Source: Candidatus Pacearchaeota archaeon (lineage in GTDB: Archaea > Nanoarchaeota > Nanoarchaeia > Pacearchaeales > GW2011-AR1). From it: a DNA stretch of 33,130 bases. Every line of letters begins with the position of its first letter. Within the stretch, counting starts at the first letter, position 1. The notes under the pieces were generated by a model, which did no database searches, was not told the DNA's origin, and saw nothing but the letters and a program-made list of their open reading frames with translations. Location of the stretch: assembly GCA_023228245.1 (NCBI GenBank), contig JALOBN010000032.1:1-33130 (forward strand). The letters are read 5' to 3'. Positions 1-33,130 of this stretch are shown one piece after another. A program made the translations under genes and the position numbers.

Positions 1-566
1 TCACGCAACTTGACCCAACGCTTATGCGTTCTGCTCACACGCGCCTCTGCAGCGCAAACAAGGTCACCAAGTCGGCGTTCCACTTGCCATCGGGATTGAT
101 ACGACAGCGTCAGAGCGTTTTCTAGCTGTGTGATCCGCTTCTGCTGTGTTTCGACCTGTTTTTTAAGTCCGGCGGCTTCGGCGGCAAGAGCGTCGTATTT
201 CTCCGAAATAATCAGGATGCTTTTTGTAAACGCGAATGCAGTTACAATCTTGTTTCCAATAGTCTCTAGTATTGGAATGCCGTTGATTCCCGTAGCGTTT
301 ACGAGTGGACCAGACGCAATGTATGCCGGAACATCGGATAAGCTGAGATCGCACAATCGCCGAGATATGCAGTGGACGCACAGTATGCCTTGGCCATTCG
401 ACTGCGGAGCGATCTGCCTCCAAACGGAATCGTCCACGACAACATCAATCCAGCTTGTCCCGCCATAAGGCATCCCACAGTCGGCACAGGTTACGTCGGG
501 TACTTCGTTCATGGTTCCCTCGGGCTTGTCGGATACGTGCCGTCCTGTATATGGGTCAATGCTCAT
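1..566 (-). CDS. Zinc-ribbon and coiled-coil protein, cut by the window edge
   Basis: The frame starts at ATG 566 and stays open to base 1, so at least 188 residues are present and the C-terminus is missing. A good ribosome site (GAGGAG, 8 nt upstream) and a 4-base ATGA overlap with the upstream gene support the start. Two Cys-x2-Cys pairs (CADC near residue 27 and CVHC near residue 63) suggest a small zinc-binding fold. From about residue 125 the sequence is rich in Lys, Gln and Glu and looks like a coiled coil. I do not recognise a specific family; small zinc-ribbon proteins of unknown role are common in phages. Confidence 0.75.
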   Translation of the reverse strand, partial: MSIDPYTGRHVSDKPEGTMNEVPDVTCADCGMPYGGTSWIDVVVDDSVWRQIAPQSNGQGILCVHCISRRLCDLSLSDVPAYIASGPLVNATGINGIPILETIGNKIVTAFAFTKSILIISEKYDALAAEAAGLKKQVETQQKRITQLENALTLSYQSRWQVERRLGDLVCAAEARVSRTHKRWVKLR

Positions 567-721
567 GTCGTTGGCTCCTCGCGCTCAAGATCGGCGATGA
601 TCTTCTCGTAACCGTCGCATATTTTTAGCCATTCGCGGTGCGACTCCCTAGCTGCCATCGCCAGATAGATGGCGCTGCCCCAACCAACACTAGCAAGCAC
701 AATAAGTGCCGTGGTGCTCAT
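563..721 (-). CDS. Small single-span membrane protein (52 aa)
   Basis: The 52-residue product has a hydrophobic stretch at about residues 4-22 (ALIVLASVGWGSAIYLAM), then a charged helix ending in Glu and Arg, so it looks like a one-span membrane protein with a short soluble tail. ATG 721 is preceded by AGGAG about 10 nt upstream. Its start overlaps the stop of the upstream frame and its stop overlaps the next start, both as ATGA, which suggests translational coupling on both sides. Function unknown. In-frame codons continue further upstream but have no ribosome site, so the short form is preferred. Confidence 0.65.
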   Translation of the reverse strand: MSTTALIVLASVGWGSAIYLAMAARESHREWLKICDGYEKIIADLEREEPTT

Positions 722-1176
722 GTCGTCTTCTCTCCTCGTTCCAGCAACAGTTGGTCGAGGCAATCTATCGCGTCGGCAATTGGCCTCGGCAAGTCGGGAT
801 GCCCGTCGTATATCCATTCCTTGGTATTTGTTTCCCCGCTCAACACCCTTATTATACGGGTTCCCGTATAATAAGTCAATACAAAATCCGGTGAGTTCAC
901 TGATTTTCTTGCAAAATACCTTGGAAGGGGGGATTTTAGCCCTGGAATCCCCATTTGGTAGACTGAGAGTAGGGCAGAGGGCCAAACCAGCCGCCTATGG
1001 TCGCCGCCTGTGCCCTCAAGTGGGCGGAGACAAGCAATTACCTCCTCCTGGGAGGCGCAATAGCAATGGTGTTGTCCATCACGCCGTATCTCCCACTGCT
1101 GCGACACGCCATAGACGGCGACGAGTCGCAGTAGGCTTTCTATCTCCACGTCCAGGTCACGCTCGGTCAATGGCAT
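718..1176 (-). CDS. Unknown protein whose frame crosses the 127-bp repeat (152 aa)
   Basis: ATG 1176 lies 2 nt after the previous stop with AAGGGG 11 nt upstream; an in-frame TTG at 1185 is possible but overlaps that gene. The first 65 or so residues look like ordinary protein. The middle of the frame is the 127-bp repeat at 827-953, which also holds a strong promoter and operator-like palindrome. The frame ends in an ATGA overlap with the next gene. If the repeat joins instead to the right end of the window, the same frame stays open and ends by overlapping the ATG at 32952. It may be one gene, or two short ones joined by chance. No family recognised. Confidence 0.45.
   Translation of the reverse strand: MPLTERDLDVEIESLLRLVAVYGVSQQWEIRRDGQHHCYCASQEEVIACLRPLEGTGGDHRRLVWPSALLSVYQMGIPGLKSPLPRYFARKSVNSPDFVLTYYTGTRIIRVLSGETNTKEWIYDGHPDLPRPIADAIDCLDQLLLERGEKTT
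827..953. repeat. 127-bp direct repeat, left copy (identical to 33004-33130)
   Basis: Bases 827-953 match the last 127 bases of the window without a mismatch. The match stops at 826 (a versus g at 33003), and on the other side the window itself ends. An exact odd length of 127, ending at the sequence end, is what a de Bruijn assembly with k=127 leaves at an unresolved junction. The copy carries the promoter and inverted repeat described separately. Confidence 0.95.
848..879 (-). promoter_or_regulatory. Sigma70-type promoter with 13-bp palindromic operator (left copy)
   Basis: On the minus strand, TTGACT (879-874), a 17-base spacer and TATAAT (856-851) form a near-consensus promoter. A perfect 13-bp inverted repeat (848-860 and 863-875, 2-base centre) covers the spacer and the -10 box, a classic repressor operator layout. 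The symmetry also places a TATAAT on the plus strand at 867-872, though I see no matching -35 there. In this copy the promoter sits inside an open frame; the right-hand copy is in a more natural intergenic position. Confidence 0.75.
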
Positions 1177-1178
1177 GG

Positions 1179-1676
1179 TCAGCAATTCCCCTTGATGCGT
1201 TCGGCCGGTACGTAATGCAGGGCGTGCTTTCTGGCGGCGGCATAGGTGTTGTGCTTGTCAGGGACAAAGATGCGGTACTTGTTGGACGCGAGCCAGAAGT
1301 GCTTGCCCTCGGGCCAGCGTGAGATTGTGATAACCTCATTCTCAAAGCGGACGTTGAAGTCGATCTCGGCCGTCTCGACGGTTTCCAGCACGACTACTTC
1401 CGAGAGGAGCAGGGTGCCGCCGTTGATGTTGACGACAATCGGGCCTTCCCACAGTAGCTTCTCGGCCGTCTGCAACCATTGAGCGCCCAGCTTCAGCCAG
1501 TGATAGTTCGGGTTGTCCTTCAGGTGTGGGTCTTGGCTGAAACGTGCGAGGTAGGCCGCTGCCACGCCACGGTGGATTTTCTCCAACGTCTCCGGGTCGT
1601 CAGGCCGAATCTCGATACGCCAATCTTGCAGATCGGGGAAGCGAGGATCGGTATTGCAGCGGTGGAATCGGTACAT
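1179..1676 (-). CDS. Unknown protein, 165 aa
   Basis: A soluble 165-residue protein with mixed composition and no visible signal peptide, membrane segment or cysteine motif. It starts at ATG 1676, overlapping the stop of the upstream 54-residue gene by one base (TAATG), and ends 2 nt before the next start, so it belongs to the same coupled operon. The ribosome site is weak (GAAG), consistent with translation by coupling. The centre is rich in alternating hydrophobic residues (VVLETVETAEIDFNVRF), suggesting beta strands. I do not recognise a family. Confidence 0.7.
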   Translation of the reverse strand: MYRFHRCNTDPRFPDLQDWRIEIRPDDPETLEKIHRGVAAAYLARFSQDPHLKDNPNYHWLKLGAQWLQTAEKLLWEGPIVVNINGGTLLLSEVVVLETVETAEIDFNVRFENEVITISRWPEGKHFWLASNKYRIFVPDKHNTYAAARKHALHYVPAERIKGNC

Positions 1677-1840
1677 TACTTCAGGCCCAGGTGCAGGCGC
1701 ATCCCGTTAATGTGGCAGGCCGCCGCTTCAAGGCTCTGTGTCTCGAAGATCGGCGTCTGTCCGTCAGTGACAACGTACTGCCAAGTTCCGTCTCCGGCTT
1801 GCACAGCCCAGCCTCGCACGGTAGGTATGTGGGGCGTCAT
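1676..1840 (-). CDS. Small unknown protein, 54 aa
   Basis: A 54-residue frame starting at ATG 1840 with AAAGG 8 nt upstream and ending in a TAATG overlap with the next gene. The sequence (RGWAVQAGDGTWQYVVTDG, then a helix-like tail) resembles a small beta-rich domain. No family recognised. Evidence is the ribosome site, the overlap and the tight fit between neighbours. Confidence 0.6.
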   Translation of the reverse strand: MTPHIPTVRGWAVQAGDGTWQYVVTDGQTPIFETQSLEAAACHINGMRLHLGLK

Positions 1841-1852
1841 TGGGGTGGCCTT

Positions 1853-1915
1853 TCAGTTGCGGTACGGAATTACGTCAAACTCAGGGAACAAAGCCCGCGC
1901 TACGATATTTGTCAT
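1853..1915 (-). CDS. Possible 20-aa micro-protein
   Basis: ATG 1915 overlaps the stop of the alpha-CTD-like gene as ATGA and has GAGGG about 7 nt upstream. The frame encodes 20 residues (MTNIVARALFPEFDVIPYRN) and stops 12 nt before the next start. It could be a real peptide or a re-initiation relay that keeps ribosomes on the message between two genes. Nothing in the sequence tells these apart. Confidence 0.35.
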   Translation of the reverse strand: MTNIVARALFPEFDVIPYRN

Positions 1916-2160
1916 TTTATGACCCTCTTCTTGGTCAAAAACAATTGTAGGCACTGTTGCAAAGATTTGATCCTAGCTGCTTTCAACCCGGACTTCTTTC
2001 CAACAAGACTCTCTATACTGTACTGCTGCAAATCCCCAACGACCCAAATACCCAATCGCTCTAACGTTCCAATAACCTCCTCTTCCAAACCATACCTCTC
2101 CAATTCAACTATGGGGGTATTAAGCTGTTCCCTAGTCACTCTCCAATACACAATTGCCAT
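1912..2160 (-). CDS. RNA polymerase alpha C-terminal-domain-like protein
   Basis: The product (82 aa from ATG 2160; GAAGGA 10 nt upstream) looks like a stand-alone alpha-CTD fold: a PIVELE-type first helix, then RLGIWVVGDLQQYSIESLVG and a helix-hairpin-helix end (KKSGLKAARIKSLQQCLQ). In RNA polymerase this domain binds upstream promoter DNA and activators. A free copy on a phage could redirect or occupy host transcription contacts, but this is inference. An alternative start at 2187 would overlap the Rad50-like gene and has a poorer ribosome site. Other HhH DNA-binding proteins are possible. A sigma-like protein is encoded at 31116-31634. Confidence 0.55.
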   Translation of the reverse strand: MAIVYWRVTREQLNTPIVELERYGLEEEVIGTLERLGIWVVGDLQQYSIESLVGKKSGLKAARIKSLQQCLQLFLTKKRVIK

Positions 2161-2173
2161 TTGTGATTTTCCT

Positions 2174-2761
2174 TCACCCCATGTCAATCACAGTACCTAA
2201 TTTGAAATTTTTGATGTCTGTGCATAATATGAACTGAATATCCAATTCTGTTGCCAATCTTTGCAGCATAGATCTAGTTCGATTTCGATTGTCTTGTCCT
2301 CGTATGCACTTAAATGGCTCATCCATCACTACCAACCTTCTTACTGTAGGTCTTTGTATCAAAATACATGCAAGTCTTAAGGCCAACGCCGCTACATCTA
2401 CTACACCTCCTCCTATTTCATTTAAGGGGTCATCCAATTCAATTCCATCCCTTGTAAATACCAAAATTGCCTCGGTTTTCCCACGTTTTTGGTTGAATTG
2501 AATTTCAAACTCATAGGGATCTTCAAATACAGCATTGAGGCACTTTGTTACGATGGATGAAATTTGTTGATGACACTGTTGCTGAAGTGTTTGAGCTATG
2601 GTCTGAATGATTTGATTGGCTTGGGTAGCATTGGTGATTTGTATGTCTAAGTCAGCCTTGGCTTCCTCCTCTTTGTTGATCGATTGCTGAGCCCGACGCC
2701 TATCTTCTAGGAGTTGATTGATCTTGGATCGATAGATGAATATTGATGCGTTTTGAGTCAT
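2174..2761 (-). CDS. Rad50/SbcC-like ATPase, C-terminal half
   Basis: This 195-residue protein has a short coiled coil (about residues 10-70), then an ABC-type head: a signature loop at 116-119 (IGGG, in place of LSGG) followed by a long AALALRL helix, and a Walker B strand at 142-148 (RLVVMDE). It lacks Walker A, which is in the separate gene at 5142-6158. Together they would rebuild one Rad50 head, which with the Mre11-like nuclease (3664-4593) processes DNA ends for recombination, as T4 gp46/gp47 do. The start follows the upstream stop by one base with no ribosome site, so re-initiation is likely. Confidence 0.8.
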   Translation of the reverse strand: MTQNASIFIYRSKINQLLEDRRRAQQSINKEEEAKADLDIQITNATQANQIIQTIAQTLQQQCHQQISSIVTKCLNAVFEDPYEFEIQFNQKRGKTEAILVFTRDGIELDDPLNEIGGGVVDVAALALRLACILIQRPTVRRLVVMDEPFKCIRGQDNRNRTRSMLQRLATELDIQFILCTDIKNFKLGTVIDMG

Positions 2762-2762
2762 T

Positions 2763-3299
2763 TTATTTTTTTGTATGTTTGACCCGCTTTTCCATTCCCT
2801 TCAATACAGAGATTTCAACAGGGGCAAGATACCTCTTATTGACTTTCAGCAAGTCATTATCGATGCACCTCATCCTTATTCTAGCTGGCCACACCCCACC
2901 CCTCAATTCCTTTACAATGGGCGTCTTAAATGATTGTAGTTTTTCTTTGTTCTTCAATTGAAGCCATACATAAGCTGGAGATGATTTGACTGGCCTCGCA
3001 ACCACCTTAGTTTTGCTTCCTACCGACCAATGACGCCACTCTGAAGTCAGCTTTAATTGAATGGCCTGTTTCTGATCTTTTCTCTCTTGGTGAATTGCTC
3101 TTTCTTCAATCTCATACTCTTGCTCATCGTGAGACATAGACCGCTTTCGATCCATCTCATCATCAAAACCCCGATCCACTGAACCTTGAATATGACGACC
3201 ATGATGAATAGCAGGAACCGCCAAGGCTGGTTGGGTGGCAATCACCAACAAAGCAAATACAATAGACCATTGCCAACACCATTTGAGTAACTTGATCAT
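2763..3299 (-). CDS. Probable exported or anchored protein of unknown function
   Basis: ATG 3299 has GAGG 7 nt upstream. The N-terminus is a textbook signal sequence: basic MIKLLK, a hydrophobic core (IVFALLVIATQ) and an AxA-type site (ALA) near residue 27. The mature part is about 150 residues, highly charged in the first half and basic at the C-terminus, with no cysteine pairs for disulfides. Its place inside a recombination cluster is odd. It directly follows stem-loop element A, so it may have come in together with it, but this is speculative. No family recognised. Confidence 0.6.
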   Translation of the reverse strand: MIKLLKWCWQWSIVFALLVIATQPALAVPAIHHGRHIQGSVDRGFDDEMDRKRSMSHDEQEYEIEERAIHQERKDQKQAIQLKLTSEWRHWSVGSKTKVVARPVKSSPAYVWLQLKNKEKLQSFKTPIVKELRGGVWPARIRMRCIDNDLLKVNKRYLAPVEISVLKGMEKRVKHTKK

Positions 3300-3330
3300 T
3301 TTCTGCCTCACTTTTAACAACCCCATATTT

Positions 3331-3411
3331 TAGCCCCTAACACGTTCCCTGCCTTCCATGGTAAAAAAGTACCAGAATCTTATTTGAACGTGTTAGGGGC
3401 GACGACAGGTG
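3331..3411 (-). repeat. Stem-loop element, copy A
   Basis: A perfect 15-bp inverted repeat (3333-3347 with 3386-3400) surrounds a small hairpin TGGTA-N6-TACCA (3359-3374). The same layout, with matching flanks CCCACCTGTCGTCGCC on one side and TTAGGGGCTAA on the other, occurs at 13428-13522 in the opposite orientation. It fills the gap between the coiled-coil gene and the exported-protein gene, inside the split Rad50 region. It could be a small mobile palindromic element, a remnant of an intron-like insertion, or a conserved RNA structure. Confidence 0.8.
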
Positions 3412-3413
3412 GG

Positions 3414-3674
3414 TTATCGTTGGGTTCCTACCCCATCCAATACCTCACCCCACTCCTCCTCAAACTGGTCCAGGGCTTTCTCATAGGATTCCCTAGCTCT
3501 GTTTGACCTTGACTCCAACTTATCCCGCAGAGTCTTGGCCTCATCAAGTGAATTACAATCAAACTCCTTCTTGAGTCTCTTGAGTATTTCCTGCTGAGCC
3601 CCCTCAACACGAGATACTTCCCGTTGGAGTTGATCTACCTTGCCTTTCAATTTTTCATACCTATCAAGATCCAT
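3414..3674 (-). CDS. Short coiled-coil protein, possibly a Rad50 coil fragment (86 aa)
   Basis: Almost the entire 86-residue product is helical with heptad-like hydrophobic spacing (YEKLKGKVDQLQREVSRVEG and onward) and high charge. It overlaps the end of the Mre11-like gene by 11 bases. It lies between the N-terminal and C-terminal halves of the Rad50-like ATPase, and its length would supply much of the return coil missing from the short C-terminal half. It could therefore be a third Rad50 piece, but any small coiled-coil protein would look the same. Confidence 0.65.
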   Translation of the reverse strand: MDLDRYEKLKGKVDQLQREVSRVEGAQQEILKRLKKEFDCNSLDEAKTLRDKLESRSNRARESYEKALDQFEEEWGEVLDGVGTQR

Positions 3675-4593
3675 TACAATCCTCCATCACCTTCAGTATC
3701 AATTTCTTAACACCAGGAACAACAGAGTGATCTTCAAGATACCTAATCACTGCTGACTTGAAATCAACCCACTCAGAATTGACTGATCGCAGACCCTCAA
3801 CAAACTTGATCATTTCCTGCTGGTCCTCCATGGCCATCACCACGCTGTGGCTCTCTTCGATCCACTTGTCTTCACTAGTATCCAAAAATTGCTGCTTGAC
3901 TGATCCATCAGCATAAAGAACCCCCACAGACGGCTTTGCAAACCGCTCATTTGATTTGCGTGGTATCAAGCATCCACAATTGAACACAATGGTGTTATTG
4001 CACTTAGCCAAGAAAGATTGATGGTTATCACCAAACACTGCTACGTCATATCCACGCAGTCGATCCTGATACTGAGTAAGATTCTGTTCAATTGGCGCTC
4101 CAATGTAACATCTGTCCTTAATCCACAAAAACGAATGGACCACAGCAACATGAATTGACACGTCGGTGCCATTAGGATGCTCTAATTCAACCCCCCATGG
4201 AAACCCATTCATCCTGATGTTTCTAGGAGGAAGTTGCAACAGAGATTCTGATTTTCCTAATGGCTTGATGGTACCAGCCTTCACCAACGTCCAGTATGCC
4301 GAACGTTTGAGATCCTCGTTATTGTGCATCGGTAGATCGTGCTGACCATGAATCGCCCACATCGGAGGCAAATGATCAATAGCCCAATTGATAATGGCGG
4401 CCGAGCTATTCCATCTATCAAAGATGTCCCCCGCCGCTATGATGGGCACGTTGTCGTTGTTTGTAGCCAGGTTCCGTAATTGATCAAGGCATCTGCCCTG
4501 AGCAGCCAACCAATCCGGCTCAACAGAACGGGCAACTGGTGGATACTCAGACAAGTGAATGTCAGCACATAAGATGGCAGCCACTTTGGTCAT
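3664..4593 (-). CDS. Mre11/SbcD-like DNA repair nuclease
   Basis: A calcineurin-like metallophosphoesterase of 309 residues. Metal-binding motifs are in order: D11-x-H13 (ADIHL), G55-D-x2-D59 (GDIFD), a GNHD-type motif read as GQHD at 83-86, VVHSF and GDNH (in place of GHxH). It starts at ATG 4593 with AAAGGG upstream and an ATGA overlap. In the Mre11-Rad50 family this subunit cuts DNA ends under control of the ATPase; the split Rad50 genes on either side support this role. It corresponds in role to T4 gp47. Confidence 0.85.
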   Translation of the reverse strand: MTKVAAILCADIHLSEYPPVARSVEPDWLAAQGRCLDQLRNLATNNDNVPIIAAGDIFDRWNSSAAIINWAIDHLPPMWAIHGQHDLPMHNNEDLKRSAYWTLVKAGTIKPLGKSESLLQLPPRNIRMNGFPWGVELEHPNGTDVSIHVAVVHSFLWIKDRCYIGAPIEQNLTQYQDRLRGYDVAVFGDNHQSFLAKCNNTIVFNCGCLIPRKSNERFAKPSVGVLYADGSVKQQFLDTSEDKWIEESHSVVMAMEDQQEMIKFVEGLRSVNSEWVDFKSAVIRYLEDHSVVPGVKKLILKVMEDCNGS

Positions 4594-4760
4594 CGCTTGC
4601 CCTTTCGCTCGGCTTTGTATTTTCGTTGCAACTGTATGATTGAGTCTTTGCCATCATCTACATCGAACCGACTGCCTTGCTGGACAGGTTCATGTAGCAA
4701 TTTCTTCACCACCACCACTGGATGGGATTGTAGTCCCCTCGACTTCGGATCGTTACTCAT
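4590..4760 (-). CDS. Small basic protein, 56 aa
   Basis: A 56-residue frame from ATG 4760 (AAAGGG 9 nt upstream) ending in an ATGA overlap with the Mre11-like gene. The C-terminus is strongly basic (RKYKAERKGKR), suggesting nucleic-acid or acidic-partner contact. Family not recognised. Overlap and spacing with both neighbours are the main support. Confidence 0.6.
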   Translation of the reverse strand: MSNDPKSRGLQSHPVVVVKKLLHEPVQQGSRFDVDDGKDSIIQLQRKYKAERKGKR

Positions 4761-4761
4761 C

Positions 4762-4932
4762 CTAATTGGCCCTTTCTGTTTTCACCCCGTCAATTACCAG
4801 AAAATCCAGTGCATTTAATCCAGGATAGAAATACTCAGCATCTACCTCCAATGCCTGAAATTCAAGCACATCAAATGACTCATCGTACTCACCCCAATAA
4901 TCAAACGTCCCATGAATCTTTCCCTTGAACAC
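4762..4932 (-). CDS. Small acidic protein, 56 aa, GTG start
   Basis: This frame has only a GTG start (4932), 3 nt after the upstream stop, with a weak AGG nearby, so translation probably relies on coupling. The 56 residues are acidic and aromatic (GTFDYWGEYDESFDVLEF), which looks like a real folded domain. The stop is 1 nt before the next ATG. Function unknown. Confidence 0.6.
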   Translation of the reverse strand: MFKGKIHGTFDYWGEYDESFDVLEFQALEVDAEYFYPGLNALDFLVIDGVKTERAN

Positions 4933-4935
4933 AAC

Positions 4936-5145
4936 CTACCAACACTTGCTGGGATTCAAATCAAATATGTGCAAGAAATCATCCCGGCTACAACACCGAA
5001 AATGATCCAGAACCCATTCAGCAGTTCCACAATGTCCAGAATCATTAACTGGCAAAAGCTCGTATGACCACACCTCCGCCTGAACATGATCCAAATCAAT
5101 CATGAGTCGGGCTTCAAAATCACCGTGTGCGTCTCCTCTATTCAT
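4936..5145 (-). CDS. Unknown protein, 69 aa
   Basis: ATG 5145 overlaps the stop of the Rad50 N-terminal half (ATGA) and uses GGAGGAG 7 nt upstream, which itself lies in the zinc-hook codons of the previous gene. The product has three cysteines (GHCGT, RCCSR) and a final Cys-Trp. A longer reading from 5163 would remove the ribosome site. No family recognised. Confidence 0.6.
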   Translation of the reverse strand: MNRGDAHGDFEARLMIDLDHVQAEVWSYELLPVNDSGHCGTAEWVLDHFRCCSRDDFLHIFDLNPSKCW

Positions 5146-6158
5146 TTCATTTCTCCTCCACATAATGGACAGCGGCCATCCAACTCTTCCGTCAGCTGTG
5201 ATTGGGCCTTGTCCAACTTCCCCTTGGCTTCGTCCAAATCTTCAGCGTCATCCTGACAACTGGATATCAGCAATCCCAACAGCTTGGCCTTTGATGCCCA
5301 ACCATCTGCTGCATCCCCCAACTCACCTATATTGTCCAAACTGGGAACCTTGACGCCAATCAAATCCCGATGCTCTTCGATGTCGCCAATCACATCATTC
5401 AATTGGCTCAGTTGCTTGCTGTGGGACATGGCCAAGTCCCCCAACTCCACCACCCTATCCCCAGCCTTCCCGGCCTGTTGGGTGCTCTGTAGTTTGACTT
5501 GGGCCTCAGTCAATCCGTCCACATACTGGGTGATCTTCTGCAACAAATCAGCACAGGCAATCTGCCTAGTGTCCCACTTCTCCACCACCTTCAAATCATC
5601 ATCTGCCCTAACAGCATAGGCCAAGTCCTTGTACTCCTGCTGGGCTTCAACCAATCGGCTATCCACCACCTTGGCTTCGGTTGCTAACTGCCGTAGCTGT
5701 TGGGCCAGGCGGGACGTGACCTGATCGATGGCGTCCAGATCCACCATCTTATTCAGCTGTCTGGCCAATTCTGGCGGAGACAGGTTGAACCAAAACGGTG
5801 GATCGTGCTGACCTACAAAGTTCAGGTCGCAGACCTTGAGACGTTGCTGTATTGCATCCGGCACATCATTGCCAAATGCCCTGTACTCAGCCTTGTCCAG
5901 AGCATAGACGTTTTCAGAACCACCCCGTTCACGCCTGATGGTGGTGTCGTCTACCTTGAGACGAACCCGCATCCACTTGCTGTTGTGACGAATAAATCCG
6001 TCACCCCGAGGACGGTTGAGACAGCACCATCGAAGTGCCCTTAAAAGAGAAGATTTGCCAACATCGCTAGGTCCGACCAGGGTGGTGATAAGAGGGTCGA
6101 ACTCAATGTCGCATTTCTCATGCGTCTGAAAGTTCTCTACCAACATCCTCTGCAACAT
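5142..6158 (-). CDS. Rad50/SbcC-like ATPase, N-terminal half ending at the zinc hook
   Basis: Starting at ATG 6158 (GGAGGG 6-7 nt upstream), the 338-residue protein has the typical Rad50 opening (MLVENFQTHE), Walker A at 29-36 (GPSDVGKS), a head domain to about 140, a long coiled coil, and a zinc-hook Cys-x2-Cys (C330, C333) eight residues before the stop. A full Rad50 would turn back through a second coil to Walker B. Here the chain ends at the hook, and the C-terminal head is at 2174-2761. A complete hook would need two of these ends to meet around zinc, with the other half bound beside it. Confidence 0.85.
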   Translation of the reverse strand: MLQRMLVENFQTHEKCDIEFDPLITTLVGPSDVGKSSLLRALRWCCLNRPRGDGFIRHNSKWMRVRLKVDDTTIRRERGGSENVYALDKAEYRAFGNDVPDAIQQRLKVCDLNFVGQHDPPFWFNLSPPELARQLNKMVDLDAIDQVTSRLAQQLRQLATEAKVVDSRLVEAQQEYKDLAYAVRADDDLKVVEKWDTRQIACADLLQKITQYVDGLTEAQVKLQSTQQAGKAGDRVVELGDLAMSHSKQLSQLNDVIGDIEEHRDLIGVKVPSLDNIGELGDAADGWASKAKLLGLLISSCQDDAEDLDEAKGKLDKAQSQLTEELDGRCPLCGGEMK

Positions 6159-6172
6159 GACTGCCCTCCATG

Positions 6173-6661
6173 TCAATCCTCTGACTTGCTATCATACTCA
6201 ATTCTGGCAAGATCAAGCAGCCACACAGCATCCACTTCATTGTCATCGATCTCGCCCTTGCTGTTAGTCACAAACTGCTTGTCTGGCCACTTCTTCTTTG
6301 CAAAATCAAGCATCACAGGCTTGCCTGAGTTTCCCTTGCCAGTGGCGTGCTTCTTGATCTCTGATGGGCTGTACCCACGATAGTTGATGCCATTCTTCTC
6401 GCACCAAAACTTGATAAGTCCCTGGATTTCAGACTGAACCACCAACGCCCCTTGCATCCCAGGCATACTGTGTCTAGCCGCCTCGAACACCACCAAATGA
6501 ATTCCCAAGCTGTTAGCAATCTCATCCAGCTTGGAACTCAATCGAATCAACCGCATACCCGATGATTCGTCCCTGCGAACGGACAGGTCAAACGTGCCAG
6601 ACGGTCCATTCGAGTGTGCCCATCCCGTATGAGTGGCGGGGTCCAAACTCAAAATGTTCAT
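6173..6661 (-). CDS. RuvC-like Holliday junction resolvase
   Basis: A 162-residue RNase-H-fold nuclease. The acidic site can be read in order: D7 in SLDPATHTGWA, E60 in VVFEAARH, and D140/D144 in IDDNEVDAVWLLDLA; the KKHATGKGNSGK basic loop is also typical of phage RuvC-like proteins. It starts at ATG 6661 with AGAGGG 6 nt upstream and probably resolves branched recombination intermediates before packaging. The adjacent split Rad50-Mre11 genes and downstream recombinase fit that pathway. Length matches the family. Confidence 0.85.
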   Translation of the reverse strand: MNILSLDPATHTGWAHSNGPSGTFDLSVRRDESSGMRLIRLSSKLDEIANSLGIHLVVFEAARHSMPGMQGALVVQSEIQGLIKFWCEKNGINYRGYSPSEIKKHATGKGNSGKPVMLDFAKKKWPDKQFVTNSKGEIDDNEVDAVWLLDLARIEYDSKSED

Positions 6662-6699
6662 TTTTCCCTCTTGCTTGATTTCCCATCTTCAACAAAACG

Positions 6700-6763
6700 A
6701 CGGTGGTGAGGGCATGACTCGACTGCTTGATCATGTCCATGATCCCACACCACTCACCACCGT
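6700..6763. other. Nested inverted repeats in an intergenic gap
   Basis: The 118-base gap between the acidic-protein and RuvC genes holds a perfect 11-bp inverted repeat (6700-6710 with 6753-6763) enclosing a second perfect 7-bp one (6729-6735 with 6738-6744, a GATCATG palindrome). As RNA on the minus strand this gives a hairpin within a hairpin. There is no U-run for termination. It could stabilise the message, act as a processing site or bind a protein. An out-of-frame ORF across it looks spurious. Confidence 0.55.
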
Positions 6764-6779
6764 GCGTTCGTTGCCTCAA

Positions 6780-6911
6780 CTACTCGTCCTCTTCATCATC
6801 GTAGTCTTCGTCCATGTCCTCATCATCTTCGTCGAGGTCATCCTCCTCCTCTTCGTCGAGGTCATCCTCCTCCTCTTCGTCGTCCAATTCTTCGTCCTTG
6901 TCTTCTGCCAT
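6780..6911 (-). CDS. Ultra-acidic 43-aa protein (possible DNA mimic)
   Basis: From ATG 6911, which overlaps the exonuclease stop (TGATG), the product is almost only Asp and Glu: of 43 residues about 35 are acidic, with one Lys and one Tyr. A 24-base unit encoding EEEEDDLD is repeated in tandem. Such proteins can mimic DNA or RNA, or act as histone-like buffering partners. The SSB of this phage has similar acidic tails. A repeat-expanded junk tail is possible, but start and overlap are good. Confidence 0.65.
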   Translation of the reverse strand: MAEDKDEELDDEEEEDDLDEEEEDDLDEDDEDMDEDYDDEEDE

Positions 6912-7768
6912 CACTGATCTCCTTGTTGTGAGTATCCAACAAAACGACCCCTCAGGGTCTTCAATCCCAATCGATCACACAACCCCTCCCATCGGTGCCC
7001 ATCCACCTCATCCTCCACCACCTCAAACTTCTTAGTGCCCTCGAAGGGCAACCGCACCAGCTTCAAGTTCTCCCTGTATCGATTGTTGTTCAGTACAATT
7101 GCTTGATGGGCTTTTGTGGTTTCCTTCAATTCCCCTCTCAGAAACTTGGCGGCTGTCTTTTCCCCCACCCCTTCAACCCCAATTACATTATCACCATTGC
7201 AACCTGCGATGGCTTTGACATCAGACCACATGAATGGATCAATGCCCCATTCCTCCCGGAACTTCTTGGCTGTGATTGGGGACTTGCGTTTCAAATGCCA
7301 AATGATAACCCTATCATCCACAAGCAACTGCAACAAATCAGCATCGCTACTGACTATGATGCCCATTTCTCCCCTGGGAACATTCCGACACACACTAGCA
7401 ATCACGTCATCGGCCTCGTATCCATCCTGCCAGAACAGATTCTTGAAACCGGCCATAGGCAATAGCTTGGTCCTCAATCGAAATAGTTGGTTGGACAAAT
7501 TGCGGTAGGCTTGTCGTTGCTCCTCGTCCAAATCACTATGCCTGTTTGCTTTGTAGACTTTGCTTATGGACTGTCGATTGTCACTTCCTCGATCAAAGCA
7601 AAATGCCACCCGGTTGGTTGAGTAAAGTTCCTGCAAATCCACAATGGTCCGGAGCATCCCAAACACCACCCCGGTCCTAATGCCCTCAAATGACAGGTCA
7701 CCCATCACATGAAATGCAGCATAGGCCACTGCAGACACGTCAATGATTAGAAGTGGAGGCTTGTTCAT
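6911..7768 (-). CDS. 5'-3' exonuclease / flap endonuclease
   Basis: The 285-residue product matches the N-terminal nuclease of DNA polymerase I and phage flap exonucleases such as T7 gp6. Metal-binding acids are visible: D10 (LLIIDVSAVAY), D59 (FDRG), E118/D120/D121 (GYEADD), D142/D144 (SSDAD), and a helix-hairpin-helix GVEGVGEKTAAKFL near 200. It would remove RNA primers or resect ends. ATG 7768 has GAGGA 5 nt upstream and an ATGA overlap with its neighbour. The polymerase and its proofreading domain are encoded separately. Confidence 0.9.
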   Translation of the reverse strand: MNKPPLLIIDVSAVAYAAFHVMGDLSFEGIRTGVVFGMLRTIVDLQELYSTNRVAFCFDRGSDNRQSISKVYKANRHSDLDEEQRQAYRNLSNQLFRLRTKLLPMAGFKNLFWQDGYEADDVIASVCRNVPRGEMGIIVSSDADLLQLLVDDRVIIWHLKRKSPITAKKFREEWGIDPFMWSDVKAIAGCNGDNVIGVEGVGEKTAAKFLRGELKETTKAHQAIVLNNNRYRENLKLVRLPFEGTKKFEVVEDEVDGHRWEGLCDRLGLKTLRGRFVGYSQQGDQ

Positions 7769-8076
7769 TCGTTCCTCAGTACACGAAACCCAACCAATTC
7801 ACGGCCTTCCCCAACTGAATCAAATTCAGCAGCAACAGGACCATATCCTTTTCTGGGTCCGTCATTGTAGATGCCACACAGCCCATTCAGAATCCCAAGC
7901 AGACCAACACTGAATCCACCACACTGCTGAACAACCTGACACGTTGGGTGATTTGAAATATCTTGATTGCAAGGCACCCTATTTGAAATCAAGGCTGCCA
8001 CTGCTTGACGATCGCGTTTGGACAGATCATTCATGTAATCAACTACAGTCTGAGCTAGTTCCAAATCTACCATCAT
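7765..8076 (-). CDS. Unknown protein, 103 aa
   Basis: It is coupled by ATGA overlaps to the RecA-like gene before it and the exonuclease after it, with GGAGG about 5-6 nt upstream of ATG 8076. Helical N-terminus (QTVVDYMNDLSKRDRQAVAA), then a Cys-containing centre (C36, C46, C52) and a glycine-rich C-terminal part. It may assist recombination, judging only by its place. No family assigned. Confidence 0.7.
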   Translation of the reverse strand: MMVDLELAQTVVDYMNDLSKRDRQAVAALISNRVPCNQDISNHPTCQVVQQCGGFSVGLLGILNGLCGIYNDGPRKGYGPVAAEFDSVGEGRELVGFRVLRNE

Positions 8077-9161
8077 TCATACCTCCGTTTGCGTTCCACC
8101 ACGCAAGCATCCTCGATGTCTTGCCAAGTGACTGCCACCAACTCCTTCAAATCCTCAACCAGTTCCTCATCCTCAATTCGCTTGATGACCTTCTCCCTCC
8201 TGCCCGATGGCCAGTCTGGTCCCAGACCAGTCACTTTGACCTTGCCATCAGTTTCCTTCCACACCCCTTCGGCAATCAAGTAGTCCACCATACCACCAAC
8301 GTCATCAATTCCATAGCTGTGGTAGATGGGGATTATCACAGTCCGATCCCGGCCAGTCACTCGGTTCTTCTTCACCCGAACCTTGCAATTCACACCCAAC
8401 TGTCGCGGCTTGCCCATAACCGTCTTACTGATCTTCCCAGCACAAGTGGACCACAACTGCAAAGTGGCGTAGAACTTCAAGGCCCGACCACCACTGTGAG
8501 TTGCCTTCTCAAACATGTCGAAGCTGTCCCGCTCCTGACTGATGATGATCAATATGCTACCAGTCCTGGCCAGTGGACCCATAAGCCTACGTAGATTGGC
8601 CGAGTTGGACTTGGCTTTCCCATCCCCGTAGCTACCGGCCTGATCCTTTGTCGTTCCCTTACGAAAAGCAGACTTGGTTTTCTTGAACTTCTCAATTTCT
8701 GCCTTGCTGCTCAAACAATCCTGACTGTCAAGAATGTAGATGCAAGGCCGCTTTCCCTTCAGGGCATCATCTACGTGATAGTAGAACTCCTCACTGGTCT
8801 CACTGTGCCGGGCAGCACCATCCTCGTCTACCTCTGGGGGTTCCAATCGCTCGGCTACCTTGATGCCAAAGAACCGACGGATGTCCATCAGTGCTCCACC
8901 CTCAGGGGCATCATAAACAAATCGGTAATTGTCAAAGGCGTGGTTTGCGGCAGCCTCGGCCAACAAGGTTAGCGACAAAAACGTCTTGCCACTATCTGAG
9001 CTGCCCACCAAGAAATAGTAGTGACCAGGAAGGAAACACCCGTCAATCTTACCAGTGCATCCCAAGTTCAGCATGGAACTGCCAGAACTGAGGGCAATGC
9101 CCTCCATGGGCAACTTGATCTTCTTGGGTCGCAGAAACTCTTTTGTCTGTTTTGTTCCCAT
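8073..9161 (-). CDS. RecA/UvsX-like recombinase
   Basis: A 362-residue RecA-fold ATPase: Walker A at 53-60 (GSSDSGKT), Walker B ending at D145 (CIYILDSQD), and the RecA-like HSGGRALKFYAT strand. It should form filaments on single-stranded DNA and drive strand exchange in phage recombination-dependent replication. ATG 9161 is preceded by GGAGGTGA at good spacing; earlier in-frame TTG and GTG codons run into the tRNA-like element. The downstream GIDD and acidic C-terminal tail look typical. The SSB, UvsY-like, resolvase and Mre11-Rad50 genes nearby complete the system. Confidence 0.88.
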   Translation of the reverse strand: MGTKQTKEFLRPKKIKLPMEGIALSSGSSMLNLGCTGKIDGCFLPGHYYFLVGSSDSGKTFLSLTLLAEAAANHAFDNYRFVYDAPEGGALMDIRRFFGIKVAERLEPPEVDEDGAARHSETSEEFYYHVDDALKGKRPCIYILDSQDCLSSKAEIEKFKKTKSAFRKGTTKDQAGSYGDGKAKSNSANLRRLMGPLARTGSILIIISQERDSFDMFEKATHSGGRALKFYATLQLWSTCAGKISKTVMGKPRQLGVNCKVRVKKNRVTGRDRTVIIPIYHSYGIDDVGGMVDYLIAEGVWKETDGKVKVTGLGPDWPSGRREKVIKRIEDEELVEDLKELVAVTWQDIEDACVVERKRRYE

Positions 9162-9177
9162 CACGTTCACCTCCAAA

Positions 9178-9244
9178 AGGAACCGGATGGATTTGAACCA
9201 TCACCTGGACACTGTGCCCCGCACTGCCATTGTGCTGCGGCTCC
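9178..9244 (-). tRNA. tRNA-like element with shortened anticodon arm
   Basis: In the 105-base gap between SSB and RecA genes, the minus strand folds as a tRNA: 7-bp acceptor stem (9238-9244 with 9179-9185, one G-U), 4-bp D stem with a GG-bearing loop, and a canonical T arm (9186-9202, GGTTCAAATCC). The part between D and T arms is only 18 nt, so the anticodon stem has about 3 bp and the expected U33 is absent. No CCA is encoded. It is either a degenerate tRNA gene, an unusual short tRNA, or a tRNA-like RNA or attachment relic. No anticodon can be assigned. Confidence 0.5.
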
Positions 9245-9266
9245 TCCTCGTTCTCACACGAGCGCA

Positions 9267-10442
9267 TCAGTCCCAATCATCATCCTTGAGCTTGGTCTTC
9301 TTGGATGGTTCGTCGTCATCATCATCATCCTTAGGCTTGGCCTTGGACTTCTTGGATGGTGCCGGCTCGTCGTCATCATCATCCCAATCATCGTCGTCAT
9401 CATCATCCTTAGGCTTGGCCTTGGATGACTTGGGCTTGTCCACCAATGGACGCACGTTCTTCGGGTCCACTCCCTTGAACCGTTTGCCCTCGTCGTTCTT
9501 CAGCAACAATGAGCCATCGTCGTTGATGCGGACGATTTCACACACCCCAAACTGACGGTGACGGACCTCTTGTCCTTCCTCCAATTCCGGACCATCAGCC
9601 TTAGTGGCCTTCTTGGGAGGTTCGTCATCGTCATCGTCATCATCGTCCTTGGGTTTGGATGACTTGGCGGGCTTCTTGGGCTCATCGTCGTCATCATCGT
9701 CCTTGGTGGGCTCTTGGAGGAACAGCCGCTTGAGCTCGTCATATGGAAGCAGCTTCACCACGTCATCCAAACAAATGCCGTGGTCCATCAACTCTGAGTC
9801 CAGTCCATTCGGTCTGGGCTTGAACTCAATGGAATAGGCATCCAGGAACGTGTAGCCTCCAGCGTCCTCCTCGGAGTAACTCACCTTGAGAGTAGCACCA
9901 GCCTTCTCGTCATCGAAGTTGCTGATGTGTGGCTCGTCCTCTTCAGCATCCTGCCGCTTCTTGTCCAGCAGCTTTCCAAACGTATGGAAGCTGCTTTCGT
10001 ACAGCATTACCTTGCCACTATCCTCATCACGTTTCACCACGTGAATCAGAAACAACTGCCGCTCCTTCGGCTTCAGTGACTTGATGAGCTTCTCGTTGCC
10101 CTCATCAGGATCGGATGCCAACTTGGCCCGATACTCACAGATGGGGCACGGCTTTCCGGCGGTCTTAGCCAGGCAAACATAACTCTCATTGTTCGGACCC
10201 ACTCGGCTGTGAGTGTAATAGGTCCGCTCGTAATACCACTCCCCCGGTTTGGCATAGGGATTGTTCTTGCCAACCTCGAAAGGAACGATGTCAAACCGGA
10301 CTGTCCCTTCCTTGGGAGAAAAGATCTCAATCCCATCGGGGATTGTCAAGGTAGTCCAGTCACCACCAGCACGATGCTTAGCATCACGTTGGCTTGAACC
10401 CGCCCTCTGGCGATCAGATCGACTTTCTCTCTCTCGAACCAT
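9267..10442 (-). CDS. gp32-like single-stranded DNA-binding protein with long acidic tails
   Basis: In the 391-residue protein, H78, C90, C99 and C102 are spaced like the zinc ligands of T4 gp32 (His, Cys, Cys, Cys), and the surrounding OB-like region (EWYYERTYYTHSR) fits. The basic N-terminus may mediate cooperativity. From about residue 247 there are four Asp runs separated by Lys/Pro linkers. Between the runs (about 290-330) lies a small Gly- and Val-rich domain (EGQEVRHRQFGVCEIVRI) like CarD or Tudor/SH3 folds, not usual in gp32. DNA repeats at 9311-9347 and 9391-9425 encode tail segments. ATG 10442 has AAAGGA upstream. Confidence 0.85.
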   Translation of the reverse strand: MVRERESRSDRQRAGSSQRDAKHRAGGDWTTLTIPDGIEIFSPKEGTVRFDIVPFEVGKNNPYAKPGEWYYERTYYTHSRVGPNNESYVCLAKTAGKPCPICEYRAKLASDPDEGNEKLIKSLKPKERQLFLIHVVKRDEDSGKVMLYESSFHTFGKLLDKKRQDAEEDEPHISNFDDEKAGATLKVSYSEEDAGGYTFLDAYSIEFKPRPNGLDSELMDHGICLDDVVKLLPYDELKRLFLQEPTKDDDDDDEPKKPAKSSKPKDDDDDDDDEPPKKATKADGPELEEGQEVRHRQFGVCEIVRINDDGSLLLKNDEGKRFKGVDPKNVRPLVDKPKSSKAKPKDDDDDDDWDDDDDEPAPSKKSKAKPKDDDDDDEPSKKTKLKDDDWD

Positions 10443-10585
10443 TAGCGTTTTCCTTTCTGTCTTTCAATAAACTCACGACCACGATAGAACGCAATCACTC
10501 CCATCTTCACAGTAAGAAACACCACGATGGGCAGTAACACAAACACAATCAAAGATGCAATTCCAATAGTTTGCAAAATGCCCAC
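10442..10585 (-). CDS. Small membrane protein, 47 aa, GTG start
   Basis: GTG 10585 follows AGAGAGG at good distance, and the stop overlaps the SSB start (TAATG). The 47 residues have a hydrophobic segment at about 6-26 and a basic tail (YRGREFIERQKGKR), predicting one membrane span with the C-terminus inside. Function unknown; it could tether DNA metabolism to the membrane, but nothing shows this directly. Confidence 0.65.
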   Translation of the reverse strand: MGILQTIGIASLIVFVLLPIVVFLTVKMGVIAFYRGREFIERQKGKR

Positions 10586-10597
10586 AATTCACCTCTC

Positions 10598-11074
10598 TCA
10601 GTCCCGGCCCCGCCTGCGTACATATTGTTTCTCCACCTCCTCCATTTTCTCCTTGGCACCTTCGGGTGCCCTCGGCTTGGCGAAGTAGCCTGCCAAGAAC
10701 AATGCCACCAGATCCTCCAGTGCCTTCTTCCGGTGATCAACGGCTGAGACGGCAGCATCCAACACATCCACATCGTGTTGGGCTTGTATGGTGACCTTCT
10801 TGGCGTTAGTGTACTCGTCCTGCTGCAACACTGTGGCCTTGATTGCCGCCTCGGTGACCTTGTCCAATCCAAACTTGGATGGATCGGAGCGTATGGTCAA
10901 CTCCAACTCAGCAGTGGTCAGCTCCATATCTGCCTTGGCCTCTGACAACAGCTTGCGTGCCTCGGCCAACCTGGCACCATACCGAAATCGCAATCGTGGC
11001 TGGTTCACCCACTCCCGATCCAGCTCATTGGGGTCTGGATGCAGTTCGGATTCAATCTCTTTGCGGTCTTTCAT
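10598..11074 (-). CDS. Possible UvsY-like recombination mediator
   Basis: ATG 11074 with AGGAGG upstream gives a 158-residue, almost fully helical, highly charged protein with a basic end (YVRRRGRD). The pattern of helices with LAEARKLLSEAKADMELTTA and a final ALEDLVALFLAGYFAKP resembles phage proteins that I recall being annotated as UvsY-like, which load recombinase onto SSB-coated DNA. Position between SSB and clamp loader, near the RecA-like gene, supports this. No catalytic motif is expected. A generic coiled-coil scaffold is the alternative. Confidence 0.45.
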   Translation of the reverse strand: MKDRKEIESELHPDPNELDREWVNQPRLRFRYGARLAEARKLLSEAKADMELTTAELELTIRSDPSKFGLDKVTEAAIKATVLQQDEYTNAKKVTIQAQHDVDVLDAAVSAVDHRKKALEDLVALFLAGYFAKPRAPEGAKEKMEEVEKQYVRRRGRD

Positions 11075-11093
11075 TGTCTTACCTCCTGCCCTA

Positions 11094-12047
11094 TTATCGG
11101 GACTTCTTTGTGCCCATACCAACCACCTCGAAACAGGACGCCACCAAACCAGCCTTGCCACTGGCAAAGTAGTCACGCTCAAATGAGCAAACCACATCAT
11201 ATGCTCGACTTGATCCACTGTTCAGCAACACTGATGTCGCATAGGCCAAGATGTGCCGCCTAACTCCCTCAGCATCGTCTTGCAGAGCCTTGAGTATCTT
11301 GGCCACGGACGACCATTGTGCCTTGCCACTCAATAGTATTCGACACAGCTCAATGGATTCAGCACTTGCAACCCCGGACATCACCACGGCCAGTTGCTCC
11401 TCTTCGCCAACCAGTCCCACTACCTGATTCAGCAGGACCAGGGCTTTGCGTGGGCTGCCTTCTGCGACTTCAATAATACGGTCCAGAACTTCCTCGCTGA
11501 GTTTGAAACTCTCCTTCTCAGCCACATCGATCAACAAGTACTTCATCTCCGTGTCTTTCAAGGCATGCATAGTGATGACCGTGGCCCTGGTCCTGATGGT
11601 GTTGAGCATCTTCTGGGGCTCAGTGGTTGCCAAGAAGAAGTAGACATGGGACGGAGTGTCCTCCAACATCTTGAGCAAGGCATTCTGCGCATCCACAGTT
11701 GCCCTAGCGCATTCGTCGAGTAGCCAAATGCGTGTCTTGCCACCCATAGGCGATAAGTGCATTCTGTTGCGTATGTCCCGAATGGTATCGATTCCTCTAA
11801 CGTCGGCGATGTTCAGTTCACTGAAGTCTGTGTCAGAGCAATCCAACAACCTTTTCAATATCCGAGCGATGGTAGTCTTGCCACAACCACTCGGACCAGT
11901 GAACAGAACACAATGAGGAATCTTGTTGTCCTTCCCCATCTGCCTCAGCATACGAACAGCGTCGTCCTGACCCACCAGCTCACTTAACTTGGTTGGTCGG
12001 TGCTTCTTGTACAGCTCCTGGCCATCGTTCTCATTTTCATCTGTCAT
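11094..12047 (-). CDS. Clamp loader AAA+ ATPase (DnaX/gp44-like)
   Basis: The 317-residue product opens with the clamp-loader signature LYKKHRPTKLSELVGQ, then Walker A at 51-58 (GPSGCGKT), Walker B with D111-E-C-A (DECA), sensor 1 (ATTEPQKM) and an RTRA arginine motif in place of SRC. It should open the phage sliding clamp (14912-15928) and load it at primer ends. It couples to the polymerase gene by an ATGA overlap. I see no separate small subunit gene, so it may act as a homo-oligomer or use an unrecognised partner. Confidence 0.9.
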   Translation of the reverse strand: MTDENENDGQELYKKHRPTKLSELVGQDDAVRMLRQMGKDNKIPHCVLFTGPSGCGKTTIARILKRLLDCSDTDFSELNIADVRGIDTIRDIRNRMHLSPMGGKTRIWLLDECARATVDAQNALLKMLEDTPSHVYFFLATTEPQKMLNTIRTRATVITMHALKDTEMKYLLIDVAEKESFKLSEEVLDRIIEVAEGSPRKALVLLNQVVGLVGEEEQLAVVMSGVASAESIELCRILLSGKAQWSSVAKILKALQDDAEGVRRHILAYATSVLLNSGSSRAYDVVCSFERDYFASGKAGLVASCFEVVGMGTKKSR

Positions 12048-13423
12048 TTGATTTCAACTGCTTTCTTTTCAAACCAGTTTGTCCTTGTCACCTCAGCCTC
12101 TACACCGAGTGGAGCCACAATCCACGCCCAATGGTCCCTCACGTCTACGGTCATTATCTGCTTGACCATTTGCAGATAATCATCCAACTCCTCCTCAGGT
12201 ACATCGGCCAAGATGCTATCATGGATCTGCCCCACCACCAAAGTCTGCATCTTTCGTTTCTTGATTTGCTTCACCAACTGGATCAACGACCACAGCAAAC
12301 AATGAAACGCTGGCCCCTGCACTGGATAGTTGTACAACTCATTTCTGCTGAACACCCCAGCACACACAAACCCAGTCATGGTCCGAAACCAACCACGCTT
12401 CTGGTACAGCTTCAACCACTCGTCTTTCTTCCTACTCCATGTTGGAAACTTCTCATTGAATCGCTTCTCTACCTGACAGATGTGATGCTCAAATGTCCCC
12501 TTGACCGGCTTGTCGTGGGAGTCACAGGCTCCAAGTTCAGAAATACCAGCACGTCGAAGGTGCTTGAAAAGATCAACACCATCAGCCGTAGTCAATTCAG
12601 CACTCTCAATGGCGTTCCAAAGTTCCCTGGCCACATTGCAATAGTAGGAGCCGTAAAGTTCAGGAAAGACAAACCCATTCTTGGCATAGAATCTGGGCTT
12701 CTTTGTTACCTGCTCCACGGGCATCTTGTAACACTCGGCAGCCATGTCCCTGTGAATATCCAGGGTTGAATCACTGGCATACCTGATCATGGCTGGATCC
12801 GACCAGAAGCACGATGCTATGCGAAATTCAAGAGCCGAATAGTCCACCTCCACCAACACCCGCCCTGGTCGTGGAATAAAGCACCTACGGATCATCCCAC
12901 CAATCTCTGGGTCACGAATTGGAATGTTCTGGAAATTGGGACTGTCACAACTTCCTCGATACGTCCTGGTGAGATGCAAATTGAACGATGGGTGGAGCAA
13001 CCCATCACACACCTCACGTCGAATGCCTACCAAATAAGTGCTACGCAGCTTCTTGTGTTTCTCCACTCGAATCCACTTCTGGACGAATGGCAAATCAATT
13101 CCCTCAAGTGCGTCCACGTCCACCTTGTCCCGCCCGGTCTTGGTAGCGTGTTTGGATTCGTATCCCATCTCCTTGAATAGAATACTAGCCAGTTGGGAAC
13201 GGCTACTTAGATTGGACTTATCGCCCCATCGCCTCTTCCATGTCTTCCAGACCTCATCTGTTTTCAGTTCACCTGTCAAATCCTCAATCTGAACACCCAC
13301 TTCGTCTATGGTTCGATTTATTCGTTCCACATCCATGCAAATCCCATTGGATTCCAGCACGGCAAGGGCCAGACAACCGTCTTGGAACAGCTTAAGGGCT
13401 TCTTTAGAAGGCGTGGCTACCAT
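12044..13423 (-). CDS. Family A DNA polymerase, polymerase domain only
   Basis: The 459-residue chain begins at the thumb (QDGCLALAVLESNGICMD) and contains motif A near 194 (VEVDYSALE), motif B (KKPRFYAKNGFVFPELYG) and motif C with H401-D-S. It has no exonuclease domain; that domain is in the next gene upstream, 13512-14726. In SPO1-like and other phage polymerases both parts are one chain, so this gene looks split at the exonuclease-thumb boundary. ATG 13423 follows AGGTGG, which lies in the flank of stem-loop element B. The two proteins would have to associate for proofreading. Confidence 0.9.
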   Translation of the reverse strand: MVATPSKEALKLFQDGCLALAVLESNGICMDVERINRTIDEVGVQIEDLTGELKTDEVWKTWKRRWGDKSNLSSRSQLASILFKEMGYESKHATKTGRDKVDVDALEGIDLPFVQKWIRVEKHKKLRSTYLVGIRREVCDGLLHPSFNLHLTRTYRGSCDSPNFQNIPIRDPEIGGMIRRCFIPRPGRVLVEVDYSALEFRIASCFWSDPAMIRYASDSTLDIHRDMAAECYKMPVEQVTKKPRFYAKNGFVFPELYGSYYCNVARELWNAIESAELTTADGVDLFKHLRRAGISELGACDSHDKPVKGTFEHHICQVEKRFNEKFPTWSRKKDEWLKLYQKRGWFRTMTGFVCAGVFSRNELYNYPVQGPAFHCLLWSLIQLVKQIKKRKMQTLVVGQIHDSILADVPEEELDDYLQMVKQIMTVDVRDHWAWIVAPLGVEAEVTRTNWFEKKAVEIK

Positions 13424-13427
13424 AACA

Positions 13428-13522
13428 CCCACCTGTCGTCGCCTAGGGTCGCCCCTAACGTGTTTCTTTTGGTTCTTGGTAACTTATACCATCCTGGACT
13501 GTTTGAAGGCATTAGGGGCTAA
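13428..13522 (+). repeat. Stem-loop element, copy B
   Basis: Homologous to copy A (3331-3411) but in the opposite orientation. Shared features in order: the flank CCCACCTGTCGTCGCC, then GCCCCTAAC, the hairpin TGGTA-N5-TACCA (13477-13491), and TTAGGGGCTAA. The outer stem is 8 bp plus imperfect pairs. There is a 10-base insert relative to copy A near 13442. The element separates the exonuclease and polymerase genes; its arm supplies the last codons and stop of the exonuclease gene, and its flank supplies the polymerase ribosome site. Confidence 0.8.
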
Positions 13523-14726
13523 TCTGGTGGCCCATGGCCTTCATCTGCTTCTGGGCAACGAGATACTCACAAATCGAATCCATGCCGTTGTACACCAACA
13601 GCGTGCCCAAATCCAATTCCTTGATTCTGTTCTTCTTGTACCCACCCCCATCGGAGTGAAGGTATGGACCCACAACCATGTCATATCCAGCCTGTCCCAT
13701 CAACACAAATGACTGGAACTTCACCGACGTAATCAATGGTCGATAGTCAAGCACGTGAGATGTAACCATCCCATCCCACACCCAATTGCGAACACCGTGT
13801 CCAAACTCCTTGCGAGTCCATCGCTCCTCAAACTTGATGTTGGCCCCGATCTTTGCGATGGGGCTTATCAGCAGTTCCTCCATTGCTTTGATTGCTTCGC
13901 CATGCCAGGGGAATGCTATGGTCTTCTTGCCCTCCCAACACACTGAACAGCACACAATCTGGGCATCCCTATGATCGGGCTTCAGCATGTTGGTCTCGTA
14001 ATCGAACGCTACAGTCCCACCCCGCTCCGTCATCCTTCTCAGTATCTTGGCTGCCTTGTCTGCCTCGTACACACACTCCACCTGCTTTGCTAGATCAAGC
14101 ACCCCATCAGTCCAGGGACGTTCTTCCAATACAAAGGCTGATTCCAAATGACGCTTGAACCATAGGTCCAAAGCGGTATCGTGTTTTCTCAGCAGGTATG
14201 CTGGATGAAAGGTTGGACAAATCCATGCATTCAATTGCTGCGACGGTATCTGCCAACCAGCCCAACGACCAATCCCTCCAGGGGCTTCCCCTGCTTTCCA
14301 AAGCTGACCAATGAGGGACTTGACCGGCGACCCACCCAGCAAGATGATAGTGATGGGGTTCAATTCCTTGATAGCCTTGTTCAGATTGGGCCGACATGAT
14401 TCAATGTGAACATCGTCTACCATGTTCTTTGGTGGGCGACAGATCACAGCATTGGTCTTCCAACAGTCCTTGTCCAAACTGATGCCAATCTCATCCAGAA
14501 CCTCACGTAGATACAGCCCACTCTTTCCGATGAGTTGGGTTCCTTCCTCATCCTCTTGTTCGCCAGGGGCCTCAGCAACGACCAGAACTTTTCGTCGGCC
14601 CTTTCCTGTTACTGGCATCTTTGGGGACTTGCAACCCTTGTTCAGCTTGCACAGCCCACAACGAGCTATGGTAGGAACACGCTCGGGCTCAGCGACAGTA
14701 GATAGTGAGAAGAATCCAACGTGCAA
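13512..14726 (-). CDS. Uracil-DNA glycosylase-like plus 3'-5' exonuclease fusion (split polymerase part)
   Basis: TTG 14726 has a perfect GGAGG 7 nt upstream; the earlier frame overlaps the previous gene. The 404 residues hold a family 4-type UDG domain with C23, C26, C96 and C111 spaced for an iron-sulfur cluster, the AEAPGEQEDEEG motif and HPAYLLR. From about 237 a proofreading exonuclease follows: D242-x-E244, N296/E300 and Y379-x3-D383. The chain ends 20 residues after the last motif, where other phage polymerases continue into the thumb. UDG-exonuclease-polymerase fusions are known from SPO1-like phages. Confidence 0.85.
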   Translation of the reverse strand: MHVGFFSLSTVAEPERVPTIARCGLCKLNKGCKSPKMPVTGKGRRKVLVVAEAPGEQEDEEGTQLIGKSGLYLREVLDEIGISLDKDCWKTNAVICRPPKNMVDDVHIESCRPNLNKAIKELNPITIILLGGSPVKSLIGQLWKAGEAPGGIGRWAGWQIPSQQLNAWICPTFHPAYLLRKHDTALDLWFKRHLESAFVLEERPWTDGVLDLAKQVECVYEADKAAKILRRMTERGGTVAFDYETNMLKPDHRDAQIVCCSVCWEGKKTIAFPWHGEAIKAMEELLISPIAKIGANIKFEERWTRKEFGHGVRNWVWDGMVTSHVLDYRPLITSVKFQSFVLMGQAGYDMVVGPYLHSDGGGYKKNRIKELDLGTLLVYNGMDSICEYLVAQKQMKAMGHQISP

Positions 14727-14727
14727 G

Positions 14728-14922
14728 TTATTCCTCCTTTGGATTCTCAAGTTCAGTCTTCTTTGCCCACGCTTCCTTGAATGGTAGATTCCTATCCACC
14801 ACATCGTACCGATTATCATCTTCCAAACCAGCTATAGGACGCACCTCGTGTCTGGGCCATCCACGGCGGGCCATATTATGCTTCCAACGAATAATGGCGT
14901 AGAGGGAACTGTCAAGAGTCAT
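14728..14922 (-). CDS. Unknown protein, 64 aa
   Basis: A 64-residue charged protein from ATG 14922 with GAGGA 9 nt upstream, overlapping the end of the clamp gene by 11 bases. Its last codons contain the ribosome site of the UDG-exonuclease gene (AAGGAGGAA before the stop), so translation of the two is probably linked. Basic-aromatic N-terminus (AIIRWKHNMARRGW). Not recognised. Confidence 0.65.
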   Translation of the reverse strand: MTLDSSLYAIIRWKHNMARRGWPRHEVRPIAGLEDDNRYDVVDRNLPFKEAWAKKTELENPKEE

Positions 14923-15928
14923 TGTTTTTGTCCTCAACTACTGTACAAAACACGCACACCCATTTCCCCGATTGCAATTTCAATCGACCTTCCCCAATCA
15001 CACACTTGTTGGATCTTTTGGGAAGCTCCAACAACAAATTGGGGGATATGGTAAATTGAACGTCTCCGCCGTCATATCCTTCAACCTTCTGAACCTCACT
15101 GTACCATCCATGAGGGCCTCTCCCAGTCATCTTCATTTTACCACTGCGTAAATCCACAGTGATTAGGTTGTCATCGTCAGATTTGCTGAATATCTTGGCC
15201 TTGTCAATGGCCTCCCCCAAGCCCTCCGGCCAGTAGACATCGACCCCGTCCACCTCAAGGTATTTGTCCAAACTGGGATATGCTCGGTTATACCTGCGGC
15301 AACTGATTGTCAATCCCGCAGAATTGCGAAAATGAAGCCAGTTCTCGGTCTGACTCAATTCCGTCACACCCATACCCATAGCACTCTTCATGGCCGACCT
15401 GCGAACCAAAATGGAATCGTCCAACCCCGTGACCAACGAGTATCGAGCTATCTGAAATTGGTCTGCAGCCTCAACATACTTGGGGTGCAGGTGAATGCAA
15501 GTCAGTACAAACTCTGATTCGTTATTGCTAGCACACCCCTGAACAATACCGATGGCGTCGGATAGCTCCTTTGGTAGTTTGATCCACTTGTCTGGATTCT
15601 CAATGCCGTCCACTGGCAAAGTGATCTCCGCAGACATCCGTATTCCTGCCTTTCGCTTTCCGGCCTTGACAAGAAGTTCACCATCAGATTGCTCGATGCT
15701 TATTTCATCTTCGTCCAGCTTCTGAAGCAGAGCCAACAACGGGTCTGCAACCACAGCACCTGTGATACCCAACTTGCACTCAATGGAGCAAGCCACTTCA
15801 TCATTGAACGTGGTGACCCGACCATCCTGAAACACAAAAGACCCAGACTGCTCTATGACTTCCTTGGACGACAGTCCAGGAAACACAGCCATCAGTTGAG
15901 TCAACAACGACTTACGATTGATCAGCAC
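14912..15928 (-). CDS. DNA polymerase sliding clamp
   Basis: A 338-residue protein starting at GTG 15928, with GAGGAG 7 nt upstream. Its length and repeated beta-alpha-beta pattern match a beta-clamp type processivity factor; segments such as GELLVKAGKRKAGIRM and ENWLHFRNSAGLTISCRRYN are typical strands. The ring keeps the polymerase on DNA and is loaded by the AAA+ protein at 11094-12047. It overlaps the end of csrA by 17 bases. A DnaN-like three-domain clamp is more likely than a gp45-like one by length. Confidence 0.7.
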   Translation of the reverse strand: MLINRKSLLTQLMAVFPGLSSKEVIEQSGSFVFQDGRVTTFNDEVACSIECKLGITGAVVADPLLALLQKLDEDEISIEQSDGELLVKAGKRKAGIRMSAEITLPVDGIENPDKWIKLPKELSDAIGIVQGCASNNESEFVLTCIHLHPKYVEAADQFQIARYSLVTGLDDSILVRRSAMKSAMGMGVTELSQTENWLHFRNSAGLTISCRRYNRAYPSLDKYLEVDGVDVYWPEGLGEAIDKAKIFSKSDDDNLITVDLRSGKMKMTGRGPHGWYSEVQKVEGYDGGDVQFTISPNLLLELPKRSNKCVIGEGRLKLQSGKWVCVFCTVVEDKNNDS

Positions 15929-16106
15929 TTTTCTTCTCCTCTTCAAATCGGTGAATGGCGTCGAACACCTCGCGACGGTGGACCGGAACCTCCTTGGGCG
16001 CTTCAACGCCTAGGCGGACCTTGTCCCCGCGGATCTCCACGACTACGATCGTAATGTCATCGTTGATGACAATGCTCTCGTTTTTCTTCCTACTCAACAA
16101 TAGCAT
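15912..16106 (-). CDS. csrA: CsrA-family translational regulator
   Basis: The 64-residue protein has the complete CsrA pattern: MLLLSRKKNESIVIND start, central IRGDKVRLGVEAP, then VPVHRREVF with the RNA-binding Arg, and a helical tail. CsrA dimers bind GGA motifs in messenger leaders and block or stabilise translation. A phage copy could reprogramme host carbon metabolism or regulate phage messages with GGA-rich ribosome sites. ATG 16106 has GGAGGG 8 nt upstream, itself a possible autoregulatory target. The sequence resembles planctomycete CsrA in my memory, which I cannot verify. Confidence 0.92.
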   Translation of the reverse strand: MLLLSRKKNESIVINDDITIVVVEIRGDKVRLGVEAPKEVPVHRREVFDAIHRFEEEKKSADQS

Positions 16107-16130
16107 CTTGCTACCCTCCCTAGTTACACA

Positions 16131-17090
16131 TCACAATCCAAAACTGGCGATTTTGCCACGTCCCAACGATTTCAGATTCTTAAGGGCCTGACAGTAGTAG
16201 GACTTCTTCAATTCCACCCCTACCGACTTCCTACCCATTGACAACGCCTCGTATACCTCTGAACCAACTCCCATAAATGGAGTCAGTACCACTTCTCCCG
16301 GATTGGATCGTAGTACCAACAAACGATCAATCACATCCAATTGCAATGGATGCATATGTCGCTCATCCTCGTCCTCTTTACCCTCCTTGAATGGAAGCAC
16401 TCGATCAATCCGAATATCATCCCAGAAAGCTGACGCATATTGCCTCCAAATCCAATGAGATAACCTATTCTCCCGTTGAAGTCCTTTCCAATTCCGATAT
16501 TGAAGTAATTCATAAGGAACCTTCCTAGCACCAGCATAATCCATGAGTCCCTCTTTATGAGCAATGGGAATTGAATTGTCCCCCTTCTTACGAAACAGCA
16601 ACACACAATCAGCAGAAGCCACATCGCACAACGATGAATCATCTATGACCGTCTTGTGGGCCAATCCCCGCGCCATTGTTCTATTGCGAACACCCAAGGG
16701 CTCTTTCCACACAAAATGACGAGCCCAAAACCACCAACCGCAACTCTCATGCAGCCGTATTATCTCACCAGGGAAATCGATCAATCCCCGCTCACCTTTC
16801 CTGGGTATGTCCATACAATGAACCGCACTGAATCTTCCTTCTAATGTCACTCGATGGATTTGCTCAACCGCAAACTTGTAATGTTGAAAAAACTCCTCAT
16901 GCGTACGACAATTGGACAAATCCCTTGGAGAAGAGGAGTAATGATATAGGCAACCTCCACCATCGGCAGCAAACGGTGGTGAGTAAATCGACAAATGAAC
17001 AGAGTTGTCTGGAACGGTTGGCAATATCTCACAACAATCGCCGTTGTATATTGCAAACTCATCCCCAACTTTCTGAGAAATCACAGCCAT
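16131..17090 (-). CDS. DNA methyltransferase, SPPF type (N4-cytosine or N6-adenine)
   Basis: In the 319-residue product, catalytic motif IV is S37-P-P-F40 (IYSPPFA), and the SAM-binding FxGxG-type motif is near 286 (TPFMGVGSEVYEALSMGR), so motif order is IV then I, a beta-class enzyme. SPPF leans towards N4-cytosine methylation but does not exclude adenine. The gene overlaps the SF2 helicase by 10 bases. There is no restriction nuclease beside it, so protection from host restriction or part of a DNA-modification system is likelier than a classic R-M pair. Confidence 0.85.
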   Translation of the reverse strand: MAVISQKVGDEFAIYNGDCCEILPTVPDNSVHLSIYSPPFAADGGGCLYHYSSSPRDLSNCRTHEEFFQHYKFAVEQIHRVTLEGRFSAVHCMDIPRKGERGLIDFPGEIIRLHESCGWWFWARHFVWKEPLGVRNRTMARGLAHKTVIDDSSLCDVASADCVLLFRKKGDNSIPIAHKEGLMDYAGARKVPYELLQYRNWKGLQRENRLSHWIWRQYASAFWDDIRIDRVLPFKEGKEDEDERHMHPLQLDVIDRLLVLRSNPGEVVLTPFMGVGSEVYEALSMGRKSVGVELKKSYYCQALKNLKSLGRGKIASFGL

Positions 17091-18445
17091 GACGGCACCT
17101 TTTCTTCCTCTGGAAATACGGTGTCTGGATCTATTTGGATTGCTTGCGTCATATTAGCAATCAAAGAACCAAACATCCTATCCACTTGCTTCGACTTTCT
17201 CCTCAAATTGTCCAACACCCCACTAGACCCATTTGAGGTAACAATTGACACACCCACAGAACTCTTCTGACCAAACCTCCAACAACGTCGTACCGATTGG
17301 TAATACTGCTCCCACGAATGTGAGGGGAAATAAACTACATTATGACAATGCTGCCAATTCAATCCAAAGCACCCAATCTTTGGTTTGGTTACCAACACTT
17401 TCAATTTACCAGATTGAAAGTCCAGCAGCCGTTCTTCCTTCACGTCATCTGGCATACCCCCACTGACCTGCAACGATCCCTTCACCAACTTCTCCATCAA
17501 ATCAGCTTCATCATTCAAGAAACACCAAACTACAGACGGCCCGTCGTTCCCAATGACTCTATCCGCAGCCACTTCACATCGACTTCTTATAGTCCCCCTT
17601 CTGTCGTCTCGTTGTTCCTGTAAGGTTCTGTTCTGGGAACAAAAGAATCTTCCTGGCTTGGGTTTGCTACATTCCACAACCACCTCTTCCTCCACCAACG
17701 GAGGCAAAACAAAACCATCGTCAGAAAATCCCAAATCGGACGGTTTGCGACAACCTCGCAACCAAGAACACACCCACTTCCAAAACGGACGCTCGGCATG
17801 CCCCCGAAACCTGTAGGTTTTCCTTCCCCATCCCAAGAAATCCTTCACGTCATCCTCCTTGAAAAACCTCGACAGCATGTCATGAAATCCCAAGTAACCC
17901 AATGCCTCGGATGACGTACCCAATTCAAAGTAATCGTTAGGAGCAGCTGTTGCCGTACAAAGCAACCGATACGGCATTACTCTCATGAACTCCGTCAACT
18001 TGAACTTCGTTTTCCCGTTGAAGTTCTTCAGGATGCTGCTCTCATCGCATACCACCCCTGAGAAATCGGATGGGTTGAAGTATCCCAACCTTTCATAATT
18101 AGTCACCACAATTGTTGGTTTGTTGGGTAACTTTCCCTGACGAGAGCGAAAACAAGGAACACCAAACTTATCCCCCTCCCGAACTATCTGCTCCGATACT
18201 GCCAATGGAGCCAAAAGCAATACAGATTTGTTGGTTTTCTGCACAACATTGGAAGCCCACACCAATTCCATTGGAGTCTTTCCCAAACCACAATCCGCCG
18301 ATATTTCAGCCCTGCCCTGACGTATTGCCCAATCAGTCAACTTCTGCTGAAACCCAAACAAGAAATCAGGCAACCAAATGGGTTTGAATCCATGAGGACT
18401 CCCCACCTGACTCTTCTGCTCCAAAAACTCACGATACAGCGTCAT
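17081..18445 (-). CDS. SF2 helicase paired with the methyltransferase
   Basis: The 454-residue enzyme shows the SF2 motifs in order: I at 51-57 (DCGLGKT), II at D134-E-S-S, III (CTATAAPN), V (GCFGLNWQHC) and VI (QSVRRCWRFGQ). It resembles SNF2/type III-like translocases but is short and has no nuclease. ATGA overlap with the upstream GNAT-like gene and overlap with the methyltransferase indicate one functional unit. In such pairs the helicase may expose or scan DNA for the modifying enzyme. A second, different SNF2 protein is at 29369-30769. Confidence 0.85.
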   Translation of the reverse strand: MTLYREFLEQKSQVGSPHGFKPIWLPDFLFGFQQKLTDWAIRQGRAEISADCGLGKTPMELVWASNVVQKTNKSVLLLAPLAVSEQIVREGDKFGVPCFRSRQGKLPNKPTIVVTNYERLGYFNPSDFSGVVCDESSILKNFNGKTKFKLTEFMRVMPYRLLCTATAAPNDYFELGTSSEALGYLGFHDMLSRFFKEDDVKDFLGWGRKTYRFRGHAERPFWKWVCSWLRGCRKPSDLGFSDDGFVLPPLVEEEVVVECSKPKPGRFFCSQNRTLQEQRDDRRGTIRSRCEVAADRVIGNDGPSVVWCFLNDEADLMEKLVKGSLQVSGGMPDDVKEERLLDFQSGKLKVLVTKPKIGCFGLNWQHCHNVVYFPSHSWEQYYQSVRRCWRFGQKSSVGVSIVTSNGSSGVLDNLRRKSKQVDRMFGSLIANMTQAIQIDPDTVFPEEEKVPSWL

Positions 18446-19233
18446 TCCATTCCTCCACTACTGCCATTACTGCTATATATTTGGTCTATACGCAATGGGT
18501 TTAGCTTCATCTTGAATTGCTCCAACCCAGCCAGGCCCAAGCACCCACCATCATTCACCAAACGATTGGACTCCTGAACAAAGTCACTGGTGTAAAAGCA
18601 ATAGCGCAGATACTCCTGAATGAACGGTTCTCCAGAATCAATACACACTCTGAAATTGATGTACTTCCAATTCAGATCGCAGGCATTCAGTCCCACCAAC
18701 TTCTCATCAGAAAACAACCCCCAACGATGTTGACCAAACAAAGCAATCCGAGACATTGTCTCTGGATCATGAATTGTATCGCCCTTCGCCCAAACCTCCA
18801 ACAGATCAGCAACTTGATCTTCATGTACCCCCTCAATCAAAGGTCTGTAGGAATATGGAGTACCTACCCTGTTGGGCCACTTCCTTATGTTCTTTCGGAA
18901 CGTAGACCAATGGTGCCCAGACAAATCCAAGAATCTATTGGGGTCATAAATGAATTGGTAATCCAAAAACTCCGTACCTGTGATGTTTGGCAGTCCTGCA
19001 TACACTTTACGTGCCGGGAACAAATGACCCAAGCCATCCAACGGAGGCAAAAACCAACCATACTCCCCATACTCCACCAAACCCCAAACACCATTTGGCA
19101 GGCTTAGTGGTGCCACCCCCTTGTGATATAGGTATTCAGCACTCATGAAGAAATTGGGATCAACCCCCAACACCCTCATCCTGTCCAGATACTGTGCGAT
19201 CGGAAATGCCAAATCCCGTTGATCTTGACTCAT
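18442..19233 (-). CDS. GNAT/DUF2156-like acyl- or aminoacyltransferase
   Basis: The 263-residue protein has a late region typical of GNAT-fold transferases of the DUF2156 kind: HRWGLFSDEKLVGLNACDLN, then VNDGGCLGLAGLEQFKMKLN, where the LGLAGL/FK pattern is the family mark. Members transfer acyl or aminoacyl groups, for example to lipids. Here, with radical-SAM and PLP enzymes, DNA or a base precursor is a possible acceptor, as with the GNAT-like Mom protein of phage Mu. ATG 19233 follows GGAG; ATG 19248 is an alternative. It overlaps a 62-residue upstream frame. Confidence 0.55.
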   Translation of the reverse strand: MSQDQRDLAFPIAQYLDRMRVLGVDPNFFMSAEYLYHKGVAPLSLPNGVWGLVEYGEYGWFLPPLDGLGHLFPARKVYAGLPNITGTEFLDYQFIYDPNRFLDLSGHHWSTFRKNIRKWPNRVGTPYSYRPLIEGVHEDQVADLLEVWAKGDTIHDPETMSRIALFGQHRWGLFSDEKLVGLNACDLNWKYINFRVCIDSGEPFIQEYLRYCFYTSDFVQESNRLVNDGGCLGLAGLEQFKMKLNPLRIDQIYSSNGSSGGME

Positions 19234-19348
19234 TGGCTTTTGCTCCATCCTTCTTGCTGTCGGACTTTGGCCCACTGCCTTTCTCTTTAATCAACCGATC
19301 AATCAACCGACGGCTCACCCCGCCGCTCTTTCTGCTTTTGCCTCCCAT
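19160..19348 (-). CDS. Small basic protein overlapping the GNAT-like start (62 aa)
   Basis: ATG 19348 lies immediately after the upstream stop, with AAGGAG 9 nt away. The N-terminal half is basic (KSRKSGGVSRRLIDRLIKEK) and likely to be real, while the last 38 residues lie over the GNAT-like gene in another frame. It could couple translation of that gene. The phage Mu com-mom pair has the same geometry, a small regulator overlapping a GNAT-like modifier, but this protein lacks Com's cysteines. Confidence 0.5.
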   Translation of the reverse strand: MGGKSRKSGGVSRRLIDRLIKEKGSGPKSDSKKDGAKANESRSTGFGISDRTVSGQDEGVGG

Positions 19349-20080
19349 CTATTTGGTCTCCTTGTCCTTGATAATCTCCCCACCTAGATTATCGTACACA
19401 CACCTGCTCAATACCCCCAGCATCTTCAATTTGTCGTTGCTGGAACTGAAATGAACCACGTTATCAGCCCCAAACCAAAGAGTCAAAGCGTCTGCAAACG
19501 AGAACAACGACATAAAGTCATCTGTGCGAATGCCTAATGGCCCAAAGTCCTCCAATTCCTCAGTCAACAGCCCCAATCCCCCAGACGATCCATCCCGTTC
19601 CAACTGAATCAACGACCCATTGTAAATGTTTCGTTGGGCAATCACCAACTTGCCTTTTCGACTGCTGAACTCAATGTGGGACAGTTCCTCATTAAGCAAT
19701 GCCCGAATGCTCTTGTTCAAGAAAACCCCCGTGCCGCTGGGCTTGCCAAAGCCCTTGAAGATACCCACAATCTCCTCGGGAGAAAACTTGGGGGCTCGAC
19801 AACTCTTGATGCGAACGAATCCTGATTCCTTCTGAACAAACTCCACAAATCCATTATGCTCTCGAAGCTTGTTGCTGTCATAATCAGCGGCGTCAAAGCT
19901 AATGGGATGAGCAAAAGGAGCCTCCTCCGGTCGGAGTGTGAACCTAATCAGCACAGTGTGATCCTGATTGAATATGAATACATTGGATCCGATGGCATAA
20001 ATGGTATTCTTCAACCTACCACTCTGGTGCAATCCTGCGGCCTGAGCAAACATAGACTCTACCCGTGGGGCTATTTTCAT
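19349..20080 (-). CDS. Unknown protein, perhaps clamp-like (243 aa)
   Basis: Two halves of this 243-residue protein seem to share a strand-rich plan (AIGSNVFIFNQDHTVLIRF and FSSRKGKLVIAQRN), and it ends with a helix and SNDKLKMLGVLSRCVYDN, loosely like clamp-type folds, but I do not recognise a family. It begins by ATGA overlap with the first radical-SAM gene and ends directly before the small basic protein. Its place suggests a structural or substrate-binding part of the same cassette. Confidence 0.6.
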   Translation of the reverse strand: MKIAPRVESMFAQAAGLHQSGRLKNTIYAIGSNVFIFNQDHTVLIRFTLRPEEAPFAHPISFDAADYDSNKLREHNGFVEFVQKESGFVRIKSCRAPKFSPEEIVGIFKGFGKPSGTGVFLNKSIRALLNEELSHIEFSSRKGKLVIAQRNIYNGSLIQLERDGSSGGLGLLTEELEDFGPLGIRTDDFMSLFSFADALTLWFGADNVVHFSSSNDKLKMLGVLSRCVYDNLGGEIIKDKETK

Positions 20081-21576
20081 CGCACCAATTCCTTTCTGAA
20101 ATCGCTGTCGTCAAATTGCCAAATCAACCCATCCTGGTTTGTGCCAACAACCTCTAAGCCACGCGCCCACTGTTGACTATAGGCCTCGCTTGTACCATCA
20201 GCATTCCACAGCTGATGGACTTCCAACTCAAGACCATCAGATAGAAACCCTCCCTTGGCTTCTACCCACGACTTGAAATCCCCCCATGTGGATGGCGTCA
20301 TCCCACGGTCTTTCACAAACCGGGCTGCCATCACCGTGCAACCCCAATTCATTCCGCCCTCGAACCAATCACCCACCTCACAACACACAGATTGATCATT
20401 ATCCGGTACATTACCCATATCAAACGAGGAGCAGCTGAAGCCATGTTCCCTCCACATGGACATGAACTCACCCATCAGCAGCGACCCCAGCCCCTGACTG
20501 TCGCAACCCAACAAAAACAACCTCTCCCAATCCAAACCCATGTCAAAGAAAGACTGACGTATTCCAGGATTCTTGGCCGTCCAACTGTATGTATCAAAGG
20601 TCAAATGACTCACACCTGCATCCTTGAGGTCAGCCATATAACGATCCACTTCATCCGGAGGGTCGCTCAAGAAAACCAGGAAAGGCTCAATGCGAGCCAC
20701 CACTCTCACCCCAGCGGAGGAAAGCTGTTTCATAGCCCAAATACGTCTATCGTAGGATGGAGCCCCTGGCTCTAGCTCTTTCAGCAAAGCATTGTTGCTA
20801 CTGATCAAGGTCATATGAACTGCCGCCTTGCCTTGGTTGCGAGCCAATGCCTCCACATATTTATCATATCCAACCACGTCACTCTTGGTATTGATCATAG
20901 TTGGATAGGATTGGTCTGCCAAGTATTCCAACATCTGCAAACTGATTCCCAACTTCCTCTCTATCGGCAAGAAGTCCTCAAACCGAATACCCAATCTCAT
21001 TGGGATTTCAGCCGCAACAGCACGTTGTAAGGCTGCCTGAAGTCCGCCAGTGCATTCCTGCCGCCCACCTCTGGAAGCATACTTCTTACCAGAAGCACTG
21101 ACACGGGCCACCCTTTTGTTGACTTCCTTGTTTGGGCTGCCCCCACTCAACATATCCAATGACTTCCCCCGAAAACCCATCAACTTATCCAACTCACTCT
21201 TGCAGTAATCTACATTACAATGGCGCAATCCCACAGTCCGAGCGTTGTCGAAGAAGGCAGTGTACAGAGTGCCCCGAAATGAATCAGCAAAGCAATACTT
21301 GCAACCAAACGGGCACTTCAAACTGTCGTACACATCCATATTGAGAGGCATGGGGCATGCCGCCGCTCGGCAACTGACCTCCACAAAACTCCCAATCTCA
21401 TCAGCCTTCAACAACCGCTCACTGCTGGCCCATTGGCCATCAGACAACTTGAATTCCTTGTATCCCTTCTTGCGTCCCTTTTCTTGAACAGACTGCTTTG
21501 ACCCCCCTCGCACCAAAGGCAATGTGCGGGGCACCATCTTTGCAATCTGATCCCTCAGAGCATAATAATCACTCAT
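20077..21576 (-). CDS. Radical SAM enzyme 1 (SplB/COG1533-like)
   Basis: The cluster motif is C88-x3-C92-x2-C95 (CPFGCKYCFA), which holds a 4Fe-4S cluster that cleaves S-adenosylmethionine to a radical. The 499-residue length, TKS and RIEPF elements later in the barrel, and several C-terminal cysteines (VCCEVG, GCTV) suggest a SplB-like barrel with an extra C-terminal domain. ATG 21576 has GGAGGA upstream and overlaps the preceding gene by 8 bases. Substrate unknown; the nearby DNA enzymes make a nucleic-acid substrate plausible. Confidence 0.8.
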   Translation of the reverse strand: MSDYYALRDQIAKMVPRTLPLVRGGSKQSVQEKGRKKGYKEFKLSDGQWASSERLLKADEIGSFVEVSCRAAACPMPLNMDVYDSLKCPFGCKYCFADSFRGTLYTAFFDNARTVGLRHCNVDYCKSELDKLMGFRGKSLDMLSGGSPNKEVNKRVARVSASGKKYASRGGRQECTGGLQAALQRAVAAEIPMRLGIRFEDFLPIERKLGISLQMLEYLADQSYPTMINTKSDVVGYDKYVEALARNQGKAAVHMTLISSNNALLKELEPGAPSYDRRIWAMKQLSSAGVRVVARIEPFLVFLSDPPDEVDRYMADLKDAGVSHLTFDTYSWTAKNPGIRQSFFDMGLDWERLFLLGCDSQGLGSLLMGEFMSMWREHGFSCSSFDMGNVPDNDQSVCCEVGDWFEGGMNWGCTVMAARFVKDRGMTPSTWGDFKSWVEAKGGFLSDGLELEVHQLWNADGTSEAYSQQWARGLEVVGTNQDGLIWQFDDSDFRKELVR

Positions 21577-21898
21577 GCTTATCCTCCAACAATCCAACGA
21601 CATCTGGTATATTGAACTTGCCCTCAGCTACCAATCCCTTGCCATCGGAATGCTGCTCAATCCAACGAAGGAACATCCAATTGCTTTCTTTTCCACTGCC
21701 CACATAGTTTCTACCATCGTACAGTACCTTGTTGTTACTCTTGAGTGTCACCATTATCCGGCCTCTACGTACTTTCAATTTGGCGGTGGCTGTAGCAACA
21801 ATCAAATCATCAGTGCTGATGCCCCTGCCAAACGGGCGATAGCGATTGATTGCCCATAGAATCTTCTCTCTCGTCACTTGTCTGTTTGAGTACGCCAT
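21569..21898 (-). CDS. Unknown protein, 109 aa
   Basis: ATG 21898 follows GGAG, giving 109 residues that overlap the PLP-enzyme end by 25 bases. The N-terminus (NRQVTREKILWAINRYR) is a likely helix pair, followed by a basic strand (KLKVRRGRIMVTLKSNN). No catalytic motif. It may be an accessory or substrate-carrier protein of the cassette, but I cannot support a function. Confidence 0.6.
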   Translation of the reverse strand: MAYSNRQVTREKILWAINRYRPFGRGISTDDLIVATATAKLKVRRGRIMVTLKSNNKVLYDGRNYVGSGKESNWMFLRWIEQHSDGKGLVAEGKFNIPDVVGLLEDKHE

Positions 21899-22752
21899 GA
21901 TTCCAACTCCAATTGGGAAACCTCTCTTCCTATGTTCCAAAACAACACAGTACCATTCATACTTTCTACGTGCGTTGCTAGCCACTCCCACGCTTTGGCG
22001 TCATAATAGCTATGGGTGGGAAAAGGTATGGGATAAGCGCTTGGTTGAGAATACTCCCAACCCGGATTTACCAATTTCAAACATGATCCAAAAAACCCTC
22101 CCCACACCCTTCCCGATTTGGTCTCTATCTTTCGCTGCTTGCCTTGAATGTGCCCGTCCCGACTCATCACTCCCACAACCCTGCCATCCCCGTTAGACCA
22201 ACCACTGAGTATGCCAGCACATACTGTACCACTACCTACGCACACCACCGTAATTGCCGGACGAATCTCAGCCATGGTCATTCGCCACTGCTTTGATGTC
22301 TCTTCAATCGTTTCCACTAAGGGCAACCCAAGATCCAACATGTAGGAATGATTGTAATTCTTGAACAGTACCTTTCTATTTACATTGTAGGCAACTCGGG
22401 CCATGCCGGGACGTATGGGTATTATCTCAGCATCAAATTGTTTCCACATGTCTGAGCAATACAAATACAGATCCAACGGCTTCTTGAAAGTTGGGGCAAA
22501 TATCACACTGCGTATTCCCAAGTACCTTGCGCAATAAGCCACACCCCAACCAGCCATACTCACGGATGTCTCAACATACCCCACGGTGCGTATCCCTTGA
22601 TCCACCAGACTCTCCATGTGACGCAACAACCCCCGCATCTTGCTAAATGGAGGGGCAGGTAAATCACAACACTTATCTTCACGCTTAACATGAACTTGCC
22701 TACCTCGCAATTCAATCACTTCCACCGGAGTGTATTCTGCCAATCGAATCAT
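21874..22752 (-). CDS. PLP-dependent enzyme, fold type II (tryptophan synthase beta family)
   Basis: From ATG 22752 the 292-residue chain has the type II layout: VKREDK, a lysine candidate at K38 (PPFSKMRG) for the Schiff base, a substrate loop (ETSVSMAGWGVAY) where usual SxxNH residues are changed to Ser and Met, and the phosphate-binding GSGTVCAG loop near 173. Relatives do beta-replacement or deamination on Ser, Thr, Cys or ACC. Altered loop residues suggest a different substrate. ATGA coupling to radical-SAM enzyme 2 points to one pathway. Confidence 0.75.
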   Translation of the reverse strand: MIRLAEYTPVEVIELRGRQVHVKREDKCCDLPAPPFSKMRGLLRHMESLVDQGIRTVGYVETSVSMAGWGVAYCARYLGIRSVIFAPTFKKPLDLYLYCSDMWKQFDAEIIPIRPGMARVAYNVNRKVLFKNYNHSYMLDLGLPLVETIEETSKQWRMTMAEIRPAITVVCVGSGTVCAGILSGWSNGDGRVVGVMSRDGHIQGKQRKIETKSGRVWGGFFGSCLKLVNPGWEYSQPSAYPIPFPTHSYYDAKAWEWLATHVESMNGTVLFWNIGREVSQLELESWRTQTDK

Positions 22753-23816
22753 AGCCCAGCATCCCGCAAAGTGAAGAAATCGCAAGTACCATCCCCCATA
22801 ACTATTCTCTCTCCTTGGGCCTTGTCACCAATACCCTCCCATGTTTTAGCCAATACCCCATCACGGTCAACCCCCTTCTGAACCAAATGCCTCCAAAAGT
22901 GGGCATTGTACCGAGACGGATTCGGCACCGTGATGCCGCAACATGTGTTAGATCGGGCTCTCCAATCAGGATTCACATTCACGAAGTCTGGACACCCCAA
23001 CACCATGCCCTCTTCTGCGGCAATGTTGCATAGATCTCTTTGAATGGGACGCCATATTTTGTCTTGATTGTGCTCCCATATGCGCTCCAAATCCAGCCCA
23101 ATCTCCACAAATCTCTTGGCCACGTGATCATTCATGTGAAGATTGTAGGTGTTATAACTCCTCACTCCAGCAGCCTTCAGCCTCTTCAGCATGTCCCGAA
23201 ACATACCCGGCGTATGATACCCTGGTATGAATGGTTCACCATTCACTCCTACATTCCACCCACGCCTGATCCATGACTCAATGAGTTTCAGCCTAACGTC
23301 TATAGGAGTAGTCCTACCTCGTTCCAGCACCTCTCTGTCACTCTCCGCACCTGGAGTGATGACCGGCATAATCGTCAGGATTCCCAACTCACTAGCCTTA
23401 GACATTACCTCGTCATCCTCAGATAGGTTGTCGAGGAATTTGGTTTGAATCACATAAGACCAATTCAATTTGACCAACAGCAACTGAATCCTTCTAGACA
23501 CTCTATGAATCAACTCAGCCGGTTGGTATGGATCTGTCTTGTTACCCAAACGCAATGTCTTCTTGAGTTTCATCGCCCAAGCCAACGACGTTTGGGGGTT
23601 GGGATTTTTCAAACCATTCATCAACTTTTGACCAACTTCATCTGGATCAGCTGGTCGAAGATCCATGCCCCAAGTCCTGTTCAATCTCCTCAGGTAACAA
23701 TGATGGCAGTCTATTTCGCAGTTCCAGTAACTGTCAATAGAAAACGGCAGTGGGCAATAGAGACAATCGCCTCTAATGCCCACCGCCGCACGGTAGTGTT
23801 TGTCGTTGTTGCTCAC
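22749..23816 (-). CDS. Radical SAM enzyme 2 (SplB/COG1533-like)
   Basis: The GTG start at 23816 has GGAG 8 nt upstream and lies just after the previous stop; longer readings overlap that gene by 90 bases. The 355-residue product has C33-x3-C37-x2-C40 (NCEIDCHHCY), an extra C18-x2-C21 pair, and the GNKTDPYQPAE segment found in SplB-like radical-SAM proteins, followed by VIQTKF and the TPGAES strand. It differs clearly from enzyme 1, so this is not a recent duplication. Substrate unknown; neighbours are the PLP enzyme and a SAP-like protein. Confidence 0.82.
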   Translation of the reverse strand: MSNNDKHYRAAVGIRGDCLYCPLPFSIDSYWNCEIDCHHCYLRRLNRTWGMDLRPADPDEVGQKLMNGLKNPNPQTSLAWAMKLKKTLRLGNKTDPYQPAELIHRVSRRIQLLLVKLNWSYVIQTKFLDNLSEDDEVMSKASELGILTIMPVITPGAESDREVLERGRTTPIDVRLKLIESWIRRGWNVGVNGEPFIPGYHTPGMFRDMLKRLKAAGVRSYNTYNLHMNDHVAKRFVEIGLDLERIWEHNQDKIWRPIQRDLCNIAAEEGMVLGCPDFVNVNPDWRARSNTCCGITVPNPSRYNAHFWRHLVQKGVDRDGVLAKTWEGIGDKAQGERIVMGDGTCDFFTLRDAGL

Positions 23817-23821
23817 GCAAC

Positions 23822-24394
23822 CTACTCCACTGACGCTGGGGAAACCACTTCGCCAGCCACGTTGATCAATCCGAAGCACACTCCCGCAGTCAGGGCAATG
23901 TTGATCGCCCACTTGGATTCCTTCAAGTTATCACTGCCGCCGTTCTTGACGTACAATTGATTGGACTTCTCAATCAATTGGGTTACATTGGTCTTACTGA
24001 CCCCCTTCACCGTGAGAAAGGCAGATTCCAACCGACTCATGGACTTGACCTTGCCCTCCAACTTCTTGCCAGCCTTCTTGCCAGGAATAGCCTTGTTGAT
24101 CTCGGCGTTCAACTCCTCGGCCGTCTTGGTTTCTCCCTCGTCACCAACCTTGGGTGCAACCTCGTTGTCATCCACCTTCTCCTTGACAATTTCCACAACT
24201 CCCTTGTTCTTGACGATCATGGCCAGTAGTTTCTTCTGATCCTCGTTCTCCAAGTCCTCAGCCTCCTCACCTTCGGGATCCAACTGGGCAATGGTCAACA
24301 ACTTCTCTTCCATGCGAGCCTTGTTCCACTTGTTAGCGGTTTTGTACCCGAGGTTCTCAGCCAACGCAACGATCTCTTGACGTGTCACTTGCAT
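23822..24394 (-). CDS. SAP-like N-terminal, otherwise unknown protein (190 aa)
   Basis: The N-terminal 35 residues (TRQEIVALAENLGYKTANKW) look like a SAP or LEM-type helix-loop-helix DNA-binding motif. An acidic, charged linker follows, then a C-terminal region with alternating helices ending in a hydrophobic stretch (NIALTAGVCFGLINVAG). ATG 24394 has GGAG upstream, and it is the first gene after a probable promoter at 24451-24481, so it heads the modification cassette. Likely DNA-binding, function otherwise unknown. Confidence 0.6.
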   Translation of the reverse strand: MQVTRQEIVALAENLGYKTANKWNKARMEEKLLTIAQLDPEGEEAEDLENEDQKKLLAMIVKNKGVVEIVKEKVDDNEVAPKVGDEGETKTAEELNAEINKAIPGKKAGKKLEGKVKSMSRLESAFLTVKGVSKTNVTQLIEKSNQLYVKNGGSDNLKESKWAINIALTAGVCFGLINVAGEVVSPASVE

Positions 24395-24450
24395 CTCTAC
24401 TCTCCTTCAATTGATTGATGTCTTACTGGGAACGCTCCCATTACACCCCT

Positions 24451-24481
24451 ATTATCGGATTACTGATAACGCCCCCATCAA
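24451..24481 (-). promoter_or_regulatory. Candidate promoter with imperfect operator-like repeat
   Basis: GATAAT (24456-24451) with TTGATG (24481-24476) at 19-base spacing forms a moderate promoter facing the SAP-like gene. A 7-bp inverted repeat with one mismatch (24452-24458 with 24463-24469) overlaps the -10 region, as in the stronger promoters. The 113-base gap also has a GGGAnnnnTCCC hairpin at 24428-24439. No good terminator for the helicase gene upstream was seen. Confidence 0.45.
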
Positions 24482-24507
24482 TAATCTTTGCTATTTTCCT
24501 GATTTTG

Positions 24508-25908
24508 TCAGAAAATACTGACCATCGCAGGGCAAGCCACATCCAAACACCCAGCGACAACCACTGATTTGCTTTCACGAAACGTCCCACTACGCCGCAC
24601 CGTCCAATTCAACCGCTGCACACCCATATCCTTTTCGGCATCTGTACAGTTGATGCCAATCATGCCATTGACATGAGCCAGCTTGGTCTTGCGTCCACTG
24701 AAGTGTTTCCTGGTCAAGGTCTGTCCACTGTTGTTGTAGGCCCCTGCATTGGACTGGCTGGCAGTCAGCAGCAGACAATGAAACTCTTGACTCATGCGAC
24801 GCAGTTGCTTCCAGGTCTCATCAATCTGTTCCAATGGATCACGTGTCCCAGACGGTGGGGCCAAGATGTCAGCGTAGTCGAGCACCATCACATCCGCCAC
24901 CCAACCCTCCCGCTGCCAATCGGTCATCACTGACCGCAAGCCATCTACGTTGATTGTGCTGTTTGGGTAACAACTCACCCGCAGCATGTCCCTGCCCCTA
25001 CACACCCTCCGAAATGCCTTGAAGCATTCGCTGGGAGTTAATTCCTCCCAGAACCTGCGATCCTTGGTCTCCACCACTATCCGTTCCTTGTTGTTTTCAT
25101 CGATCCTTTTCTTGATGGATGTTGGGAACTTGCACAGCATGGGCTTCATGGGTCTACGTAGCACCCGCTGACCTAGACGCTGTAGCACCTCGTCCTGCAT
25201 CAAGTCCCCGGCCTCGAAGTAGGCCACACGACAGCGGGCCTTGATGGCTCTGTAGGCCAATTCCAGAAGCCAGAATGATTTGCCTGTTTTGTCTGGCCCC
25301 ATGAACGACCACAATGTGCCTCTAACCAGTGCATCACCAAAGAATCGATCCAGGCCATCCGAAAACGACATCATGGATCTGTTGCGATCAGTATCGAATG
25401 CCTGACGCCATGGTTCGTATTCCTCGGCTGGTTTGGCCAAGCTACCAGTGCCCAATTCAATCCGGTTGATGTTGGCCATTGTGGCTATGGCTTCAGCTGG
25501 TAGATTCTCCTCAAGTCGTTCAGTGGCCTCCTCTATTGCCTTGCCAGCCAGCACTCGATTGAAGTACAACCCCGCAACATCCAACAGGTAATCACTAGAT
25601 GGTGGATCAGTACTGGCCCAATCATCAGACACATAACCCAGGAACCTCTCAATCCCCTTGGCTGTGTTGGCATCGACATCGTTCTTGTTGGCCCAGCGTT
25701 CATATATGTCCGTCAATTGACCGTTGGGAGGAGTGTCATACTTGGCCAGATGCTTTACGCACCACCCACCCACAAGGTTGGCCCAGTCATTGTCAAACAG
25801 ACCGCCGTCCTTCCACTGGCTGGCTATGCGGGCACAGACTACCCTATCAGTGGCCATGCCAGCCAAAACCTTTCTCAGTTCGTTTCCATCATACCGAGAC
25901 GATTTCAT
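24508..25908 (-). CDS. DnaB-like replicative helicase
   Basis: A 466-residue RecA-fold helicase with Walker A at about 204-211 (GPDKTGKS), Walker B (VMVLDYADIL), and the ASQSNAGAYN motif typical of DnaB-type or T4 gp41-like enzymes. It would form the hexamer that unwinds the phage fork and recruits the primase. ATG 25908 overlaps the initiator gene by 20 bases with only a weak GGAA site, so coupling is probable. The N-terminal 180 residues are helical, as expected for the DnaB ring collar. Confidence 0.88.
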   Translation of the reverse strand: MKSSRYDGNELRKVLAGMATDRVVCARIASQWKDGGLFDNDWANLVGGWCVKHLAKYDTPPNGQLTDIYERWANKNDVDANTAKGIERFLGYVSDDWASTDPPSSDYLLDVAGLYFNRVLAGKAIEEATERLEENLPAEAIATMANINRIELGTGSLAKPAEEYEPWRQAFDTDRNRSMMSFSDGLDRFFGDALVRGTLWSFMGPDKTGKSFWLLELAYRAIKARCRVAYFEAGDLMQDEVLQRLGQRVLRRPMKPMLCKFPTSIKKRIDENNKERIVVETKDRRFWEELTPSECFKAFRRVCRGRDMLRVSCYPNSTINVDGLRSVMTDWQREGWVADVMVLDYADILAPPSGTRDPLEQIDETWKQLRRMSQEFHCLLLTASQSNAGAYNNSGQTLTRKHFSGRKTKLAHVNGMIGINCTDAEKDMGVQRLNWTVRRSGTFRESKSVVVAGCLDVACPAMVSIF

Positions 25909-26752
25909 ATTCAATTTCCGGTTCGTCTGTATTGTCCCCGTCGCCATTCCTGCTACGACGCATGGCACCAGCAAACTTGCCCTGCTTGAACTTTGTCCTG
26001 AACGATGAAGCTGAGAACGCCTCTACACAATACTCCTCACCAATATGCTTGGCATACCACTCGATGGTTTCACGGATCAGCTTCTTGTCGATCTTGTCAA
26101 CCTCACGCATCAGACAGAATTGTTTAGACCACTGGTTCAAATCTGCCCGGCTGTTGACCTTGATTATTGATGATATAATTCTGTTCAATTCTTCTGCTGC
26201 ACGTTGGTCCCATTTGGACGGTAGGTGCTTGCGTCTGGAAGGTGGAGGAACGCACATAACGTCGCCATCCGAAGGTGGCGACATAAAGTCTTTCTTATCT
26301 TCATTAGTATAGGTATTATATACCGTACTCTGGGGTACGGGGGGCCGTACTTTAGAGTACGGCCCCGTACTATCTAGTACCATTTGTTTTTGGTCGTTGT
26401 AGTGTCTGTTATTTTCAATCCAAATGTTGGCAATAGTGACCACTACACGTTCGGATCCGTATTGGTTTTCTGTCTTGTTGACCTTGATGAAGTGGTGGTT
26501 TCTCAACTCTTCACGGGCACTTAGCAGTGTAGACTTTGACATCGACAGATGCTTGCAGAGGGTTTCAAGTGACTGGTAGCACTCGCCCCGTTCCCAGCAT
26601 ACTCGTTTGTACCACACATATAAGAGGACCGCGTGCTTACTCAGGCTCTTGTCCATGCAACAGTCTATCACCATGTTTGGAATGGCTGTGTAGTGACTGT
26701 GCACTGACTCGTCAATGATGTTGTTGTTGTCTGGTTCTTGGTTTGTTGTCAT
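25889..26752 (-). CDS. Replication initiator with winged-helix domain (lambda O-like role)
   Basis: The 287-residue protein has an N-terminal winged HTH (about 25-115; LCKHLSMSKSTLLSAREELR), a polar linker (about 125-165) and a helical C-terminal domain. The linker is encoded by DNA with three GTAC palindromes, the arrangement of lambda gene O, where origin iterons lie within the initiator gene. It directly precedes the helicase, which such initiators load. ATG 26752 has GGAGG 10 nt upstream and is preceded by a long structured leader. DnaD- or RepA-type initiators are the alternative. Confidence 0.72.
   Translation of the reverse strand: MTTNQEPDNNNIIDESVHSHYTAIPNMVIDCCMDKSLSKHAVLLYVWYKRVCWERGECYQSLETLCKHLSMSKSTLLSAREELRNHHFIKVNKTENQYGSERVVVTIANIWIENNRHYNDQKQMVLDSTGPYSKVRPPVPQSTVYNTYTNEDKKDFMSPPSDGDVMCVPPPSRRKHLPSKWDQRAAEELNRIISSIIKVNSRADLNQWSKQFCLMREVDKIDKKLIRETIEWYAKHIGEEYCVEAFSASSFRTKFKQGKFAGAMRRSRNGDGDNTDEPEIEYEIVSV
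26312..26380. other. Candidate replication origin: phased GTAC palindromes inside the initiator gene
   Basis: GTAC occurs at 26325, 26335, 26347, 26357, 26367 and 26377, that is every 10 bases (once 12). They form three palindromes of the type GTACTN4AGTAC (the first imperfect) centred 22 and 20 bases apart, so on one helix face. The middle one is extended to a 10-bp perfect arm. A fourth palindrome (26312-26324) adjoins an A+T-rich stretch (26285-26322) that could unwind. Layout matches lambda ori; the role is inferred. Confidence 0.65.
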
Positions 26753-26797
26753 CTTTATTCAGCCTCCAGCAAGTGCAGAAAGTGAGTAAAAGAAGAG

Positions 26798-26836
26798 GGC
26801 CGGTCCCCCTATTTGTTTTAGAGCGGGGGACCGGCC
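26798..26836 (-). terminator. Strong GC-rich hairpin, possible attenuator
   Basis: A perfect 12-bp stem (26798-26809 with 26825-26836) and 15-base loop. On the transcript it is followed by CUCUUCUUUU, a U-rich but not continuous tract, so it may terminate or pause transcription ahead of the initiator gene. It directly follows the pseudoknot-capable RNA. If it terminates, the promoter at 26968 would make a short RNA of about 170 nt plus read-through message. Confidence 0.5.
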
Positions 26837-26837
26837 T

Positions 26838-26919
26838 GGGGATATACGTGGAGGTGCTATTCCACGGAAACCATGTCGAATTGATTCTATACCCGAATAT
26901 GAGTGCACCTTATATCCCC
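26838..26919 (-). ncRNA. Structured leader RNA with possible pseudoknot (riboswitch-like)
   Basis: In the transcript, a 9-bp stem (26911-26919 with 26838-26846) stacks on a 6-bp stem (26905-26910 with 26852-26857). The 5-base bulge between them on the 3' side (26847-26851) can pair with a loop sequence (26862-26866), giving a pseudoknot or, instead, a competing hairpin (26847-26852 with 26861-26866). Two exclusive folds ahead of a terminator-like hairpin are the design of a switch. No known class is recognised from sequence alone. The region has no gene. Confidence 0.6.
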
Positions 26920-26967
26920 CATCCAATTACTGCTGGCTCTAATCAGCAGGTTGGTTTACTAAACCCT

Positions 26968-26996
26968 ATTATAGGGTTTCGTGCCTTTAGACTCAA
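26968..26996 (-). promoter_or_regulatory. Sigma70-type promoter with palindromic -10 region
   Basis: TTGAGT (26996-26991), a 17-base spacer and TATAAT (26973-26968) read towards the initiator gene. The -10 box is centred in a 19-base palindrome (26961-26979, 9-bp arms), like the operator-promoter at the right end. Transcription would begin near 26961, about 210 bases before the initiator ATG, and includes the structured leader. The region 26753-27030 is otherwise non-coding. Confidence 0.7.
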
Positions 26997-27030
26997 ATGC
27001 CATTTTGGGATTTGGTATTTCAGTCCAGGT

Positions 27031-27174
27031 TCAGCTCAACAGCTCAACAGCAGACCACTTGCAGCTATCTGGGTCTTTTGTCATCCCAAAGTGTCTGGCA
27101 ATATTTGTACAGTTCATGGGAACCTCTTCCTCACTCGCATCGCGTAGTGCCGTGAGAGCTTCTATCAATTTCAT
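27031..27174 (-). CDS. Small unknown protein, 47 aa
   Basis: A 47-residue frame from ATG 27174, with AAAGGA 9 nt upstream and 12 nt after the preceding stop. The product is helical with two cysteines (NCTNI, SCKW) and a TNIARHFGMTKD segment that looks like a partial helix-turn-helix. It ends just before the promoter of the initiator operon and thus may be the last gene of the right-hand operon. Confidence 0.55.
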   Translation of the reverse strand: MKLIEALTALRDASEEEVPMNCTNIARHFGMTKDPDSCKWSAVELLS

Positions 27175-27186
27175 GGTCTGTTCCTT

Positions 27187-27567
27187 TCAGCCAGCTTCCA
27201 ACATGTCCTCATACAACACACCACCACCTTTCTGGTGGCGGTCTGTGACAATGGATATGGGATTGCCCACAATTCTGGGGTTGTTGATTCCCTTGGACTT
27301 AGATGCCCTACCCTCTTTGTAGATACTGTCATTTATCTGACGCACAATTTGCTGGGTTGGGAACTCAGCATGGAGTGGATTGGGTGGGCCTGCTAGAGCC
27401 TTCCAGTATGCCTCATTGCCCCAGACAGCAAATTCAAATCCCAGTTTGGCATCCAGAAGTGCGTCCACCTCAGGTAGGTCAATTGAGTCTGCTTCTGTTA
27501 TGGCATCCAGCAGCTCTGTCGATCCCACGGGGGCATTCACAATCCGTTGCTTCAAATCCTCGTTCAT
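27187..27567 (-). CDS. Unknown protein, 126 aa
   Basis: ATG 27567 overlaps the GIY-YIG gene stop (ATGA), so the 126-residue form is preferred over the longer frame to 27633. The N-terminal half is acidic and helical (LLDAITEADSIDLPEVDALL), with an aromatic centre (EFAVWGNEAYWKAL) and a basic C-terminal half with a glycine turn (RHQKGGGVLYED). Not recognised. The place between nuclease and initiator gives no clear clue. Confidence 0.65.
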   Translation of the reverse strand: MNEDLKQRIVNAPVGSTELLDAITEADSIDLPEVDALLDAKLGFEFAVWGNEAYWKALAGPPNPLHAEFPTQQIVRQINDSIYKEGRASKSKGINNPRIVGNPISIVTDRHQKGGGVLYEDMLEAG

Positions 27568-27848
27568 TGCACTTCGTATTGGTTGATCAGATTGATTTTG
27601 TGCTGCTGGTCCACTGCTGTCTTGACCTGGCATTCCAACCGGGCAGCTTCAAAGTGACTCATGGGTCTTGTGGCACACACTAATTCAACAGGCCCCCGAC
27701 CTCTGGTGTACTTGGCTCCCGTGCCAGTGTTATGTGCCCGAATTCGGTTGGTTAGGTCGTTGGTGATGCCACAGTACAACGAGTTGTCGGTACACCTGAC
27801 AAGGTAAACCACCCATTGCTTCTTGCGGTAGTCTGGATTGTCGGTCAT
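27564..27848 (-). CDS. GIY-YIG endonuclease domain protein (UPF0213-like)
   Basis: A 94-residue single-domain protein with WVVYLVRCTDNSLYCGITND (the GIY-YIG pair as VYL and YCG), the catalytic-type R in NRIRAHN, and the later AARLECQVK segment. This is the layout of small YhbQ/UPF0213 nucleases, and not of an intron homing enzyme, which would have extra DNA-binding domains. ATG 27848 is preferred to GTG 27851. It may nick DNA in repair or recombination. Nearby split genes make a homing-related origin worth considering, but no target is seen. Confidence 0.85.
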   Translation of the reverse strand: MTDNPDYRKKQWVVYLVRCTDNSLYCGITNDLTNRIRAHNTGTGAKYTRGRGPVELVCATRPMSHFEAARLECQVKTAVDQQHKINLINQYEVQ

Positions 27849-27851
27849 CAC

Positions 27852-28730
27852 TTACTCTAAGTATGTTTTCCTCAGTTCCATTATCTCCCGTCGGTCTGCC
27901 TCGTTGGGGTCTTTGCCTGTTTGCAGCTCCACCACGTATGTCTCGCCGGGAAACACCTGCAACTGACGAGCCAAACGACGTGCTCTTTTCTGGGCTTGAA
28001 ACTCACTGTCAAAGCATACCACCTTGACCGAGAACTGACTTAGCTTTATCAGTTGCTCTCGTGTGTATCCTAGCCCACAGGTCGCCACTGCCCCTGGGCC
28101 TATGGTCCATGCGTCAATAGGCCCCTCACAAATGATCACAGCGTGCCGCACAAGGTCACTGCCATAAAGAACTGACTTGATGGGCACTGATTCTTGTTCT
28201 GGTGGGGCGTGGAGGTATCGCATCCCTGTTCCAATTGCCCTGGTTGTCCAGCTCACCACCTCACCAAAATGATACACTGGTATCCAGAGTCGCCAGGCGT
28301 ATTCAGCAGCTAGACCAATGCCCTGCACACCCCATAGCTGTGCTATCTCATCTGGGTCAAGCCGTCGTTGGTTGCTCAGGTATTTTCTATGCACTGGCAG
28401 CATGGGTCCAACCCCAATGGGTATGACCAATTTACCTCTGCGACGTTCTGATAGAGGAGCCAGCCCACCCTTGTCAATACTCTTGACTAGATCGTAGCAG
28501 AGGGATGGTGGCAGGTTGGTCAGCTCTACCAGTACGTCAGCCAGCGGCCTGGACCCACATCGCCAACAAGAAGCAAAACTACCGGATAGGTTGATGCCCA
28601 GATGGTACTTGTTGGCTCCTCGTCCACACCACGGGCAGTCAACCCCTATCCAGCCAGGCCTCACGTGAGGGTGACTGCCACCTTCCTGATAGGACACTTT
28701 ATATTCCTTGAGGATGGCTTGGATCTTCAT
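27852..28730 (-). CDS. DnaG-type DNA primase
   Basis: The 292-residue protein has an N-terminal zinc ribbon (C32, C35, C55, C58; DCPWCG and SCWRCG) and a TOPRIM core with E202 in VIICEGPIDAW and the later VVCFDSEFQ acidic motif. It is shorter than bacterial DnaG (about 580 residues) and has no long helicase-binding tail, as in many phage primases. It would make RNA primers at the fork with the DnaB-like helicase. ATG 28730 is 6 nt after the upstream stop; the ribosome site is poor, so coupling is probable. Confidence 0.88.
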   Translation of the reverse strand: MKIQAILKEYKVSYQEGGSHPHVRPGWIGVDCPWCGRGANKYHLGINLSGSFASCWRCGSRPLADVLVELTNLPPSLCYDLVKSIDKGGLAPLSERRRGKLVIPIGVGPMLPVHRKYLSNQRRLDPDEIAQLWGVQGIGLAAEYAWRLWIPVYHFGEVVSWTTRAIGTGMRYLHAPPEQESVPIKSVLYGSDLVRHAVIICEGPIDAWTIGPGAVATCGLGYTREQLIKLSQFSVKVVCFDSEFQAQKRARRLARQLQVFPGETYVVELQTGKDPNEADRREIMELRKTYLE

Positions 28731-28736
28731 GATCAA

Positions 28737-28967
28737 TCAACGCGCACCGTCGCCTCCACAACTGCTGCACTTGTTCCAGCCAGTCCCCTTGCAGAAGCTG
28801 CACTGGAATCCTGACTTCTTTCCCTTGCCATCGCAGGGATAGCAGGCTGTAGCACTGTTGCCCGTCCCACTGCAGGACATGCATGACTTCTGGGACTTGA
28901 TTGGCAGTGACCAACCTGCCACTAACAGGGCAGCAACTAATATCAGAACTTCAACCACTTTTCGCAT
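28737..28967 (-). CDS. Membrane-anchored DnaJ-type zinc-finger protein (76 aa)
   Basis: After a hydrophobic N-terminus (about 5-20; VLILVAALLVAGWSLP), which is a signal anchor, four CxxCxGxG-like repeats follow: CMSCSGTG, CYPCDGKG, CSFCKGTG, CSSCGGDG. This is the DnaJ cysteine-rich zinc domain alone, without J domain. Such modules bind unfolded peptides or act in redox reactions. ATG 28967 has GGAG 8 nt upstream and overlaps the previous gene by 17 bases. Why it lies next to the primase is unclear. Confidence 0.75.
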   Translation of the reverse strand: MRKVVEVLILVAALLVAGWSLPIKSQKSCMSCSGTGNSATACYPCDGKGKKSGFQCSFCKGTGWNKCSSCGGDGAR

Positions 28968-29394
28968 TTTGCGTCTCCTTAATCACTTGACCAATGGGGA
29001 TATACCAATGTGGGACTGGCCCACTCCATGAGTTTGGATTGTTAGACAAGGAAATCATAGCTACAAACACGAATGCCGCTTGGGACTGCTCTACCAATTC
29101 TGTTAAAGGGCTCTTCCCCTGATTCAAATTCAGCAATCTGAATCTGTTACGCAATTCATCATCAATTTGGGCAGACACATGAATGAAGTGATGGCCCGTT
29201 AGACTTTCCCGAGTAATTACTAATATGACCCCGTTGGGGCAGTGAAAAATATTACCAGCTCCAACCTGAGGTGGTACTTCCCCATCATCAAGAAAGCATA
29301 TGGTTTCTTCTACATCGTGGGAAATTTCCATTACTTTGTTAAACCTATTACGCAACAATATCCAAGGCTCACGGTATCTTACCATCACGTCCAT
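28951..29394 (-). CDS. Unknown protein, 147 aa
   Basis: A 147-residue, beta-rich looking protein that overlaps the SNF2 helicase end by 26 bases and the zinc-finger gene by 17. A central hydrophobic stretch (AAFVFVAMISL, about 110-120) may be a buried helix. No motif recognised. An internal start at the third Met is possible; the ribosome site is not clear for either. Confidence 0.6.
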   Translation of the reverse strand: MDVMVRYREPWILLRNRFNKVMEISHDVEETICFLDDGEVPPQVGAGNIFHCPNGVILVITRESLTGHHFIHVSAQIDDELRNRFRLLNLNQGKSPLTELVEQSQAAFVFVAMISLSNNPNSWSGPVPHWYIPIGQVIKETQNAKSG

Positions 29395-30769
29395 GATCTA
29401 AAGTTCCTTTGAACACACTGCCAATTAATTGTGAGTAGATGTCGGTGTCTTCTAGCATTTTGCCACCATCCAAGACAGACGATACTACTCCTTGTTTTTG
29501 TTGAATGATCTTACACAGTTTCTGTTCAACAGTATTCCTAGCTACAAGGTAGTAGCAGTTGACTTCCTCGGTGGTGCCAATTCTGTAGCACCTATCGTCT
29601 GCCTGTTCATGATCTGCTGGCCTCCAGGCCATCTCTGCTGTGGCAACTGTGTGAGCTGCTGTGAGGGTGATGCCCACCCCAGCCGCCTTGATGTTCCCAA
29701 ATAGCACCCTCACTTTATTATCGGTTTGAAACTGATTGACTGCGTTGTATCTGGCTCGACCTGTGATGGAGCCATCGATCAATACCGATTTGTATTTGCA
29801 CTTGGATTGCAGTTCCTCTAACACCTTCCAATGGACGGCAAACACCACAAGTTTCTCATCGGTGTCCTCCAAGAAGTTGGCAATCCATTCGTGAACATAG
29901 GGCAGTTTCAATTCAGCAGCTAGCCGTAGCAAGTAGCCTATTCTGGTCATGGCCTCTGCTTTGGCTGCCCGCTTGGCCTTGTCTGGATCGATGCCCATCA
30001 GCCACGCCACAAAATCCTTGTCAGCTCGCTGGTACTCAGCCACACTACTAAGTGGCAATGGCACTACAATCCTGGATTTTTTTGGCAGGTCTTTCAGCAC
30101 ATCCACTTTACGTCGGCGGACTAGGCAAGAATCCACCAGACGCTGGTGAAATTCATCTACATGACTTGCCCCCTTGTATTCCCAGCCCCATGGAGTGAAG
30201 TGAGGGTCGCAATATCGTTGCATGAACTTCCATGCACCAGGAAACTCACTCCTCCGCAACAAGTTGAGTGGGTTGAACAGCTCGATGGGGCGGTTCAGAA
30301 TGGGTGTGCCACTGAGGGCCAGCAGCTTGCCCACACCACGGCACAGACTCCTCACAGCCCTGGCTCGTTTGGTTTTGGGATTGGCTATGTTTTGTACCTC
30401 ATCCAATACCACCATCTTGGGCTTGAGCTTCTTCAGCCACGGCACCCAGAATTGCAAGATGTCATAATTGAGGATGATGATGGGAGGTATTTTGGTGACA
30501 AGTTTTCCTCTGGGTGGTTTGGTTCCCTCCAGCACCATGGATTTGACACCCGCCGCTTTCCAGACCTCAACTTCCCAGTTGAACTTGACGGAGGCGGGGC
30601 ACACCACAATACACGGGGAGGCATCCTGTTTGTGCCGCTGCCAATACCAAGCGGCACAGGCCGTCTTACCAAGACCCATATCCAGACTGACAAGTACCCT
30701 GCCATTAAACCATTCGATTTCCTCCAGGCACTCGATCTGGAATGGATAGGGTTTTATGGTATTAGTCAT
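29369..30769 (-). CDS. SNF2-family helicase/translocase
   Basis: The 466-residue protein has all SNF2 core motifs: I at 30-36 (DMGLGKT), II D123-E-V-Q (DEVQ in place of DEAH), III (ALSGTPILNRP), V (KAAGVGITLTAAH) and VI (QADDRCYRIGT). The compact form resembles SMARCAL1/HARP-like or T4 UvsW-like enzymes which remodel forks and branched DNA. ATG 30769 overlaps the upstream stop (ATGA). It differs strongly from the helicase at 17081-18445, so each has its own role. Confidence 0.88.
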   Translation of the reverse strand: MTNTIKPYPFQIECLEEIEWFNGRVLVSLDMGLGKTACAAWYWQRHKQDASPCIVVCPASVKFNWEVEVWKAAGVKSMVLEGTKPPRGKLVTKIPPIIILNYDILQFWVPWLKKLKPKMVVLDEVQNIANPKTKRARAVRSLCRGVGKLLALSGTPILNRPIELFNPLNLLRRSEFPGAWKFMQRYCDPHFTPWGWEYKGASHVDEFHQRLVDSCLVRRRKVDVLKDLPKKSRIVVPLPLSSVAEYQRADKDFVAWLMGIDPDKAKRAAKAEAMTRIGYLLRLAAELKLPYVHEWIANFLEDTDEKLVVFAVHWKVLEELQSKCKYKSVLIDGSITGRARYNAVNQFQTDNKVRVLFGNIKAAGVGITLTAAHTVATAEMAWRPADHEQADDRCYRIGTTEEVNCYYLVARNTVEQKLCKIIQQKQGVVSSVLDGGKMLEDTDIYSQLIGSVFKGTLDHGRDGKIP

Positions 30770-31101
30770 AGAATCCGACACCCCAAAGACATCCCAACCG
30801 CACCAACCACTCGAATCCTACGAATAATTGGTTCCCCATCAGATCCAAATCCAATCACATCACCAGTCAATGGAAATACCAATCTCCCCTGACCAACCAG
30901 TTGAACTGATGTATCGTCAGCCAGCTCAACAGATTCAGCAACCACTCGACCACAATAGACAGACACTCCAAATTCCTTTTCTCCCGTGCGATGATTGTAG
31001 GATCGATTATCCCACAGACCATATCGAATAAATACAGGCATTCCAGGGCGAAATGGAACCACTTCAACTACCTTGTCAAATGGCTTAATCTCCATTTTCA
31101 T
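30766..31101 (-). CDS. Unknown beta-rich protein, 111 aa
   Basis: From ATG 31101 (GGAG about 11 nt upstream), this protein has alternating hydrophobic strands (VVEVVPFRPGMPVFIRYG, RLVFPLTGDVIGFG), suggesting a small beta barrel. It is linked to the SNF2 gene by ATGA. Function unknown. Confidence 0.65.
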   Translation of the reverse strand: MKMEIKPFDKVVEVVPFRPGMPVFIRYGLWDNRSYNHRTGEKEFGVSVYCGRVVAESVELADDTSVQLVGQGRLVFPLTGDVIGFGSDGEPIIRRIRVVGAVGMSLGCRIL

Positions 31102-31115
31102 TGCCGGACCACTCC

Positions 31116-31634
31116 TTAGTTCAGAGCACATCGAATCTCAGCAAAGCACTCCTCAGTGCGTCCCATCGACCAGCCCAAAGCCTTGAAATGTTGCCACAGT
31201 CCCCGGCGAAGTTTGTCTTGTCGCTTACACCGCAGCACCTCTGCTAACTCCCCAGGCGATTCCACCACTGCCATCACGATGGTCCTGGCGTCGTCGCTCA
31301 GTCCTGCTAGTATATTCTGCAATCGATGGGTGTGAGTATCTGGGACACCACAAGTCAATTCATCATTGACCTGATACCGCTGTTTGGACAACTGCTCAGC
31401 TGTCAAGAAGTCCAGCAGGGCATGCCGTAGGTTGTTGTAGAAATGGCTACTGAATTGACAGCCCCTGGTTGGGTCGAACCCTTTGTAGGTCTGCATGAAT
31501 GCCAAGTGGCCCACGCCAACCAACTCATCAAAGTCCAATCCAAACCGCTTGGCGAACTTCCAGCACATCTGATACAGCATCTTCTCTACGTCACAGAAGG
31601 TCGTTGTGCACGCCTCGTCCATCTGGCTAGTCAT
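31116..31634 (-). CDS. Sigma-factor-like protein (region 2 similarity)
   Basis: ATG 31634 with AAAGGA 8 nt upstream gives 172 residues. Positions 18-77 read like sigma70 region 2: a helix (MLYQMCWKFAKRFGLDFDEL), GHLAFMQTYKGFDPTRGCQF and SSHFYNNLRHALLDFL, matching the usual YDPSRGAKFSTY core. The C-terminal half is helical and basic and may be a diverged region 4. It could direct host RNA polymerase to phage promoters. The frame is open upstream to 31832 without a clear start, next to an ATPase-like fragment. Confidence 0.6.
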   Translation of the reverse strand: MTSQMDEACTTTFCDVEKMLYQMCWKFAKRFGLDFDELVGVGHLAFMQTYKGFDPTRGCQFSSHFYNNLRHALLDFLTAEQLSKQRYQVNDELTCGVPDTHTHRLQNILAGLSDDARTIVMAVVESPGELAEVLRCKRQDKLRRGLWQHFKALGWSMGRTEECFAEIRCALN

Positions 31635-31788
31635 TTCTGGGTCCTTTGAAATGTATTGAATTGGGTCAAATATACGGGATTCGGTATAGTCTAATGGGTC
31701 CGTCGGGAAAAGTAAATAGCAGTTCCCAGGGGTAGTGGTACAATTTGGCCGAAAATACGTGGTGTATAGTGAAAAGTTGCGAATGCCC

Positions 31789-31974
31789 TCAATATCCCCG
31801 GCAAGGCCCCGAGAAAGTACATCGCACATCATCTCGGCACATCACCACTGGGGTGCTATCCCCATTCAACTTCTTGGTGATAATCCTCATGGCCGCCATT
31901 GGGTCTGCTGTGGTCAGACTGACCAATGGAACAGACACACGCCTGGCATGCTTGAGTCTTTCCATCATATTCAT
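31789..31974 (-). pseudogene. ATPase-like N-terminal fragment, possibly frameshifted
   Basis: ATG 31974 with AGGA 8 nt upstream gives 61 residues. The beginning (RLKHARRVSVPLVSLTTADP) resembles, from memory, N-termini of some phage-associated AAA ATPases in which a WDxxRG segment follows. Here a 13-base partial duplication (GATGTGC at 31837-31843 and 31824-31830) shifts the frame; skipping it would join VVMC to DVLSRGLAGD in the other frame. The remaining 154 bases to the sigma-like gene (31635-31788) show no other gene. It may also be an intact small protein. Confidence 0.4.
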
Positions 31975-32000
31975 GTTCGTTATCCTGTGTTTGTCTTCCA

Positions 32001-32270
32001 CTACAACGTAACGATTTCAGCACTACGTCCCCAACGTCCACCAGTGGAAGCCCGATACACTCGGGTGCCAAGTGGATACTCGGCTCGCAGCATTTTCATG
32101 TCTGCCCGCCATGGATCAACCACGTCCACTCGCTTCCCCAGCTTTCTTGCCAGGGTATTCCAATACAGGGCTTGCTTCGCGGTCATGTGTTGCGGATTTC
32201 GGATCAATGCTACATTGCACACCACTGACAGCAACTCAGACACTCCAGATTGAATTTCTTGTGTGACCAT
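32001..32270 (-). CDS. Unknown protein, 89 aa
   Basis: ATG 32270 with GGAG 8 nt upstream. The protein is basic in the second half (WNTLARKLGKRVDVVDPWRA, then TRVYRASTGGRWGRSAE), which suggests nucleic-acid contact. It stops 26 nt before the next gene. Not recognised. Confidence 0.65.
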   Translation of the reverse strand: MVTQEIQSGVSELLSVVCNVALIRNPQHMTAKQALYWNTLARKLGKRVDVVDPWRADMKMLRAEYPLGTRVYRASTGGRWGRSAEIVTL

Positions 32271-32294
32271 TTCAGTTCTCCTGTATGAGGTAAA

Positions 32295-32630
32295 TTACTT
32301 GTCAACCAAATCAAACTCGTACTTGGCTATGTCTTTCGACACACCACATCCAGCAATCCATTCTTTGGTGGCCATGTGACCACCAAACATTTCCTTGCCT
32401 GTGAAGGTTGCCTTCCGTTTCACCAGCTGCAGCAGAGGCCAATCGGGGTCTACTTCGATGTCCTCATCGAGAATTTCCATCCCGTAGAGGGTGAAATAAA
32501 TCAACTTGGCAAAACACTTCTGAGCATTCTCACGTAACTCATCCTGATCAAACCTCAGCTTGGCCAGGAATATCTTCTCAAGATGACCCAGTCTTCCAAC
32601 CAGAGTTTTGACTTTGCAGTATATGACCAT
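32295..32630 (-). CDS. Unknown protein, 111 aa
   Basis: ATG 32630 with GGTGA close upstream gives a helical, mixed-charge protein (HLEKIFLAKLRFDQDELREN) with a C-terminal FGGHMATKEWIAGCG segment. No signal or membrane segment. It is preceded by a 115-base structured gap. Not recognised. Confidence 0.65.
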   Translation of the reverse strand: MVIYCKVKTLVGRLGHLEKIFLAKLRFDQDELRENAQKCFAKLIYFTLYGMEILDEDIEVDPDWPLLQLVKRKATFTGKEMFGGHMATKEWIAGCGVSKDIAKYEFDLVDK

Positions 32631-32644
32631 CGTATCACCAGAAT

Positions 32645-32690
32645 GGGGTCCGTTAGACTGGACCCCTGAAGGTCGGGCACAATCACGCCC
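32645..32690. other. Hairpins in the gap before the 111-aa gene
   Basis: The 115-base gap 32631-32745 has a perfect 7-bp hairpin with 8-base loop (32645-32651 with 32660-32666) and a 4-bp GGGC/GCCC hairpin (32675-32690). Neither is followed by a U-run on the minus strand, so termination is not evident; they may protect or process the RNA. The gap has no gene or tRNA that I can see. Confidence 0.4.
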
Positions 32691-32745
32691 AGTGTTTACC
32701 TTGCCTTACCCTAGTGGGCTCGTCGGGGGCTACTTTGCTTCTGGG

Positions 32746-32952
32746 CTAGTCCACGTCAAAAGCAATTTCCTCAGCAGTTTCTTCAGTTTCTTCTTCAACC
32801 ACGCCACATTTTTCGCAGACGATTATCCCGGATAAGTCGCCATTCGCACGCATTCGGGGGTAGTACATCACGCGGTCACCGGTGGTTATTTTCGATCCAC
32901 AACTACATACCGAGTCACACGCTGCCGCTGTCCAAGAAGGATCGTATCTCAT
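32746..32952 (-). CDS. Small zinc-ribbon-like protein, 68 aa
   Basis: First gene after the right-end promoter. ATG 32952 has AAAGGG 9 nt upstream. Cysteines in CDSVCSCGSK and CEKCG (five in all) suggest a zinc ribbon, followed by a very acidic tail (VVEEETEETAEEIAFDVD). As a leader gene behind a likely regulated promoter it could be an early regulator, but sequence alone does not prove DNA binding. Confidence 0.7.
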   Translation of the reverse strand: MRYDPSWTAAACDSVCSCGSKITTGDRVMYYPRMRANGDLSGIIVCEKCGVVEEETEETAEEIAFDVD

Positions 32953-33024
32953 TGTCGTTTTCCCTTTGCCTCCGACTCACTCAGTCGGCGAGTTGCGGGT
33001 TCGTTTGTTTCCCCGCTCAACACC
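32953..33024 (-). promoter_or_regulatory. Structured 5' leader of the right-end operon
   Basis: The transcript between the promoter and ATG 32952 can form two hairpins: GCGGG/CCCGC, one arm inside the 127-bp repeat and the other outside it, and a perfect CCGACT/AGTCGG stem with loop GAGTG right before GGAGG. Several GGA motifs lie here, two of them close to the start, so the encoded CsrA could bind. That regulation is inference. Confidence 0.4.
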
Positions 33025-33130
33025 CTTATTATACGGGTTCCCGTATAATAAGTCAATACAAAATCCGGTGAGTTCACTGATTTTCTTGCAAAATACCTTG
33101 GAAGGGGGGATTTTAGCCCTGGAATCCCCA
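33004..33130. repeat. 127-bp direct repeat, right copy (identical to 827-953)
   Basis: Exact copy of 827-953 that ends with the window. Here it lies in a natural position, carrying a promoter that faces the operon starting at 32952. Whether the genome continues into bases 954 and onward (circle) or into other sequence is not decided by this window. Confidence 0.95.
33025..33056 (-). promoter_or_regulatory. Right-end sigma70-type promoter with 13-bp palindromic operator
   Basis: TTGACT (33056-33051), 17-base spacer and TATAAT (33033-33028) read leftward. The perfect 13-bp inverted repeat (33025-33037 with 33040-33052) overlaps both spacer and -10, so a dimeric repressor bound here would block polymerase. 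It is the most likely start of the long leftward operon beginning with the zinc-ribbon gene. No repressor gene is evident in the window. Confidence 0.8.

Follow-up and report, generated by a model that had tools for sequence, protein, structure and literature searches.

A recurrent radical-SAM cassette of phage replication operons that may decorate a DNA base with an amino-acid-derived group

What does a run of nine closely packed genes, two of them encoding radical-SAM enzymes and one a PLP enzyme, contribute to the replication operon of a phage? The window analyzed here is a stretch of 33,130 nucleotides, and all nine cassette ORFs, which extend over 16131..24394, are on its minus strand and contain no internal stops. 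The cassette genes, from the first to the last of the run, and then the two flanking replication genes are:

23822..24394, minus strand: X9, 190 aa, first gene of the run, accessory, without a Pfam or PHROGs match
22749..23816, minus strand: SAM2, radical-SAM enzyme, 355 aa, GTG start
21874..22752, minus strand: PLP, fold type II PLP enzyme, homologue of phage M6 gp52
21569..21898, minus strand: X6, about 109 aa, no significant family match in Pfam or PHROGs
20077..21576, minus strand: SAM1, radical-SAM enzyme, 499 aa, the gene that defines the cassette
19349..20080, minus strand: X4, 243 aa, PCNA-fold (sliding-clamp-fold) model
18442..19233, minus strand: DUF2156 protein, 263 aa, predicted DUF2156/MprF-C-terminal-type transferase
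17081..18445, minus strand: SF2 helicase, phrog_62 (E 2.8e-45), accessory
16131..17090, minus strand: N6/N4-type DNA methyltransferase, PF01555 (E 1e-14), accessory
24508..25974, minus strand: upstream flank, DnaB-like replicative helicase, phrog_19 (E 4e-23), start possibly further downstream
14912..16006, minus strand: flank, DnaN-type beta clamp, phrog_947 processivity factor, start possibly further downstream

Read from 24394 to 16131, the junctions measure +5, -4, -28, -8, -4, +115, -4 and -10 bases, so that seven of the eight are overlaps or 5 bases wide, and the sole larger break (+115 bases) falls between the X4 and DUF2156 genes. The frame 21569-21901 opens with ATC and has its first ATG at 21898, making that overlap 3 bases shorter. 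The earlier note on this DNA had described nine coupled genes, and the intact ORFs and close junctions bear this out. The promoter that it placed at 24451-24481 can be recognized by eye as TTGATG and GATAAT, but it is a weak candidate with a 19-base spacer, and a scan restricted to 16-18-base spacers gave no site there. No tRNA genes or Rfam families were found in the window. A UDG-exonuclease gene neighbors the cassette.

Conservation was assessed in a set of 77 loci, comprising 76 viral loci and the window and including some near-duplicates. SAM1 is present in all 77, X4 in 70, the DUF2156 protein in 69, SAM2 in 56 and the PLP enzyme in 34, and the order SAM1-X4-DUF2156-clamp is kept in all 65 loci that possess these four genes. 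A DnaN-type clamp accompanies the cassette in 66 of 77 loci and a DnaB-like helicase in 54, the usual site being between DnaB and the DNA clamp/polymerase genes. The core set thus recurs within a replication operon, and its conservation across many viral contigs makes chance assembly untenable; the search for the gene set in other phages, which the earlier note had proposed, thus recovers the core, though not the full set of that note. That note had left X4 out of its gene list and missed the wider replication setting. Of ten long contigs examined for terminal repeats, four (58-74 kb) have them. The idea that the cassette is of bacterial origin was rejected, a single scan of GTDB genomes having given three small MAG contigs. 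Among named phages, neither SAM2 nor the DUF2156 protein had a match at E 1e-3, and SAM1 gave three matches to phage records from faeces that lack annotation, all of them weak and partial (26-31% identity). A literature search, with a scope outside Lee 2018, Lee 2022, Wen 2024 and Iyer 2013, did not find this gene set described.

SAM1 matches the 76 viral loci at 43-66% identity, and its CX3CX2C motif is invariant over 22 alignment rows; in SAM2, the same motif and, close to the C-terminus, a pair of adjacent cysteines (CC) do not vary over 47 rows, so that the original assignment of both proteins stands. Their PF04055 matches (E 1e-6 for SAM1 and 0.005 for SAM2) are just under and well under the curated cut-off, respectively. 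Profile comparison identifies the two as paralogues (E 7e-19), and both profiles match the radical-SAM enzyme gp53 of phage M6 (SAM2, E 2e-10; SAM1, E 4e-6). By profile, then, SAM1 and SAM2 are distant kin of M6 gp53, yet a separate paralogous pair. The database name "DNA repair photolyase" is given to the cassette radical-SAM proteins and to M6 gp53 alike. A PDB sequence search with the profiles of X4, SAM1 and SAM2 returned nothing significant, and no radical-SAM enzyme whose reaction is known matched SAM1 significantly in sequence; the best PDB profile match of SAM1, spore photoproduct lyase, has an E of 0.58 and is not significant.

A second connection to phage M6 is provided by the PLP enzyme. 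The DNA of M6 carries hypermodified thymidine, the product of the M6/YuA-type pathway in that phage being 5-(2-aminoethyl)dU. The window PLP enzyme belongs to phrog_7093 (E 1.5e-47) and matches 65 phage records at up to 34% identity over 92%; it is 34% identical to the M6 enzyme, which we take to be a decarboxylase. The lysine motif FSKxRG is retained, and the substrate loop is altered as first described, reading ETSVSMAGW in the window and DTYHSKAGW in M6. The suggested kinship with thymine hypermodification of the M6 type is therefore upheld by PLP homology and, more distantly, by the radical-SAM enzymes. The M6-like loop motif HSKAGW is found in four cassette loci (L002-L005). In the PLP tree, 27 rows form a cassette clade with 100/100 support, the L002-L005 and L052 rows fall outside it, and a branch with 89/90 support still separates these from the M6 type. 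PLP genes may have been exchanged between cassette and M6-type phages, a point that the tree leaves undecided and does not prove. The EKU1 enzyme is on a very long branch. The link to M6 covers only part of the family, since 43 of the 77 loci, some of them truncated, yielded no PLP gene.

The entry enzymes of the M6 route were looked for in 46 viral records. Profile searches, with M6 positive for all three families, gave no match to the 5-hmU DNA kinase (HMUDK, PF18723) or the amino acid:DNA transferase (ADDT, PF18724) in any record. The thymidylate synthase family PF00303, which served as the test for the pyrimidine (dUMP) hydroxymethylase, matched three of the 46, leaving 43 without it; one of the three matches was strong (E 5e-126) and one contained internal stop codons. 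Thymidylate synthase was also not named among the 42 ORFs scanned in the window, itself a fragment. These profiles may miss diverged entry enzymes, and the 46 records carry no completeness estimate. A Tet/JBP hydroxylase, an alternative source of 5-hmU, was likewise found in none of the 46, which says little because no control gave a match. Six of 67 PLP-bearing phage records were tested, and HMUDK and ADDT were each detected in five. In EKU1, both matched in pieces only; ERS-1, a record of 175 kb that is unverified and contains PLP pieces, had neither and counts against a strict link between PLP and ADDT. Since neither the kinase nor ADDT is found by profile, the route of the cassette seems to be another than the known one, in agreement with the earlier note, which saw no base kinase. 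We consider it somewhat more probable than the opposite (about 0.53) that this is a phage replication operon whose enzymes modify a DNA base with an amino-acid-derived group, without the kinase/transferase entry of M6.

The strongest competitor is an M6-type route in disguise, in which 5-hmU comes from the host or an unrecognized enzyme and is primed by a kinase and a transferase that are likewise unrecognized, leaving only the later steps of isomerization, decarboxylation and acylation to the cassette. The PLP homology and gp53-like radical-SAM enzymes would suit such a route, the DUF2156 protein could stand in for ADDT as amino-acid donor, and many genes in these genomes have no assignment (in the terminally repeated contig G005, 49 of the 59 ORFs with 130 aa or more were scanned, and the families were the best 25 of 30 from Pfam and the best 25 of 44 from PHROGs). 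We nevertheless regard it as unlikely: the entry enzymes are missing (HMUDK, ADDT) or rare (thymidylate-synthase-like) in the cassette records, against five of six PLP-bearing phage records for each of the first two, where ERS-1 was the miss, and no kinase family match was obtained among ten representatives of the recurrent cassette genes.

The protein at 18442-19233 had been labeled DUF2156/GNAT-like and compared with Mu Mom. It has a sub-threshold Pfam match to the DUF2156/MprF family, and its structure model has this family fold, fits DUF2156/MprF best and resembles MprF and Fem; the DUF2156 part of the label holds, whereas the comparison with Mom is not supported, and a Mom-like acetyltransferase was rejected. 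The overall fold is shared with the C-terminal domain of MprF/lysyl-phosphatidylglycerol synthase, DUF2156 and FemX, but here it is a single short domain encoded in a phage replication operon. The model predicts an aminoacyl-tRNA-transferase fold, with aminoacyl-tRNA-dependent transfer as a putative activity. Proteins that use aminoacyl-tRNA are the typical bearers of the MprF/Fem fold, and MprF-like folds are also found in enzymes unrelated to nucleic acids.

X4 is predicted to have the PCNA/9-1-1 sliding clamp fold over about 215 residues, with 7-13% identity to clamp structures among the 50 matches listed. Unlike a ring that lines DNA, the modeled X4 helices carry few Lys or Arg residues and would not be basic, as judged on the single window protein. 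The phage encodes X4 although it already has a separate DnaN-type clamp nearby, whose family profile matches beta clamps (best E 1e-20). Visual inspection of the C-terminal tails, up to 26 for each family, revealed no shared clamp-binding motif.

An aminoacyl-tRNA-dependent step could also act on RNA, such as tRNA, or on protein during infection. The fold of the DUF2156 protein fits this alternative, and tRNA modification often involves radical-SAM enzymes; we think it improbable, given the site between DnaB and the clamp/polymerase genes, the clamp-fold partner X4, and the PLP and radical-SAM kin that act on DNA in M6-type phages. Clamp-tethered repair, with two spore-photoproduct-lyase-like enzymes reversing pyrimidine damage, is very improbable: the non-significant lyase match, the photolyase name and the UDG-exonuclease gene nearby speak for it, but the partners (PLP, aldo-keto reductase, FAD oxidoreductase, DUF2156) have no evident role in direct reversal, and M6 gp53, which belongs to a thymidine modification cassette, bears the same name. 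SAM1 shares the CX3CX2C radical-SAM core with spore photoproduct lyase and is a longer protein with extra conserved cysteines.

Under base modification of DNA by a route other than that of M6, the target would most likely be thymine, modified during or just after replication. The central carbon chemistry would fall to the two related radical-SAM enzymes, with the 5-methyl group of thymine or a simple derivative as the probable starting point; from there, we propose, the cassette could do without the M6 kinase for 5-hydroxymethyluracil and the M6 amino acid:DNA transferase. An aminoacyl group would come from, or be transferred by, the DUF2156/MprF-type protein, X4 would keep the enzymes attached to freshly synthesized DNA, and variable enzymes, here the homologue of the M6 PLP enzyme, would finish the side chain. 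We infer the DNA target, the base, the order of steps, the role of X4 and the aminoacyl-tRNA donor. The most specific version is doubtful: a hydroxymethyluracil-free machine in which the radical-SAM pair forms a C-C bond directly on thymine within DNA, a transferase that depends on aminoacyl-tRNA brings in the amino acid, and a PCNA-like clamp of its own, distinct from the replicative DnaN-type clamp, couples the chemistry to the replication fork. If true, it would link translation intermediates to DNA chemistry. If the broader proposal is right, a widespread uncultivated phage group modifies a DNA base by entry chemistry unlike the hydroxymethyluracil route; the radical-SAM pair, combinatorial tailoring slot and clamp-fold protein would be new enzymes for DNA chemistry, and replication-coupled modification could be tested directly. 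As homologous tailoring genes occur here without apparent M6 entry genes, a small number of purified proteins could be used to test the question.

With the M6/YuA-type pathway, the cassette shares a location near DNA polymerase and tailoring enzymes; it has two radical-SAM paralogues where M6 has one, and adds the DUF2156/MprF-type and PCNA-fold proteins. In phage S-B43, the CmoX/CmoY carboxymethylcytosine system also joins an amino acid to a base, and does so without 5-hmU chemistry, by means of Cx-SAM, a homologue of C5-methyltransferases and a ligase that requires ATP. None of these was named in the general family scans of the cassette.

The slot between the radical-SAM genes varies from locus to locus. 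Its tailoring families include PLP enzymes, a methyltransferase-like family (k14, 16 of 77 loci) and aldo-keto reductases (15), and more rarely FAD oxidoreductases and an acetyltransferase-like family (k41), each in four. X6 had no shared cluster in the neighborhood listing of loci, and the X9 cluster is present in six of 77, the window counted. The earlier note had placed an SF2 helicase and a DNA methyltransferase in the cassette beside SAM1, SAM2, PLP and the DUF2156 protein; the latter four recur, and both family calls hold, but the helicase family is found in only five of 77 loci and the methyltransferase family in four, which rules them out as core. The methyltransferase family occurs each time in a locus that has the helicase family as well, and a different N6/N4-methylase cluster (k42) is present in four further loci.

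The nine-ORF cassette at 16131-24394 (minus strand) is, with moderate confidence, a putative DNA-hypermodification system of phages that appears to differ from the known pathway. The nine ORFs are intact and, as the earlier note described, tightly packed: seven of the eight junctions are either overlaps or 5 bases, and the eighth, a gap of 115 bases, separates the genes for X4, a PCNA-fold protein (19349-20080), and the DUF2156 protein, an MprF-type transferase (18442-19233). The probability of an open frame by chance is about 9e-5 to 3e-11 per ORF, with the exception of the X6 frame (21569-21898), at 5e-3. The promoter proposed ahead of the cassette is weak.

Profile scans with the radical-SAM enzymes SAM1 and SAM2 recovered 76 and 56 viral loci, respectively. 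ORFs of the 76 SAM1 loci and the window were clustered; several of these 77 loci end early at contig ends, and near-duplicates (e.g., L009/L010, L024/L029, and L062-L064) make the locus counts non-independent. The SAM1 cluster is present in 77 loci, X4 in 70, DUF2156 in 69, the DnaN-type clamp in 66, SAM2 in 56, DnaB in 54, the clamp loader in 52, the polymerase in 51 (M6, a phage with hypermodified thymidine, included), and PLP, a fold type II PLP enzyme homologous to M6 gp52, in 34 (M6 left out). X4, DUF2156, clamp, SAM2, and PLP lie on the same strand as SAM1 wherever present, as does DnaB in 53 of 54 loci, and the order SAM1, X4, DUF2156, clamp is kept in all 65 loci possessing the four genes. 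The unit first proposed is thus real and its core stronger than described, X4 now being part of it, and its end has to be trimmed: the families of the helicase and methyltransferase, initially counted as members, occur in 5/77 and 4/77 loci and are accessory. A second, distinct N6/N4-methylase cluster is found in four other loci.

The window (33,130 bases) is a phage-like contig whose picked genes from 2174 onward all lie on the minus strand. No credible gene was seen at 1-2170, where Rfam gave no match and four scanned ORFs had no obvious Pfam family. Its replication and repair genes encode a DnaB-like helicase, a candidate Toprim-domain primase, the DnaN-type clamp, a clamp loader, a gp32-like SSB (9267-10442, minus strand) with a very long tail rich in aspartate and lysine, RecA-like and SbcC-like proteins, a UDG-exonuclease, and a family A polymerase:

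13512-14819, minus strand: fusion of a uracil-DNA glycosylase (UDG)-superfamily domain with an exonuclease domain of the family A 3'-5' type
12044-13432: polymerase domain, separate from the UDG-exonuclease gene

A small GIY-YIG domain protein is encoded at 27564-27851 (minus strand; PF01541 matched in 1 of 23 scanned ORFs, the ORF being assigned by eye). Because the related contigs G013 (66.6 kb) and G005 encode terminase, portal, and head proteins, and head, tail, and baseplate proteins, respectively, the cassette carriers are tailed phages. G005 also has phosphoadenosine phosphosulfate reductase-like and pyrimidine-dimer glycosylase-like genes, and a gene adjoining the head genes of locus L156 (16947-17576) matches a PHROG named alpha-2,3-sialyltransferase, its cluster being common to 7 of 10 long contigs. 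A GTDB genome scan returned only three small MAG contigs, against 507 matching proteins among 7998 candidates scored with SAM1, and the cassette families therefore look viral. Weak partial SAM1-like matches (26-31% identity) occur in the unannotated faecal phage records MT838272.1, MT837948.1, and MT835521.1.

SAM1 and SAM2 are paralogues (profile comparison, E 7e-19) with distant kinship to M6 gp53 (E 4e-6 and 2e-10, respectively), and each retains further cysteines beyond CX3CX2C that could hold an auxiliary cluster. For the DUF2156 protein model (pLDDT 93.5), the best structural matches are DUF2156 and MprF, followed by FemX and by peptide synthases that depend on aminoacyl-tRNA. The X4 model (pLDDT 90.6) fits PCNA and Rad9-Rad1-Hus1. 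The neighbouring clamp matches the DnaN type at E 1e-20, and the similarity of X4 to it is faint (E 3e-4, 38% probability). A pair of clamp-fold proteins in a single operon is unusual. Only the anatomy and homology of the cassette are established. Its most likely role is the hypermodification of phage DNA, in which SAM1 and SAM2 would functionalise thymine and an aminoacyl group would come from the DUF2156 protein. The side chain would be completed by PLP or the enzymes found in its stead, and X4 would tether the enzymes at the fork. The foremost of the rival readings, a hidden M6-type entry, is less likely.

PLP links the cassette to the M6 pathway: it matched 65 phage records, M6/YuA relatives foremost, each with at least 80% cover and at most 34% identity. 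M6 groups genes for an amino acid:DNA transferase (ADDT, gp51), PLP (gp52), radical-SAM (gp53), a 5-hmU DNA kinase (HMUDK, gp55), and a thymidylate-synthase-like enzyme (gp58); Lee et al. reportedly identified gp52 as a decarboxylase and gp53 as an isomerase in 2022. In an unrooted PLP tree of 37 rows, the window falls inside a fully supported (100/100) 27-row cassette clade, which does not include the PLPs of L002-L005 and L052, likewise cassette loci. Since a branch with 89/90 support parts these five from M6-type phages, despite the HSKAGW loop of M6 being shared by L002-L005, passage of the PLP gene between cassette and M6-type systems is only possible. An M6-type cassette comprises hydroxymethylase, Nmad5, two aGPT-Pplases, kinase, rSAM, and PLP, according to a paper on phage SN1 (PMC9476957), and 5-(2-aminoethyl)dU is present in M6 (PMC6449724).

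Entry enzymes were sought by profile in 46 of the 76 viral loci, with M6 as a control that was positive each time. ADDT and HMUDK were each found in 0/46 viral records, and thymidylate-synthase-like matches in 3/46, one strong (E 5e-126) and one with internal stop codons. The earlier note saw no base-kinase in the cassette; among 42 window ORFs scanned, no match to the ADDT, HMUDK, or thymidylate-synthase-like families was reported. Six of the 67 records with M6-like PLP were tested for ADDT and HMUDK; M6, EKU1 (fragments), Pam3, RHph_I72, and CN2 have both, and ERS-1, an unverified record, has neither. Ten long contigs were checked for terminal repeats: the four bearing L004, L005, L029, and L045 (58-74 kb) have repeats of roughly 120-180 bases, which makes them probably complete, and the other six have none.

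The DnaB-SAM1 interval is variable, containing PLP (34 of 77 loci), the ORF cluster k14 (16), an aldo-keto reductase (PF00248; 15), a DUF362 protein (11), and, more rarely, an FAD oxidoreductase (PF01266; 4) and acetyltransferase-like k41 (sub-threshold PF13480; 4). The aldo-keto reductase is always accompanied by k14 or the FAD enzyme (15/15) and co-occurs with PLP in just one locus. Matches of k14 to SAM-dependent methyltransferases are only weak (E 0.12). DUF362 protein and SAM2 never share a locus, and in L012, L013, L020, L027, L033, L066, and L075 SAM2 is replaced by the DUF362 protein and SAM1 has a second copy. The pattern suggests that a single core product is tailored in a combinatorial way. 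All 11 DUF362 loci have at least two SAM1-cluster ORFs, some of which, in L068, L070, L077, and L078, may be pieces of an intein-split gene. SAM1 itself looks like an intein target, because Hint/intein domains lie within or beside it in relatives (e.g., proteins P0002, P0028, and P0078; loci L062-L065, L068, and L077) and a homing endonuclease adjoins it in some loci.
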